A stretch of 64,000 nucleotides of DNA from Vibrio taketomensis (GTDB lineage: Bacteria > Pseudomonadota > Gammaproteobacteria > Enterobacterales > Vibrionaceae), in assembly GCF_009938165.1 (NCBI RefSeq), contig NZ_AP019649.1:682001-746000 (forward strand). The letters run 5' to 3'. Every line of letters begins with the position of its first letter. Position 1 is the stretch's first letter. A program made the position numbers and the translations under genes. The notes beneath the pieces are model-generated. The model made no database searches and was not told where the DNA came from. It saw only the letters and a list, made by a program, of their open reading frames with translations. Positions 1 to 64,000 of this stretch are shown here, piece by piece.

Positions 1-1
1 C

Positions 2-1351
2 ACTCGTGCTGGTGACCGTTCTCGTCGTGATGATGACCGTTATCTGTTCCTTGAAGCGATTCTTTCTGCGCAGCAAACGCTGTATATCAGTTACGTTGGT
101 CGTTCGATTCAAGACAACACTGAGCGTGTGCCATCGGTGCTGGTCTCTGAACTGATGGAGTACTGCCACCAAAATTATTGTCTAGCGGGTGATGAAGCGG
201 GCAGTGTGGATGAGAGTGGCGATAAGCTGATTGCCCATCTTCATCAGCACCATACTATGGTGCCATTTAGCTCGGCTGCATTTAGCCACACTGAGAGCAA
301 TTTAGTTGGGGCAAGTTACGCCAAAGAGTGGCTGCCAGCGGCGAACCGTTTAGGTCAGCGCAGTGGTGAGTTTAATCGCCAATTGAGCGAGTATTTACTC
401 GATGCCACCTACCCACTAGAGCTTGATTTGGTTGAGCTGCAACGGTTTTGGCGTTTACCGGTACAGTATTTCTTTAATCGTCGCCTGAAAGTGGTGTTTG
501 AACCGCCGCTACCTATCATGCCGGATGATGAGCCATTTGTACTTAATGGCTTAGAAAGCTATCAAATGCGTGATGAGTTGCTGCATAACTTGCTTAAAAA
601 CCAAGCCGCACCAGAGCTAGTGGTCGAAGCATTCGTCGCTCAGCAGCGTGCTCAAGGTAAGCTGCCGGTTGCCGCTTTTGGTGAGATTGAGTTTGAAACC
701 AACCGCGTGCAAGCTGAGCAGATGTTGGAAAAATTGAGTTTTGTTTCCAATGCGCCAAGTGATGACATCGAAATCAACCTCAGCCTGAATGTGCTTGGCG
801 ATGATAAGTTGATTTATTTGCAAGGTTGGCTGACGCAAAATTATCAATCCGGTTTGGTGCGTTATCGCAGCGGTAAAATTCGTTCTCAAGACTATTTAAG
901 TGCTTGGATCGATCATTTAGCGATGTCGGCGATGGGGACGGCTAAGCGCACGCATATGCTTGGCTATGATCGTAAAGAAGGTGTTGTGCATCTGATTTAC
1001 CCACCGATTGATGATCCTCAACATGCGAAAAGCTTGTTGTCAGAATTGGTTCGCCTGTTTTATAAGGGCATGACAAAGCCATTGGCGTATTTCCCGAAAA
1101 CATCATTAGCAGCGATCGAAGCAGGCTTTAGCCGCAGTGGTGAGTGGGTCGATGATGAAGACAAATCACTGAAGAAAATGGCGGATGCGTTTAATGACAG
1201 TTTTATCGCTCAAGGTGAAGGTAAAGACACGTATATTTCACGAATTTGGCCACAATGGAACGATGAGTTAGCGCAACAAGTTCGCAGCTTGGCCGCACTG
1301 GTGATACAGGCGCCAAGATTACACATGCGTGATGCGCAAGATAATGAGTAA
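2..1351 (+). CDS. recC: RecC, exodeoxyribonuclease V gamma subunit (C-terminal part)
   Basis: The frame is open from base 2, so the gene enters the window mid-way and only about 449 C-terminal residues are visible (the E. coli protein is about 1,120 residues). The first codons encode GDRSRRDDDRYLFLEAIL, a well conserved RecC segment; further on there is a RecC-typical FWRLPVQYFFNRRLKV stretch. RecC is the scaffold of the RecBCD helicase-nuclease, recognises Chi and contacts both motor subunits during double-strand break repair in the cytoplasm (family knowledge). recB and recD follow on the same strand. The stop is followed by a 287-base gap before recB. The usual enterobacterial ptrA gene between recC and recB is absent. 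Confidence 0.96.
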   Translation, partial: TRAGDRSRRDDDRYLFLEAILSAQQTLYISYVGRSIQDNTERVPSVLVSELMEYCHQNYCLAGDEAGSVDESGDKLIAHLHQHHTMVPFSSAAFSHTESNLVGASYAKEWLPAANRLGQRSGEFNRQLSEYLLDATYPLELDLVELQRFWRLPVQYFFNRRLKVVFEPPLPIMPDDEPFVLNGLESYQMRDELLHNLLKNQAAPELVVEAFVAQQRAQGKLPVAAFGEIEFETNRVQAEQMLEKLSFVSNAPSDDIEINLSLNVLGDDKLIYLQGWLTQNYQSGLVRYRSGKIRSQDYLSAWIDHLAMSAMGTAKRTHMLGYDRKEGVVHLIYPPIDDPQHAKSLLSELVRLFYKGMTKPLAYFPKTSLAAIEAGFSRSGEWVDDEDKSLKKMADAFNDSFIAQGEGKDTYISRIWPQWNDELAQQVRSLAALVIQAPRLHMRDAQDNE

Positions 1352-1638
1352 GGGAAGTAAAGGAAATAAGTGGCCGCCAGTAAATCATTATTTTGTGTAG
1401 GGCGTTCGCTGTACGGCCACAGGTCAGAGGGACCATGATTCGGTTGGTTAGATGATCCGTTTCGATCACTTAACGCGTGGCACGGATATTATGTATTTAG
1501 TCACTAGGGTTCTGTGAGTAGGGTCTCATTGCGGGGAATGCACGCCCAAAAGCAGCATTATTATTCTATTTTTGTGCTCAGCTCACAGTTAGTTGTTGGA
1601 TTTGCTGAGATTTAAGGTTAAATAAAGGTTTGATTTAT
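1352..1638 (+). other. recC-recB intergenic spacer
   Basis: This spacer holds no convincing gene. One arm GTGGCCG at 1370-1376 can pair with CGGCCAC at 1414-1420 around a 37-base loop. AAAGG at about 1625-1628 is the likely Shine-Dalgarno sequence for recB. Nothing else was recognised. Confidence 0.5.
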
Positions 1639-4600
1639 ATGACATCTTCGTCAGTTGTCACACCATTGGAAACCATGACGTTTCCACTGCATGGTGCCAG
1701 ATTAATAGAAGCATCTGCCGGTACAGGTAAAACTTTTACCATTGCTGGCCTATATTTACGTCTGTTACTTGGCCATGGCAGTGAAAGTTCTCGTCATCAA
1801 GTGCTACTTACTGTCGATCAAATTCTGGTGGTGACTTTTACTGAAGCGGCGACCGCGGAGCTGCGTGATCGTATTCGAGCTCGTATTCACGATGCACGCA
1901 TCGCTTTTGCTCGTGGTGAAAGCAACGATCCGGTGATCCAACCTTTACTTACAGAAATTCGTGACCATCAACAGGCGGCTTCGATTCTGCTGCAAGCAGA
2001 ACGTCAAATGGACGAAGCGGCGGTCTATACCATTCATGGTTTTTGTCAGCGCATGCTGACGCAAAATGCGTTTGAATCGGGCAGCCGCTTTGACAATGAA
2101 TTTGTCACCGATGAAAGTCATCTTAAAGCACAAATTGTGGCCGATTATTGGCGTCGTAATTTTTACCCATTACCGCTAAAACTGGCCGGTGAAGTGCGTT
2201 CTATTTGGGGTTCACCGGCGGCACTGCTTGGTGACATCTCAGGCTATTTGATCGGCGCACCGTTAAAGCTTTCTGTGAATGCTATGCAAGGTGATCTTGC
2301 TGCTCTGCATCAAACCAATCTTGAGCAAATAGACCAACTAAAAAAACAGTGGCTAGCAGGGCAAAAAGACTACCATGATCTTATTGCTAACTCCGGCATC
2401 AATAAACGTAGCTACAGCGCCAAATCATTGCCTGCTTGGCTTGCGGCAGTGGACGAATGGGCGAGCAGTGAAACCACAAGTTATGGCTACCCTGAGCAAT
2501 TGGAAAAGTTTGCGCAGAATGTGTTAATTGAGAAAACGGCTAAAGGTGAAGCGCCTCAGCATGCGGTATTTGCGGCGATTGAAGCTTTTCTCGCTGAGCC
2601 GGTGAGTTTGAAAGCACCATTACTGGCACATGCAATTGAGCATTGCCGTACGATGCTTGCTAAAGCTAAGCAACAAAAGCAGTGGCTATCGTTTGACGAT
2701 CTACTGACCAATTTATCGGCTGCGATCGATAACGATGAGGCAGGGCTGCTCGCCGAGCGGATTCGCACGCTGTATCCGGTGGCAATGATCGATGAATTCC
2801 AAGATACCGACCCACTGCAATACAGTATTTTTAGCCGTATTTATTTGCCGCATCCACAATGTGGTTTGTTTATGATCGGTGACCCGAAACAGGCGATTTA
2901 CGGTTTCCGCGGGGCAGACATCTTTACCTACATCAAAGCACGTAATCAGGTTTCGTCGCACTTTACCCTTGGCACCAACTGGCGCTCAAGTGCAGATATG
3001 GTTGCCGCAGTGAACCAAGTGTTTGAGCTACCAGACAGTGCCTTTATTTATGATCAAGACATTCCTTTTATCCCCGTTGCCCCAAGCCCTAATGCCGAGC
3101 AGCGCAGTTGGCAATTGAATGGCATTAAACAACCTGCGCTGACTTACTGGCTGCAAGAAGCCCAAGACAAACCGTTGGCAAAAGGTGAATACCTTGAGGC
3201 GATGGCAAAGGCGACCGCCGATCAGATTCAAACCATTTTAACGGCGGCGCAGCAAGGTCAGGCGTGTTTTACTAGCGGTAAAGGTAGCGATGCCATTAAA
3301 GCTGGCGACATTGCGGTGTTGGTGCGCACCGGTAGTGAAGGCCGAATGATCAAACAAGCGCTGTCAAAGCAGGGCATTGCCAGTGTCTATCTCTCTAGCC
3401 GTGATAGCGTGTTTAGCGCCGCGATTGCCCAAGATGTGCAACGCTTATTGCAAGCCGTGCTGACGCCGGAAAATGATCGTGCCTTGCGCGCCAGTTTAGC
3501 CTCTGAGTTGTTTGCTCTCGATGCCGGCAGTTTGGATGCGCTGAATAACGATGAAAGCGTGTGGGAAAATGCGGTTAACGAGTTTAAAGAGTACCGTAAA
3601 CTTTGGTTGCAACGAGGTGTGCTGCCAATGCTGCGAGCGGTGATGAGTAAGCGCCATATTGCTGAGCGATTACTGGAAGAAGAAAATGGCGAGCGCCATC
3701 TGACCGATTTGATGCATCTAGGTGAGCTATTGCAACAAGCCAGTGGTGAATTAGATAGTGACCATGGTTTATTGCGCTGGTTAGCGCAAGCGATCAGTGA
3801 TGCACAACATGGTTTAGGTGGTAGTGACGATCAAATCCAGCGTCTCGAGTCAGAACGCAATTTGGTGCAGATTGTTACGATTCACAAATCCAAAGGTCTG
3901 GAATACGAGTTGGTATTTTTGCCGTTTGTGCTTAGCTATCGAGAAGCGAGTGAAGCGAAATACTACGATGCTCAAAATGATCAAACTATTTTAGATATCA
4001 CCAAAAATGATGCGGCATTGGCACAAGCAGACAAAGAACGTCTGGCGGAAGACTTACGCTTAATCTATGTTGCCTTAACTCGTGCGGTGTATGGTTGTTT
4101 TATTGGTGCCGCGCCGCTGCGCAATGGACGCTCAACCAAAGAACCAACGGGTGTGCATCACAGTGCGATTGGTTATCTGCTGCAAAATGGTCAAGAGGGC
4201 AGCATTAGCGATCTTACCAATGCGATTACTCGACAAGCCAATGGCTTGGAGTGTGTGGTACTTAGTGATCTTCCGCCCTCTTATGATGAGCCATTTGTTG
4301 CTAATGAGGTGCAAGCCAATACGCTTTATGCACGAGAGCTTGAGCAAGAGATAGATCGCAGTTGGCGTATCACCAGTTATTCCGGTTTAGTTAAGCAAGG
4401 CTCTCATCATTCGGCTGATGATGATTTACTGCGTCTGGATGTCGACTCATCCCAAGAGCAAGATGAGCAAGAGCTCGTTGAGCCAGAGCGCTCTATCTTT
4501 ACCTTCCCACGCGGCGCACGCCCGGGTACGTTTTTGCATAGCTTATTTGAAGAAGTGGAGTTCACTGAACCTGCCAATAGCGAAGCTAACCAACAGGTGA

Positions 4601-5253
4601 TTTTAAGCTTGATGGAAAGCGAGCAACTTGAGCTCGAGTGGCTACCAATCTTGCAGCAGTTAGTTGATACTGTTTTAGCAACGCCGCTTGATGGTAAAGA
4701 ACTCAGACTCAATCAAAAAACGGCAGCTCAGCGCTTGGTGGAAATGGAGTTTTTACTGCCAATTGAAGTGCTTGCTGCTGCTGAGCTTAATCGAGTGATC
4801 CAGCGCAACGACACACTTTCGGCTAAAGCGGGCGATCTTGGTTTTCACACTGTGCAGGGCATGCTCAAAGGTTTTATCGACTTGGTGTTTGAGCATCAGG
4901 GAAAATACTATGTGCTGGACTGGAAATCGAATCATCTTGGTGATGAGATTCATGATTATCATGGTGATGCGCTGCGCCAAGCAATGGCTGACCATCGTTA
5001 TGATCTGCAATATCAAATCTATGCTTTAGCACTGCACCGTTTTCTGCGTAGTCGTGTGGCTAATTACGATTACCAACAGCACTTTGGTGGGGTTTATTAC
5101 TTGTTCTTGCGTGGCATGGATGGGGAAGGACAACACGGCATTTTCTCCGCCAAACCAAGTTTGCAATTTTTAACCGAATTAGACCTATTGATTGATGGCG
5201 AGCCGATTGAAGTTCGCGGTAATTCAGCAGGACAGATGGCACTAGATCTATGA
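1639..5253 (+). CDS. recB: RecB, exodeoxyribonuclease V beta subunit
   Basis: RecB is the 3'-5' helicase and only nuclease of RecBCD and loads RecA after Chi. All UvrD-type helicase motifs are visible: Walker A ASAGTGKT near residue 26, VTFTEAATAELRDR, Walker B IDEFQDTDPLQ, GDPKQAIYGFRGAD, TIHKSKGLEYELVF and YVALTRA. The C-terminal nuclease domain shows GFIDLVF (Asp about 1081) and VLDWKSN (Asp about 1094 and the following Lys), then YDLQYQIYALAL. ATG at 1639 gives 1,204 residues, close to the family length; an in-frame TTG lies three codons upstream at 1630. The stop overlaps the recD start by four bases (ATGA), indicating translational coupling. Confidence 0.97.
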   Translation: MTSSSVVTPLETMTFPLHGARLIEASAGTGKTFTIAGLYLRLLLGHGSESSRHQVLLTVDQILVVTFTEAATAELRDRIRARIHDARIAFARGESNDPVIQPLLTEIRDHQQAASILLQAERQMDEAAVYTIHGFCQRMLTQNAFESGSRFDNEFVTDESHLKAQIVADYWRRNFYPLPLKLAGEVRSIWGSPAALLGDISGYLIGAPLKLSVNAMQGDLAALHQTNLEQIDQLKKQWLAGQKDYHDLIANSGINKRSYSAKSLPAWLAAVDEWASSETTSYGYPEQLEKFAQNVLIEKTAKGEAPQHAVFAAIEAFLAEPVSLKAPLLAHAIEHCRTMLAKAKQQKQWLSFDDLLTNLSAAIDNDEAGLLAERIRTLYPVAMIDEFQDTDPLQYSIFSRIYLPHPQCGLFMIGDPKQAIYGFRGADIFTYIKARNQVSSHFTLGTNWRSSADMVAAVNQVFELPDSAFIYDQDIPFIPVAPSPNAEQRSWQLNGIKQPALTYWLQEAQDKPLAKGEYLEAMAKATADQIQTILTAAQQGQACFTSGKGSDAIKAGDIAVLVRTGSEGRMIKQALSKQGIASVYLSSRDSVFSAAIAQDVQRLLQAVLTPENDRALRASLASELFALDAGSLDALNNDESVWENAVNEFKEYRKLWLQRGVLPMLRAVMSKRHIAERLLEEENGERHLTDLMHLGELLQQASGELDSDHGLLRWLAQAISDAQHGLGGSDDQIQRLESERNLVQIVTIHKSKGLEYELVFLPFVLSYREASEAKYYDAQNDQTILDITKNDAALAQADKERLAEDLRLIYVALTRAVYGCFIGAAPLRNGRSTKEPTGVHHSAIGYLLQNGQEGSISDLTNAITRQANGLECVVLSDLPPSYDEPFVANEVQANTLYARELEQEIDRSWRITSYSGLVKQGSHHSADDDLLRLDVDSSQEQDEQELVEPERSIFTFPRGARPGTFLHSLFEEVEFTEPANSEANQQVILSLMESEQLELEWLPILQQLVDTVLATPLDGKELRLNQKTAAQRLVEMEFLLPIEVLAAAELNRVIQRNDTLSAKAGDLGFHTVQGMLKGFIDLVFEHQGKYYVLDWKSNHLGDEIHDYHGDALRQAMADHRYDLQYQIYALALHRFLRSRVANYDYQQHFGGVYYLFLRGMDGEGQHGIFSAKPSLQFLTELDLLIDGEPIEVRGNSAGQMALDL

Positions 5254-7424
5254 ATCATGTAACCAACCCTTTGTTATCACCAGCCCAACAGGCTAATGCA
5301 CCATTATTGGCTACTTTACAGCGTTTGGCGCAAAAAGGATCGCTACGTCAGTTAGATTACCAGCTGGCTCGGTTTATGTTCAGTAAATCGCACAGCGATG
5401 AAATTGCTTTTATCGCTGGCGTGGTGAGTAGCGAACTGGGCAAAGGGCATATTTGTTTGCCACTGTTTGATGCACAGATGCAACCGACGGACATAGCCGC
5501 CAAACTGGGTTTGTACGGCGAAGCTGCTCTGGATCTGAATCAGCGCTTGCTGGCGATTAATTGGTCACAAATATTGCTTGAGTCAGCTTGGGTCGCTAAA
5601 CCAAGTAGTGAGCCACTATTGGCCATGCCATTAGTGTTTGATGGTGCTCGTATCTATTTGCATCGTTACTGGCACTACGAAGTGACGCTTGCGGAGCGTT
5701 TAGCGAGCTTTGGGACACCGATGATCCTAAAGCCTAATGATGTACAAAAGCTTGCCCAATTGCTCGATCACTTATTTGCTCGCAGCTATCAATATTTGTT
5801 TGCTGCACTTGCCACTGCTGCCGAGCAAACGGGTTTTAATCAGGTGCTGCGCCAACAATTGGTGTGCGACCATTTAGATGTGGTGGATGACAGTCAACTT
5901 GATTGGCCTGCGATTGACCAACTGCTTTTACAAGCAAAGCGTGCTGATCAGCTTGCTCCTCTTGAGCAGTTAGTGCCACAAGCCGTGTGTGTAAACTGGC
6001 AAAAAGTGGCGGCAGCGATTGCGCTAACTAAGCGTTTTGCGGTGATTTCTGGCGGCCCAGGTACCGGTAAAACCACCACGGTAACCAAATTGCTGGCGGC
6101 CCTGATTGAGCAAGCGCAAAGCATCGAAGGTGATAATGGCCGAGTGCCTACCATTAAGTTGGTGGCACCAACGGGTAAAGCAGCGGCACGTCTAACCGAG
6201 TCAATTGGTAAAGCGGTGGCAGAGTTGCCAGTAAGCCCTGAGCTTAAAGCGGCGATTCCAACTGAATCGAGTACCTTGCATCGCCTACTTGGTGCTATTC
6301 CTAATAGCGTTGAGTTTCGTCATAGTCGCACCAATCCGCTGCATTTGGATATTCTGGTGGTCGATGAAGCGTCGATGGTCGATCTCTCAATGATGTATAA
6401 GCTGGTGGATGCACTACCTAAACATGCACGTCTAATCCTGCTTGGCGATAAAGATCAGTTAGCCTCGGTAGAGGCTGGGGCGGTGCTGGGAGACATCTGC
6501 TCATTCCATCAATATGGTTATAGCCAAACCCAAGGCGAGCTTATTGCGCAGTTATCGGGTTATCGCACGTTGGCGCAAAGCGAGCAAAAAGGCAGCCAAG
6601 TAGGTGACAGCTTATGTATGCTGCAAAAGAGTTATCGCTTTGATGCGCGTTCAGGTATCGGTCAGCTCGCGAAAGCGGTCAATGCAGGTTCGAGCTTTAA
6701 CTATGATGCCGTTTGGCAGCGTAATTTTGCTGATATTGAGCAATATCCATTGGATATGCAGCACTACAATCAACTGATTCAAACTATGGTAGTGGAGTAT
6801 AGCGGTTATCTAAAACGTATTCGCCAGCGTCAGTTAGATTCGGCAACTGAACAATTAGAATCGGTGACGCAACTTGCCAAGGCAGGTTTGGATGCATTTG
6901 CTCGCTGTCGTTTGTTGTGTGCGATCCGTGAGGGTGATTTTGGTGTGGCGGGCTTAAACCTGCGCATTGAGCGGGCTTTAGTCGCGCGTAAGTTAGTGCA
7001 AACTCAGGATGAGCTTTGGTACCACGGTAGGCCAGTAATGATCACGCGTAACGATCATGCGTTGGGTTTATATAATGGTGATATCGGCATCTGTATTTGG
7101 GATGATTCACTGCAAGAGCCACGCTTAAAAGTGTTTTTTGAACTGCCAGATGGTAGCGTGAAATCAGTGCTACCAAGCCGTGTGCCAGAACATGAAACCG
7201 CCTATGCGATGACAATACATAAATCTCAGGGGAGTGAGTTTGAGTTTACACTGATGATTTTGCCAAAAGAGTACAGTCCGATTTTAACCCGCGAGCTGAT
7301 TTACACGGGTATTACTCGTGCCAAAAAGCGTTTGGCCATGTATGTACAACCGGATGTGGTCAAGCGTGGCATTAAGGTTATGACAGAACGTGCCAGTGGT
7401 TTAGTTGAGCGTATGAAAGCATGA
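5250..7424 (+). CDS. recD: RecD, exodeoxyribonuclease V alpha subunit
   Basis: RecD is the fast 5'-3' helicase of RecBCD. Visible motifs: Walker A GGPGTGKTTTV near residue 268, VVDEASMVDLSMM near 370, LLGDKDQLASVEAGAVLGD, and the C-terminal YAMTIHKSQGSEFE near 653 followed by IYTGITRAKKRL. At 724 residues it is longer than the E. coli protein (608); the extra length lies around 190-230 and in the linker between the two RecA-like folds (about 400-560). The ATGA overlap with recB couples translation. No strong terminator follows; a short GGGAAG/CTTCCC inverted repeat lies at about 7434-7449. Confidence 0.96.
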   Translation: MNHVTNPLLSPAQQANAPLLATLQRLAQKGSLRQLDYQLARFMFSKSHSDEIAFIAGVVSSELGKGHICLPLFDAQMQPTDIAAKLGLYGEAALDLNQRLLAINWSQILLESAWVAKPSSEPLLAMPLVFDGARIYLHRYWHYEVTLAERLASFGTPMILKPNDVQKLAQLLDHLFARSYQYLFAALATAAEQTGFNQVLRQQLVCDHLDVVDDSQLDWPAIDQLLLQAKRADQLAPLEQLVPQAVCVNWQKVAAAIALTKRFAVISGGPGTGKTTTVTKLLAALIEQAQSIEGDNGRVPTIKLVAPTGKAAARLTESIGKAVAELPVSPELKAAIPTESSTLHRLLGAIPNSVEFRHSRTNPLHLDILVVDEASMVDLSMMYKLVDALPKHARLILLGDKDQLASVEAGAVLGDICSFHQYGYSQTQGELIAQLSGYRTLAQSEQKGSQVGDSLCMLQKSYRFDARSGIGQLAKAVNAGSSFNYDAVWQRNFADIEQYPLDMQHYNQLIQTMVVEYSGYLKRIRQRQLDSATEQLESVTQLAKAGLDAFARCRLLCAIREGDFGVAGLNLRIERALVARKLVQTQDELWYHGRPVMITRNDHALGLYNGDIGICIWDDSLQEPRLKVFFELPDGSVKSVLPSRVPEHETAYAMTIHKSQGSEFEFTLMILPKEYSPILTRELIYTGITRAKKRLAMYVQPDVVKRGIKVMTERASGLVERMKA

Positions 7425-7567
7425 AAAAAAGGGGGGAAGACCTTCCCTGGTTTATCTGTCTAGCTTGAAATCGCTGCGTTTATTTGGATAAACGTCAATA
7501 CAAGTAATTTCAAGTTATGTCGGTAGTCTTAGCCTTCCTTGGGCTTCGCCAGCAAGCAAAGGCGAAA

Positions 7568-7747
7568 TTAGTTAAATACAGTGGTAAACGAAATATTGCG
7601 AATTTTGTATTCTACTTGGTAACTCAGCATGATGTTCTTAAGGCTATCGTTGACCGGAAACACACAGTGAACATTGAGATCGGTCAGTAGTTCGTTTTCT
7701 GCCATATCCCAGAAGCTTTGCAGCGAGTTACAAATGATGGTTCTCAT
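7568..7747 (-). CDS. Small hypothetical protein, 59 aa
   Basis: An ATG at 7745-7747 on the minus strand opens a frame of 59 codons ending at 7568. The product is hydrophilic with mixed charge and no signal peptide, membrane segment or recognised domain; it starts MRTIICNSLQSFWDMAEN. The frame stays open for 12 codons upstream of the ATG but offers no better start, and no clear Shine-Dalgarno sequence precedes it. It sits alone between convergent recD and argA. I believe it may be a real small gene because the sequence looks protein-like, but this rests on composition only. Confidence 0.4.
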   Translation of the reverse strand: MRTIICNSLQSFWDMAENELLTDLNVHCVFPVNDSLKNIMLSYQVEYKIRNISFTTVFN

Positions 7748-7903
7748 GACGTTTGTTTGCTCATAGTTGATGTTGTTATCGACCTAAAGCAATCCATGCG
7801 TCTAGCGGAGCTAGAATATGTGAATCCTGTTTCACAATTTTGAAATCGAGTGAATAATATACAACTTATGTTATGAAATAAAGCGCATTTTTGATTCTGT
7901 GTA

Positions 7904-7945
7904 AAAAACTCCCGAACGATGGATTCATGATTCGGGAGTTTTGCT
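7904..7945 (-). terminator. Rho-independent terminator of argA (usable on both strands)
   Basis: The perfect stem CTCCCGAA (7909-7916) / TTCGGGAG (7931-7938) is flanked by an A-run on the left and a T-run on the right, so it can stop transcription leaving argA on the minus strand and also from the other side. Confidence 0.85.
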
Positions 7946-7957
7946 TTTCAGCTGGGT

Positions 7958-9295
7958 TTAGCAAGCAATCGCAAGGACTTTAGAGTTACGTTGGTAGTTG
8001 TAGAGATTCTTTTTCTGGGTTGGTAATGAATCAACCCCAACTTCACTGAACCCTTGCTCGCGGAACCAATGCAAACTGTGAGTGGTCAAGACAAAAAGCT
8101 GCTCAATACCCTGCTGACGACATTGTTGACGCATATGATTGAGCAAGACTAGGCCACGATTGCCATCACGATATTCTTGATGAATCGCCACGCACGCCAT
8201 TTCTGCCATGCTTTCGTCCAAGTATGGATACAGAGCCGCGCAGCCGATAATCAAACCATCTTTTTCGATAATAGTGAATTGATGAACCTCACGTTCAAGC
8301 TGTTCACGAGAGCGACGCACGAGTATGCCTTGCTCTTCAAGTGGACGAATCAAATCCAAAATACCACCAATATCGTCAATCTTGGCCAGACGTACACGCT
8401 CTGAACTGGCGTAAACCACTTGTGTACCGATACCATCGACCGAGAACAGCTCTTGGATTAAAGCGCCATCGACTTTGTAGCTGACTAAGTGACTACGTGG
8501 TACACCAGCGCGGCAAGCGGTAATTGCTGCGCGCAGAAAACGCAGCGAGCCAGAAGAGTTGTCACTTGATTGATCTACGTCTTGCTCAAGCTTCTGTAAA
8601 ATCGCTTCGGCTTCACGAGGAACCAGTTCAGCGATAACGCCGCCACGCTCATCCAAAATGCCTTGCTCAGAACAAAAGCCAATCAGTTTGTCGGCATTGA
8701 GACGAATGGCTAGTTGCGTTGCGACTTCTTCTGAAAGTAGGTTAAAACTCTCGCCAGTCACTGAGCTCGCGATAGGGCCCAGTAGCACAATTGAACCTTG
8801 ATCCAGCATGCGGTTGATGCCTTCAATATTGATCCGGCGAATTTTACCGCTATGACAATAATCGACTCCGTCATCGACACCAAGCGGTTGAGCAATAACG
8901 AAATTACCGCTAACTACATTGAGTTGTGTACCCGCCATCGGCGTATTGTTGAGGCTCATTGAAAGTTGGGCTGTAATCGCTAATTGCAGTTGTCCTGCCG
9001 CTTGCATAACTAGTGGTAATGATGCTGCGTCGGTAACCCTTACCCCTTTGTGATAGGCGTTGGTTACATTGTTCTTTGAGAGGATGTCGTTGATCTGTGG
9101 TCGAGCACCGTGCACCAATACAACCTTGACGCCCAGGCTATGTAACATGGCTAAATCACTGATAATATTTTTGAAATTATCATCAGCTACTGCTTCGCCA
9201 CCCAGCATGATCACCACCGTTTTCCCTCGGTGTGCGTTCACATAAGGCGTTGACTGACGAAATCCTTTTACGAGTGCTGTACTACGAATTTTCAC
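7958..9295 (-). CDS. argA: Amino-acid N-acetyltransferase (N-acetylglutamate synthase)
   Basis: ArgA transfers acetyl from acetyl-CoA to glutamate, the first step of arginine synthesis. The N-terminal amino-acid-kinase-like domain starts with [15 protein letters not shown] and carries [11 protein letters not shown]; the C-terminal GNAT acetyltransferase domain (from about residue 295) has the acetyl-CoA-binding region [15 protein letters not shown]. The length, 445 residues, matches the classical two-domain enzyme. The start is a GTG at 9293-9295, giving an N-terminus that aligns with E. coli ArgA; the Shine-Dalgarno sequence is weak. Two tandem ARG-box-like palindromes lie about 15-50 bases upstream, so ArgR repression by arginine is likely. 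The gene ends at a strong terminator. Confidence 0.96.
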
Positions 9296-9308
9296 AACGA
9301 ATCCATTT

Positions 9309-9347
9309 GGTGAATTAATATGTAATTATAATGCAAATTTATTCTTT
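9309..9347 (-). promoter_or_regulatory. Candidate double ArgR operator of argA
   Basis: Two imperfect ARG boxes are visible: TGAAT...ATGTA at 9311-9324 and TGCAA...ATTCT at 9332-9345. Their centres are exactly 21 bases apart, the spacing of the tandem 18-bp boxes with a 3-bp gap bound by the ArgR hexamer. They lie just upstream of the argA GTG. The assignment is inferred from pattern and gene function. Confidence 0.5.
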
Positions 9348-9485
9348 AATGAGCAAGCGATTTTTGGAATAAGTGTCGAAGAAACTATCGCTTAGTTTGT
9401 CGGCAAATTGAGTGCGTGTTATACAGCCTGAGTAGTCTACAGTTCGGTGGAGCTAAGGTGTATGAGCCTTACAGTGAAAGGAAAA

Positions 9486-9887
9486 ATGTCACAATCCCAA
9501 CCTTATTCAAAAAAAAGGAAAGGTTTAGAAGCGCTTGCTTGGTTGGGAGCGATAGTGACCACCTACTTTATTTTTCAGGGCTGTGTTTTATTGCATGAAA
9601 AGTATCAACGCTTTACGCATCCTAACTCATTGATCTACGGAGTGTGGATTGAACATGATGTCGCTTCCTATCAAGCTGAGCGTATTGTGATTAATGAACA
9701 TGGTGTGATCGTTAATGGCGGCGTAGTCGACACCGATTTTGAATTTGATGGCGATTACCTTGTCTATCAACATGGAACCCAAGAGCGTCGATTCAAATTC
9801 CAATATGAGAATTGGGACCAGATGACTCTGCAAACGCAATTTGGTTATAAACCTGTATTTATTAAGTCGAGTGTGGGTGGTTTGTAG
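9486..9887 (+). CDS. DUF2850-like membrane-anchored protein
   Basis: A 133-residue protein with a basic N-terminus (KKRKG), one transmembrane segment at about residues 17-36 (AWLGAIVTTYFIFQGCVLL) and a soluble beta-rich tail that begins YGVWIEHDVASYQAERIV. This layout matches the DUF2850 family, which I know only from Vibrionaceae; its function is unknown. ATG at 9486 was chosen because AAAGGA sits just upstream; in-frame alternatives are ATG 9462 and GTG 9447. It is divergent from argA and precedes mltA. Confidence 0.75.
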   Translation: MSQSQPYSKKRKGLEALAWLGAIVTTYFIFQGCVLLHEKYQRFTHPNSLIYGVWIEHDVASYQAERIVINEHGVIVNGGVVDTDFEFDGDYLVYQHGTQERRFKFQYENWDQMTLQTQFGYKPVFIKSSVGGL

Positions 9888-10019
9888 ATAAAATGCTCAG
9901 CTCAGATTAGTGAAGCTTGGTCTTACGCGTTATTTTGCCAACAATTCACTTTGATCAGATTGACTCTAGCATCTAGAGTTTGTCATGCTCGCAACATCTA
10001 CCTAAGTGACTTCAATATA

Positions 10020-11120
10020 ATGAAAAAAATGCTTCCATTAGCCGTGGCTTCTTTACTTTTTGGTTGTGCACAACCAACGGATCGTGCGCAACAGTATTTT
10101 GACCAAGAGTTTACGGCGACTCTCAATCAAACCCAAAAGATTCACTCTGTAGCACCACGAGATTTTACTGAGTTTGCTAAGCAAGCTGAGCAAGTGGTGG
10201 ACAACTCGCCTTCGATGGCAAAAGTGTACCAACCACTCTATGAGCAACTTAATCAGTGGGTGCTAGAGAGTGGCGATCCGAGTCAACTCGCCAAATTTGG
10301 CGTTCAAACCGCCCAATTAGGTGGTGGTGACAAGCAAGGTAATGTGTTGTTTACCGGTTACTTCTCACCAGTGATGGAGTTGCGTCATCAAGCTAACGAA
10401 ACCTATAAATACCCCGTTTATGCCAAACCAGATTGTGATAAAAACTGCCCAACTCGCGCTGAAATCTATGCCGGGGCTCTGAATGGTCAAGGCTTAGAGC
10501 TTGGTTATGCAGCCAACATGATTGACCCATTTTTGATGGAAGTGCAGGGCAGTGGCTTTGTTCATTTTGAAGATGATGACACGCTTGAGTATTTTGCTTA
10601 CGGCGGTAAGAACAACAAAGCATACGTTAGCATTGGTAAAGTATTGATTGAACGCGGTGAAGTACCTCGTGAAAAGATGTCGATGAAAGCGATCAAGGAT
10701 TGGGTACTGGCAAATGACGAAGCCACAGTGCGTGAAGTGCTTGAGCAAAACCCCTCGTTTGTCTTTTTCCAACCACGCGCGGATGCACCGGTAACGGGCT
10801 CTGCGGGGATTCCACTTCTACCGATGGCATCGGTAGCGGGCGATCGTTCTATTCTTCCTATGGGTACGCCAATTCTGGCTGAAGTACCATTGCTAAACTC
10901 AGATGGTAGTTGGAGTGGGGCGCATCAATTGCGTTTATTGATTGTGTTAGATACCGGTGGCGCAGTAAAACAAAATCATCTGGACCTTTACCATGGTATG
11001 GGGGAACGAGCGGGCCTAGAGGCTGGTCACTATAAACACTTTGGCCGCGTGTGGAAGCTGGGTTTAGAAAATTCAGCGACTCAAGCGCCTTGGGCGATGC
11101 CACCAGAGAAACAAAACTAA
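10020..11120 (+). CDS. mltA: Membrane-bound lytic murein transglycosylase A
   Basis: MltA cleaves peptidoglycan glycan strands with formation of 1,6-anhydromuramic acid, acting from the inner face of the outer membrane. ATG at 10020 begins MKKMLPLAVASLLFGCAQ, a lipoprotein signal with lipobox LFGC and Cys16 as the lipidated residue. The body has the MltA/3D-domain signatures: LFTGYFSPVME, DPFLMEVQGSGFVHF, and near the C-terminus the Asp-rich LIVLDTGGAVK with the active-site Asp in DTGGA. The length, 366 residues, is typical. An upstream in-frame start at 9951 would destroy the signal peptide and was rejected. A strong terminator follows. Confidence 0.95.
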   Translation: MKKMLPLAVASLLFGCAQPTDRAQQYFDQEFTATLNQTQKIHSVAPRDFTEFAKQAEQVVDNSPSMAKVYQPLYEQLNQWVLESGDPSQLAKFGVQTAQLGGGDKQGNVLFTGYFSPVMELRHQANETYKYPVYAKPDCDKNCPTRAEIYAGALNGQGLELGYAANMIDPFLMEVQGSGFVHFEDDDTLEYFAYGGKNNKAYVSIGKVLIERGEVPREKMSMKAIKDWVLANDEATVREVLEQNPSFVFFQPRADAPVTGSAGIPLLPMASVAGDRSILPMGTPILAEVPLLNSDGSWSGAHQLRLLIVLDTGGAVKQNHLDLYHGMGERAGLEAGHYKHFGRVWKLGLENSATQAPWAMPPEKQN

Positions 11121-11176
11121 TTGTTTTACGCTCAAGCCGTTTGTCGTAGCAAAGAGCGAGTATAGACATTTCCATA

Positions 11177-11208
11177 AAGAGTGCGTATAAATCGCACTCT
11201 TCTTTTTT
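11177..11208 (+). terminator. Rho-independent terminator of mltA
   Basis: The stem AAGAGTGCG (11177-11185) / CGCACTCTT (11193-11201) is followed by CTTTTTT. Confidence 0.85.
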
Positions 11209-11232
11209 CCAAACGATTTACGGACTCGATTT

Positions 11233-12042
11233 ATGCGTGAATTAGACACCCCGGCTTCAGATAATTACAACCAACGCTTTGGTGGTACCCGTCGTCTTTA
11301 CGGCAATAGTGAAGTGGAAATTCTCCGTGCTGCACACGTGTGTGTGATCGGTATTGGTGGTGTAGGCTCTTGGGCGGTGGAAGCGTTAGCGCGCACTGGT
11401 ATTGGTGAACTGACATTGATCGATATGGACGATGTGTGTGTGACTAATATTAACCGTCAGATTCACGCGATGAGTGGTACGGTTGGTCAAAGCAAAATTG
11501 AAGTGATGGCTGAGCGCGTTAAGCTAATCAACCCAGAGTGTAAGGTTAACTTGATTGATGACTTTATTACTCCAGATAACCAGCATGAGTACCTGACGAA
11601 AGAATATGACTACGTGTTGGATGCGATTGATAGTGTGAAAGCGAAAGCGTCACTATTGGCGTACTGCCGCAGTAACAAAATTAAAGTGATTACTACAGGT
11701 GGAGCAGGTGGTCAGGTTGACCCGACACAAATTCAAGTCGCTGATTTAACGAAGACAATTCAAGACCCTCTGGCAAAGAAAATTAAAGATACCTTACGTC
11801 GTCATCATAATTTTCCAAAGAACCCACAACGTAAATTTGGCATTGACTGCGTATTCTCGACTGAGCAGCTAAAATACCCACAAGCTGATGGTAGTGTGTG
11901 TGGCGTTAAAGCGACTGCAGAAGGACCTAAACGTATGGACTGTGCCAGTGGTTTTGGTGCCGCAACAGTGGTGACTGCAACGTTTGGTTTTGTAGCGGTA
12001 TCACGCATTGTTGAAAAACTGATTCAAAAGTACAAAAAGTAG
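11233..12042 (+). CDS. tcdA: tRNA threonylcarbamoyladenosine dehydratase
   Basis: TcdA (CsdL, YgdL) is an E1-like enzyme that uses ATP to cyclise t6A37 of tRNAs to ct6A. The ThiF/MoeB/E1 fold is clear: VIGIGGVGSWAVEALARTG nucleotide-binding loop at about residues 37-55, then LIDMDDVCVTNINRQIHA with the Asp and Arg that bind ATP. FGIDCVFSTE and CGVKATAEG follow in the C-terminal half. The length, 269 residues, is normal. csdE follows eight bases after the stop, the same pairing as the csd locus in enterobacteria, although csdA is not adjacent here. Confidence 0.95.
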   Translation: MRELDTPASDNYNQRFGGTRRLYGNSEVEILRAAHVCVIGIGGVGSWAVEALARTGIGELTLIDMDDVCVTNINRQIHAMSGTVGQSKIEVMAERVKLINPECKVNLIDDFITPDNQHEYLTKEYDYVLDAIDSVKAKASLLAYCRSNKIKVITTGGAGGQVDPTQIQVADLTKTIQDPLAKKIKDTLRRHHNFPKNPQRKFGIDCVFSTEQLKYPQADGSVCGVKATAEGPKRMDCASGFGAATVVTATFGFVAVSRIVEKLIQKYKK

Positions 12043-12050
12043 GAGCCAGC

Positions 12051-12479
12051 ATGTCAACGTTCCCTCAAAACCCGTTTGGCTCAGAAATCAACGCAGATGA
12101 TGTTATTGCGACTATGCAACAAATGCGTGGTTGGGAAGATCGTTATCGCCAGGTGATTCAATGGGGTAAAAAGCTCCCTGTGATGCCAGAGGCGTTCAAA
12201 TCTGAGCAAGTCACAGTATCTGGTTGTGAAAGCCAGGTGTGGTTAGTCAGCGAACAGGTCGATAATACTTGGTTTTTCTGCGCGGATTCTGATGCGCGCA
12301 TCGTTCGTGGTTTGATTGCATTGGTGATGGCTGCGTTTAATGGTAAAAGCAGCGAACAGATTCAACAGTTTGATGTTGATGGTTATTTTGAGCAATTGGG
12401 TTTAATTGCGCACCTTAGCCCATCGCGTGGCAACGGCCTCAAGGCGATTGTTGAGCAAATTAAGCAACTCGCTGCTTAA
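12051..12479 (+). CDS. csdE: Cysteine desulfuration protein CsdE (SufE family)
   Basis: CsdE accepts persulfide sulfur from the cysteine desulfurase CsdA and passes it to partners including TcdA. The SufE fold is recognisable from GWEDRYRQVIQWGKKLP and VSGCESQVWL, in which Cys59 is the acceptor cysteine, and from GLIALVMAAFNGKSSEQI. The 142-residue length fits. It lies directly behind tcdA with a good GGAG ribosome site at about 12041-12045, so the two are an operon. A terminator follows. Confidence 0.92.
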   Translation: MSTFPQNPFGSEINADDVIATMQQMRGWEDRYRQVIQWGKKLPVMPEAFKSEQVTVSGCESQVWLVSEQVDNTWFFCADSDARIVRGLIALVMAAFNGKSSEQIQQFDVDGYFEQLGLIAHLSPSRGNGLKAIVEQIKQLAA

Positions 12480-12512
12480 TAAGCCTCTGTTGCATAAAAA
12501 GTTCAGTTTTAG

Positions 12513-12537
12513 TCCCGCTAAATTGGCGGGATTTTTG
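12513..12537 (+). terminator. Rho-independent terminator of tcdA-csdE
   Basis: The stem CCCGC (12514-12518) / GCGGG (12526-12530) is followed by ATTTTTG. Confidence 0.7.
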
Positions 12538-12679
12538 TATTTATTTTCCCTTGTGATTAAAATTTAACCGTTGGGTTTTTAATGTCTTAGCAAAAACAGG
12601 GCTTTGTCGTACTTGTTGTCATTAGCTAAAGACTGTAAAATTCGCGCCCTTATTTATTGTTCCGTTGTTGAGAGGCTTC

Positions 12680-13804
12680 ATGACTACTGAAAAAATCAAC
12701 TTGCTTGATTTTGACCGCCAAGGATTGCGTAAATTCTTTGCAGAAGAATTAAACGAAAAAGCATTCCGCGCTGAGCAGGTGATGAAGTGGATCTACCATT
12801 TCGGTGTTGATGATTTCGACAACATGAACAACATCAACAAGCAACTGCGTGAAAAATTAAAGCAACGCTGTGAGATTAAAGCTCCAGTGGTATCTGCTGC
12901 ACAGCACTCATCTGATGGCACTATCAAATGGGCAATGCGTGTTGGTGACCAAGATGTAGAAACGGTTTACATCCCAGAAGATGATCGTGCAACGCTATGT
13001 GTGTCTTCACAAGTGGGTTGTGCGTTGGAATGTAAATTCTGTTCAACGGCGCAACAAGGCTTCAACCGCAACCTGAAAGTATCTGAAATTATCGGTCAGG
13101 TTTGGCGCGCTGCGCGTGAAGTTGGCCTTGAGAAAGAGACCGGTCGTCGTCCAATTACCAACGTGGTAATGATGGGCATGGGTGAGCCACTGTTGAACAT
13201 GAAAAACCTAATTCCAGCTTTAGAAATCATGCTGGATGATTTAGGTTTTGGTCTGTCAAAACGCCGTGTAACGGTATCGACCTCTGGTGTGGTATCGGGC
13301 CTTGATCAAATGACGGGTAAAATTGACGTAGCACTAGCGATTTCTCTTCACGCACCAAATGACAAATTGCGTAGTGAAATCATGCCAATTAACGACCGTT
13401 GGGATATTCAAGAGTTCCTAGCGTCTGTGCGTCGTTACCTTGCCTCGTCCAATGCGAACCGCGGTAAAGTAACAGTGGAATACGTGCTACTAGACCATGT
13501 GAATGATGATATGGACCATGCGCGTGAACTTGCCGAGCTAATGAAAGATACGCCTTGCAAGATCAACCTGATTCCGTTTAACCCGTACCCAGGTTCACCT
13601 TACAAGAAGCCGAGTAACTCACGTATCGACCGCTTCCAGAAAACATTGATGCAATACGAGCACACGGTAACGATCCGTAAAACTCGTGGTGATGATATCG
13701 ATGCGGCATGTGGTCAATTAGTCGGTGATGTGATTGACCGTACAAAACGTACTGCGATGGCAAAAGCCGCTAAAGGCGAAGCAATCGACATTAAAGCGCT
13801 ATAA
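12680..13804 (+). CDS. rlmN: Dual-specificity 23S rRNA A2503 / tRNA A37 C2-methyltransferase
   Basis: RlmN is a radical-SAM enzyme that methylates C2 of A2503 in 23S rRNA and A37 in some tRNAs. The radical-SAM cluster motif CALECKFC provides Cys114, Cys118 and Cys121; the second catalytic cysteine lies in DIDAACGQL near residue 344. [10 protein letters not shown] and GSPYKKPSN are other family signatures. ATG at 12680 follows GAGAGG at 12670-12675 and gives 374 residues; an in-frame TTG at 12665 was rejected. It is transcribed alone, with a terminator before the rodZ unit. Confidence 0.97.
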
Positions 13805-13823
13805 ATCGTTATTTCGTTTCAAA

Positions 13824-13850
13824 AGCCAGAGCAATGCTCTGGCTTTTTTG
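13824..13850 (+). terminator. Rho-independent terminator of rlmN
   Basis: The stem AGCCAGAGCA (13824-13833) pairs with TGCTCTGGCT and is followed by TTTTTG. Confidence 0.88.
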
Positions 13851-14245
13851 TTGCAGGATATTGCTAATAAACAGAAAGATTTATCGCAGTTTGTAGGCTT
13901 TATCTAAGTTTTAAATGTCAGTTTTTCGAAAAACCTTGAGCTTGCTGTAATTTATCTAACCATATGGTGTTGTTTCACACACTTTATCTATTAGAATTAA
14001 TAGTTATACCCACTCGTGTTGGGGATATGCCTTAAAATTGCTGCGACAGATGAATGTCGTGTGCAGTGGAGAGAAAGAACATACACTTATTTGTTGTAAC
14101 GGTGACATAAATCTTGTCCGCAAGATGCTTTGAGACTGATAAATATAAACAAGTAAATAATTAAATGATGATCTTGGTTGAGCCAACTACTAACCAAAAA
14201 TAATTAAGACTGGCTGACTCAGAGTAAAGCGAGAGACACAACGAT
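13851..14245 (+). other. Non-coding region upstream of rodZ
   Basis: About 395 AT-rich bases without a gene. It should hold the promoter of the rodZ-ispG-hisS-yfgM-bamB unit, but no single -35/-10 pair stands out. No pilus gene, RNA or repeat was found. Confidence 0.5.
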
Positions 14246-15226
14246 ATGAATACAGAACAACCAATCCCTGTTACTGACGATAATGCAGAACCAGTACGTG
14301 TCGCTCCAGGCACAATTTTGAAATTAAAGCGTGAAGAATTAGGGCTGACGCAAAAGCAAGTTGCTGACCGTTTACGTCTGCGAGTCGCGCTTATTAAGCA
14401 AATTGAAGAAAATCAGTTTGAAGCTGATCAAGTGGCAACCTTTACTCGTGGTTATTTGCGTTCTTACGCTAAAGTGGTTGGTGTTAACGAGTCTGAAATT
14501 TTGTCTTCGCTTGATGAGGCAATGGGCTCTCAGCCACCTCAAGTTCAAAATATGAAGAGTTTTTCTCGTAAAACCAATCGTGAAAAACACGATAATCGCA
14601 TCATGATGCTTACTTGGGGGATTGTGGCGGTTATCGTGGCGATTTCCTCAGTGTGGTGGTACCAAAATCAGCAAAAAAATGTGATTGATCTGACGGCGGA
14701 TGAGAGTGTTACCACGACGGAAAGCACGCCATCGGTTCCGGACCTAGATGCATTTGAAACATTAAATGCTCCGGCAGAAGAGAGTACGACGACCAATACA
14801 GATCGTCCATTGACCGACGACGCGGTTGCATCTGCTGATGCGCCGATTGAAACCCCAGTACTTGATACTGCAGTAACGGAAGCGGTTAGTGATGACTCGA
14901 CGGTAGCGCCAACCGATGCCGAAGTGAAAACGGCAGAAGTGGCAGAGCCCAAAATGGTTGAGATCACTAAACCTGCGGAAGATATCAGTAACCGTTTGGT
15001 GATGAAGTTCAGCGATGAGTGTTGGGTGCAAGTCAAAGATGCGACGGGTAAAACATTAGTTAGCGGCATTAAAGGTGCGGGAGAGACCGCTACTTTTGAT
15101 GGTAAAAAGCCTTACAACATCATTTTAGGTGCACCAGAAAACGTTTCAATCACATTAGCGAGTGAACCTGTCGACCTTTCTGGGTATACTGCAGGCAAAG
15201 CAGCAAGATTCACACTACCTAGATAA
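14246..15226 (+). CDS. rodZ: Cytoskeleton protein RodZ
   Basis: RodZ anchors MreB to the inner membrane and sets rod shape. The N-terminal cytoplasmic helix-turn-helix domain is visible at about residues 20-90 (LKLKREELGLTQKQVADRL, then FTRGYLRSYAKVVG). A single transmembrane segment lies near 115-135 (IMMLTWGIVAVIVAISSVWW). A long Thr/Ala/Glu-rich periplasmic linker follows and the protein ends in a DUF4115 beta domain (from about 248: NRLVMKFSDECWVQVKDATG). The length is 326 residues. ispG begins six bases after the stop, as in other gamma-proteobacteria. Confidence 0.95.
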   Translation: MNTEQPIPVTDDNAEPVRVAPGTILKLKREELGLTQKQVADRLRLRVALIKQIEENQFEADQVATFTRGYLRSYAKVVGVNESEILSSLDEAMGSQPPQVQNMKSFSRKTNREKHDNRIMMLTWGIVAVIVAISSVWWYQNQQKNVIDLTADESVTTTESTPSVPDLDAFETLNAPAEESTTTNTDRPLTDDAVASADAPIETPVLDTAVTEAVSDDSTVAPTDAEVKTAEVAEPKMVEITKPAEDISNRLVMKFSDECWVQVKDATGKTLVSGIKGAGETATFDGKKPYNIILGAPENVSITLASEPVDLSGYTAGKAARFTLPR

Positions 15227-15232
15227 ACGATT

Positions 15233-16351
15233 ATGCAACACGAATCTCCTATCAAACGTCGCCCATCGACTCGAATCTATGTGGGCGATGTGCCTATTGG
15301 TGATGGCGCACCGATTGCGGTGCAATCCATGACTAACACCAGAACAACAGACGTGGAAGCGACTGTTGCGCAAATTCGAGCGTTGGAAAACGTCGGTGCA
15401 GATATCGTTCGTGTATCAGTACCAACGATGGATGCCGCAGAGGCGTTCAAACTTATCAAACAGCAAGTGAATGTGCCATTAGTGGCCGACATTCATTTTG
15501 ACTACCGTATTGCGCTTAAAGTGGCGGAGTATGGTGTTGACTGTTTACGTATCAACCCAGGTAACATCGGTAACGAAGAGCGTATTCGCTCAGTGGTTGA
15601 TTGTGCGCGTGATAAGAACATTCCAATTCGTATTGGTGTTAACGGCGGATCGTTAGAAAAAGACATTCAGATGAAGTACGGCGAACCAACGCCAGAAGCG
15701 TTGGTGGAATCAGCAATGCGTCATGTGGATATTCTTGATCGCCTTAACTTCGATCAATTCAAAGTCAGCGTAAAAGCGTCAGATGTCTTCCTTGCGGTTG
15801 ACTCATACCGTTTACTGGCGAAGAAAATTGATCAACCACTGCACCTTGGTATTACTGAGGCTGGTGGTGCGCGTGCTGGTGCAGTGAAATCGTCAGTGGG
15901 TCTTGGCATGCTACTCGCAGAAGGTATCGGCGATACACTGCGAATTTCACTAGCGGCGAACCCAGTCGAAGAGATCAAAGTTGGCTTTGATATTCTTAAA
16001 TCACTGCGTATTCGCTCACGCGGTATTAACTTTATTGCTTGCCCTAGCTGTTCACGTCAAGAGTTTGATGTGATTGGTACGGTCAATGCGCTAGAACAAC
16101 GTCTTGAAGACATCATCACACCAATGGACGTATCGATCATTGGTTGCGTGGTGAATGGTCCTGGTGAAGCAGAAGTGTCACACCTAGGTCTTGCAGGTAG
16201 CAACAAGAAAAGCGCATTTTACGAAGATGGCAAACGCCAAAAAGAGCGTTTTGACAACGATGACCTAGTTAATCAACTAGAAGCAAAAATTCGTGCGAAA
16301 GCCGCCCAATTGGACGAAAGCAATCGCATCGAAATTAAAGTGCAAAACTAA
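15233..16351 (+). CDS. ispG: 4-hydroxy-3-methylbut-2-en-1-yl diphosphate synthase
   Basis: IspG (GcpE) reduces methylerythritol cyclodiphosphate to HMBDP in the MEP isoprenoid pathway. The N-terminal TIM barrel carries [16 protein letters not shown] and [12 protein letters not shown]; the C-terminal domain supplies the [4Fe-4S] ligands in [13 protein letters not shown] (two Cys) and [13 protein letters not shown] (one Cys), completed by the distal Glu. The length of 372 residues matches E. coli. It is six bases behind rodZ and 35 bases ahead of hisS. Confidence 0.98.
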
Positions 16352-16386
16352 ATCTCAACGAAGTAATTAAAATTACGGTAAATATT

Positions 16387-17655
16387 GTGGCAAAAACAAT
16401 TCAAGCAATTCGAGGCATGAACGATTGTCTCCCAACTCAATCACCACTGTGGCAAAAGCTAGAAAATACAGTGAAGAACGTAGTTAGCGCATACGGTTAT
16501 AACGAAATGCGCATGCCAATCGTTGAGATGACGCATCTATTTAGTCGTGCAATCGGTGAAGTGACTGACGTTGTTGAAAAAGAGATGTACACCTTTGAAG
16601 ATCGCAATGGTGACAGTCTTTCTCTACGTCCAGAAGGCACTGCAGGTTGTGTACGTGCAGGGATCGAAAATGGTCTGCTGTACAACCAAGAACAACGTGT
16701 ATGGTACATGGGTCCAATGTTCCGTCACGAGCGTCCACAAAAAGGTCGTTACCGTCAATTCCACCAATGTGGTGTGGAAGTGTTTGGTCTAAACGGGCCT
16801 GATGTGGATGCGGAACTTATCATGATGACAGCACGTCTATGGCGTGAGCTTGGCATCGACAAACATGTGCGTCTAGAGCTGAACTCAATCGGTTCACTAG
16901 AAGCGCGTGCAACTTACCGTAAAGCGCTGATTGCATTCCTTGAGCAACACATTGATGTGCTTGATGAAGATTGTAAACGCCGTATGCACACCAACCCGCT
17001 ACGTGTACTGGATACTAAAAACCCAGACGTACAAGCAATTTTGGGTGATGCTCCGCGTCTGTCTGAATACCTTGACGAAGAATCTAAGCAACATTTTGCT
17101 GGTCTGTGTGAACTTCTGGACGCAGCGGGCATCGAATACTCTATTAATGAACGTCTAGTTCGTGGTTTGGATTACTACAACCGCACAGTATTTGAGTGGA
17201 TCACTGAAAGTCTAGGTGCTCAAGGCACAGTATGTGGTGGTGGCCGTTATGATGGTCTAGTTGAACAACTTGGCGGTAAACCAACACCTGCAGTAGGTTT
17301 TGCTATGGGTCTTGAGCGTCTTGTTTTGATGCTTGAAACGCTAGAGCTGACTGATGTACGTCGCAGCGTTGATGTTTACATGGTGACGGCTGGTGAAGGT
17401 ACTATGATGGCGGGCATGAAGCTGGCTGAACAGCTACGCGAACAAGTACCGGGTCTACGTGTGATGAACCACTTTGGTGGCGGTAACTTTAAGAAGCAAT
17501 TCAAACGTGCTGATAAAGTTGGTGCTGTAGTGGCGCTAGTGCTTGGTGAAAACGAAGTTGCTGACAACACCGTAGTATTGAAAGACCTAGTGGGTGGTAC
17601 TCAAGAGACTTACCCTCAAGCTGACGTGATTGCGAAGCTAGCTGAGCTAATCTAA
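16387..17655 (+). CDS. hisS: Histidyl-tRNA synthetase
   Basis: A class II aminoacyl-tRNA synthetase. It has motif 1 near the N-terminus, motif 2 ([17 protein letters not shown]), the histidine-specific loops [15 protein letters not shown] and GGGRYDGL, and motif 3 ([13 protein letters not shown]), followed by the anticodon-binding domain. It begins at GTG 16387 (product starts [13 protein letters not shown]), which matches the conserved N-terminus; the next ATG would remove it. The length is 422 residues. It lies in the same unit as ispG and yfgM. Confidence 0.98.
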
Positions 17656-17720
17656 CCAAATTTAAGTTTAAGAAAGTGGCGATGAGAGTCGCCACTTTTG
17701 TGATGTTAAGAGGACAGGAA

Positions 17721-18335
17721 GTGGAACTCTACGATACCGAAGAACAACAAGTTGAAGCGATAAAAGATTGGTGGAAAGAGAACGGTAAAGCCGTAATCTT
17801 TGGTGCCGTGCTTGGTTTAGGTGGTCTATTTGGCTGGCGTTACTATCAAGACACCATCATTGCAACACAAGAGGCAGCATCTGAGCGTTACATGCAAGTG
17901 ATGGATAGCCTAGCGGCATCGGGTGTAAAAGCAGAAGATCAAGTCGCTAGCTTTATCACCGCAAACACAGACAGTGAGTACGCAGTGCTTGCTGCGCTTC
18001 AGTTGGCAAAAGTTCAAGTTGACGCAAATCAACTTGATGCGGCAATCGCACAGCTTCAAGAAGCAACTAACGCAACTCAAGATCCTGCACTATTGGCTTT
18101 AATTAACTTCCGTTTGGCTCGTCTGTTGTCTGAACAAGGTCAATTTGAGCAAGCGCTGACGACACTTGGCAAAATCACTGATACTGGTTGGGCTGGCCGC
18201 GTGGGTGAACTGAAAGGTGACATTCTACTGCGTAAAGGTGACACAGAAGGTGCATACAATGCATACACCGAAGCACAACAAGCGGGTGATGCAAGTGAAA
18301 TTCTGCAGATGAAACTGGATGATCTAGCCAAGTAA
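17721..18335 (+). CDS. yfgM: YfgM, ancillary SecYEG translocon subunit (TPR protein)
   Basis: YfgM is an inner-membrane protein with a periplasmic TPR domain that associates with SecYEG and PpiD. GTG at 17721 preceded by AGGACAGGAA gives a 204-residue product beginning MELYDTEEQQVEAIKDWWKE; 15 extra upstream codons are in frame but lack a ribosome site. One transmembrane segment sits at about residues 22-42 (AVIFGAVLGLGGLFGWRYY). The remainder consists of TPR-like helical pairs (LAALQLAKVQVDANQLDAAI and so on). It is followed after 11 bases by bamB. Confidence 0.92.
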   Translation: MELYDTEEQQVEAIKDWWKENGKAVIFGAVLGLGGLFGWRYYQDTIIATQEAASERYMQVMDSLAASGVKAEDQVASFITANTDSEYAVLAALQLAKVQVDANQLDAAIAQLQEATNATQDPALLALINFRLARLLSEQGQFEQALTTLGKITDTGWAGRVGELKGDILLRKGDTEGAYNAYTEAQQAGDASEILQMKLDDLAK

Positions 18336-18346
18336 GGGCACGTTGC

Positions 18347-19507
18347 ATGAAGAAATTGCTGAAAAGAGCATTGACGGCAGTAGCAGTAATCGGCGTATTG
18401 GCAGGCTGTGCGGGTGAAGAAGACACCATCATCATGGCGCCAGTACCAGAGGTAAAAAGTCAGTTCGAACCAAGCAAAGTTTGGAGTAGCTCGATTGGCA
18501 ATGGCGTTGAGCAATACTTCTCTAAGCTCTCTCCTCAATTCGCCTATGACAAGGTATTTATCGCTAGCCGTGACGGTGAAGTTCAAGCGTTGAACCCAGC
18601 TAACGGTGAAGAGATTTGGGCAACAGACCTAGAAGGTGACGTATCAGCTCGTCTTTCAGGTGGTATTGCGGCGGCTTACGATAAGCTATTTATCGGTAGT
18701 GAAAATGGTGAAGTGATTGCACTTAATCAAGAAACGGGTGAGCTTATTTGGCGTCAACCGATTCAAGGTGAAGTGCTATCGATGCCAGCCACCGATGAGA
18801 ACTTAGTGTTAGTGCATACCAGTGAAGGTATGTTGATTGCTCTCGATCAGCAAACCGGCACACAAAAGTGGACAATTAGTACTGAAGTTCCAACTTTAAC
18901 TTTACGTGGTACTAGTGCACCAGCAACAGTTTCTGGCGGTGTATTTTGGGGCACTGCGAGTGGTCGTTTAGCGGCAGCTATTGTTAGTCGCGGACAACTG
19001 ATTTGGCAATTGCCAATCGGTACACCAAAAGGCGCAACCGAAATTGACCGTATTGTTGACGTCGATGCTTCACCAATGGTGATGGGCAGCACTTTGATTG
19101 CGCTTGGTTACAATGGCCAGTTAACGGCAATTGATTTACGCTCTGGACAAGCGGCTTGGAAGCGCACTTACTCTTCAGCAAGCGATATGGCTAATGATGG
19201 CAGTCGAATCTTCTTGGTGACGGATAAAGATCACTTGGTAGCAGTTGATGCTCGTAGTGGTACCGAGTTATGGACAAATAAACAGCTTGAGCACCGTTTA
19301 GTGACGGCTCCGGTTATCATTGATGATTACGTTGTTGTTGGTGATAGTGAAGGTTATTTGTACTGGCTTGATCGTAGCAGCGGTGATTTTGTTGCTATGC
19401 AGGAAGAGAACAGTAGTGGTTTTGCTGTCGCTCCGATTGCGCTTGAGGATGGTTATCTAATTACCACCCGCAACGGCGATGTAAAGAAACTAACGCTCAG
19501 CGAATAA
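18347..19507 (+). CDS. bamB: Outer membrane protein assembly factor BamB
   Basis: BamB is a lipoprotein of the BAM complex that inserts beta-barrel proteins. The N-terminus MKKLLKRALTAVAVIGVLAG leads to a lipobox LAGC (Cys22). The mature part shows repeated PQQ/beta-propeller blade motifs such as NPANGEEIWATDLEG, NQETGELIWRQPIQG and DARSGTELWTNKQ, consistent with an eight-blade propeller. The 386-residue length is standard. It is the last gene of the rodZ unit, ending at a terminator before der. Confidence 0.96.
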   Translation: MKKLLKRALTAVAVIGVLAGCAGEEDTIIMAPVPEVKSQFEPSKVWSSSIGNGVEQYFSKLSPQFAYDKVFIASRDGEVQALNPANGEEIWATDLEGDVSARLSGGIAAAYDKLFIGSENGEVIALNQETGELIWRQPIQGEVLSMPATDENLVLVHTSEGMLIALDQQTGTQKWTISTEVPTLTLRGTSAPATVSGGVFWGTASGRLAAAIVSRGQLIWQLPIGTPKGATEIDRIVDVDASPMVMGSTLIALGYNGQLTAIDLRSGQAAWKRTYSSASDMANDGSRIFLVTDKDHLVAVDARSGTELWTNKQLEHRLVTAPVIIDDYVVVGDSEGYLYWLDRSSGDFVAMQEENSSGFAVAPIALEDGYLITTRNGDVKKLTLSE

Positions 19508-19529
19508 TTTCGTGATATAATTCACATTC

Positions 19530-19566
19530 GGCTCCTGGCTGGTAACAGCTAGGAGTCGTTTTGTTT
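19530..19566 (+). terminator. Rho-independent terminator after bamB
   Basis: The imperfect stem GGCTCCTGGCTG (19530-19541) / CAGCTAGGAGTC (19546-19557) with two G-U pairs is followed by GTTTTGTTT. Confidence 0.75.
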
Positions 19567-19682
19567 ATAAGAAACAAGCATTTAATAGTAGATGGTGTTG
19601 CTATAGGTAACAATTCGGCAAGAGGAAATTTTGTCAGTCGTTACCTATAACTACATAAGAATAGAATATTGTAGAGGTTGTT

Positions 19683-21170
19683 ATGGTTCCTGTTGTTGCT
19701 CTAGTAGGGCGTCCGAACGTAGGTAAATCTACGTTGTTTAACCGCTTAACTCGTACACGTGATGCGCTAGTGGCGGACTTCCCTGGCTTAACTCGTGACC
19801 GTAAATATGGCCAAGCGAAGCTTGGTGAGCATGAATTTATCGTGATCGATACCGGCGGTATCGATGGCACGGAAGAAGGCGTAGAAACAAAAATGGCTCA
19901 GCAGTCGCTAGCGGCGATTGATGAAGCTGATGTTGTGTTATTTATGGTAGACGGCCGTGCTGGTCTAACCGCTGCCGATGAAGCGATTGCGCAACACCTA
20001 CGCAAACTTGAAAAACCAGCGATGCTGGTCGTGAACAAGATCGATGGCGTTGATGCAGATGCAGCAAGCGCTGAATTCTGGCAGCTTGGTATGGAAGAAA
20101 TGTACCAAATCGCTGCGGCTCATGGCCGTGGTGTTGCTGCACTTATCGATCTTGCGCTTAATCCATTTGCTGAAAAATTGATTGAACAAACTCAAGGCGA
20201 AATCTCTGATTTGACTGATTTTGAAGATCAAGAAGAAGAAAAACTGGATTACACCGAAGAAGAAGCGGAAGAAGAATTTAAACGCCTGCAAGATCAACCA
20301 ATCAAGCTAGCGATTATCGGTCGTCCAAACGTAGGTAAATCAACGCTAACTAACCGTATTTTAGGTGAAGAGCGTGTGGTTGTTTACGATATGCCAGGAA
20401 CGACTCGTGACTCTATCTATATTCCAATGGAACGTGATGGTCGTGAGTATGTACTGATCGATACCGCGGGTGTGCGTCGCCGTACTCGTATCAATGAAAC
20501 TGTTGAGAAGTTCTCAGTAGTAAAAACATTGAAAGCGGTTGAAGATGCAAACGTAGTTATGCTGGTTATCGATGCGCGCGAAAACATCTCAGATCAAGAT
20601 CTAAGCTTGCTTGGTTTTGCGTTAAACGCAGGTCGTTCAATCGTAATCGCCGTGAACAAATGGGATGGTTTGGATAACGACGTAAAAGAGTCAGTGAAGA
20701 AAGAGTTAGACCGTCGTCTAGGCTTCGTTGATTTTGCGCGTATTCACTTTATCTCTGCACTACACGGCACGGGTGTTGGTCACTTGTTTGAATCAGTACA
20801 AGAGGCGTACAAGTCAGCGACAACACGTGTAGGTACGTCAGTGCTCACACGCATCATGAAGATGGCGACGGATGATCACCAACCACCGATGGTTCGTGGC
20901 CGCCGTGTGAAACTGAAATATGCGCACGCAGGTGGCTACAACCCACCGATTATCGTAATCCACGGTAACCAGGTGAATGAACTGCCAGATTCATACAAAC
21001 GCTACCTAATGAACTACTACCGTAAGTCGCTAGAAATCATGGGTACGCCAATTCGTATTCAGTTCCAAAACAGTGCGAACCCATTTGAGGGTAAAACCAC
21101 TAAGATGACTCTGTCTCAGGAACGAAATCGTAAACGTATGATGAGCATGGTTAAAAACCGTAAAAAATAA
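19683..21170 (+). CDS. der: Ribosome biogenesis GTPase Der (EngA)
   Basis: Der is an essential tandem GTPase for 50S subunit maturation. Two complete G domains are visible: the P-loop GRPNVGKST occurs at about residues 8-16 and again near 213, each followed by DxxG (DTGG; DTAG) and NKxD (NKID; NKWD). A very acidic linker ([19 protein letters not shown]) joins them, and a KH-like C-terminal domain ends in a basic tail ([17 protein letters not shown]). The length of 495 residues fits Vibrio Der. It is transcribed separately from bamB with its own terminator. Confidence 0.98.
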
Positions 21171-21183
21171 GCAATAGTTTGCA

Positions 21184-21214
21184 AAAAGCGCCTACAATAT
21201 GGGCGCTTTTTTTA
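21184..21214 (+). terminator. Rho-independent terminator of der
   Basis: AAAAGCGCC pairs with GGGCGCTTTT around a TACAATAT loop and a T-run follows. Confidence 0.85.
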
Positions 21215-21243
21215 TGTCTACAGAAAACTGAATCGAAAATACA

Positions 21244-22116
21244 ATGAATGTAACTCCGACCATTACTCAATTTTGCCACCAAACTTGGCAACTAAATGCT
21301 CAAGTCCAACTTACTCAAGTTGCTGATGACAAGTGCTATATCGTGACCGATAAAACCCCTTTTCATCCAGTGAGCCATATTTGGCCTGATCACCCTGCTG
21401 ATAAAGGCAGCATTACAATTAATGGTTGCAGTCACGATGTTATCGACTGTTTGGTTGGTGCAGTGGAACTAACTAGCAATACTCTGTACGTCGATGAAGC
21501 AATCCCTGTAAAACGCGATCAGGAAGGTTGGGTGTTTGTCGTCGTGCATGTGGTTGAAGCGGAAAAAGCAGTCGTTTGTGCTGGCGATAGCGTGGAATTA
21601 ACGGTGAATAAAGCTTATCAACAAGCATTGAGCCGTGGCCATAGTGCCGGGCACCTGGCTTTGTTAGCATTAAATAAGATCTTAACCGTACATGGATACT
21701 GGCGCAAAGATGCTGAGCGTAAAGATCCGCTTGGTCACTATGATTTTAATAATTATGCGCAAGAAACCAGCACTGTCAGTGAAAATCACTGCTTGGATAC
21801 TTACCGATTGGGTAAAACATTACGCAAACGTGGTTTAAACAGCGCTGATGTTATTACTGACTTAGATAAGATTGAAAATCTTATTAATCAACAGGTTAAT
21901 GAATGGTTGGCGAATGGTAGTGCGGTGATAATGCAGTGTGATGGTGAGTGTTTGACTGATTCGCGTTACTGGCGTTGTGATTTAAGCCGTGATGAATCAG
22001 TGGTGATCCCTTGTGGTGGTACTCATGTCGATAGTCTGACTGAGATCACAAAAATCATAATAACGCTGCGAGAGGTTGAAGCAAATTACATTGAAATGCA
22101 GACCGATGTAAATTGA
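21244..22116 (+). CDS. AlaX-like alanyl-tRNA editing protein
   Basis: A free-standing relative of the AlaRS editing domain that hydrolyses mischarged Ser- or Gly-tRNAAla. The zinc site is visible as HxxxH in RGHSAGHLALLAL (about residues 133-145) and CxxxH in IPCGGTHVDSL near residue 257. At 290 residues it matches the longer AlaX types, and it lacks the AlaRS aminoacylation core. The substrate cannot be told from sequence alone. It begins 29 bases after the der terminator, so it likely has its own promoter. Confidence 0.88.
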   Translation: MNVTPTITQFCHQTWQLNAQVQLTQVADDKCYIVTDKTPFHPVSHIWPDHPADKGSITINGCSHDVIDCLVGAVELTSNTLYVDEAIPVKRDQEGWVFVVVHVVEAEKAVVCAGDSVELTVNKAYQQALSRGHSAGHLALLALNKILTVHGYWRKDAERKDPLGHYDFNNYAQETSTVSENHCLDTYRLGKTLRKRGLNSADVITDLDKIENLINQQVNEWLANGSAVIMQCDGECLTDSRYWRCDLSRDESVVIPCGGTHVDSLTEITKIIITLREVEANYIEMQTDVN

Positions 22117-22433
22117 AATACACCAATATTCGATTGTATTTATAATTAACTGAAAATGCAATATGTTAGTATTTTTGGATTTAAATTCTGTATAAAATCC
22201 AAAAACAGGATATGTAACTTATGCTTTCGGTATGTGGTGATATAAATGTTCTAATCGATGCGGATCGCTGATCAAAATGGCTTTCGCCGATGATCCTATA
22301 AAGATCATTATGTTCAATTGATGGCATTGTAGTCAATTAAACGTTTGCGTCGAATTGTGCTGATTGAGATCAACATCAACCGTAAAATAGATCGCCACAA
22401 TAAGATCAATATCGTTTCAGTAGGGATAGTTAA
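22117..22433 (+). other. Intergenic region between the AlaX-like gene and yfgJ
   Basis: 317 AT-rich bases. They contain the hairpin at 22172-22205 that probably ends the upstream gene; the rest is presumably the yfgJ promoter. No gene was seen. Confidence 0.5.
22172..22205 (+). terminator. AT-rich terminator-like hairpin after the AlaX-like gene
   Basis: A perfect 11-bp stem TTTTTGGATTT (22172-22182) / AAATCCAAAAA (22195-22205). There is no long T-run on the plus strand, so the call is moderate. Confidence 0.45.
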
Positions 22434-22658
22434 ATGAATCAAGATCCGTGTCCTAAGTGCCAGCATCCGTTGGTATGGCAAGGCCAGTATCATTGCGAGC
22501 ATTGTGTGCAGGACTATATCAAAGTCGGTTTCTGTCCGGATTGTGAGGCGCAGTTAGAGAAGTTGCAAGCATGTGGTGCAGCCAATTACTTTTGCAATAG
22601 TTGTAATGAACTGAAATCCAAATCGCGGGTGCGCTTTGAGTATCGCGCAACTGAGTAG
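22434..22658 (+). CDS. yfgJ: Zinc-ribbon protein, YfgJ family
   Basis: A 74-residue protein made of two zinc ribbons: CPKCQHPL...CEHC at residues 6-23 and CPDCEAQ...CNSCNE at about 34-59, eight cysteines in CxxC pairs. This is the YfgJ family, also located between der and xseA in E. coli; its function is unknown. A GTAGGGA ribosome site precedes the ATG. It converges with xseA. Confidence 0.88.
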   Translation: MNQDPCPKCQHPLVWQGQYHCEHCVQDYIKVGFCPDCEAQLEKLQACGAANYFCNSCNELKSKSRVRFEYRATE

Positions 22659-22690
22659 TGGGTTGATGTAAGCTTGGAGTGTGTGAACCG

Positions 22691-24022
22691 TTAGTTGACG
22701 GTTGAGCGAACTTCACCATCAACAAGACGGGTGACCAGTGTGTCGCCCGTTTTTAATTGGCTGGTTGAGTGAATCACATCACCGTGGTCGTTTTGGGTGA
22801 TCGAATAGCCACGTTTAAGTGTCGCTAATGGACTAACGGTATCGAGTTTTTCAGCGGCCAGTGCGAGTTGATGACGTGCTTTAAGCAGTTTTCTGTCCAT
22901 CGCATCCAGCAGTTTTTGCTCGACACGCGCCAAAGCCGCTTGCTGCGAACTGAGGCGTTTTGCTGGTGAGTTGAGTTGAATGCGATGTAGTTGACGCTCA
23001 ATCTTGTGTTGGTATTGAGTGATGTAGCGCTGCATTGCCCGTTGCAAACGAGCATCTAATTCATCCAACTGCTGACTTTGACGCTGCAGTTGTTGATTAG
23101 GGTGCTGTCTCTCAAGGCGGTGCTCAAGCTGGCGCATTTGCTGCTTTTGTTCTGCAAAGTAATAGCGCATAGCGGCAAATAATTTTTGCTCACGAGTGGC
23201 AAGGCCTTGTGCTTTATGGCTGTTATCACGACTAACTAATTCAGCGGCAGCAGATGGCGTAGGCGCACGCATATCGGCAACAAAGTCGGCGATAGTCACA
23301 TCGACTTCATGGCCAACCGCACTGATGATCGGGATCTGACTAGCCGCAATCGTTCTGGCTAAGATCTCGTTGTTAAAACACCATAGATCTTCCAGTGAAC
23401 CGCCACCACGACCAACGATTAATACGTCACACTCATTACGGCTATTCGCACAACCAATCGCTTGGGCGATCTGAATGGCCGCGTCTTCACCTTGCACCAT
23501 CGTTGGATAAATCACTACTGGCAGTGTTGGATCGCGACGTTTTAGCACATCGAGAATGTCGTAAAGTGCTGCGCCGGTTTTTGAGGTCACAATACCCACG
23601 CATTTGGGATGTTCTGGCAAAGGTTGCTTATTGGTTTGAGCAAGTAAGCCCTCTGCTGCCAGCTTCATTTTGAGTTGTTCAAATTGTTGCTGTAGGCGGC
23701 CATCACCTTCGGCCTGCATACTTTCGATGATCAGTTGATAGTCACCACGCGGCTCATAAAGAGACAAACGGGCTTTAACCAGCACTTGATTACCGTTAGC
23801 AGGTTTAAATGAAGTATGTCGATTGTTGCCACGGAACATGGCGCATTTGACTTGGGCACGAGCGTCTTTCAGTGTGAAATACCAGTGACCAGAGACAGGA
23901 GCAGAGAAGTTTGAAATCTCACCAACTAGCCAAACAATCCCCATTTCGTTCTCAAGCAAAAGGCGTACTTCTGCGTTAAGTCTCGATACAGTAAAGATAT
24001 TTTGGTTGGTCAGAGATGACAA
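22691..24022 (-). CDS. xseA: Exodeoxyribonuclease VII large subunit
   Basis: XseA with XseB degrades single-stranded DNA to oligonucleotides. An N-terminal OB fold begins [20 protein letters not shown] and contains [19 protein letters not shown]; the catalytic domain has [16 protein letters not shown] long Gln/Arg-rich coiled coil follows from about residue 260, then the C-terminal [13 protein letters not shown] segment. I place the start at a TTG (24020-24022), giving [11 protein letters not shown], which agrees with the family N-terminus. An earlier TTG at 24076 would add a hydrophobic stretch not typical of XseA. It is divergent from guaB. Confidence 0.93.
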
Positions 24023-24107
24023 GGCTAATCTCGTAGGCGTGAGTATGGAAATTAGCGGCAATATAATACATAGCAAGGGGTAATTGCAAGAAAAAAATTT
24101 AAAAAAT

Positions 24108-24150
24108 TTGTAGTCAAGCGATTATCTTCACCGTATAATCCCACCGCAAT
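24108..24150 (+). promoter_or_regulatory. Probable guaB promoter
   Basis: A perfect -10 TATAAT lies at 24134-24139, followed by a GC-rich CCCACCG stretch at about 24141-24147, as in stringently controlled promoters. The -35 is uncertain; TTGTAG at 24108 is about 20 bases away, longer than ideal. Confidence 0.5.
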
Positions 24151-24252
24151 ATCTAATCCAAATGCAACTTTGTTATCCCAACAGGTTGTACTCATTATGC
24201 GAAACGATGAGATTGGATTATCCCTTTACCTATCTATTGTGAGATATTGCAA

Positions 24253-25716
24253 ATGCTAAGAATTGCCAAAGAAGCGCTGACATTCGACGACGTACTACTC
24301 GTGCCAGCTCACTCCACCGTTCTCCCAAACACAGCTGATCTTCGCACTCAGCTTACTAAGAACATCACTCTAAACATTCCAATGATTTCGGCGTCTATGG
24401 ACACCGTAACAGAAGCTCGTCTAGCAATCGCGCTAGCGCAAGAGGGTGGCATTGGCTTTATCCACAAAAACATGTCTATTGAGCAGCAAGCTGCCGAAGT
24501 TCGTGCGGTTAAAAAGTACGAATCTGGTGTAGTTACTGATCCTGTAACAGTAAGCCCTGAAGCGACGATCGCTGAAGTGGTTGCTCTTACCGATAAGCAC
24601 GGTTTTGCTGGTTTCCCAGTGGTAACAGAAAGTAATGAGCTAGTGGGTATCATTACTGGTCGTGACGTACGTTTTGTGACTGATCTTTCTAAGAAAGTAT
24701 CAGTAGTGATGACGCCTAAAGAGCGTCTAGCAGCGGTAAAAGAAGGTGCAACACGTGAAGAAGTGCAAGAAAAAATGCACGAAGCACGCGTTGAGAAAGT
24801 ACTGGTTGTTAATGATGACTTCCAACTAACCGGTATGATTACGGCAAAAGACTTCCATAAAGCAGAAACTAAACCAAACGCATGTAAAGATGCGCAAGGT
24901 CGTCTACGCGTAGGTGCTGCAGTAGGCGCAGGCGCAGGTAACGAAGAGCGTGTTAAAGCGCTAGTTGAAGCAGGCGTTGACGTTCTACTTATCGACTCTT
25001 CACACGGTCACTCAGAAGGTGTGCTAAACCGTATCCGCGAAACTCGCGCTGCATACCCAGAGCTTGACATCATCGGCGGTAACGTAGCGACTGGCGCTGG
25101 CGCTAAAGCACTTATCGAAGCGGGTGTTAGTGCAGTGAAAGTCGGTATCGGCCCTGGTTCTATCTGTACAACTCGTATCGTCACAGGCGTTGGTGTTCCA
25201 CAAATCACAGCAATTGCAGATGCTGCAGAAGTAGCGAATGAATTCGGTATCCCAGTTATCGCTGACGGTGGTATCCGTTTCTCTGGCGATATCTGTAAAG
25301 CAATCGTTGCTGGCGCATCATGTGTGATGGTTGGTTCTATGTTCGCAGGTACTGAAGAAGCACCAGGTGAAGTGATTCTTTACAACGGTCGTTCATACAA
25401 AGCATACCGCGGCATGGGTTCACTAGGTGCAATGTCACAAGGTTCTTCTGACCGTTACTTCCAATCTGATAATGCTGCAGACAAGCTAGTACCAGAAGGT
25501 ATTGAAGGTCGTATCGCATACAAAGGTCTACTAAAAGAGATCGTTCACCAGCAAATGGGTGGTCTTCGTTCAAGCATGGGTCTGACTGGCTCAGCAACGA
25601 TCGAAGCGATGCGTACTAAAGCTGAATTCGTTCGCATCTCTGGTGCGGGCATGGCTGAGTCGCACGTACACGACGTTCAAATTACTAAGGAAGCACCAAA
25701 CTACCGTCGCGGTTAA
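24253..25716 (+). CDS. guaB: Inosine-5'-monophosphate dehydrogenase
   Basis: GuaB oxidises IMP to XMP, the committed step of GMP synthesis. The TIM barrel starts [15 protein letters not shown]; two CBS domains are inserted at about residues 92-205. The catalytic loop [15 protein letters not shown] holds the active-site Cys (about residue 305), and [25 protein letters not shown] and the mobile flap with [10 protein letters not shown] follow. ATG at 24253 gives 487 residues; the TTG two codons upstream was rejected. guaA follows after 223 bases containing two hairpins and a PurR box. Confidence 0.98.
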
Positions 25717-25749
25717 TTTTTATAGGTGGTTTCACTTAATAGCGCTATC

Positions 25750-25790
25750 GAAAGTGCGTATTTATTGCAATAAACGACGCGCTTTCTTTA
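25750..25790 (+). terminator. Hairpin terminator after guaB
   Basis: A long hairpin: GAAAGTGCGT with ACGCGCTTTC as the outer stem and TTTATT-GC-AATAAA as the inner stem (25750-25786), followed by TTTATT. Confidence 0.65.
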
Positions 25791-25848
25791 TTAATTATTG
25801 AATGCCTGTTGAGTGAAATACCGTCGTAAAAATAAAACTATACATTCG

Positions 25849-25864
25849 ACGTAAACGTTTGCTT
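25849..25864 (+). promoter_or_regulatory. Candidate PurR operator upstream of guaA
   Basis: ACGTAAACGTTTGCTT matches the purine repressor consensus ACGCAAACGTTTGCGT at 14 of 16 positions by direct comparison and is nearly palindromic. The position, about 75 bases ahead of guaA, and the gene function fit PurR control. Confidence 0.7.
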
Positions 25865-25885
25865 TTTTCCTTGATGCATTGATAA

Positions 25886-25911
25886 GAGGCGGGTAAACTC
25901 GCCTCCGTTTT
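25886..25911 (+). terminator. Hairpin with T-run in the guaA leader
   Basis: The stem GAGGCG (25886-25891) / CGCCTC (25900-25905) is followed by CGTTTTC. It lies between the PurR box and guaA, so it may be a leaky terminator or attenuator rather than a full stop. Confidence 0.5.
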
Positions 25912-25939
25912 CATAACCTAGCTTATAAGACTGCTCAAA

Positions 25940-27493
25940 ATGACTAAAAATATCCATGACCAACGTATTCTGATCCTGGACTTCGGTTCTCAATACACTC
26001 AGCTTGTTGCGCGCCGCGTTCGTGAAATCGGTGTTTACTGTGAACTATGGAGCTGGGATGTAGAAGAAGCGGATATTCGTGAATTCAATCCAGACGGTAT
26101 CATTCTATCTGGTGGTCCAGAAAGCGTAACGGAAGAAAACTCTCCACGCGCTCCACAATACGTATTTGACTCTGGCGTGCCAGTACTAGGTGTATGTTAC
26201 GGCATGCAAACTATGGCAGAGCAGCTAGGCGGTAAAGTAGCAGGTTCAACTGAGCGTGAATTTGGCTACGCACAAGTTAAAGTTTCTGGCGAATCTGCAA
26301 TCTTTAAAGATCTTGAGCTAACTCAAGATGTGTGGATGAGCCACGGTGACAAAGTAGTAGAAATTCCAGCAGACTTCGTGAAAGTTGGCGAAACGGACAC
26401 TTGTCCTTACGCTGCAATGGCGAACGAAGAGAAGAAATACTACGGTGTACAATTCCACCCAGAAGTAACGCACACCAAAGGCGGCATGCAAATGCTTGAG
26501 AACTTTGTTCTTGGCGTATGTGGTTGTGAGCGTCTTTGGACTTCTGAATCTATCATCGAAGATGCAGTTGCACGTATCAAAGAGCAAGTAGGTGAGGACG
26601 AAGTTATCCTTGGCCTTTCTGGTGGTGTGGACTCTTCAGTAGTTGCTATGCTGGTTCACCGTGCCATTGGCGACAAGCTAACATGTGTATTCGTTGATAA
26701 CGGTCTACTTCGTCTAAACGAAGGTCAGCAAGTAATGGATATGTTTGGCGACAAGTTCGGTCTAAACATCATCAAAGTTGACGCAGAAGAGCGTTTCCTA
26801 GAAGCACTTAAAGGTAAGTCAGATCCTGAAGAGAAGCGTAAGACTATCGGTCACGTATTCGTAGACGTATTCGATGAAGAGTCTAAGAAGCTTAAGAATG
26901 CGAAATGGTTGGCACAAGGTACTATTTACCCTGACGTAATCGAATCAGCGGCTTCTAAAACGGGTAAAGCGCACGTGATCAAATCACACCACAACGTGGG
27001 CGGTCTACCAGAAGAGATGGCGATGGGTCTGGTTGAGCCACTACGTGAACTATTTAAAGATGAAGTGCGTAAGATTGGTCTAGAGCTAGGTCTTCCGTAC
27101 AACATGCTTTACCGTCACCCATTCCCAGGTCCTGGTCTAGGTGTTCGTGTTCTTGGCGAGATCAAGAAAGAGTACTGTGACTTGCTACGTCGCGCTGACG
27201 CTATCTTTATTGAAGAGCTTCATGCAGCAGACCTATACGATAAAGTATCGCAAGCATTTACCGTATTCCTACCAGTACGTTCAGTAGGCGTAATGGGCGA
27301 TGGCCGTAAATACGATTGGGTTGTTTCACTGCGCGCAGTAGAAACGATCGACTTTATGACCGCACATTGGGCACACCTACCATACGACTTCCTAGGTAAG
27401 GTTTCTAACCGTATCATCAACGAAGTGAATGGTATCTCTCGTGTTGTTTACGATATCTCTGGTAAACCACCAGCGACAATCGAATGGGAATAA
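25940..27493 (+). CDS. guaA: GMP synthase (glutamine-hydrolysing)
   Basis: GuaA aminates XMP to GMP using glutamine and ATP. The class I glutamine amidotransferase domain has the nucleophile in [12 protein letters not shown] and the His-Glu dyad in [10 protein letters not shown]. The ATP pyrophosphatase domain shows the PP-loop [14 protein letters not shown], and the dimerisation domain carries [15 protein letters not shown] and ends PPATIEWE. The length of 517 residues is standard. A terminator follows. Confidence 0.98.
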
Positions 27494-27529
27494 TTTCTCG
27501 TATTTCGCGTAGAAACTAAAATTTTAAAG

Positions 27530-27551
27530 CCAGCCTTCGGGCTGGTTTTTG
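27530..27551 (+). terminator. Rho-independent terminator of guaA
   Basis: CCAGCC-TTCG-GGCTGG (27530-27545) with a stable TTCG tetraloop is followed by TTTTTG. Confidence 0.9.
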
Positions 27552-27813
27552 TTGCCAAAATGGGGATAAAAACATGAAATTGGTTAATTTATAAACTCAA
27601 TTGTAAGGATTGAATTGGCTGATATATATTAAAAATTGCTAAATATTAAAGATGTTGATGAATTTTAGGCGAAGATATTTGCTAAGTTCCTTATATTGCA
27701 TTGGTTGCACATTTACGCAATATAAGTTTTCAGTTAGTGCTGTTGTGTTTACTATTTAGCCCACTAAAATCTGCGCGTAATTTTTATCACATTTTTTGAA
27801 AAGGTACGCTTCG

Positions 27814-28407
27814 ATGTCAACAAAACTGGCTAACCCAGCCCCACTAGGTCTAATGGGTTTCGGTATGACTACAATCCTGCTAAATATCCATAACGCAGGC
27901 TTTTTCCCAATCGACTCAATGATTCTAGCAATGGGCATCTTCTACGGTGGTCTTGGCCAAGTGCTTGTGGGCATGATGTGTTTCAAACGTGGTGACACGT
28001 TTGGTACGACTGCGTTCACTTCTTACGGTCTTTTCTGGCTAACTCTTGTTGGTTTAATCGTTATGCCTGAAATGGGTCTACAAGCTAGCCCACATAGCTT
28101 CATGGGTTGGTACCTAGCGCTTTGGGGTATCTTCACTGGTTTCATGTTTATCGGTTCACTATGCTACCCAACAGCAAAACAAGTGGTGTTCGGTTCACTA
28201 ACCATCCTATTCTTCCTACTTGCAGCGCGTGATTTCACTGGCAGTACACTAATTGGTACTATCGCTGGTATCGAAGGTATCTTCTGTGGTGCAAGCGCAA
28301 TCTACTTTGCAATGGCGCAAGTGCTAAACAACGAATTTGGTCGCGTTGTACTACCAATCGGTGAAAAGCGCATCAAGCCAATCGTTGCTGAACAAGCGAC
28401 TGCTTAA
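27814..28407 (+). CDS. satP: Acetate/succinate uptake transporter SatP (GPR1/FUN34/YaaH family)
   Basis: A 197-residue six-helix membrane protein. The N-terminal signature [14 protein letters not shown], which lines the acetate path in this family, is at residues 5-18. Helices follow through [55 protein letters not shown] and [20 protein letters not shown]. The family imports acetate and succinate with protons. ATG at 27814 is used; a TTG six codons earlier is less likely. It is transcribed alone, ending at a terminator shared with the convergent symporter gene. Confidence 0.92.
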
Positions 28408-28431
28408 GCCACAGCTTAAGAGCAATAAAAG

Positions 28432-28464
28432 AAAGGGGATAGCCATTGGCTATCCCCTTTTTGT
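28432..28464. terminator. Bidirectional terminator between satP and the AGCS symporter
   Basis: AAAGGGGATAGCCA pairs with TGGCTATCCCCTTT (28432-28460), with A-rich and T-rich flanks on either side. Confidence 0.88.
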
Positions 28465-28489
28465 TTTGGTTGTTAATTGATGTTAGTCG

Positions 28490-30046
28490 CTACGACGATG
28501 CATCGTTCACCATTTCTACTGGGCCATCTTTACTATCACTGGCTTCTTTTTCTTCACTAAGTTTACGGTAGCGCTTTTCCCAGTAATCAGCACCTTTAAT
28601 CCCAAGTTTGATTGGGTTAAAGGTAAAATCGGTCACGCCTTGTGCTTGCTGCTCCTCATAATCTTTTAGCGCAATAATGGCTGGTTTGGCTAAGAAGAAG
28701 ATGATCAAAATCCCGATGATGTTCAGCCATGCCATTAAGCCAACCCCAATATCACCCATTGCCCATGCAAGCCCAGCGGTTTTAACCGTGCCATAAAACA
28801 CCGATGAAATAAGAATCAACTTAAGGACGAACATCAGCCCACTGACTTTAAAGGTGCGTCGAATATAAGCGATGTTGGTTTCAGCGATGTAGTAGTAAGC
28901 CAAAATCGTGGTAAAAGCGAAGAAGAACAGTGCGACTGCAATAAATGGTTTACCGACGCCAGGCAGGGCACTTTCAACTGCCATTTGCGTAAATACCGGG
29001 CCATTAGCGCTAATGTCTGCCGCGATATTTTGTACCAAGAATGCTTCTCCCGCACCGTGCACGTTATATGCGCCGGTGATCAGAATCATAAACGCTGTCG
29101 CTGAACACACCAGTAGAGTATCAATATAGATAGAGAAGGATTGCACTAGCCCCTGCTGTGCAGGGTGATCAACGTTTGCCGCTGCTGCGGCATGTGGGCC
29201 AGTACCTTGACCGGCTTCATTAGAGTAAATACCACGTTTCACCCCCCAACCAATCGCCGCACCAAAGCCAGCCATAGGAGAGAACGCATCACCAACAATC
29301 ATTGCAATAACTGCAGGTACTTGACTGATGTTAAGGAGAATGATGACAAACGCTGTGATCACGTAGGCTAGGGCCATAAATGGCACCACGATTTGCGTGA
29401 AATGAGCGATACGTTTAACCCCACCAAAGATGATGAACGCTAGTATGATAGAGATAACTGTGCCGGTAAAAATTTTGGCGAAACTAAAAGTGCCGACAGC
29501 GGTTTCGATTAAAGGGCCAGAGCCGAATGCCGCTTCAACCGCATTACCGATGCTGTTGGATTGGACTCCGGGAAGCAATACACCACACGCAAAGATGGTG
29601 GCGATAGCAAAAAGCCACGCATACCACTTTTGCCCCATGGCTTTCTCAATATAGTACGCCGGACCACCGCGAAACTCACCATCGTCCTCTTCTTTGTAGA
29701 TCTGGGCTAGAGTCGATTCGGCATAAGCAGTCGCAGCGCCAAAAAATGCCACCATCCACATCCAAAATACTGCTCCAGGACCACCAAAGCCGATAGCGGC
29801 GGCGACGCCTGCAATGTTACCTGTACCTACGCGACCTGAAAGTGAAACCGCCAGTGCTTGGAAAGATGAGATACCCTTCTTCGAGCTTTTTCCCGAAAAG
29901 AGTAGTCGCCACATTTCAAAGAAATGACGGATCTGTACAAAACGAGTGATGATTGAGTAAAACAAGCCAGCACCAAGGCACAAATAGACCAGTGCTGGGC
30001 TCCATATAATTCCATTCAGAAAATTAACTAAATCCTGCATAAGCAT
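28490..30046 (-). CDS. Alanine or glycine:cation symporter (AGCS family)
   Basis: A 518-residue, roughly eleven-helix sodium-coupled amino-acid transporter (AlsT/DagA-like). Family signatures are ALAVSLSGRVGTGNIAGVAA near residue 65, FWMWMVAFFGAATAYAESTL, GVKRGIYSNEAGQGTGPHAA near 270 and an aromatic-rich FAFTTILAYYYIAETN. The C-terminus is a charged cytoplasmic tail (KLSEEKEASDSKDGPV). The substrate is probably alanine or glycine with Na+. Two starts nine bases... in frame are possible: ATG 30044-30046 and ATG 30038-30040; AGGGAAA precedes both. No glycine riboswitch was found upstream. Confidence 0.92.
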   Translation of the reverse strand: MLMQDLVNFLNGIIWSPALVYLCLGAGLFYSIITRFVQIRHFFEMWRLLFSGKSSKKGISSFQALAVSLSGRVGTGNIAGVAAAIGFGGPGAVFWMWMVAFFGAATAYAESTLAQIYKEEDDGEFRGGPAYYIEKAMGQKWYAWLFAIATIFACGVLLPGVQSNSIGNAVEAAFGSGPLIETAVGTFSFAKIFTGTVISIILAFIIFGGVKRIAHFTQIVVPFMALAYVITAFVIILLNISQVPAVIAMIVGDAFSPMAGFGAAIGWGVKRGIYSNEAGQGTGPHAAAAANVDHPAQQGLVQSFSIYIDTLLVCSATAFMILITGAYNVHGAGEAFLVQNIAADISANGPVFTQMAVESALPGVGKPFIAVALFFFAFTTILAYYYIAETNIAYIRRTFKVSGLMFVLKLILISSVFYGTVKTAGLAWAMGDIGVGLMAWLNIIGILIIFFLAKPAIIALKDYEEQQAQGVTDFTFNPIKLGIKGADYWEKRYRKLSEEKEASDSKDGPVEMVNDASS

Positions 30047-30470
30047 TTTCCCTGTTAGTAAGCAATATCCGTTTAATGTTGTGTTTGTTATTAGTGTTGA
30101 ATGTCAGAATGTTAACCTTTTCATAACACGATCGCTAAATGGAAATAACTATATTTGTGAACTTAGTGATACTTGGCACAAAATGCTAAGTTTTCTTAGA
30201 AAGATGGTGCTGTGATTGGTAAATAATTTTCCAGGTCAAAAATGAACTAAAAATTGATTGAATATGCAGAGTAATGAATGGAGGGTTATGGTGAAATTTG
30301 ACAGAATTGTGCTCTAAATTGCGGTTAGGTTAATAGTGAATCGTTTTATTGGTGATAAATGAGGGGAATACATTTAAAACGATAAAGCTCAAAACTCTAT
30401 TTTTTGCTGCTTTATTCGTCGTTGAGAAAAGCGCATGATGACGCTTTATTGCACAAATCATGGATGAGTT
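30047..30470. other. Divergent promoter region between the AGCS symporter and metY
   Basis: 424 AT-rich bases carrying the divergent promoters. No riboswitch, MetJ box repeat, small gene or strong palindrome was recognised. Confidence 0.5.
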
Positions 30471-31739
30471 ATGAAAGACGAAACGTTAGCGATTCATTTC
30501 GGTTATGAAACCGATCCCACCACCAAAGCGGTGACAACACCTATTTACCAAACGGTGGCATACGAGTTTGATAGCGCCCAGCATGGCGCCGACCTCTTTA
30601 ACCTCGAAGTTCCCGGGAATATCTATACCCGTATTATGAACCCGACCAATGACGTGCTGGAAAAACGCATGGCAGCGTTGGAAGGTGGGATAGCCGGTTT
30701 AGTAGTGAGTGCAGGTAGTGCGGCGATTAACTACGCCATTTTAACGCTTGCTGAAGTTGGCGATAACATTGTTTCTACGCCTCAACTATACGGTGGCACA
30801 TACACGTTATTTGCACACATGCTGCCAAAGCAAGGCATTGAAGTGCGCTTTGCTAAAGATGATAAGCCAGAGAGTTTAGCGGAACTGATTGATGATAAAA
30901 CCAAGGCGGTTTACTGCGAAAGTATTGGTAACCCTGCGGGTAATATTATTGATTTAGAGCGAGTGGCTGAGCTTGCACATGCGCAGGGTGTGCCAGTGAT
31001 TGTTGATAATACCGTGGCAACCCCATCGCTATGTAAACCGATCGATTTTGGTGCTGATATCGTTGTGCATTCACTGACTAAGTATGTCGGTGGTCATGGA
31101 ACCACGCTGGGTGGCATTATTATCGATTCAGGTAAATTCCCATGGGCGGAGCATAAAAATCGCTTCCCAGTATTTAATCAACCAGAGCCTTCTTATCACG
31201 GAGTTGTGTACACCGAGGCCTTTGGTCCTGCAGCATTTATTGGCCGTGCACGTACTGTACCTTTGCGTAATACCGGTTCTGCAATGTCACCAATGAATGC
31301 ATTTATGTTGATGCAAGGTTTAGAGACGCTGCCGCTGCGTATGGAGCGCCATACTGAGAATGCGCTAAAAGTGGCGCAGTTCTTACAGCAACACGACAAA
31401 GTGAGTTGGGTCAGTTATGCCGGCTTACCTGAGTCACCATTCTTTCCTTTAGCAGAGAAATACATGCAAGGTAAGCCGTCTGCGATCCTCTCTTTTGGTT
31501 TGAAAGACGGTTATGAGGCAGGGGTGCGTTTTTATGATGCTCTGCAAATTTTTAAACGCTTGGTGAATATTGGTGATGCTAAATCACTGGCTTGTCACCC
31601 AGCCTCAACAACCCACCGTCAGCTAAGTGAAGCGGAGCAACGACAAGCAGGAGTTGCACCAGAAATGATTCGTCTGTCGGTCGGCATCGAGCATATCGAT
31701 GATATTCTCGCTGACTTAGATCAGGCTCTGAAAGCATAA
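30471..31739 (+). CDS. metY: O-acetylhomoserine aminocarboxypropyltransferase (sulfhydrylase)
   Basis: A PLP enzyme of the Cys/Met metabolism family that makes homocysteine (or methionine) from O-acetylhomoserine and sulfide (or methanethiol). The start TLAIHFGYETDPTTKAVTTP and YTRIMNPTNDVLEKRMAALE are typical; the PLP lysine is in VVHSLTKYVGGHG near residue 206, preceded by VDNTVATPSL. The C-terminal SLACHPASTTHRQLSE and IRLSVGIEHIDDI are characteristic. At 422 residues it belongs to the MetY subgroup rather than the shorter MetB/MetC (about 385-395). A terminator follows. Confidence 0.93.
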   Translation: MKDETLAIHFGYETDPTTKAVTTPIYQTVAYEFDSAQHGADLFNLEVPGNIYTRIMNPTNDVLEKRMAALEGGIAGLVVSAGSAAINYAILTLAEVGDNIVSTPQLYGGTYTLFAHMLPKQGIEVRFAKDDKPESLAELIDDKTKAVYCESIGNPAGNIIDLERVAELAHAQGVPVIVDNTVATPSLCKPIDFGADIVVHSLTKYVGGHGTTLGGIIIDSGKFPWAEHKNRFPVFNQPEPSYHGVVYTEAFGPAAFIGRARTVPLRNTGSAMSPMNAFMLMQGLETLPLRMERHTENALKVAQFLQQHDKVSWVSYAGLPESPFFPLAEKYMQGKPSAILSFGLKDGYEAGVRFYDALQIFKRLVNIGDAKSLACHPASTTHRQLSEAEQRQAGVAPEMIRLSVGIEHIDDILADLDQALKA

Positions 31740-31781
31740 CCGAATCTGCAAACTTAGTTTTAACTGAGCTAAATTGCTTAT

Positions 31782-31810
31782 AAAGGCGCCTGTAGGGGCG
31801 CCTTTGTTCT
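31782..31810 (+). terminator. Rho-independent terminator of metY
   Basis: The stem AAAGGCGCC (31782-31790) / GGCGCCTTT (31797-31805) is followed by GTTCT. Confidence 0.8.
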
Positions 31811-31888
31811 ATTCGCCAACTACCAAATTGAGGTTTTTGGCTTATGATGATCTTTAAGCATGACAACCAGAAATAATAAGGGCAAATA

Positions 31889-32806
31889 ATGGCTGGACTG
31901 AGTCTACTCACGCTTTTAGATGATATCGCCACCGTGCTGGATGACGTGGCACTGATGTCAAAAATGGCAGCAAAGAAAACCGCGGGCGTGTTAGGAGATG
32001 ATCTTGCACTCAATGCGCAGCAAGTGTCTGGTGTGCGAGCGGAACGCGAAATTCCCGTGGTATGGGGAGTTGCCAAAGGCTCATTTAAAAATAAGCTGAT
32101 TTTGGTGCCTGCCGCATTACTGATTAGTTCAGTTGCCCCTTGGTTAATTACTCCTTTGCTATTGATTGGTGGTTTGTTTCTCTGTTTTGAAGGGGCAGAA
32201 AAAATTCATGAGAAGTTTTTCCATCACCATGAGGCTGCTTCTAGTGATGAAGAGGTGACTTCACCGGATCAGAGTGAAGAAGATCTCGCGGATTACGAGC
32301 AACGCAAAATCAAAGGTGCTATTCGTACTGACTTTATTCTCTCTGCAGAGATCATTGTGATTGCTTTAGGTACGGTGCAGGGGCATCCATTTATTACTCA
32401 GTTGTTGGTGATGAGTTTGATTGCCATTTTGATGACAGCTGGTGTGTATGGTTTAGTTGCTGGCATTGTTAAAATGGATGACCTTGGTTTTTATCTGCAA
32501 CGTAAAAGTGAAGGCAAAGGCTTACAAGGTTCAATTGGCGATGGTCTGGTTGCATTAGCGCCAAAAATGATGAAGTTTTTAACCGTGATTGGCACGGTTG
32601 CGATGTTTTTAGTCGGTGGTGGTATTGTGGTGCACAGTTTGCCATTTGTGCATCACGGCTTAGAAAACATCTTAGCTTTACTGCCTCATGTTCCTTACTT
32701 ATCTGCAACTTACGGCACCTTAGGTAATGGTGTGGTCGGCCTTATCAGTGGTTACATTATTTTGGCGTTAGTGAGCCTGTTCCATATGCTCAAAGCCGAC
32801 AAATAG
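31889..32806 (+). CDS. DUF808 family inner membrane protein (YedI-like)
   Basis: A 305-residue membrane protein. The N-terminus LTLLDDIATVLDDVALMSK and the segment KKTAGVLGDDLALNAQQVSG are hallmarks of DUF808. About four to six transmembrane stretches are visible (LILVPAALLISSVAPWLITP; ALLLIGG...; FLTVIGTVAMFLVGGGIVV; VVGLISGYIILALVSLFHM). A His/Glu-rich hydrophilic loop (HEKFFHHHEAASSDEE) lies near residue 110. The function is unknown. It converges with the metallo-beta-lactamase gene, and a long inverted repeat lies in between. Confidence 0.88.
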   Translation: MAGLSLLTLLDDIATVLDDVALMSKMAAKKTAGVLGDDLALNAQQVSGVRAEREIPVVWGVAKGSFKNKLILVPAALLISSVAPWLITPLLLIGGLFLCFEGAEKIHEKFFHHHEAASSDEEVTSPDQSEEDLADYEQRKIKGAIRTDFILSAEIIVIALGTVQGHPFITQLLVMSLIAILMTAGVYGLVAGIVKMDDLGFYLQRKSEGKGLQGSIGDGLVALAPKMMKFLTVIGTVAMFLVGGGIVVHSLPFVHHGLENILALLPHVPYLSATYGTLGNGVVGLISGYIILALVSLFHMLKADK

Positions 32807-32812
32807 AGCATT

Positions 32813-32908
32813 TGAGCTATGGTGATCCAATTGCTTTTCCACCTTACTTTTGTTGTTCCAATCGCTGGGTGGAATAGAGTATTTGGATCACCATGATCCT
32901 AAAGCTCA
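32813..32908. repeat. Long imperfect inverted repeat at a convergent gene junction
   Basis: Nested arms: TGAGCT (32813-32818) / AGCTCA (32903-32908), ATGGTGATCCAA (32819-32830) / TTGGATCACCAT (32883-32894), and TTCCACC (32837-32843) / GGTGGAA (32868-32874). There is no T-run, so it is not a classical terminator. It may be a folded mRNA 3' end or a small palindromic element. Confidence 0.6.
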
Positions 32909-32923
32909 TTCAGTTAAGAATCA

Positions 32924-34243
32924 TTAATCAATCACCTCGTAGCCCAGCGCTCGCAGTCGCTCACCAAACTCGGCTCTGCTCTGTTCTTCACCATGAATCA
33001 AATGTACCTGTTTTGGCTTCGGTTCAATCGCTTGCACAAATTGCAGTAAATCTGCTTGGTCAGCGTGTGCAGAATAGCCTGACATGGTATGAACCTGAGC
33101 ATTGACCTCTATCTCTTCCATATCGATTTCAAGTTGCATTTCGCCATTTTCAATCGCGCGGCCTAAGGTGCCCTGCGCTTGATAGCCCGCAAGTAGAATG
33201 TCGGTGCGTTCGTCAGGAAGCAAAGCTTTAAGGTAATCCATGATTCGCCCACCTTGGCACATACCTGATGCTGCTACCACAATCGCGGCTTCTCCTGTGG
33301 ATTTTAAGCGATTAACGATTTTCAGATGTGAGCGATGGTCATCCACCACAATGCACTGCTCAAATGCCAGTGGGTGGCGTTGGTTAGCCAAGCGCTCTTT
33401 GGCTTCTTTGCCCCATAAAGTTTTAAAATTTCGATAAGACTCGGTGACTTTTTGTGCCATTGGCGAATCGAGAATAATCGGTAGATTGGCATCAATTTGG
33501 TGTTGATGAATTAACTGCTCAATATCAAATAACAGCTCTTGAGTTCGCCCAACACTAAAGGCGGGAATCAAAATTGCGCCACCATCAGCGAGTGAGCGCT
33601 GAATAATCGCGAGTAAACGCTCACTGCGACTTTCAATCTCGTCATGGCGTTTATTTCCATAGGTGGTTTCAATCAGCAAATAATCGGCTCGCTTTGGTGA
33701 GGTTGGATCAGGTAGCAGCGGTGTATTACTTGGTCCAAGATCACCAGAAAACACCACGACTTCACCATTAGGAAGCTCGATTTCAATGTAAGCGGAGCCA
33801 AGTATATGCCCGGCGGGTTGAAAGCGGACTTTGAGCGGCGTGCTCTCATCGGCCTCTAAGGTAAACCATTGATTGTAAGGTTGAGGGCGCAACAAACAAT
33901 CAATGTTATTGAGTACATATTGGATTTCACGATTGGTCAGTCCTAGTTGTAGTTTCAGGCCATCTTCAAGCATTAATGGCACCAATTCAGCGGTGGCTTC
34001 CGTGCAATAGATCGGCTGGTGAAAATCTTCTCCTACTAACCATGGAACACGACCTATATGGTCGATATGCGCATGAGTCAAAAGTAGTGCTGTTAGGTGT
34101 TCGATAGCAAAATCAATGTCAAGTGGGCGTTCGTCTGCACCTTGAAATAAGCCACAATCAATCAGAATCGCATGGTTTTCGACCCTGATTTCATGACATG
34201 AACCGGTGACTGTGTGTTTACCGCCATGATGAATCAGTTCCAT
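32924..34243 (-). CDS. MBL-fold beta-CASP RNA-processing exonuclease/endonuclease (CPSF/RNase J-like)
   Basis: A 439-residue metallo-beta-lactamase protein with the beta-CASP insert. Zinc ligands are visible in LLTHAHIDHIGRVPWL (HxHxDH), FSGDLGPSNTP and the C-terminal MSGYSAHADQADLL; beta-CASP features include IETTYGNKRHDE, IPAFSVGRTQELLF, VVAASGMCQGGRI and LAGYQAQGTLGRAI, with the RMMBL end KPKQVHLIHGEEQS. Such proteins act on RNA; the exact substrate is unknown. ATG at 34241-34243 preceded by AGAGG fits; the longer frame upstream (to 34444) is non-conserved and was rejected. Confidence 0.9.
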   Translation of the reverse strand: MELIHHGGKHTVTGSCHEIRVENHAILIDCGLFQGADERPLDIDFAIEHLTALLLTHAHIDHIGRVPWLVGEDFHQPIYCTEATAELVPLMLEDGLKLQLGLTNREIQYVLNNIDCLLRPQPYNQWFTLEADESTPLKVRFQPAGHILGSAYIEIELPNGEVVVFSGDLGPSNTPLLPDPTSPKRADYLLIETTYGNKRHDEIESRSERLLAIIQRSLADGGAILIPAFSVGRTQELLFDIEQLIHQHQIDANLPIILDSPMAQKVTESYRNFKTLWGKEAKERLANQRHPLAFEQCIVVDDHRSHLKIVNRLKSTGEAAIVVAASGMCQGGRIMDYLKALLPDERTDILLAGYQAQGTLGRAIENGEMQLEIDMEEIEVNAQVHTMSGYSAHADQADLLQFVQAIEPKPKQVHLIHGEEQSRAEFGERLRALGYEVID

Positions 34244-34350
34244 ATGCACACCTCTGGTTTGGGGTATAGCTCTACCATAACCAAGGGGGAAAAAAGAGTC
34301 TGTGAAGCGATGGTCATTCTGGAGTGGAAGCCACGCATACTTACTGTAAT

Positions 34351-34378
34351 GAAAAACCGCACGTTGGATAACGTGCGG
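34351..34378 (-). terminator. Rho-independent terminator of the GNAT-nitrilase gene
   Basis: On the minus strand CCGCACGTT (from 34378) pairs with AACGTGCGG around ATCC and is followed by TTTTT. The plus-strand arms are 34357-34365 and 34370-34378. Confidence 0.85.
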
Positions 34379-34418
34379 CTGAGTCTGCGGTTTTTTAATA
34401 AATTGCCAATCGGACCAT

Positions 34419-35947
34419 TTATTCTTTCGGTTGAGTAAAACCACCGTAGAGATCTAAACGGCGATGACGCAAGTTGGTCACCGACCCTTCAGTATTGAGC
34501 TGTTTTAACTTAGTTAAATCCACATCCGCAAAGATGATCATTTCGGTATTAGCATTGGCTTCGGTCAGTGTGGCGTCATGTGGGAAGTAGATATCCGATG
34601 GAGAGAACACCGCTGATTGGGCATACTGAATATCGACATTATCGACTCGAGGTAAGTTGCCGACACTACCGCCAATGGCGACGTAACATTCGTTTTCTAC
34701 CGCGCGTGCCTGTGAACAAATACGTACTCGTTGATAACCGTTTTTGGTGTCGGTCCAGAATGGCACAAAAATGATTTGTACTCCTTCTTCGGCCATCATG
34801 CGCCCAAGCTCTGGAAACTCACTGTCGTAGCAAATCAGAATACCGACTTTGCCCGCATCTGTTTCAAACACATTAACCTGACTACCGCCGTCGATTACCC
34901 AATCTTTCTCTTCATGTGGCGTAATGTGTACTTTGTATTGTGCATTGATTTCACCGTCACGCTGCAGAAGGTAGGCAACGTTATACAGTTTGTCATCTTT
35001 CAGTTCAGGCATGCTGCCCGCAATGATGTTGATGTTATAAGTGACTGCCATTTGTGAAAAGCGGTTCTTAATTTCTTCGGTGAAGGTAGCAAGAAAACGA
35101 ATCGCTTCAACCGAGTTCTGCTCTTTTTGTAGTCCCATTAATGGTGCATTGAAAAACTCGGGGAAGAGGGCGAAATCGGCTTTGTAATTAGAGAGGAAAT
35201 AAAGAACTCGGCTTGATCGAGTAAATCTTCAAGATCATTCATTGCTCTCATTTGCCACTGCACGACGCCAATTCGGACTAATGTTTTTTCGACATCGTGA
35301 ATCGAGTCAATATCCTCTTCATAGAAAAAGTTATCCCATTCGAGCAGAGTCGCGTAGCCGCGTGAGGCGTCATCTTCAGGCAGGTAACCGCGCATGATGC
35401 GTTTGACGTCAAAGCCGTTGGCGAGTTGAAACGACAAAATAGGGTCATGCAATTCACGGCGTTTTACTTTATCGATGTATTCGGCCACCGTCAGTTCATC
35501 AGCATGCTGGTGGTAATGGGGAATACGGCCGCCCGCTAATATCGCTTTAAAGTTTTTACTCCGGCATAGCTCTTTGCGCGCATCATACAAGCGACGACCT
35601 AAGCGCAAACCACGATAATCAGGATGAACAAAGACATCCAACCCATACATGGCATCACCAGTGACTTGGTTTTGAATCACGTTGTTTTCATTAATGATGT
35701 CAGTATAAAGATGAGGTAGGGAGAAGCGGTTGTAATTAACTTTAATTGTGAGCGCAGCGCCGACAATCTTACCGTTATCCTCGATACAGATTTGGCCATC
35801 AGGAAATTGGTGAATCAAATCCATAATCGTCATGCGTGGCCAAGAGCCACCGACATCATGAAATACCAGATCCATTAAGGTGGCGAGCTCAGGGTAGTCG
35901 CTCGCTTCAATCGTGCGCAGTGACAGGCGTGGAGAGTTGACATCCAT
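34419..35947 (-). pseudogene. GNAT acetyltransferase-carbon/nitrogen hydrolase fusion, split by a frameshift
   Basis: Two frames make up one family protein of about 510 residues. The N-terminal part (35138-35947) is a GNAT domain with GLDVFVHPDYRGLRLGRRLY. The C-terminal part (34419-35138) is a nitrilase-superfamily hydrolase with the Lys region and nucleophile Cys in GILICYDSEFPELGRM. The frames change at a CT repeat (35191-35196 on the plus strand). Past the break, the other frame reads SNYKADFALFPEFFNAPLMG, restoring the nitrilase catalytic Glu (FPEFF) that neither separate product contains. A two-base loss in the CT run explains it. If real, the hydrolase is inactive; if a sequencing error, the gene is intact. 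The substrate is unknown. Confidence 0.85.
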
Positions 35948-36150
35948 AGTGTGATTATCCTTGTTCTACTATGCTGTAAATATTCTCTTAAGTAAGGTCT
36001 TAAGTATTGTCGTTAGTATGGTGAGAATGCCAGAACTTGGATGTTTTAAATATACCAATTGCTCACAATTTCTTATCAAATTAGTCACTTATGTTTTTTA
36101 CGACGATGTGTGAAAAACGCCAGTAGGGGATTTGCATTGCTCATCCCGAT

Positions 36151-36447
36151 CTAATACATCAAATCACGCATTAGGGCCTCGTATTCTTCGTTCGCCTCTT
36201 CCACGAGGCTTGATAGTTCGAGCGCATCTTTGACTTGCAGTTCACATCGCCAAGCGGTGCTCTGGTCTTTACCACACACACGAACACTCGTGCCTGTTGA
36301 TTCGAAACTGAGATCTTCAAATTCGGTGCTGTGTTTCTCGTTTAGCTCGACAATTTCAACCTCGAGTCGTCCCGTAGGATTCACTTCGAAATGAGCATGC
36401 ATATTTGGACGTTCTGGGAGAGAGTAGTGTCGGTGAACGGTAATCAT
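36151..36447 (-). CDS. Hypothetical protein, 98 aa
   Basis: A small acidic soluble protein beginning MITVHRHYSLPERPNMHAHF, with a Glu-rich C-terminal half (SLVEEANEEYEALMRDL). A strong Shine-Dalgarno AAGGAGG sits seven or so bases before the ATG at 36445-36447, so translation is likely. No domain, membrane segment or signal peptide was recognised. It stands alone between the GNAT-nitrilase gene and the plus-strand hypothetical gene. Confidence 0.7.
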   Translation of the reverse strand: MITVHRHYSLPERPNMHAHFEVNPTGRLEVEIVELNEKHSTEFEDLSFESTGTSVRVCGKDQSTAWRCELQVKDALELSSLVEEANEEYEALMRDLMY

Positions 36448-36847
36448 ATGGCCTCCTTGCTTTAGCTTTTTAGTTTAGTCAGTGTTTTGATGAAACAATC
36501 ATGAAGCTTGAACGTAACCAAAAGCGTAGCAAATAAAACGCAGTGGTGTGGTTGAAAGGCAGCAATTGCCGATGTCTGGCATTAAGTTTTAAACACGGGA
36601 GTTAAGATATTGGTTGCATTTGCAATGCTAAAACTATGTTTGTGATTGATATTATGAATTAAGGGAATTGTTACCGTTATCTTACTGTACAAGTATTTTA
36701 GATTTGGTTATTCTTCTTCGTTACGGAGCAAACCCGCTCTGAATCGCTGCTCTGACAAGCAAGCAACTATAATAAGTGATTCGCTAGCTTATATTAGTTT
36801 GGTGTTGTTTCATTTATTTCTAGGTAAGTTGTTATGCAGACAGTGAA
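36448..36847 (+). other. Intergenic region upstream of the DUF2913-like gene
   Basis: 400 AT-rich bases. The end of it contains ATG 36834 with a TAGGTAA ribosome site opening a 13-codon frame (MQTVNCTLNTVVY) that overlaps the next gene in another frame. Otherwise I see nothing. Confidence 0.4.
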
Positions 36848-37480
36848 TTGCACTCTCAATACCGTAGTTTATTAGTAGTTTTGAAACCTCTTTTATCACC
36901 TCAAGAACGCACCCACCTTTTACTTAAAGAACTGGCTTTAAGCGCTTTGCTTCACCTTGAATTTCATCAATTGGATAAAGGTAGAAAGCTGACATTGGCT
37001 GACAAAAACACGTTGTTTCGCTTGTGGTTAAAAAAACAATCGTCATCGGCGCGTTACAAACTACTGAAGAAAAAAATCAAGGTATTGGTGGCACACTCAC
37101 AAGGTAATAACTACAACCTTGAGAAATTGTTCCTTGAGTTGATTAACTTTGATGAGGGCAGTGAATTGACTGCCCTCGAAGAATACCTATTGCTAGTCCG
37201 CTCAATTGAGAAAGACTTAGGCTTGACGGTATTACTCTCTTCTCCGCAAAAAGTGGAGTTAGACTTTGCTGAAGGGAAGAACTTTGTTTGTGTGTTAGCA
37301 ACTGATCTCAATGCGCATTTCTCTGCCAATGGTCAAATGGTTGCCCCGATCACTTTCTTAGTTCGCGCTGGCGTGACCGAGCGTTCGTCGGTGTTGAGCA
37401 ACGTCTATAAGTTTGGTCAGTTTAGTCATAGCGTGTTGTACGAAGATAGCGATTTTCTGCGCTTTGAGCTGATCGGCTAA
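36848..37480 (+). CDS. DUF2913-like hypothetical protein
   Basis: A 210-residue soluble protein. The stretch LLKELALSALLHLEFHQLDKGRKLTLADKNTLFRLWLKKQ resembles, from memory, the DUF2913 family of gamma-proteobacteria (ALxALHLxxQxGK...ENLFLLRWL); the assignment is tentative. The first usable start is TTG 36848 with a poor ribosome site. A well-placed ATG at 36834 lies in another frame and stops after 13 codons, so either the gene has a leader peptide or one base is missing near the start. The C-terminal half has APITFLVRAGVTERSSVL. It is a single gene. Confidence 0.6.
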   Translation: MHSQYRSLLVVLKPLLSPQERTHLLLKELALSALLHLEFHQLDKGRKLTLADKNTLFRLWLKKQSSSARYKLLKKKIKVLVAHSQGNNYNLEKLFLELINFDEGSELTALEEYLLLVRSIEKDLGLTVLLSSPQKVELDFAEGKNFVCVLATDLNAHFSANGQMVAPITFLVRAGVTERSSVLSNVYKFGQFSHSVLYEDSDFLRFELIG

Positions 37481-37755
37481 TTACTCATTCCTCATCTGTC
37501 AATAATTGTTGAGCTAGCCATTGAGTGGCGAGCTGGCATGCACATATCTCTTAAACACTACAATTTCACTCGCATCTCATGGCTGAACCTGCCTATTTAT
37601 CCATCAAATGCTTTATTCTGACCATCGAAATACCGTAACAAAAACGCGTAAGTACATGAACTAATGGGTTATTAGGTACACATCGTATTGATGTACGGAA
37701 AGTGTCGCGTAACAAGAGTGCAAAATGATTTGCTCTAACTCTCAGCAAGGTAACT

Positions 37756-39346
37756 ATGGATAGCATTACCGAAGGCTCACAATCGCCAGTAATTTCTGCG
37801 CCTGATCAAAATCTCGAACAACAACTGCTGTCTCTCGCTGAGCGCAGTGGTGTTGATGGCCACCAACTCGTTAGCCAATTACGTTCTTATTTTCGTTCGG
37901 ATGTAGAACAGTACGCGCTTCAATGGATGGGAAAAAAGGCAGCTAAGCAGTGTGCACTGTCATCTACGAGGGCAAAGCTTGAGGCTGATCATCAAGCCAG
38001 TATCAATTGGCTAACCACGCAAAATGTATTTGTCGAAGGTGATAATTTAGAAGCACTCAAGCTGCTGAAAAAGAGTTATCACCAAGCGGTAAAGATGATC
38101 TATATCGACCCGCCTTACAACACAGGGCAGGAGTTTACTTACCAAGACAAATTCTCAGAAAATTTGCGTGATTACCTCGCGCATACCAACCAAGTCTTGA
38201 CGCAAGGTGAGTGGCTTACTAACGAGATTGAGGCCAGTGGCCGTTATCACTCCAATTGGCTATCGATGATCTATCCGCGCCTTGAAGTTGCTAAACATTT
38301 GCTGCGCTTAGATGGTGTGATTTTGGTGCATATCGATGAGAATGAAAGCCATCATCTGCGTTTAGTTATGAACGAAATTTATGGCGAAGAGAACTTTCTT
38401 GGGGAGATTTGTTGGGATAAGGGCAACCCGAAAGGGGATGCCATCGCCATTGCCTATCAGCACGAAAGTATTTTGGTTTACGCTCGTGATATCAGCATAT
38501 TCAAACAGCAATGTCGCTTAGTGAAGCCAAAAGACAACGCCGAGAAGATGCTGAATAAGGCGCGTCAGTTATGTGGAAAAATAGGTAAGCAAATTATTCC
38601 GCCGGATCTTAAGCAAGCCAATAGCAAATACGCCCTAGATCTTAATTTAGAAGACTATCGTCAAACATATGAATTAGGACACGCGTGCCGATTTCAGGCA
38701 ATGGGTGCGTGCACAAAGCTACCTGTCTGGCGGAGAAGCGGCATACAACAAACTTGATAAAGAGGGTGAGGTTTATCGCACGGTTTCAATGGCGTGGCCA
38801 AGCAAAAAGCAGGCGCCAGATAACTATTTTATTCCGCTTATCCACCCTAAAACCAATAAACCATGCCCAGTGCCTGAGAGAGGTTGGCGCAATCCGCCAG
38901 AAACCATGGCGAAACTGTTGGCACAAGGAAAGATAGTTTTTGGTGAAGATGAAAGCCGTCAACCAGAACGAAAATATCTGCTTAAAGATAACATGTATGA
39001 AAATGTGCCTTCTATTCTCAAATACGCAGGCAGTGATGACCGATTACTAAAAAGCCTAGGTATCCAATTTGACAACCCGAAACCGGTTGAATTGGTACAT
39101 AAGTTGATTTCGTATTTCACCCAGCCTAATGACATGGTGTTGGACTTTTTTGCGGGCTCAGGCACAACTGGGCATGCGGTATTAAAATTTGACGCACTAC
39201 AAGCTCGGCACTTTATTTTGGTACAAAGAGCAGAGACCACTGCTAATGAAGAAGTAATTTCCAACATCACCAAGCAGCGTCTATACAAAAGTGAGAATAT
39301 TCAGCAGCAAGGGGTTAAAGTGTTTAAGCTGGTGGAGGAGAACTAG
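37756..39346 (+). pseudogene. Type III Mod-like (beta-class) DNA methyltransferase, one frameshift
   Basis: A site-specific DNA methyltransferase with motif IV first: FVEGDNLEALKLLKKSY then KMIYIDPPYNTGQEFTY (DPPY at about residues 116-119), and the AdoMet motif I at the C-terminus (VLDFFAGSGTTGHAVLKF), the beta-class order of type III Mod proteins. The frame breaks at about 38684-38692: the first frame runs to 38757, the second resumes as DFRQWVRAQSYLSGGEAAYN. Removing one base in GTGCC joins them into about 530 residues. ATG 37756 follows AAGG. No Res helicase gene is adjacent, so it is an orphan here. DPPY is compatible with N6-adenine methylation. Confidence 0.85.
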
Positions 39347-39389
39347 CCACTTCAGAGAGTCATGATTAGTTCTTTAATCTAGGGTAAAT

Positions 39390-39413
39390 AAGGCCCCGAT
39401 TGGAGCCTTTTTA
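39390..39413. terminator. Terminator between the methyltransferase and nhaC-like copy 1
   Basis: AAGGCCCC (39390-39397) pairs with GGAGCCTT (39402-39409) with one G-U pair; TTTTT follows on the plus strand. Confidence 0.65.
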
Positions 39414-39421
39414 AACTCAGT

Positions 39422-40789
39422 TTAGCTTTCAGTCTGAGCGCTAAGCTGGCGTGCTGGATGTTTGATAAATACCGCAAGTACGGCGGTAATCACTAACGCG
39501 AAGCAGTAGTAAGAATTCGCAACCACGTCTAACGGTGAGAGATTGAAGACGGAACCTAGCAATAGAACTTGTGCGCCATAGGGTAATACGCCTTGAATCA
39601 CGCAAGCGAAGATATCAAGCAAGCTGGCTGAGCGACGCGGTGTGACATTGTGTTCTTCCGCGAGTTGGCGAGCTACGCTACCAGAGACAATGATGGCGAC
39701 GGTATTGTTCGCAGTACAGACATTCACCATCGATACTAGCCCTGCAATCCCCAGTTCACTTGCGCGCCCGTTGGCTTCGATCGAGTGATTAGAATCAAAG
39801 CGGCGAATAACACAACTCACTAGATTGGTTAGGAATGCAAGACCACCTTGACGGCGCATCAATTCACTCAAACCACCGATGAGCAATGATAGCAAGAAGA
39901 TCTCTTGCATATTGCCAAAGCCTGCGTAGATATCTTGAGCAAATGTGGTGAGGTTATAGTTGTCGATTGAGGATAAACTGACGCTACCCGCGAGAACGAT
40001 GCCGATGGTTAGCACGACAAATACGTTCATGCCCAATATGGCGAGCACGAGAATCGTTACATATGGCAGAACTTTCAGCCACTCAATGGCACCGGCTTCA
40101 GGAACCTGTGTCGCTGCACTATGGAAGGTAAAGATTACTAGCGCAATAAATGCGGCGGGTAGCGCAATGCGAATGTTCTCTCTGAACTTATCCTTCATCT
40201 CGCATCCTTGGGAGCGAGTTGCGGCAATTGTTGTGTCAGAGATGATAGAAAGGTTATCACCAAACATTGCGCCACTAAGCACTACGCCAGCGGTTAATGG
40301 AAGGCTCATACCGGCAGACTGAGCAATCCCTAGAGCAACCGGAGCAACTGCTGCGATGGTGCCCATTGATGTGCCCATTGCAGTGGCGATAAATGCCGAA
40401 ATGAGAAAAATACCTGGCAAAATCATGCTGGTAGGAATAGCCGAAAGCCCAAGGTTAACGGTAGCATCGACGCCACCTGACGCTTTGGCAACCGCGGCAA
40501 AGGCGCCCGCGAGTAGATAGATTAAACACATAGCAATGATGTCAGGATGACCAACACCACGCATAAAATGTTCGATAGAATGATTGAGTTTATCTTTGCT
40601 TAGTATAAGCGCAAGGACCACCGCAGGTAATATAGCGATAGGGGCTGGCAGTTGATAGAACGCGAAATCCACGCCTTGAAAAGACAAGTATGTACCCACG
40701 CCAATGAAAAGAGTGAGAAAGATTACTAAAGGTAAAAGTGCGACCGCTGATGGTGCGATGGCTGCGTTAGCGTTTTTTGAACCAGACAT
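39422..40789 (-). CDS. NhaC-family Na+/H+ antiporter, copy 1
   Basis: A 455-residue, roughly twelve-helix membrane protein. The NhaC-type signatures are FIATAMGTSMGTIAAVAPVA near residue 140 and AMFGDNLSIISDTTIAATRSQG near 175, plus a second-half repeat STAN-like VNVCTANNTVAIIVSG. The family exchanges Na+ for protons or carboxylates (for example malate/lactate); the substrate is unknown. It is very similar along its length to the gene at 48389-49756, and similarity continues about 40 bases upstream of the start. It begins 174 bases beyond mtnK, after a strong terminator, so it is probably its own unit. A GTG three codons upstream is an alternative start. Confidence 0.9.
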   Translation of the reverse strand: MSGSKNANAAIAPSAVALLPLVIFLTLFIGVGTYLSFQGVDFAFYQLPAPIAILPAVVLALILSKDKLNHSIEHFMRGVGHPDIIAMCLIYLLAGAFAAVAKASGGVDATVNLGLSAIPTSMILPGIFLISAFIATAMGTSMGTIAAVAPVALGIAQSAGMSLPLTAGVVLSGAMFGDNLSIISDTTIAATRSQGCEMKDKFRENIRIALPAAFIALVIFTFHSAATQVPEAGAIEWLKVLPYVTILVLAILGMNVFVVLTIGIVLAGSVSLSSIDNYNLTTFAQDIYAGFGNMQEIFLLSLLIGGLSELMRRQGGLAFLTNLVSCVIRRFDSNHSIEANGRASELGIAGLVSMVNVCTANNTVAIIVSGSVARQLAEEHNVTPRRSASLLDIFACVIQGVLPYGAQVLLLGSVFNLSPLDVVANSYYCFALVITAVLAVFIKHPARQLSAQTES

Positions 40790-40910
40790 ATGAACCACAA
40801 CATTATCAACAAATAGGGTGAGCGCACTAATCAGACAGAAAACGAAACCTTAAGTGATATATGAGTGGCTTTGTCTCTGTTTTGATTAGTTTGGTTTTTA
40901 CGCGGCGATA

Positions 40911-40934
40911 AAAAGAACCGCAAAAGCGGTTCTT
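40911..40934 (-). terminator. Rho-independent terminator of the DHAP-shunt operon
   Basis: On the minus strand GAACCGC-TTTT-GCGGTTC (40932 to 40915) is followed by TTTTTAT, directly downstream of the kinase gene. Confidence 0.9.
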
Positions 40935-40963
40935 GTATTAGGGGGGATGATTTTTAACGGGTG

Positions 40964-42166
40964 TTAACCATTAAGTGCACTTAGGAGCGAGTGCATATCC
41001 TGACCATTCACTTCGCGGTTAATGATCAAGCTTGATGCCAACTCAATTAGCTTGCGTTCAACAGCAATGCGCTGCTCGCTATCTTGGATGGTTTCAAGTT
41101 CTTTCACTTTGGTATCACCAATCACGCGACGGATAATTTCTAGGCCAGCATAGCCTTTTGCATCCGCAACGATTTGGCGTGTGTACCATTCAACAAACAT
41201 TTCATTCTTAGCGACGTCTTCTTGTACAGTCGCTAGATAAGCTTTTTTGAACTCACGTTCAAAACCGTACAAAATTGCAGGCACTGTTGACGCTACCCAG
41301 TTGATGAAGTTGTCTTTGGTTTCTGACTCTTCATCCGTTACTTGGCACACCATTGCTGGCATCACTAAGTGCGCAATCACGTTACCAATGTCGTAACCGA
41401 TAGGGCCGTAGAATGCGAACTCAGGGTCAAGCACCTTAATGCCATTGTGGTTGATGAAGATCGAACCAGAATGGAGGTCACCGTGAATCAATGCTTGTGC
41501 GTTGTTCATGAAGTTGTAACGCAACTTCATCGCCTCAGAGACTAATTGATGGTTCGAATAGATATGCTCGTTCACATACTCTTCATTACCTTGAGTGATG
41601 ATGTTGCGACCTTTGTAATCATTGAAAGGTTCAGTGAATACTAGGTCTTCTGAAATATCACATAGTTCAACGTTAGTGAATTTCGCTACGTTGGCTTTCT
41701 TCTCTGCGCGGTTTAGGATCAGATCGGTAGTGCCTAGTGCCGTTTTAGAGAAGTAGCTGATAATTTGTTTATGGAATGATGGGAAAACCTGACGCTCCAT
41801 CATCTCGTAACGGAAGTTTTTGAATTCCGATACGTCTTCCATAAAGGTTACCGACATGACTGGGTCATATAGGTAAACCTCAGGGATCATCTCTGGTGCC
41901 AACTTATGCTGAATTTGCAGCATGGTTGCTTCAATTTCACTGCGTTTTACATCGAGTGGACGACCGCTTGAGCGCAGTACCACGTCCGCTTGTTTCAGAA
42001 TCAATGAACGATTGTTTTCTTGGTCAGTGATTTTGTAAACGTAGTTAATGTTACCGTCACTGAGTTCTTTAATTTCCAGACCTTCTGTTTTGCCAAAGAA
42101 ATGCAATTTTTCTTCGATGTAGTTAGGAATATCTTCGAAACCTAATTTAAAGTGAGTAGAGTACAT
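40964..42166 (-). CDS. mtnK: S-methyl-5-thioribose kinase (MtnK-like)
   Basis: An APH-fold sugar kinase, 400 residues. LSDGNINYVYKI and LILKQADVVLRSSGRP form the ATP-binding N-lobe. The catalytic loop ALIHGDLHSGSIFI (HGDLHxGS) lies near residues 237-250 and the metal motif DPEFAFYGPIGYDIG follows. These are MtnK signatures. MtnK phosphorylates C1 of 5-methylthioribose; in DHAP-shunt organisms the homologue also takes 5-deoxyribose. It starts six bases after the isomerase gene stop and is the last gene before a strong terminator. Confidence 0.9.
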   Translation of the reverse strand: MYSTHFKLGFEDIPNYIEEKLHFFGKTEGLEIKELSDGNINYVYKITDQENNRSLILKQADVVLRSSGRPLDVKRSEIEATMLQIQHKLAPEMIPEVYLYDPVMSVTFMEDVSEFKNFRYEMMERQVFPSFHKQIISYFSKTALGTTDLILNRAEKKANVAKFTNVELCDISEDLVFTEPFNDYKGRNIITQGNEEYVNEHIYSNHQLVSEAMKLRYNFMNNAQALIHGDLHSGSIFINHNGIKVLDPEFAFYGPIGYDIGNVIAHLVMPAMVCQVTDEESETKDNFINWVASTVPAILYGFEREFKKAYLATVQEDVAKNEMFVEWYTRQIVADAKGYAGLEIIRRVIGDTKVKELETIQDSEQRIAVERKLIELASSLIINREVNGQDMHSLLSALNG

Positions 42167-42172
42167 GGCTAT

Positions 42173-43225
42173 TTAGCTCCAGAATTTATTATTATTTTCA
42201 GCGTAAGATTTCAGATCAAATGGGCTGTAGATACCAATATCCGTTACTACACCATTGACCAGTTTTGGACCGGTAATATCAAATGATGGGTAAATCGATT
42301 CCACACCTTCTTCAGTGATGCGTTGGCCCATTAATGTCATTGTTTCTAGAGGATCGCGTTGCTCAATCACAACTTGATCGATAGTGGCTAAATCCACATC
42401 TGGAATACCTGTTACGTAGTAAGGAATACCAAAGTGTTGAGCCAGAATTGCGATTTGCTGAGTACCAACCTTGTTAACCACATGACCGTCAAGCGTGATG
42501 CTGTCTGCGGCTGAAGTGAATAGGTTGATGCCTAGATGCTGCATCGCGTAGGCAATCATATTGTCAGCGAGTACCGTGACTTTAATGCCCTGATTTTGTG
42601 CCACAGTGGCGGTAAAACGCGCACCTTGGAAGAATGGTCGAGTTTCTGCACAGAAAAACTCAATGTTCTTACCTTGACGTTTCGCTTCACGAATCATGGT
42701 GCCGATGATGGTTTCACCAAAGCACTGAGTCAGGATCTTGCCGTTGTCAGGGATGAGCTTAACCAGGTGTTTTGCAACTTCACCAATGGCGCTGTAGCGT
42801 TTGTTGAGCGAGTGAATAGCATGCTCGAAAATCGCTTGTGACAGCACTTGACCCGATTGCATCGCATTGCGAGCGACTTCCAAGCAACCGTTCACCACGA
42901 TAGTCATGCGGTTTACGGTTGTTGGGCGAGCGTGAGATAGGGCATAAGCCGCTTTCTCTAGAAATGCCATTTGCTCTTCAGCCGTCAACGTTTTGCATTG
43001 GTCAGCTGCTAGCGCCATACCCATTGCCGCCGCCGTGTAAGGGCCTGCACTTTGCGTCACCATATCGGTGATGGCTTGTGCGACTTCTTGGTAGTGAGTG
43101 CAACGAACGAATTCTTTTTTGTATGGGTAGACGCGGCGGTCTAAAATGCGCACCACACCATCTTCATACCATGCAACATTTTCATATTGCATCATAAACG
43201 CGAGTTCGTAATCTTGACGTTCCAT
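42173..43225 (-). CDS. mtnA: S-methyl-5-thioribose-1-phosphate isomerase (MtnA-like)
   Basis: A 350-residue eIF-2B-alpha/MtnA family aldose-ketose isomerase. The sugar-phosphate site is seen as SHARPTTVNRM (about residues 97-107), KILTQCFGETI with likely catalytic Cys168, AETRPFFQGARFTA, and AADSITLDGHVVNKVGT with Asp241 at the place of the MtnA catalytic Asp. It converts the aldose 1-phosphate made by the kinase to the ketose 1-phosphate cleaved by the aldolase. TQCFGE differs from the usual HCNAG, so it may be a divergent 5-deoxyribose-type isomerase. It lies between the antiporter (9 bases) and the kinase (6 bases). Confidence 0.88.
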   Translation of the reverse strand: MERQDYELAFMMQYENVAWYEDGVVRILDRRVYPYKKEFVRCTHYQEVAQAITDMVTQSAGPYTAAAMGMALAADQCKTLTAEEQMAFLEKAAYALSHARPTTVNRMTIVVNGCLEVARNAMQSGQVLSQAIFEHAIHSLNKRYSAIGEVAKHLVKLIPDNGKILTQCFGETIIGTMIREAKRQGKNIEFFCAETRPFFQGARFTATVAQNQGIKVTVLADNMIAYAMQHLGINLFTSAADSITLDGHVVNKVGTQQIAILAQHFGIPYYVTGIPDVDLATIDQVVIEQRDPLETMTLMGQRITEEGVESIYPSFDITGPKLVNGVVTDIGIYSPFDLKSYAENNNKFWS

Positions 43226-43234
43226 GAGTGTTTC

Positions 43235-44548
43235 CTATGCCGCCTTCGTTGCTGCGATTGGTGCAGCCTTCTTAGAGAAGTAAACCATTGAGATTAGAGC
43301 CATCACTAGCATTAGCATTGGGTAGAATGCGTAAGGCATAACGGATACTGGTGAAATTTGAGCTAGACCTGCAACCATTAGGAACTGACCAGCGTATGGC
43401 ATCAAACCATTCATTGAACAACCACAGATGTCTAGTAGAGACGCCGTTTGTACTTTGTCGATACCGTATTTTTCAGAGATATCTTTGGCGATAGTACCTG
43501 CAGTTAGGATACCGATGGTGTTGTTCGTTGTTGCTAGCGTGATCAAGCTTACTAGGCTTGCGATACCAACTTGGCCGCCAAATGCACCGTTAGAGCGTGC
43601 TGTGATTTTCTCTAGTAGGAAGTCGATACCACCGTAGTGCTTCATTAGACCAACCAGACCAGACACCACGATGGCGATCATGCCTAGGTTTTGCATCCAA
43701 CCCATACCACGCTGTACTGACTCAAGTGCAGATAGGTAGTCTAAGCTGCCGTTCATGAAGCCAATCACGATACCCGCAACCACACCTAGTGCTAGTACGC
43801 CCATAACATGTAGACCAGCAAGAGCAGCAACGATGATAAGTACGTAAGGAGTGATATTGATTAGTGAGTATTCACCAACCGCTGTTTCTGCACCGTTACC
43901 GAAAGGAATGATCGCAAGTAGAATGATCGTACCGATGATTGCTGGTAGAACAGTGATGAAGTTGTATTTGAACTTCTCTTTTAGTGTTACGCCTTGAGTA
44001 CGACAAGCCGCGATTGTTGTATCTGATACGAATGAACAGTTATCACCGAACATTGCGCCACCAACCACTGTTGCCATGATTAGCGCAGGGTTACCACCTA
44101 CTTGCTCAGCCACGCCCACACCGATAGGTGCTAGAGCTGTGATGGCACCCATAGAAGTACCCATTGCAAAAGACAGAATGCAACCGATGACAAAAATACC
44201 CACTAGAACCATGTTAGAAGGAATGATCGATAGGCCGAAGTTAACAATCGAGTTAACCGCACCCATTTGGTCCGTTACTGAGTAGAATGCACCAGCAAGT
44301 AGGAAGATCAGCACCATCATGATGATGTCGCTATCACCTGCCGCTTTAGTGAAGATGTTCATCTTCTCTTCAAACGTATCTTTCTTGCCTTTTGGTTGAA
44401 TCATTAATGCAACAACCACAGAAAGAGTGAACGCCACTAGCAATGGCATGCTTGAAAAGTTGTCAGCGTAAACGCCAGTTAGTACATAAATAACAATGAA
44501 GAAAATGAGAGGCAATAAGCCAACAAAATTACTTTGCTTAGTCATCAT
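43235..44548 (-). CDS. NhaC-family antiporter inside the DHAP-shunt operon (copy 2)
   Basis: A 437-residue polytopic protein with the NhaC signatures LSFAMGTSMGAITALAPIGV and AMFGDNCSFVSDTTIAACRT, and the second repeat LITLATTNNTIGILTAGTI. It is clearly diverged from the two similar copies at 39.4 and 48.4 kb. Its place between aldolase (7 bases) and isomerase (9 bases) genes makes it part of the pathway; I infer it moves the sugar substrate, a product or a coupled organic acid. No experimental substrate is known to me. Two adjacent ATGs (44546-44548 and 44543-44545) are possible starts. Confidence 0.9.
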   Translation of the reverse strand: MMTKQSNFVGLLPLIFFIVIYVLTGVYADNFSSMPLLVAFTLSVVVALMIQPKGKKDTFEEKMNIFTKAAGDSDIIMMVLIFLLAGAFYSVTDQMGAVNSIVNFGLSIIPSNMVLVGIFVIGCILSFAMGTSMGAITALAPIGVGVAEQVGGNPALIMATVVGGAMFGDNCSFVSDTTIAACRTQGVTLKEKFKYNFITVLPAIIGTIILLAIIPFGNGAETAVGEYSLINITPYVLIIVAALAGLHVMGVLALGVVAGIVIGFMNGSLDYLSALESVQRGMGWMQNLGMIAIVVSGLVGLMKHYGGIDFLLEKITARSNGAFGGQVGIASLVSLITLATTNNTIGILTAGTIAKDISEKYGIDKVQTASLLDICGCSMNGLMPYAGQFLMVAGLAQISPVSVMPYAFYPMLMLVMALISMVYFSKKAAPIAATKAA

Positions 44549-44555
44549 TAAAGTC

Positions 44556-45209
44556 CTATTTAGTAGTCACTTGACTATATTTTTTAAACGCAACTAACAT
44601 CTCTTGAACTCCTTCATCACTGATAATGTTTGGAGTGCCAAGCAATTTAGCCTTGTAATAAATCTCAGCAGACAACTCTATTTCTTCAGCCTTGTTAAAC
44701 GCGTTTGCGATATCTTTAGCACCAGCGACTAAACCGTGGTTTGCCATTAATACGACATAACGATCTTCCATTGCTTCAAATACGTTATTTGCTAATTCTT
44801 CCGTTCCATTTAAAGCATATTTAGCGCAGCGTACATTTGGGCCACCACAAACTGCGTTTAAATAATATGCTGATGGAATTTCCATCCCTAGAGTTGCCAA
44901 CGTTGAAGAATAAATAGGGTGAGCATGAACAACGGAATTAATGTCATCACGATTCTTATAAAAAACTGTGTGTAAACCATATTCCGAAGATGGTCTATTA
45001 CTACCTTCTACTACATTGCCATCCAAATCGATAACGACAACATCTTCTGCTGTCATAGTTTCATAATCTATTCCGCTTGGAGAGATAATTACTAATTTAT
45101 CTTCACGAGAATAAATACTGATGTTGCCACCAGTGCCACGTGTTAAACCTGTGCTGATCATTTTATTGCAATATTTAACGATCAGCTCTCTCTGCTTTTC
45201 AAACATCAT
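44556..45209 (-). CDS. Class II aldolase (FucA/Ald2 type)
   Basis: A 217-residue Zn-dependent class II aldolase. Metal ligands and catalytic residues are visible: GTGGNISIY near residue 25, Glu76 in RPSSEYGLH, His95 and His97 in VVHAHPIYSS, and His158 in LMANHGLVAG. This matches L-fuculose-phosphate aldolase and the DHAP-shunt enzyme that splits 5-methylthioribulose-1-phosphate or 5-deoxyribulose-1-phosphate into DHAP and (methylthio)acetaldehyde or acetaldehyde. The neighbouring kinase and isomerase support the shunt role over fucose metabolism; no fucose isomerase or kinase is present. Confidence 0.9.
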   Translation of the reverse strand: MMFEKQRELIVKYCNKMISTGLTRGTGGNISIYSREDKLVIISPSGIDYETMTAEDVVVIDLDGNVVEGSNRPSSEYGLHTVFYKNRDDINSVVHAHPIYSSTLATLGMEIPSAYYLNAVCGGPNVRCAKYALNGTEELANNVFEAMEDRYVVLMANHGLVAGAKDIANAFNKAEEIELSAEIYYKAKLLGTPNIISDEGVQEMLVAFKKYSQVTTK

Positions 45210-45248
45210 AGCGAAAGCCTATATATATAAATTAAATTTTAGAAAATA

Positions 45249-46412
45249 TTAAGCTGCGATTTCTAGAACGCGAATAATATCTTTATGTGCTAATTGAATA
45301 TAACGACCAAGTGTTTCGTTGCCGTTTAAAGCCTGAATTGCCACTTTGTCGAATTCATTGGTTGGAATATTTGATTCAGTCAATGAAGTTGATAGGTTCA
45401 TTGCTTTGAATGCCTGAACAAATCCATTGATGGCGGCTTGCGCTTTCTCTTCTGGGTTACCTTCTTGAACGCCAAATACGTTTTCTGCTAGACGAACTAA
45501 ACGCTCAAGCTTGTTGTTCTCAATTAAGAACTGCATCCAGGCTGGGAAAATAATTGCCATGCCAGCACCGTGAGTGATGTTGTAAAGACCACTGATTTCA
45601 TGCTCTATGCGGTGTGATGCCCAATCAGAACTGCGGCCAGTATCAAACAAGCCATTGTGACAAATTGTGGCTGCCCACATGTATTCCGCCATTAAGTCGT
45701 AGTTTGTGTGGTCTTCCATCAATGCCGGTGAGATGTCGAGTAACATCTTAAGCAAACCTTCCATCATGTAGTCGTTCAATAGTGAACATTCTGTAGTGGT
45801 AAAGTAACGCTCGAGAGTGTGTGACATTGCATCGGCAATACCTGATGCTAGCAATGGTTTTGGCAAGCTATAGGTTAGCTCTGGGTTCAAAATTGCAAAA
45901 CGAGGGAAAAGCTGAGAATTGTCTACGCCTTTCTTAAGTTTAAGTTCATCGTGCGTGATGATGGCACTTTCAGACATCTCTGAACCAGAGCCACAAATAG
46001 TCAGAATGACGCCGACAGGTAGTACTTGGCTTGGTGTTTCGCTACCGGTAAAGAAATCCCACACATCACCTTGATGCGGAACACCCATAGCGATAGTTTT
46101 TGCCGAGTCGATAACACTGCCGCCGCCAATTGCCAGAATGAAATCAACACCGATTTCACGGCACATTTGCACGCCTTCTTTTACCCCAGATAGAAGCGGG
46201 TTAGGCACAACGTTATTTAGGGTGACGTACTCAATGCCATTTGTTTTTAATGAGTGAGTGACAGCATCAAGTAAACCATTGGTTTCAATGCGATTACCAT
46301 CATAATGAATCAACACTTTCTTGCCGAAAGGTTTGATGTAATCGCCCACTTTAAGGTGTTCATCCTCACCGAAATGAACTTCGGTTTTGCATGTGAACTT
46401 AAAATTATCCAT
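45249..46412 (-). CDS. Iron-containing alcohol dehydrogenase (YqhD/BdhA-like)
   Basis: A 387-residue group III alcohol dehydrogenase. The nucleotide-binding motif FILAIGGGSVIDSAKTIAMG is at about residues 91-110. Metal-binding residues lie in GIADAMSHTLERYF and HEISGLYNITHGAGMAIIFP. The family uses NAD(P)H to reduce short aldehydes. Next to the aldolase gene (39 bases apart) it most likely disposes of acetaldehyde or (methylthio)acetaldehyde, regenerating NAD(P)+. The regulator gene ends eight bases before its start. Confidence 0.9.
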   Translation of the reverse strand: MDNFKFTCKTEVHFGEDEHLKVGDYIKPFGKKVLIHYDGNRIETNGLLDAVTHSLKTNGIEYVTLNNVVPNPLLSGVKEGVQMCREIGVDFILAIGGGSVIDSAKTIAMGVPHQGDVWDFFTGSETPSQVLPVGVILTICGSGSEMSESAIITHDELKLKKGVDNSQLFPRFAILNPELTYSLPKPLLASGIADAMSHTLERYFTTTECSLLNDYMMEGLLKMLLDISPALMEDHTNYDLMAEYMWAATICHNGLFDTGRSSDWASHRIEHEISGLYNITHGAGMAIIFPAWMQFLIENNKLERLVRLAENVFGVQEGNPEEKAQAAINGFVQAFKAMNLSTSLTESNIPTNEFDKVAIQALNGNETLGRYIQLAHKDIIRVLEIAA

Positions 46413-46420
46413 ATTACGAC

Positions 46421-47170
46421 CTAAAGGATAGTGATATTAGAAGTAGAGCAGATGCGTTGTTCGTCATCTGTCAGTTTTTTATCGGTTATTAGTATATCAA
46501 CACAGTCAACATCAGATATTTTCATTAAGCTGAATGAGTCAAATTTAGTGTGGTCCACGACCAGAATTACTTGTTTGCTGTTTTTCATCATTAAATGACG
46601 AATCATTGCTTCATCTTCACTATTATCGTAAAGCCCTTTTTCTAGGTTGAAGCTTGGGCAACTAATAAATGCTCTATTTGCAGAAAATTTGCTTAAAAGG
46701 TCGATAGCAATAGAACCAGTGTATGAATCATTATCATCACAATATATACCACCAATCATAATTAACTTTAGGCTACTGCCTTTAACATAGTCATTTACAA
46801 TCGATGAGTTTGAAATAATAGTTACTTTCTTTTCTGATTTTATTAATTCCTGAACAATGCAAAGTGAAGTAGTGCTGCAATCAAAAATACAATGTCACCA
46901 TTTTTAATTAAAGAAACTGATTTTTTGCTAGTTCTAATTTTTCTTCAACTAATAAATTTTACGAACTGTACTTGGCACGCCATTATCACTTACATAACAA
47001 ACGCCACCGTGAATTTTAACGATGTTGGTGCATTCTTCTTGTAGCTTATCGATATCTCTGCGAATGGTTTCTTGCGACACATTAAATTCTTCACTTAGGT
47101 CACTTACTTTGAGTGAGCCTTTTTCTTTCACCATGGCTTCAATAATCGATTTTCTTTGTTGTGCTAGCAT
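46421..47170 (-). pseudogene. DeoR-family transcriptional regulator, three frameshifts
   Basis: The N-terminus (46949-47170) is a DeoR winged helix: LKVSDLSEEFNVSQETIRRD and VKIHGGVCYV. The C-terminus (46421-46759) is a DeoRC sugar-phosphate sensor domain (MIGGIYCDDNDSYTG, VILVVDHTKFD). The middle is broken by three single-base losses, each in a T or A run: near 46947-46950 (after VRKIY), near 46918-46926 (six A where seven are needed) and near 46888-46892. Restoring each gives LVEEKLELAKKSVSLIKNGD, then DCSTTSLCIVQELIKSEKKV without stops, about 251 residues. It is the first gene of the operon and probably represses it, with a sugar phosphate as inducer. Confidence 0.85.
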
Positions 47171-47831
47171 TTTTGTTTTTCCTTATTTTCTGCTGAGTAT
47201 TAGACAATAAAGCTCAAAAATAACTAAGAGAGAAATCACGAAAACCACAAATACACAGATAAAATCACAACAAAAGTCACATAAAACAACAAAAAACAAT
47301 GTGGGTTATGTGGCTTTAGGTGGGAATGGGAGCTCAAAGGATCGATCTTAGCTATCGGTTAATGTAAAAAGATCGTCGGTAATATTGACTACATAACAGA
47401 GCGTTAAGCGTTGATTGCCAAGATTTGTAGAGGAAGTGGTTAATTGTGTTTGGAAATTGGAGAGCTAAAACGTCGGCCTTATCATCACTATGTGGGAAGT
47501 GTAGGGTGATAGGCTTGATAAATGTTAGATTTCACACAATGCCACATACTTACAGCAAGGCGAAGTTATAACGGAAGTGGTTAAGTGGGATTGCTTGAGC
47601 TGCTGTAATGCGATTCAAATTCAGCAAATGAGTTGTTTATCCGTTCTGACATTTTCGCTGGTTTATGAGAGGATGGTGTAGAACCACCATAATCTTCTTA
47701 CCGCGGATGGTAAATTGTTCCCTCATGTGAATATCTCGACAGGAGTTGAGTTTTAACGATATGAGTATATGTGGCTTATTGTGGGATTGAACAAGCGCTA
47801 ACATCAACATCAAACGAAAGGGAGTGACGTG
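47171..47831. other. Divergent intergenic region upstream of the deoR operon
   Basis: About 660 bases. The deoR-proximal 120 bases carry the repeat cluster listed separately. I see no gene in the rest; the 47637-47891 minus-strand frame has no ribosome site and low protein character. Confidence 0.45.
47233..47282 (-). promoter_or_regulatory. Candidate operator repeats upstream of the deoR gene
   Basis: Five A-rich repeats of the form (A/G)(T/C)CAC(A) occur on the plus strand at about 47235, 47244, 47252, 47264 and 47276, inside a very A-rich tract 60-110 bases upstream of the regulator gene. Such tandem motifs are typical of DeoR/GlpR-type operators. The call is inferred. Confidence 0.35.
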
Positions 47832-48323
47832 ATGTTTGAGTATAAACAAGTCAATGTGGTTTTTAAGCAGGAAACGGCAGAAAGTTATCAAGGAATTGAG
47901 CTGCTGGGTTTCAACCTTGGGTCAGACGAGCACCAAGTCCAAACTCAATTTAGTTTTGGTGATGGTTACGCCGAGCAAAGAGCCGAGACGCAATTAGTCA
48001 CTGAGCTGACTTTACCTAATATCATTAAAGTATCATTGCTTCTGCAAAATCAAACACCACAATTTGCGATAGAAATATTGGGCAGCGGTGAAGAGGCTCT
48101 ACTGACGGATGCCTTCTATTGGTTAGACGATAGTTTGATTTTCCAAAATGGTCACAATGATGACTTCACACCCAAATGGACCAATCTGGTTTGTCAGGGC
48201 GGATCGTTTGATGAATTTGCTCAAGCGATGTTGAAAGCTATCAACACCATAAACACTCAAATTGAGCAACAAATGCAACGAGTCGTCGGTGAGCGACCTA
48301 CGCCTAACCGTGCATTTCATTGA
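47832..48323 (+). CDS. Hypothetical protein, 163 aa
   Basis: A soluble acidic protein beginning MFEYKQVNVVFKQETAESYQ. It carries no recognised domain. Features seen: a hydrophobic core segment ELTLPNIIKVSLLLQNQ, and a C-terminal amphipathic helix (AQAMLKAINTINTQIEQQMQ). ATG at 47832 has GGGAG eight bases upstream; the GTG one codon earlier is less likely. It is a single gene between the divergent deoR region and the nhaC copy 3 gene, with a shared terminator after it. Confidence 0.65.
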   Translation: MFEYKQVNVVFKQETAESYQGIELLGFNLGSDEHQVQTQFSFGDGYAEQRAETQLVTELTLPNIIKVSLLLQNQTPQFAIEILGSGEEALLTDAFYWLDDSLIFQNGHNDDFTPKWTNLVCQGGSFDEFAQAMLKAINTINTQIEQQMQRVVGERPTPNRAFH

Positions 48324-48353
48324 TGATAGAAGCAAAGCCGTTTTGCCACGCAT

Positions 48354-48382
48354 TAAAAAAGCTCCTATCGGAGCTTTTTAAT
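48354..48382. terminator. Bidirectional terminator between the hypothetical gene and nhaC-like copy 3
   Basis: AAAAAAGCTCC-TATC-GGAGCTTTTT is a perfect stem with A-run and T-run on both sides. Confidence 0.88.
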
Positions 48383-48388
48383 ATCGTT

Positions 48389-49756
48389 TTAGTATTCAGC
48401 TTGTGAGGTTGGCTGACGAGTTTGATGCTTGATAAATACCGCTACAATCGCCGTGATTGCAAGAGCAAAACAGTAGTATGAGTTTGCTACGATCTCCAAT
48501 GGAGAAAGACTAAATACCGAGCCTAGTAGCAACACTTGCGCGCCGTATGGCAATACACCTTGAACAACGCACGAGAAGATATCCAATAGGCTAGCTGAGC
48601 GGCGAGGAGAGACGTTATTCTCTTCTGCTAGTTGGCGCGCCACGCTACCAGAGACAATGATTGCAACGGTGTTGTTTGCGGTACAGGTATTCACCATAGA
48701 TACAAGGGCTGCGATACCCAATTCACTTGCGCGGCCATTCGCTTGTTTAGAGTGGCTTGAACCAAAGGTGCGAATGATGCCACTGACGAAATTGGTCAGG
48801 AACGCTAAACCACCTTGGCGGCGCATCAGTTCACTCAAACCACCAATTAGCATGGATAGCAGGAAGATCTCTTGCATATTACCAAAGCCAGAATAGATAT
48901 CTTGCCCAAAGTTAGTTAGGCCATAGCCATCAATCGATGACAGACTTACTCCGCCAGCCAGAAGAATGCCGATGGTGAGAACAACAAATACGTTAATGCC
49001 TGACACTGCAAGCACTAAAATCGTTACGTAAGGTAGAACTTTTAGCCATTCAATAGGACCAGTCTCAGGAACTTGAGTTGCAGTGTTATTGAAGGCAAAA
49101 ATTACCAACGCGACAAAGGCTGCTGGAAGCGCAATACGAATATTTTCTTTGAATTTATCTTTCATATCACACCCTTGCGAACGGGTGGCTGCAATAGTGG
49201 TGTCAGAGATAATGGAAAGGTTATCACCAAACATCGCGCCGCTAAGTACTACGCCTGCCGTTAATGGGAGGCTCATACCGGCAGATTGAGCAATACCGAG
49301 TGCTACGGGAGCAACCGCCGCAATGGTACCCATTGATGTGCCCATCGCCGTGGCAATAAAGGCAGAAATCAAAAAGATGCCTGGCAAAATCATGCTAGTA
49401 GGAATCGCCGATAAACCGAGGTTTACCGTGGCATCGACACCACCAGAGGCTTTTGCAACAGCAGCGAAAGCACCAGCAAGCAAGTAGATCAAACACATCG
49501 CGATGATGTCTTGATGACCGACACCACGCATAAAATGTTCAATAGCATGATTGAGCTTATCTTTGCTTAGTAACAGTGCAAGGATCACCGCAGGCAACGC
49601 CGCAATCGGGGCTGGCAGTTGATAAAAAGCGAAATCTACACCCTGTAAAGATAAATAAGTACCCACACCAATGAACAGTGCGAGGAACACAATCAAAGGC
49701 AGCAGTGCAAGCGCCGATGGTGCGATAGTTTTATTAGTATTTTTAGAATTAGACAT
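48389..49756 (-). CDS. NhaC-family Na+/H+ antiporter, copy 3 (near-duplicate of copy 1)
   Basis: A 455-residue polytopic antiporter with the same signatures as the gene at 39422-40789 (ATAMGTSMGTIAAVAPVALG; AMFGDNLSIISDTTIAATRS). The two proteins match at the large majority of positions by eye, differing mainly in the first 15 residues, the FHSAATQ/FNNTATQ loop and the C-terminus. The reading frame is open to 49819, but ATG 49756 (MSNSKNTNKTIAPSALALL) corresponds to the copy 1 start. The upstream flank (ACATTATCAAT and CTAATCGGAC) also resembles copy 1. It lies just outside the island boundary. Confidence 0.9.
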   Translation of the reverse strand: MSNSKNTNKTIAPSALALLPLIVFLALFIGVGTYLSLQGVDFAFYQLPAPIAALPAVILALLLSKDKLNHAIEHFMRGVGHQDIIAMCLIYLLAGAFAAVAKASGGVDATVNLGLSAIPTSMILPGIFLISAFIATAMGTSMGTIAAVAPVALGIAQSAGMSLPLTAGVVLSGAMFGDNLSIISDTTIAATRSQGCDMKDKFKENIRIALPAAFVALVIFAFNNTATQVPETGPIEWLKVLPYVTILVLAVSGINVFVVLTIGILLAGGVSLSSIDGYGLTNFGQDIYSGFGNMQEIFLLSMLIGGLSELMRRQGGLAFLTNFVSGIIRTFGSSHSKQANGRASELGIAALVSMVNTCTANNTVAIIVSGSVARQLAEENNVSPRRSASLLDIFSCVVQGVLPYGAQVLLLGSVFSLSPLEIVANSYYCFALAITAIVAVFIKHQTRQPTSQAEY

Positions 49757-49849
49757 GTGAACGACAACATTATCAATAAATAAGCCAAGCAGACTAATCG
49801 GACACTTGAGCTCTGTCAACTAATAGACGTCTATATGGCTAATTGTTTT

Positions 49850-49879
49850 TTTAAGCGCGTGTTACTAAATGTGTTACCA
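49850..49879. repeat. Direct repeat, left copy (near ssrA 3' end)
   Basis: TTTAAGCGCGTGTTAC followed by TAAATGTGTTACCA. It aligns with the right copy at 50059-50090 apart from small gaps, and each copy contains GTGTTAC twice. Confidence 0.7.
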
Positions 49880-49960
49880 ATGAGTTAGGTAAGGGAGGGG
49901 AACGGGCGTGAAATTGGAAGTTGAGGGGATCTCGTTTGAAGCTATTTATCTGAATATAAA

Positions 49961-49988
49961 AAGGGCCAACTCTTTCGAGTTGGCCCTT
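49961..49988 (-). terminator. Native ssrA terminator
   Basis: A perfect 12-bp stem AAGGGCCAACTC (49961-49972) / GAGTTGGCCCTT (49977-49988) with a TTTC/GAAA loop. Read on the minus strand it ends in TTTTTAT and starts ten bases beyond the CCA end of the tmRNA remnant, which is where the ssrA terminator belongs. Confidence 0.8.
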
Positions 49989-49997
49989 CCAAACGTT

Positions 49998-50018
49998 TGG
50001 TGGAGCTGGCGGAGTTGA
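49998..50018 (-). other. ssrA (tmRNA) 3'-end remnant, attachment site of the island
   Basis: On the minus strand this reads ...TCAACTCCGCCAGCTCCACCA, the 3' end of tmRNA including CCA, with one C fewer than the usual CTCCCGCC. To the right the sequence no longer matches tmRNA, so only the att core is present. The intact ssrA gene is expected beyond the right window edge, next to the integrase. Confidence 0.7.
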
Positions 50019-50058
50019 TAACTAATCTACCAGTGTCCATCTATGTATCGCTAAGCCT

Positions 50059-50090
50059 TTTAAGCCTAGCGTGTTACGGATGTGTTACCA
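50059..50090. repeat. Direct repeat, right copy (island side)
   Basis: TTTAAGCCTAGCGTGTTAC followed by GGATGTGTTACCA, 209 bases from the left copy. The paired GTGTTAC motifs look like integrase arm-binding sites. Confidence 0.65.
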
Positions 50091-50188
50091 CTTTGGTTGT
50101 TTTATAATCAGATGCGAGTCAAATACTTAGCCGATAATTGTCGTTTAGCATCAGCAGGGATGACTAGATCGACTACTCAAAAGTCCAG

Positions 50189-50415
50189 TCATTCTACTTT
50201 CTCATTTTCCATTTGATCCCAGAAATCTGAGTCTAATTCTTTTATTTCCCGTTACTCGATTCATATTCAATGAGTAATGCCTCTTCAGACACGTCCATTG
50301 ATTTAGCTAGCCATGTTTCAGAATTACGTCACTTCTGTGCGCCATGCTCGGCAAAGAATGAAAGAGCAAACGGCATAATTTCGTGGTATTTAGGTAAAGT
50401 TATAACCCATTCCAT
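50189..50415 (-). pseudogene. Small hypothetical gene after hsdR, broken frame
   Basis: ATG at 50413-50415, 16 bases after the hsdR stop, opens MEWVITLPKYHEIMPFALSF then FAEHGAQK and a TGA. The same frame continues as RNSETWLAKSMDVSEEALLI and EYESSNGK; one base further another frame gives EIKELDSDFWDQMENEKVE and a stop at 50189. Together this looks like one small acidic protein of about 75 residues with two disruptions. The family was not recognised. Its place suggests it belongs to the restriction-modification operon. Confidence 0.5.
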
Positions 50416-50430
50416 ATCTAGTAACTCAAA

Positions 50431-53400
50431 CTACCTAGCCATCAACATATCAAATATGACTCTGGCGAACTGTTTCGTTTTACTTGGATCAGATAGAAGC
50501 TGCATCATCTGCTCTTGGTGTGCAGCACTGCTATTTAGAATCGCATCATCAATCGCACGCGGGAAGTCGCCCAGCATGGCTTGTTCGCGGGTGTTATTGG
50601 CAATTTGGCTCATGACCGTTTCGTTCTCAGTGAGCTTGTCACGCACCGTAAAGGCATAGTTGATCATGTCTTTGTCAGTCAGGTTGTCAGTAACAAACAC
50701 CTCGTTGAGCTGCTCAATAATCAAAGACAAAACTCTTCTTTCTTGTCTTTGGCTTTCGCGGTACCAACGTCATTACCGGGCTGAAGTTTGTATTCTGGCG
50801 TATTCTCTTGAAGCTGAATGTCTTGCTGACGGATCTTTGATAAGCGGTAGTGGCTCATCACCACGTTGCCAAGATCAAGCTCGTCTTCTTCGATGACTTT
50901 CTCGCGCAGCATTGGGCGTAGATGGCGCGCGCACAAGCTCAGCTTTTCTAGCTCTTTATCGTCGTAATCGACAATCTGCGACATGAACTCATAGAAGCGA
51001 ACAAAGCTGCCCAAGTCTTTCTTGAAGATCTAAGCGGTCTTTCTCCTGCTTGCACTCTTTAAAGCTGTTTTCTGCATTGGCAATCAACACCGCATCGCCT
51101 GTCTTCTTGGTGCGCTCAAACATGCTCTGGCACGAATATATTCCTCTACCGCAGAGCTGTAACGCTTGCGCCAACGGTCTACCGCAGGCTTACAGATGTT
51201 GCTGATCGCTGCATTGATTTGTTCTTGGTAAAGAAAGCATCAACGAACTGCTCAACCTCTGTCCATAAGAAGATGCCGCTTGCACGCAGCTTTTCTGATA
51301 GGTCAAAGATCTTGTCAGGGTCAGACATCCTCAAGCTCAGCCACTTGGTAAGGCTGGAAAGCGTCAAGAATGTCTTGCGGATCGTTGTAGAAGTCGAGCA
51401 CAAAGGTGCCGCACTCTGCTTTACCCTGATAAGTACGATTCAGGCGAGAGCGTCTGCACACTCAACGCCAGCGAGCTTCTTATCAACATACATGGCGCAG
51501 AGCTTCGGCTGGTCAAAGCCCGTCTGGAACTTGTTGGCGACTAGCATTACCTGATAATCATCAGTGTTGAAGGCTTTGCGCATCTCACGACCTTTAAGAT
51601 CAGGGTTCATGTTGTGCTCAGTGAACTTCTGATCCATAAACGCAGTGCTGTCTGGGTCGGCGGCGTTAAATTCCACTTCACCAGAGAATGCCACCATGGC
51701 GCGAATGCCCGCATAACCATGTTCAGACACGTACTTATCAAACGCCAGTTTATACCGCACTGCCTCTTTACGTGAGCTGGTAACCACCATTGCTTTGGCT
51801 TGACCACCCAATAAGCCCATCACGTTCTTTTGAAGTGCTCGACAATCACTTTTACTTTTGCGAGATGTTATGGTCGTGCAGGCGCACCCAGTTATTAAGC
51901 TTCACCTGGCTTTGCCTGAATCACCTCTTTGTCATCAGCTTCGAGCTTTGCTTGAGCTGATAGATCACCTTGTAGTTGGTGTAGTTCTTCAGCACATCAA
52001 GAATGAAACCCTCTTCAATCGCCTGACGCATAGAGTAGATATGGTAAGCCACTGGCAAGTTGCGTTTAGACGCAGGTTGCTCGGGATCGGGTCTGCGACC
52101 AAACAGCTCCAGAGTTTTAGGCTTTGGCGTTGCGGTAAAGGCGTAATAGCTCAGGTTGGCACTGCCTCGACGCGCAGCAATGGTGGCATCGAGAATATCT
52201 TCAGATGAAAGCTCGGTGTCATCATCGGTTTCATCCGTCATCAACACTTCTTTAGCTGACGAGCGGTTGAACCTGTTTGTGATGAGTGCGCTTCGTCGGC
52301 AATGATGGCGTAACGACGCTCTTTCAGTGACGTTGAGTTCTCAATCGCCTTTAACACATGCGGGAACGTTTGAATGGTCACGATGATGATTGGCTGAGAC
52401 GTTTCCAGTGCCGTTGCCAGCTTCTCTGATTTAGAGCCATCGCCTTCTTTGCGGTTGATGCGACCCACCACGCCATCGGCATGTTCAAACTGATAGATGG
52501 TGTCTTGTAACTGGTCATCCAGTACGGTGCGGTCAGTCACCACAATCACCGAATCAAACTTGTTGCCGTTAGCATCATGCAGGGTCGAGAGTTGGTGTGC
52601 TGTCCATGCAATCGAGTTAGATTTACCCGAACCCGCACTGTGTTGGATCAGGTATTTATTGCCAGTGCCCTCAATCGCGGCGTTAACCAGTTGTTACTAC
52701 ATCCCACTGGTGGTAACGCGGGAAGATCAGAGTTTCTTTCTTGGTTTACGCCCTTCCCAGTCTTCCTTTTCTTCAATTTGAAGATGGATAAAGCGCCCGA
52801 TGATATTGAGCAGGTTGTCTGGCGTTAATACTTCATTCCACAGGTAATCAGTCGCGTAGCGGTTTTCATCTTCAGGGATGTCATTGCCCTTGCCACCATC
52901 ATGCGTACCTTTGTTAAATGGCAAGAAAAACGTTTGGTCACCCGCTAGCTTGGTTGCCATGTGAACTTCATACTGGCTTACAGCGAAATGCACTAAGGCA
53001 CCGCGTTTAAAGCTCAAAAGCGGTTCTGGCTTTTAGTGGCTGGGTCTTTCGGTAAACGGGTCAGTTTGTACTGCGCAATGGCGTTTTCGACCGCTTGTTT
53101 GAACTCAGATTTCAGCTCAAGGGTAGAAACTGGCAAACCATTAACGAATAGCACAAGTCAATGCGCCAGCGCTTTGCGCTGTTTTATTCAAAACAGGTTG
53201 TTCGCTCAAGGCTGTCGCTTTTTACCCGTTGCTTCAAATTCAGCTTGCGTGGCCTGCTCTTTTGAAATGTGGGACTGTAAACCAGCTCAGGCACAATACG
53301 GAAAATGTTGTGCTGGTAACGTGCTAAAGTTTCAGGGTTGAGGTTATGCTCTGGCTTAAATTGACACAATTCAAAACGGGCATTGCGGATTTTCAAACCA

Positions 53401-53693
53401 TGACGCAACAAAGTACCAAAGGTGCGTGACGCACGATCAGTGGCGTTCTCATCGGCTTTTAAGCTGTAACCAAGGCATCAAGAAAGTGGCGTTCTGAGTC
53501 AGTCGGGAAGACTTTGCAGAACTTCTCCACTCTTTCGGCTGCGTCTGTTTGATAAAGGTCAGCACATCCGCCTCGAAAGAGCCGATTCGCGATTGTAGCC
53601 CTCACCAGTGCCTTGCACCCAGCCATTAGCCACCATCTGGCTGATGATGTCGTCCTGAAATACCCTTTCGACAGTTGAATCTCTAGACATCAT
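50431..53693 (-). pseudogene. hsdR: Type I restriction enzyme R subunit HsdR, many frameshifts
   Basis: Fragments in all three frames, read in order, give one HsdR of about 1,085 residues: M-M-S-R-D-S-T-V-E-R-V-F-Q-D-D at the start, the nuclease ExK motif in VNGLPVSTLELKSEF, the SF2 motor with QHSAGSGKSNSIAW, VVTDRTVLDDQL, IADEAHSSQTG (DEAH) and FTATPKPKTLELFG, then NKFQTGFDQPKLCAMYVDK, and a helical C-terminus ending FARVIFDMLMAR. HsdR translocates and cuts unmethylated DNA with HsdM and HsdS. At least a dozen single-base losses break the frame (for example TTGTGC for TTGGTGC near 53155); conserved sequence resumes immediately after each. I suspect sequencing errors. The start overlaps the DUF2971 gene by 11 bases. 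Confidence 0.85.
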
Positions 53694-54313
53694 GGCTCTC
53701 CTGTCTCACGTTCAGATTGTAAACAGGAGTAACGTGACAGTAGACCATATCTTCCGTCCAGTCCTTTAGTTTAATTGATGGGTCTATTGCTTGGACAATT
53801 GCCTTTAACAAAGCTTTCTGTGCGTCATCAGCCTTTTCACCAAAAATAATCTCCTTCACTTGTACTGGAATAAAATTACCCGTTTGAGCGAAGACCTTAT
53901 CTCCTCCTCGTAGTGCCAATAACTGGCTTTGCAAGAAAGCACATTTTAGCCCTTTCGAGCGTCGTAGGTACAGAAGCGATTAGATTTGATTGAGATTCGT
54001 AATTTACTTCTCTTAAATCTGCCGATTCGTCAAGCTCAACCCCAATTGCTATGCCTCGGTTACCATCGGCATAATGCGCCACATCAAAGGTTATTGCTGT
54101 ACTTTGCTAATGAACAAAACCTTAGAGAACTTTTATGGCTTTCTAGTGCAGCTAAAGCCTCAGAAGGAATATCACTTCCATAAGTATAAAACCCTCCATA
54201 GGATCATTCATAGACTCAAAGGTAGCAGCGTATAAGCGTTTGTTTACGATGATGTCCAATATGAATTCGAAGCGATCCAGCGTTCTAAACTTATACAGCG
54301 TCACAGCATTCAT
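53683..54313 (-). pseudogene. DUF2971-like protein between hsdS and hsdR, frameshifted
   Basis: Starting at ATG 54311-54313 the repaired product reads MNAVTLYKFRTLDRFEFILD, then KRLYAATFESMNDPMEGF, CSLAKYSNN..LMWAHYADGNRGIAIGVELDE, KASYWHYEEEIRVFAQTGNF and ends VYNLNVRQESHDV at 53683, about 210 residues. The LYKFR start, the ND-P-xE motif, the W-x-H-YA motif followed by G-I-A-I-G, and YWxYEEEIR are the pattern of DUF2971. The function is unknown; DUF2971 genes are sometimes found in defence loci. At least three frame breaks are present. The start region is in the same frame as the hsdS end, and the stop overlaps hsdR. Confidence 0.7.
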
Positions 54314-55687
54314 CCTCGCTCGTTGATTCATTCTCTGCCAATTACGGACGTCGATCTTGCCAGTGACGACTGCCGAAATGAGCGAAGTTCGCCTTTCTTT
54401 CAAAGAACGATTGATTTTTCAGCTTGCTCGATACAACGTAAATGTTTATCGCTAAGCTCATCAAGCATATCAGCGATTGAAATTTGCTCATCTAAAGGCG
54501 GTACGGGGATACGTTGCTCCCCTAACATTGTCCGGCTAATTCTTAAGCGGAAACCACCACCTACTCTACATAAATCTTGAATCCATCTTAGCCAAGGAGT
54601 GGAGTTAGTCAGGTAGACATAAATCTTGCATCAAAGTCTCGATGTTTTAGAATTGCGTTATCCACAGAAGTTATGACTTTGACTCCTAAATCTGGAGCCA
54701 AGCAAGAGCGGCCCACTGGACCATCTAAACGGCAAATAAGGACATCATTAGGCTTCACTTCGGTGCAATTCAATTTTTAAAAGATGATTCAGAAATGTAT
54801 CTAAAACCTTTTTCTTTAAATTCACCTATGCCAACATTTCCAGTTTGAAGTAACCGTACACCAGAATCGGTTATGTAAGGACTTTCAATCCAATCACCAT
54901 CGGTGAATGTTTTATATCCATCCGCCGCACTGAATTTCAACTCCATAATTTTCCAGTGCAGAGGCACGGCATCAAACCACTCCACACCAGAATCTTTCAT
55001 TGGTGCTTGCGGGTTCAATCCTTTGGTCACCGCATGGCTGATAACCGCTTGACGCTTTTCTTTAAGCAGCTTAATCAGTTGCTGCTGCTTTTCGATCAAG
55101 GTGTCGATTTTGGCGGTTTCGTGTTCGAGAAAAGAAAGGATTGCGCTTTGCTCTTCAATATCCGGCAAAGGTAAGAACAAGCTTTTAACAATGCTTGAAT
55201 TCAAACCATGCATGATGGAGCCTTTACCTTGCTGCCTAATTTGAAAAGCCACTTGGAGATTCATCGATTAACAATTTGAAGAAATCAGACTTTACCATGT
55301 CTCTCTCTCAATCGAAGTAGATGAGAGTCAATAATCCCCAACGCTGCCGTTTCTGGTACGATCTCGCATTTACCACTCGTTCCCATCATGGTAATTAGTA
55401 TGTCACCGGGAGTCGCTTTGTAGACCTCCATTTCCTTGAACTTAGAGTCACTTATTCTTCTCTTCCAAGAGAAAGTTTTTTGATTACATTTTCTTGTCCA
55501 AAAACAAAATGCCATCTTCTACCATGTCTTCAAGTTTTAATGCGCTTCCAAATGGCCCAATTTTAATTCCCTCTGCACCATCTTTTAAAAGGTATCGAAC
55601 TTGTTTTGTGTTCCAGTGCGACGGAAGCGTGTCTAAGCTGCTGATGCCTGAAGCCTGATATTCCGGATATGCCTGATACTTACCCAT
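54314..55687 (-). pseudogene. hsdS: Type I specificity subunit HsdS, frameshifted
   Basis: Two target-recognition domains separated by the conserved helix are visible. TRD1 begins MGKYQAYPEYQASGISSLDT and LPSHWNTKQVRYLLKDG. The central conserved region is LPDIEEQSAILSFLEHETAK and IEKQQQLIKLLKEKRQAVIS, followed by VEWFDAVPLHWKIMELKF (TRD2) and the distal repeat PVPPLDEQISIADMLDELSD with KSIVLLKERRTSLISAVVTG. Breaks occur near 55500, 55450, 55280, 54780, 54650 and 54410. The ATG overlaps the hsdM stop (TAATG). The true end is uncertain because the frame runs into the DUF2971 gene; 54314 is an estimate. Confidence 0.8.
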
Positions 55688-57982
55688 TATGAATGCACCT
55701 CTTGCAGTAGCTTCATAATGTCTGCACTCACGACATCCAAATCGGCATCATGGCTTCCAGCACACGTGGTGGCTGGTAAACATAGAAATGGCGGTTGAAT
55801 GGGATTTCGTAACCCACCACACCAATTTCATTGTCTTTGTCATCGCGCTTGTCTGCGTTAATCCACGCATCGACAACGTGTGGCTGCACTTCGCGCTTGA
55901 AGTAGCTTTCGATTAGGTTGATGTGGTCACTGTTGGATCTAGCGGCACGTTCTCGTTATCACGCAGGTCGCCATCCTGTTGGAACTCAACCACTTTTCCT
56001 TTGTAGTCGAAAGCCCCGTACAACGGCTGCGCATCTTCTTTCAGCACTTTCTTGATCACAGGCTCAGCGTCTTGGTTCTTCCAAGTAATCGCATCGGTAA
56101 ACTGTTTCTTCTGCTTGGCGTCGAACTTGATGCCAGTAGCCTTGAATGCGCCTTTGAGGGCCAGCTCAAACTGGTTGAAGTCGTCAGATTGCTGCGCCTT
56201 TCCGCCAAGCTTGTCGCCCACGGCAACTTGCAGAGCTTTTGCTGCATCCATTAGGGCTTTCTGGCTAAGCCAAAGTTTGCTGTCCAATACGTCTTTGATT
56301 TGCTTTTCTTTCAGCTCAGGGAAGTCGGCTTTGATCAGCGCACGCACTTCGGTTTCTACGTCAATCAGTGAGCCATAAGTCTCTTCATTCCACTCGGAGC
56401 CGAACTGCTCAAAGACAGCCTGCATTACCGCGTTAAATGGTTTAGGTGCAAAGCGCAGTGATTCCACCGCTGCATCAGTGATTTGCGCAGAAAGACGCAG
56501 TGGGCGCTCGATGGTCAGGCGGCGGTAGCCAAACTCATGCGTATCAAAAATCTTAGCGGTTAGTGGTTTGCCACTTTCTGTCAGGGTATCCACCTCAACA
56601 AACTCACCAAAGTTCTTGGTGATGGCGCGGATTTCATCATCGGTCAGGAAGTGACGCTTAGAACCCAGCGACTTACGCATTTTGCTGCTTAAGTTGGCAC
56701 CATTGATAAGCTGCACTTTGCCTTTACGCTCTGGTCTTTCTTGTTGGTCAGCACCCAAACGTAGGTCGCAATGCCTGTGTTGTAGAACATATCGGTTGGT
56801 AGCGCGACAATGGCTTCAAGTAGGTCAGCCTCTAAGATGTAAGCGACGAATTTCACTTTCACCACTACCCGCACCGCCTGTAAACAGCGGCGAACCGTTA
56901 AGGATAATGCCAATACGACCACCATCAGTAACAAGGTTATCGACGTTCTTCTTATCACGCATCTTGCTGATAAGGTGCATCAAGAACAGAAGCGAGCCAT
57001 CAGAAACACGCGGCAAGCCTGCGCCAAAGCGTCCATCAAAGCCTTTTGTTCGTGCTCGTCTTTGATTTCACCCTCAATCTTTTTCCAATCGACACCGAAC
57101 GGCGGGTTAGACAGCATGTAGTCAAACTTGTCGGCTGGCAGTTGGTCATTCGACAGGTGTTGCCTAGTTTGATGCGGCTAACATCTTGCCCTTTGATCAG
57201 CATATCTGCCTTACAGATAGCGTAAGACTCAGGGTTTAGCTCCTGACCAAATGCACGCATCACTGCTTTCGGGTTAAGTTCGTGCACGTATTCCATGCCT
57301 GACGAGAGGAAGCCACCTGTACCCGCTGTTGGGTCATAGATGGTGCGGATGATGCCGTCTTTGGTTGGGCTTCATCGTCTTCCATAAATACCAATGAGGT
57401 AGTCAGGCGCACGATGTCACGCGGGTAAAGTGTTCACCCGCCGTTTCATTCGAGCTTTCCGCAAAGCGGCGGATCAATTCTTCAAACACCAAACCCATCT
57501 CGTAGTTAGAGATATTACTTGGGCTAAGGTCGGTGGTGGCAAACTTCTTCACCACTTTGTAAAGCAGGTTGGCATCTTCCAGCAAACCAACAAATTCATC
57601 GAACTTGAAGTGCTCGAAAATCTCACGCGCATCTTTGGAGAATGACTGCACGTATTCTCAAGGTTCGCCTTGATGTTGCTTTGCCCCATCTTGCCAAGGT
57701 TCATTGGCGAGGTGTTGAAGAACGACAAACCATCAGGCTGCGCTGGTGATTGTGTTGCACGTAGTAAGAACTTTTCCTGCGCTTCTTCTGGCAGGTTCAT
57801 CGCCTTAATGCGTTCATGCTCGGCAACCACGGCATCTTTGCTTGGCTCAAGCACACTCAAGGCGACGAAGCAGGGTAAACGGCAGGATCACGACCGTACT
57901 GAGATTGTTTGAAGTCACCGCGAAGCAGGTCAGCCACTGACCAGATAAAGGCAGCGGTTTGAGAGAAGTTGTTGTTAGTCAT
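55687..57982 (-). pseudogene. hsdM: Type I DNA methyltransferase HsdM, frameshifted
   Basis: An N6-adenine methyltransferase subunit. Reading across frames gives [96 protein letters not shown] (AdoMet motif I), [17 protein letters not shown] (NPPF catalytic motif) and [13 protein letters not shown] near the end, about 765 residues. About eleven small indels break it, for example CCC for CCCC before GCGTGAC near 57420, GT losses near 57890 and 57862, and one extra T near 56850. It is the first gene of the operon. Confidence 0.88.
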
Positions 57983-58306
57983 GATACGTACAGAGACAAT
58001 AAAATTGCTCCGATTATATATGAATGCTGATTATCTTTGTGATGTATTAATGCGGGTAATTGGAAAATGAGATAAATTTTACGCCGATTCATGGATATGG
58101 GGAGGGTGTTGGCTGATCTCGCCCCCTATGAACCCATAAAGCTGGAGCCTGTCTTTGATCTCCATTCACTAACTGCCACTAATTCAAACTAAAATTCTGA
58201 TTATCATGTGAAATTTATTGAGAAGCTGTCGCCAAAAACAGGCTCTTTATCAAAATAGTTCAGTATGCCTGCATAGTCGTCCTTGATTCAAATAGGAGAG
58301 ATATCT
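57983..58306. other. Divergent promoter region between hsdM and a hypothetical gene
   Basis: 324 bases carrying both promoters. AGGAGAG at 58294-58300 is the ribosome site of the plus-strand gene. No palindromic C-protein operator or repeat was found. Confidence 0.45.
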
Positions 58307-58922
58307 ATGAAAGCTGAATACTTGAAAGACATTGAATTAACTTTTGAGAGGATGGTTTAGTGGTAGAGCTAGATATATGTGATGCCCTACAAGGATGACG
58401 GTTGATGTTAAAGTGAGTGAAAGGCTAACGGATGGTCGGCTTGATCATAAAGCATGGGTTATGACGGAGTTTGATGATCTTTATAACAAGATAAGGTTTG
58501 TTGACCTTTACAGCTACCAGAAGCAAGTAGGGTACAGTTCACTTGCTGTCTCAATTTTAGTCGAGCTCTATAAAAGCATTATGGAACCAACATTACTTAG
58601 TGCAACCAAATGTTATGGCAACCTTAGCTCAATCGGCGATGAGAACCCAGAGATCCAGCATTTAAAACGAGTTAAGTTTTGGTCAGACTTGGGTTTCTCG
58701 GTTAGCCAAGGAGGGCACGAGGATAATCCTAGGATGGTGTGTTTGTTGCAAAACTTAAGTATTAGTCCTAACGCAAAGGATGTATCTCAAGAGTTCTACA
58801 AATTTCGAACTACGTATGACAATTATTGGAACGTAGTAACGGTGATGTTTGAGGCACTTTGTGGTTTGTTTAGTGCCTCGTACCGTGGATTATGCAGTTT
58901 TATGCAATTCTTATTCAATTAA
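58307..58922 (+). pseudogene. Hypothetical protein divergent from hsdM, two frameshifts
   Basis: ATG 58307 with AGGAGAG six bases upstream opens MKAEYLKDIELTFERMV, then a stop. The next frame continues LVVELDICDALQG, and a third, from 58395, gives MTVDVKVSERLTDGRLDHKA to the stop at 58922. Joined, this is about 205 residues. No domain was recognised; the C-terminal part contains a hydrophobic stretch VVTVMFEALCGLFSASYRGL. Its position as a divergent partner of the hsd operon in the island suggests cargo, function unknown. Confidence 0.55.
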
Positions 58923-58963
58923 TACTGCCGAAATCGCTTCAAAGAGGTCATATTAACGAGTTT

Positions 58964-59474
58964 TTAGGCTCTAGTGCACATTACGTACATTATGTTAAAT
59001 GTTGTTTTGGGAATTTGGCGGCAGGGAGATGCGTTCTCTGCGTCACTTGCGATGTCAGCCATAATGAATGATAAAGGGTTTTCTTGGTTCCCTGATAGCT
59101 CCAGTACCTGCTTAGCATTCCAGTTCTCACGGCTACGGCATCGTAACCAGAACTCCATCGCTCGTACGTCAGGTGGCAATTCTTCTGTATTGAACAATCT
59201 CACCCGAACTCAAAACCTTCTCCTTCACTGTAACGCCAGTAGCGCGTTTGAATAGCTGATAAGCAACTTCTGCATCGGCTTGTAACTTGCCACGTTTACG
59301 AGCCTCAGCGAACTTGGGATATAAGCTGACCCAATGAAATATCGTATCACGATGAACGTCAAAGAAATGCGCTAAGTCTTGGTCTCTAGCTCCCAATAAG
59401 CAGAGCTTGTAGGCTTGCTTTGCGTATTCGATTTGGTACTTGTTGTTATTACAGTTACCTAAAGGTCCAGGCAT
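58964..59474 (-). pseudogene. Phage terminase small subunit-like HTH protein, one frameshift
   Basis: The N-terminal part (59169-59474) reads YAKQAYKLCLLGARDQDLAH then FFDVHRDTIFHWVSLYPKF, a helix-turn-helix as in TerS proteins, and ADAEVAYQLFKRATGVTVKE. The second frame (58964-59203) continues NTEELPPDVRAMEFWLRCRS and RENWNAKQVLELSG, the usual continuation in these small terminases (LPPD...FWLKNRRPxxW). One base is missing or extra near 59200. ATG 59472-59474 follows AGGAAG. TerS recognises DNA for packaging into capsids, so this gene suggests redirected packaging of a satellite. About 165 residues when joined. Confidence 0.75.
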
Positions 59475-59711
59475 ACACTTCCTTTATTAGATGGTTCTAA
59501 TATTAATTTTAATGTAATGTAGGAGTTAATTCTTTAATCAGTCAAAATACACATACTCACTAAGCAACATCTCATTGTTACAATATCCCCCTATAGGGGT
59601 AATGTAACTGTAATGAGATATATTTGCTTAATGCTCTGGTTGTGCCAAAGCGTTACAGTTACAAGGTGATGCATGTAACTATAATTGTAATGGTAATACG
59701 AACAGTAGAAT
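59475..59711. other. Non-coding region with iterons between terS-like gene and helicase
   Basis: About 240 AT-rich bases containing the palindrome and TGTAAY repeats listed separately; no gene. Confidence 0.55.
59569..59691. repeat. Palindrome and TGTAAY iteron cluster, candidate origin or operator
   Basis: A large palindrome is centred at about 59594: core CCCCTATAGGGG (59588-59599), with outer arms ATCTCATTGTTACA (59569-59582) and TGTAACTGTAATGAGAT (59603-59619). To its right the exact inverted copy TTACAGTTACA (59653-59663) of TGTAACTGTAA, then TGTAACT (59674-59680) and TGTAAT (59686-59691). In total about seven TGTAAY units in 120 bases. Confidence 0.65.
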
Positions 59712-61090
59712 TTAGCTTTGATTAACCAATGAAATCTGCTTTAGTTCTTTATCTACTGAAATCTGCCCGTTTTTTCTAGTTGTTGGATTGCGTGTTAATT
59801 GAGTTCGTGAGTTACCATCGCTAACGTCTTTAACTTGCTGTTCTTTAAATGATTTATTTAAATTCTCTCGACTACAGCTTCCCCGGAAGACGTTAAGATA
59901 GATAGTTTGACGGTGGTGTTTTTGAGGATTGGGAGATTTTCGATTCCTTTTTCATACCTTCTTTTGTGTTGGACTGGTCGTGCGACATAGTGAAGTACTG
60001 CCTTGTGGTCTGACAGGCTTACACGGGATAGACAAATTACTTGCGGAATCATAGGTTCTGAATCTTTTGTTTGGTACAGGTAGTAGGTAGCTTGAAGCGT
60101 TATGTTTACGTTCAATCCGAAATTCAGTATCTAATGCAGCTTTGAGTGATGAGTTGCCACGAGCCCCTTGTTGCATCCTTACCTGTATGGTGAACAAGCA
60201 AGATAGCTGCTTGGGTGTGCTGTTTCAGGCGGTCACATGCGGCGATAAATGCTCCCATATCTTTGGCACTATTCTCGTCACCATTACCAAAGCATCGTGC
60301 TAGAGTATCAATAACTATCATTTTGATATCGCCATGCTTTCGACAAGTAAAATCAATCACTTTAAGTAATTGTTCGAAGTCATTACTTTGCGTGAGTGCT
60401 AGCGGTTGCCCAATTCGGAATAGGTTGTGTGTTTCTTGGCCATTGATTAGCTCCCAAGCTTTGATCCGTTTGCTTAGTCCAACATCCCCTTCTGCAGCAA
60501 TGTATATTACGTTTCCCTGAGTCACACCGCTTGTTCCCCATGGAGTGCCAGTGACTACACACGCAGCTAAATCCGTAGCATGAAAAGATTTGAAAGAGCC
60601 GGAAGGCCCATAAACCATGTTCAATGAATTAGCTTGAAATTGATTTTCAACAATCCATTGCACTTCTTCATCCCATCCTTGAGAGCCCGATTTAACAACG
60701 AAAGAGTCAAGTTGTTCGCGTTTTGGTTCAAATAAGCCAACCAAAGAACGATTATATTCTGTAACAGTCATTCCGGTTCCATGAACCGCAAGTGTATTAG
60801 CAAGACTAAATACGCTCGACTGAAAGATACTGATTCCGATTATTAGCAACTTCGAATTTGCACTGGCCTGAGGTAAGGATGGGTTCCCCGTTGCAATCTA
60901 GGTGGTACAGCATATTGTCGTAGATGCGCACAGATGGTTTTAATTCCTCTACATCAGGCAGGCACCAATCAGAGTCATTGACACGATAAAAACCTAGGTA
61001 AGTTAGAAGTTTGTCCCAATCGAAAAACTTATTGAAATGATCAAGAGGGTCAATCGTTTTTTGCGCTCGGAGGGGCTAGTGCCATTGTTT
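59712..61090 (-). pseudogene. RepA-like AAA ATPase (replicative helicase), frameshifted
   Basis: A RecA/RepA-fold hexameric helicase. Visible: NMVYGPSGSFKSFHATDLA (a Walker A variant GPSGSFKS), GNVIYIAAEGDVGLSKRIKA, Walker B IKMIVIDTLARCFGNGDENS, and ILLVHHTGKDATRGARGNSS, all typical of AAA_25/RepA helicases from plasmids and satellites. Before this, frames give DPLDHFNKFFDWDKLLTYLG and LPDVEELKPSVRIYDNMLYH. Frame breaks lie near 60850, 60170 and 60080. One frame ends VERI at 59858; another continues to a stop at 59712, so the end is uncertain. It may form one primase-helicase gene with the upstream Cys-rich part. Confidence 0.75.
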
Positions 61091-61112
61091 TGAATAAGTG
61101 ATTCGATAACCA

Positions 61113-61763
61113 TCAAAGCAGGAAAAGAAAAGCCAAGTTCTCACTGATAGTGTGGTGTAATCGGCCATTTCCTTCAGTTGGGCATGGTGATAAACAATGC
61201 GCACTCCATTTGTTTTGAATCGCTAACTCATCGCAAAGCCAGTCGGTTAATTTACGCCAATGTGTGTATGAGATGCAGTTATCCAGTGGGATGAGTAATA
61301 CCCATTCTTCAGCATCAGGCTTTAGGTACAGTGCAAATTGGCCGATGTATGGAATACTAAAGAGTTTCGAAACAAATTGATAATAATCGCCATGAGGCAT
61401 TGAGAATTCAATATTGAGAGTGTTGTATAGGCACTTATGCGGTGTTTCCACCCCATCAAGTTCTTGAAGCATACGGCACGATACACGGTACATCTTTGTA
61501 GTCTTGCTTACTAGAAGCCCAAAAGGGCCGCTTGAGCATATCATATAGTAGTCCGATAGGCCCATTAAAGGAGTAAGCTCAGTCAGCATGCACCCTTCAC
61601 TTGAATCACACACCAGTTTGTGTTCACAGAGATTGCATTTTGTTCATTAACATCAACGCTGTGATCGTAACAGTTTTCACATGGGCAATAACGGTTAGAA
61701 AGAACGTTGATATATCCTGATTCATAAGATTTACCTTGCTGTAGCCTAGTGAATGGGTCTTTT
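61113..61763 (-). pseudogene. Cys-rich N-terminal (primase-like?) part of the replication gene, frameshifted
   Basis: The repaired start reads M-K-K-D-P-F-T-R-L-Q-Q-G-K, then SNRYCPCENCYDHSVDVNEQ and LCEHKLVCDSSEGCMLTELT, six cysteines that could bind zinc. Then comes an intact 166-codon frame (61113-61613) ending with WSAHCLSPCPTEGNGRLHHT. The layout (zinc motif, then a domain, then a RepA-type ATPase) resembles primase-helicase proteins of satellites, but I do not recognise the middle domain, so a primase role is inference only. Downstream another frame leads without a clear stop towards the ATPase. Confidence 0.5.
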
Positions 61764-61845
61764 CATTTTAATTTCAGTAATGACAAAACCATTGGCATCT
61801 AGAGTTATGTGATTTGAATTAAACTTCATTTTACTCGATATGGTG

Positions 61846-61878
61846 AACAGCCTCCTTAAGTGTCGAGGCTGTTTTAAG
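61846..61878. terminator. Possible terminator after alpA
   Basis: A perfect stem AACAGCCTC (61846-61854) / GAGGCTGTT (61865-61873); T-runs on either strand are short, so confidence is limited. Confidence 0.45.
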
Positions 61879-61889
61879 TGGTGATGTAT

Positions 61890-62166
61890 CTAGGCTGCTA
61901 GTAAATTTGATAGGTTGCTGTCTAGTTGGCGTTTACGCTCATCAGTTAGACGTGTTACTAATTTTGCAATTTTGTCGTCTGAGTAACCGTTGAATCGGGC
62001 AAGCATGATGCAATCTACTTCAGCTTTAACCCAGCCTACAGAGCGAGTACCGAGAGATACTTGAGAGGGAACAGGCCTTTAGCCATTTGTTTATAAATAA
62101 AGCACGGGAGACACCATATGTCTCAAGAATACTAGGTAAGCGCACAATGCGTTGTTCGACAATCAT
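61890..62166 (-). pseudogene. alpA: AlpA-family transcriptional regulator, frameshifted
   Basis: ATG 62164-62166 follows AGGAGAA. The start reads MIVEQRIVRLPSILETYGVS; after small frame changes near 62080-62100 and 62045 the product continues LYKQMAKGLFPSQVSLGTRS, VGWVKAEVDCIMLARFNGYS and DDKIAKLVTRLTDERKRQLD, about 92 residues in all. This is the MerR-like AlpA/excisionase family found beside P4-type integrases, where it controls integrase and excision or satellite induction. Confidence 0.85.
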
Positions 62167-62359
62167 GTTTTCTCCTGACGTCTATAGAAACGGTGTGCTA
62201 TATTATTATGGGAAGTATCTTCAAATCGGACAGCAACTCCGTAGATGGTGTCTTTTATTGACAGTATTACTTCTTTCATTGCAAGGTCGAAAGACTCGCT
62301 AATTAACTTAAGTATTTTTTTGCGAGATCAGTGCTGTCAATGAGTTTAATTAGGTGTTT

Positions 62360-62891
62360 TTACTCTTGAGTTGCCAATATGTGATGCGGAAAATTGTTCG
62401 AGCATGGTTGAAAGCTGTGAGTACATTTTTGAGTGTCTTTGCTGTATACATCACTTACAAGCAGCACAAAATCATGCATGAAGTTGTTGAATTCTTTGCG
62501 ATATCGTTGTATTTGACGATTTGGGTACTTGTTAATGTTTAACTCAAGCAGATGGCTAATTGCCTTGTTTGCTGTTTTTCGGTCTGATGCATAATGGTCA
62601 ATAAGTGCAACTAGAAAGCCGTTTGAAAGTAAGGTTTTTGATCTTTCTTGTACCCTGATGTAGTTAAAATAACCAGACCCCATGACATTGATATGCTTAT
62701 CGAATGTTTCAATATCAATTGATTTAATGCCTTGATTTAAAAGAATTTCTTGAATGTCATCGAATTCTTTTGAGAACGATTCGAGGGTTAGTTTTACCAG
62801 AACTATTATTGCCTTTATTACTGTAACGGTGGTGTGTAAAACCTGCTAAGGTTATTGATTCAAAATTATTTATTTTTAACATATCTAACAT
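62360..62891 (-). pseudogene. Hypothetical island protein, one frameshift
   Basis: ATG 62889-62891 opens MLDMLKINNFESITLAGFTH; after SSGK near 62795 the frame shifts by one A in an A run and continues LTLESFSKEFDDIQEILLNQ, HINVMGSGYFNYIRVQERSK and ends NNFPHHILATQE at 62360. The joined product has about 177 residues. No family was recognised; it is soluble, basic and helix-rich (HLLELNINKYPNRQIQRYRK). It lies between alpA and int. Confidence 0.55.
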
Positions 62892-62996
62892 TTTGTTTGT
62901 CTGATTGTTTAATAGTAATAAACAAAATGTATGGAAGACGCTTCCATACATTGTTTCATTTCTAGTTATTAGTGAGACAGCGAGATAGACTTTGAT

Positions 62997-64000
62997 CTAT
63001 ATGCTTACCCACCAACACATCATTTCAGTGCGTCTCTCGATGTATTTTGCTCTGTTATATGCGCGTCGAACTGAATTCTTATCGACATGCGCTAGTGCAG
63101 CTTCAATGATGTCTGGGTGCCATCCTCTTCGTTCAATGTAGTACTGGCGAGAGCTCTTAGTCCATGAGCGACGAGCTTTCCTTCATATCCCATACGCTTT
63201 AAAGCCATATTGGCTGTTTGTGGGTTTACAGGTTCATTGCGTTTTCGGTCGGCAGGAAAATATATGGAGACCCATCACTACACTTTTCGCTTGTTCAGTA
63301 TCCGCAAAGCTTGCGGAGTCAATGGAACGATGTGTTCTAAACCTTTTTCATGCGATTGGTGGAACAATCCAAAGCATCTCTCCCAGTTAATTTCATTCCA
63401 CTTAGCACCAGCAGCCTCAGATGGACGAACCATAGTATGAAGTTGCCACTCTATGAGCAGTCTTGTTATACGCCTGATATTGGCGTTCATAAGGTCTACC
63501 ATTAGTTGACCAAGCTGTTCTGGCTTGAGTGTGGGCATGTGAGTTGCTTTGGTGAACGAAATGCATGTCGAACACCTGCTAAAAGGTTGAATTCGATAAG
63601 CCCAACATTTACAGCAAATGTCATTACTTCATTTAATCGTTGGCAGACTCGCTTAACAGTTTCCAAACTTCCTTTTCTGCTAGTGGTCTTAGCGAGTTGA
63701 TAACTATCATTGGCGTTATTTGGTCAATTGGTGTGTTACCAATCTTAGGTAATACATGGAGTTCTAGAGAACGCAAAATATCGATTCCATGCTCATTACT
63801 AACATTGTGTTTTTAATTTCAAACCATTGAGCAATGACGTTTTCCAATAAAAGAGATTGCTTATTGGCTTCTTGATTGATGTGGTCTAATGGGTCGATCC
63901 CTTCGCAAGTAGCGATAGGTATTCATCGCGTTTGTTTCTAGCATCTTTAAGAGCAACGATAGGGTATCGGCCAATCGATAGGTTTGTTCTTTTATGGGTT
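62997..64000 (-). CDS. int: P4-type tyrosine integrase (N-terminus beyond the window; frameshifted)
   Basis: The gene enters from the right edge. Its visible N-terminal part reads NLSIGRYPIVALKDARNKRD and EYLSLLAKGIDPLDHINQEA (the DUF4102-type domain), followed by a core-binding part (LPKIGNTPIDQITPMIVINS). The catalytic domain has the first Arg in LHTMVRPSEAAGAKWNEI, the HxLR box in KLVAHGLRALASTTL, the second His in AALAHVDKNSVRRAYNR and the tyrosine nucleophile in RRAYNRAKYIERR. It ends at TAG 62997. Several single-base breaks occur (near 63140, 63300, 63540, 63800, 63910). Such enzymes recombine at tRNA or tmRNA 3' ends, which fits the ssrA remnant at 50.0 kb. Confidence 0.88.

Follow-up and report, generated by a model that had tools for sequence, protein, structure and literature searches.

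The right-hand end of the window (the whole 64,000-nucleotide stretch of Vibrio taketomensis DNA analyzed here, C1:682001-746000 of a genome of two contigs and 4.3 Mb) quite probably holds an integrated satellite of the Gram-negative PICI (phage-inducible chromosomal island) type, with a type I restriction-modification (R-M) operon as cargo and with reading frames broken mostly by errors of assembly. Read leftwards from ssrA, the tmRNA gene, the order is integrase, AlpA, a region for a cysteine-rich part and an AAA_25 Rep, terS, a frame of 175 amino acids, hsdM, hsdS, and hsdR (Table 1). An initial annotation, made from the letters alone, had proposed a PICI or P4-like satellite at ssrA with a type I R-M operon. 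The PICI half of that proposal is supported by the attachment sites, integrase, alpA, TerS, and hsdMSR, but the P4-like half gained no support: the Rep piece is an AAA_25 protein, and the nearest relatives found for it lie in islands resembling mobilizable elements.

An intact ssrA lies on the minus strand at C1:746353-746720 (L009:17353-17720 in the coordinates of the locus containing the island), starting 353 bp past the end of the window, and the next gene, labelled by eye, is smpB (L009:17787-18272). An exact 17-bp direct repeat, TTTGGTGGAGCTGGCGG, is found at 49996-50012 of the window and again at L009:17351-17367. Both copies are extended by AGTTGA, the left copy being one G short, and the distance from repeat to repeat as assembled is 14,355 bp, making an island of about 14.36 kb. 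The perfect hairpin outside the left attachment site (att) is directly followed by CCAAACG, and a like hairpin with the same CCAAACG adjoins the native ssrA in two other loci, L071 and L076. The island-side flank is common to the window island and to L023, another locus at ssrA. The att copies and the likeness of hairpin and CCAAACG to the flanks of native ssrA indicate that the island inserted itself into the ssrA 3' end and rebuilt the gene, so that the old downstream sequence now stands at the island's far end. That an ssrA 3' end bounds the left side had been recognized from the start, and the repeat copy lies there, but the left end, first placed at 49961, belongs at 49996, since 49963-49986 is the hairpin outside att. 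The initial annotation had also advised looking to the right of the window for ssrA and a junction: intact ssrA, the att copy, and smpB are all there. The contrary outcomes it named beforehand, no ssrA or att on the right or phage structural genes beyond the window, did not arise, structural genes being judged in the pieces scanned.

Table 1. Features of the ssrA island and its left boundary (window positions; att, attachment site)
Feature	Position	Strand	Basis or remark
Perfect hairpin, displaced native ssrA terminator-like sequence	49963..49986	.	immediately outside left att
Left att, copy of ssrA 3' end	49996..50018	-	17 bp exact, about 23-24 bp with one base missing; partner from L009:17351, 351 bp past window end
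hsdR, type I restriction subunit, frames broken	50443..53684	-	Pfam, tblastn; 87.6-89.6% DNA identity to intact NZ_CP117990.1 copy
Accessory frames between hsdS and hsdR	53683..54403	-	two scanned: no Pfam match; one with sub-threshold PHROG match only
hsdS, specificity subunit, frames broken	54335..55687	-	Pfam, tblastn; 52% DNA identity to plasmid copy
hsdM, type I methyltransferase, frames broken	55684..57982	-	Pfam, tblastn, PADLOC
67-nt stretch, candidate packaging or RNA element	58060..58126	.	sequence comparison; 86% common with second satellite of same genome, near terS in both
175-aa open frame, whole	58395..58922	+	ORF list; no Pfam, PHROG, or PADLOC match
terS, small terminase subunit, two frames	59012..59474	-	phrog_309 5.5e-22 and 1.5e-7; 87% and 79% identity to whole TerS of second island
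Three-copy TGTAACTRTAA cluster, putative binding site, weak	59577..59696	.	motif search
Rep-like AAA_25 ATPase piece	60124..60849	-	AAA_25 1e-41; 46% to Rep of genome G217
Cysteine-rich region, frames broken, upstream of ATPase	61113..61750	-	read by eye
alpA, frames broken	61911..62181	-	tblastn, 66-83% to AlpA of L023, itself a PF05930 match
107-aa frame	62360..62683	-	sub-threshold Pfam and PHROG matches only
Tyrosine integrase, frames broken	63009..64000, on to about L009:17142 (142 bp past window)	-	PF00589 3.3e-7; phrog_1 5.6e-12

Most of the genes named in the initial annotation reappear when the pieces are compared with known families: AlpA, the TerS-like gene (both pieces), and the RepA-like AAA ATPase with its cysteines upstream. 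PHROG matches of the Rep piece to phage helicase-primases cover the ATPase part only, and the broken upstream part gave no primase domain; a search of the genome contigs with the Rep piece found no relative. The integrase, called P4-type at first, matches the integrase families PF00589 and phrog_1. What had been taken for an iteron cluster is three copies of the 11-nt motif within 59480-59720, the only ones in the window, and no larger cluster, which leaves a weak case. The early impression that capsid and tail genes are absent agrees with the PHROG search of 10 pieces, in which neither was found (small broken genes could escape), and tblastn likewise gave no large terminase (TerL) or portal. 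The 23-nt exact core of the 67-nt stretch has no match in viral contigs.

The R-M operon, also as first proposed, comprises pieces of HsdR, HsdS, and HsdM in one unit, broken as assembled. The tblastn and PADLOC matches are strong; the Pfam matches of single pieces to HsdS, N6_Mtase, and HsdM_N fall under Pfam's own cut-offs. The nearest operon found, with its genes whole, is on a conjugative Vibrio campbellii plasmid, NZ_CP117990.1, and the low identity of hsdS to the plasmid copy makes a different recognition part likely. The R-M family occurs in at least 34 of 227 genomes of the genus, this one included and matches of any level counted, a lower bound because two candidates were scored per genome. 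In genome G217 its neighbors are an AAA_25 Rep and a putative relaxase. In G032 and G188 its distance from ssrA is 2-3 kb, and no integrase matches there. L067, an island resembling a mobilizable element, also combines the Rep family with the R-M operon, an observation that counts against the satellite reading.

Almost all genes of the island are split into short frames, a point that the initial annotation missed. Open frames of at least 150 codons cover 0.36 of the island, as against 0.88 of the other 49,994 bases of the window, no core gene is whole as deposited, and the longest seemingly whole frame is that of 175 amino acids. Compared to NZ_CP117990.1, hsdR and hsdM together carry 22 one-base, five two-base, and two 4-base deletions and a single one-base insertion, besides in-frame deletions; insertions of 14 and 40 bases in hsdR, like the two 4-base deletions, fit simple read error more poorly. 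Counts vary slightly by aligner, and indels of frameshift length in the two genes number 32 in one alignment and 34 in another (hsdS, at 52% identity, was left out as too divergent for its indels to be judged). Runs of at least four bases hold seven of the 22 one-base deletions and 207 of the 5,530 reference bases. Between intact copies, one-base deletions and one-base insertions each number 0-2 per match (four pairs; among the matches listed, three per pair).

Such a record first gave the impression of natural decay: a satellite remnant that has lost its function and is being eroded by small deletions. Eroding bacterial pseudogenes are biased toward deletions, and the low coverage by long frames, the many frameshifts, and one stop by substitution that appears in hsdR in one alignment are all what a remnant might show. 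However, under neutral decay substitutions are expected to be far above indels, and so many indels should have brought neutral substitutions and nonsense codons with them, yet nonsynonymous changes are not in excess and nonsense changes number 0 or 1, depending on the alignment. In a relative-rate test, the changes private to the window branch were 63 synonymous and 11 nonsynonymous in hsdR and 27 and 1 in hsdM, with no stop in either gene (the hsdR stop of the other alignment notwithstanding). The total, 90 synonymous, 12 nonsynonymous, and 0 stop, points to ordinary purifying selection and lies within the range of intact copies, whose three branches gave synonymous/nonsynonymous counts of 65/3, 84/8, and 100/12 in hsdR and 34/5, 60/15, and 75/17 in hsdM. 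In hsdM, the outgroup copy O has two aligned stops, and copies B, C, and O have two frameshift-length indels each; these are taken as alignment effects.

Also, the same excess of one-base deletions recurs elsewhere in the genome. The second island (L024), which adjoins a tRNA-Ser gene, shows 15 one-base deletions and 1 insertion against L096, and, against the 418-codon frame of L096, 47 synonymous and 25 nonsynonymous changes with no stop (a second frame, which aligns without homology and with 19 stops, was ignored). Its other matches gave deletion:insertion counts of 8:2, 6:0, 2:0, 12:4, 1:1, and 10:8, some reaching the host flank. Two unrelated accessory stretches show it as well: C1:1,280,968-1,288,239 has one-base deletions and insertions at 43:1 over 7.4 kb, and C1:152,789-156,851 at 31:1 over 4.1 kb (17:1 when set against a different relative). 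The rate in these stretches is about 5-7.5 one-base deletions per kb, and 1.6 per kb in a short match of 610 bp. Among relatives of the first stretch, comparison with one another gave no one-base deletion, and 3 or 7 insertions. The host genes from smpB to recN, serving as control, show 0-7 deletions versus 0-8 insertions per match, a balance seen at the lower identity of 65-78%. This control was preferred to host genes compared to L023, which are imperfect: smpB has two 1-base indels (the smpB frame of L023 is cut short), ratA has no frameshift, and bamE aligns poorly, with 1 stop and one 16-base indel.

Over 60 stretches of 20 kb (1.2 Mb), mean frame coverage is 0.78. Low 5-kb bins occur in L138, L147, L161, L168, and L169, and single ones in L035, L160, and L172; the signature was tested in L138 and L147, and in some of the others the cause may be genes that are short by nature. 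Low coverage in L030, which holds tRNA-Ile/Ala pairs, seems to reflect rRNA operons and was left uncounted as broken. An earlier idea, that errors were limited to the two satellites, perhaps a hint that these had been lost from the culture, was dropped when the wider sample revealed further broken stretches. Nor is foreign DNA broken throughout: positions 40000-48400 of the window have almost no match in 20 relatives, yet their frames are whole, which counters any simple rule equating accessory with broken.

The frame breaks in the island are thus graded as most likely uncorrected errors of assembly and not true decay, correction having apparently reached most stretches of the assembly but not some that are specific to the strain. 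Natural slippage also yields deletion bias and enrichment in homopolymers, and this bears against the error reading. With the split genes most likely products of assembly deletions, the living strain may well carry an intact element. The sequence comparisons favor an intact unit over a decayed one, and a truly decayed remnant is considered unlikely.

With Gram-negative PICIs (PMC6092414) the island shares int, alpA, a specific att site, and terS, which some PICIs have, besides a putative replication module. The type has a tyrosine integrase with att and alpA, both present here, and lacks capsid, portal, TerL, and tail, none of which was found by tblastn (TerL and portal) or in the 10 pieces scanned (capsid and tail). 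The island differs from those PICIs in its AAA_25 Rep and its type I R-M cargo, and that text makes no mention of ssrA, tmRNA, or restriction. The resemblance to PICMIs (PMC10803314) lies in the Vibrionaceae host, a core of int and alpA with a putative replication part, and defense cargo; the primase of L023 carries DUF5906, the domain of the PICMI model, and L078 has a primase too. PICMIs, however, sit beside fis, measure about 6-7 kb, and have a DUF3987/DUF5906 primase, whereas the window island sits at ssrA, measures 14 kb, has TerS, and carries a Rep piece of the AAA_25 family, the DUF5906 primase of L023 having no tblastn match in L009. In the PICMI text, 'ters' appears once and 'terminase' never. 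P4-like satellites with defense hotspots (PMC9122126) also carry defense cargo, there R-M of types II and III, but the window island differs in having TerS, no P4 gene was identified in it, and the 10 pieces scanned gave no PHROG of the psu/delta/sid type.

The Rep raises the alternative that the island is an integrative mobilizable element at ssrA and not a phage satellite. It is closest to the AAA_25 Reps of L067 and L075, islands resembling mobilizable elements. L075 is at ssrA; L067, whose neighbor is a dusC-like gene (by eye), has the same R-M family. Both carry a putative relaxase, a label given by eye because the 234-aa L067 piece has no Pfam match, and neither has a TerS match. The window island is the reverse: the putative L067 relaxase finds no match in it, TerS and AlpA are present, and its int, AlpA, and TerS match L023 and L078. 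We consider a mobilizable element highly unlikely.

The whole TerS of the second island, used as query, has a match in 13 of 329 Vibrionaceae genomes, this one included; a scan of the genome contigs gave three loci. Thirteen loci were examined, from 12 of the 13 genomes (G272 was left out, and L078, from a named record, shares its coordinates with the match in G253). In none did tblastn with five phage TerL and three portal references find a match, a result that is weak for L128, L129, and L130, which are short or at an edge. In the same search, TerL appeared in six of eight phage or prophage loci with no reference role, sometimes over a short part (L092 and L094 gave none, and L088 repeats L079). 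In all five annotated phage records TerL directly follows the TerS match; a sixth record is without annotation. TerS matched 382 phage records, all less than 60% identical. A tree of 12 satellite and 12 phage TerS rows splits the two at 100/100, with 0 of 500 shuffles as low, the rows on both sides having been collected for their similarity to a single query. The branch of S_L130 is long and its placement unsure, and the broken window copy, L088, and L091 were left out. An ordinary prophage remnant, suggested by the phage-type int and terS, is already largely refuted and hardly credible, given the lack of a TerL or portal match, the att copies that flank the island at a distance of about 14.4 kb, and a TerS whose relatives fall outside the phage part of the tree.

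Seven of the 13 TerS loci (L009, L023, L078, and L124 to L127) have a match to a reference for integrase, AlpA, primase, or the G217-type Rep, L023 and L078 having themselves supplied references. For L025 and L130 the only matching references come from L025, and L024, L097, L128, and L129 match TerS alone. L023, at ssrA, has int (in two frames), alpA, terS, and a Toprim_3/DUF5906 primase. L078, from Grimontia celer CECT 9029 and also at ssrA, has int, alpA, primase, and terS with the core frames whole, and 26-bp repeats (2475-2500 and 17449-17474) about 15 kb apart; terS is the only head-and-packaging PHROG among the 10 ORFs scanned there. In L097, GajA and GajB (Gabija) adjoin terS. An HsdR or HsdM match occurs in the window island alone of the 13.

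If the island is a satellite of the PICI type, its tyrosine integrase would insert it into the 3' end of ssrA, restoring that gene. A helper phage would induce AlpA-dependent excision, and Rep would replicate the circular form. The satellite TerS would then direct the large terminase and heads of the helper to satellite DNA, by headful packaging. Among the phage homologues of this TerS is that of CUS-3, a member of a group that packages in this way. The HsdRMS cargo would restrict competing unmodified DNA. No match to TerL family PF03354 or PF03237 turned up anywhere in the genome, although control searches matched 3 and 6 of 14 known genomes, and by these two families no resident helper can be seen.

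PICIs with terS (PMC6092414) and satellites with R-M of types II and III (PMC9122126) are already known, and in Staphylococcus aureus lateral transduction mediated by PICIs moves nearby type I R-M genes (PMC12829572). A literature search joining phage satellite, restriction-modification, PICI, and ssrA found nothing, which says little, as subscription journals were mostly outside its coverage.

Perhaps, and this is tentative, Vibrionaceae harbor a lineage of TerS satellites apart from the phage TerS compared here, with an int-alpA-terS core in the best-preserved members. The replication module (Toprim_3/DUF5906 primase, AAA_25 Rep, or the other Rep of L025) might be exchanged with mobilizable elements that occupy the same sites, and the defense cargo might be interchangeable, type I R-M here and Gabija in L097. 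The present strain might then have two satellites, maybe both functional behind assembly errors. The group would add TerS-type satellites to those of Vibrionaceae, with Grimontia celer as a clear test case, and the window island would be an example of a restriction operon carried by a satellite. It also brings a caution: mobile elements that look decayed in public genomes can be artefacts of unevenly corrected assemblies.

The genome carries a second TerS-bearing island, adjoining a tRNA-Ser gene, in which TerS is whole. It also holds what we take, from repeat matches, to be transposon-like and attC-like sequence, and part of its length shows the deletion signature seen in the window island. 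The two satellites share a 67-nt stretch, 86% alike and close to terS in each; none was found in other genomes among the matches listed, with two candidates scored per genome. At the terS locus of genome G158, which includes a large ATPase gene, a Gabija pair adjoins terS.

Relatives of the R-M operon lie 2-3 kb from ssrA at two loci (L071, from G032, and L076), separated from it by a gene that by eye is HipA-like, and no matching integrase was found at either. ARAGORN assigns the tmRNA of G032 an unusual tag, ANDDFIGSERLAA, unlike the ANDENYALAA of our genome and of the five other Vibrionaceae tmRNAs scanned.

Coordinates of the features discussed
Feature	Stretch	Position	Contig position
Second island	L024	5200-14900	C1:1053199-1062899
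67-nt stretch	window	58060-58126	
67-nt stretch	L024	6438-6507	
terS locus, G158	L097	3675-11768	
tmRNA, G032	L071	3606-3991	
DeoR-like regulator	window	46421-47170	
Accessory DNA	L138		C1:150001-160000
Accessory DNA	L147		C1:1280001-1290000
Low open-frame coverage	L161 end		C2:264-270 kb
Low open-frame coverage	L168		C2:700-720 kb
Low open-frame coverage	L169		C2:750-770 kb

In the window, two short frames seem to be one split regulator, DeoR-like by eye. Open-frame coverage is low in three segments of contig C2, where errors or naturally short genes are candidate causes. Because two stretches of accessory DNA on C1 are rich in one-base deletions (about 5-7.5 per kb) and almost without insertions, their pattern points to assembly error in strain-specific DNA.
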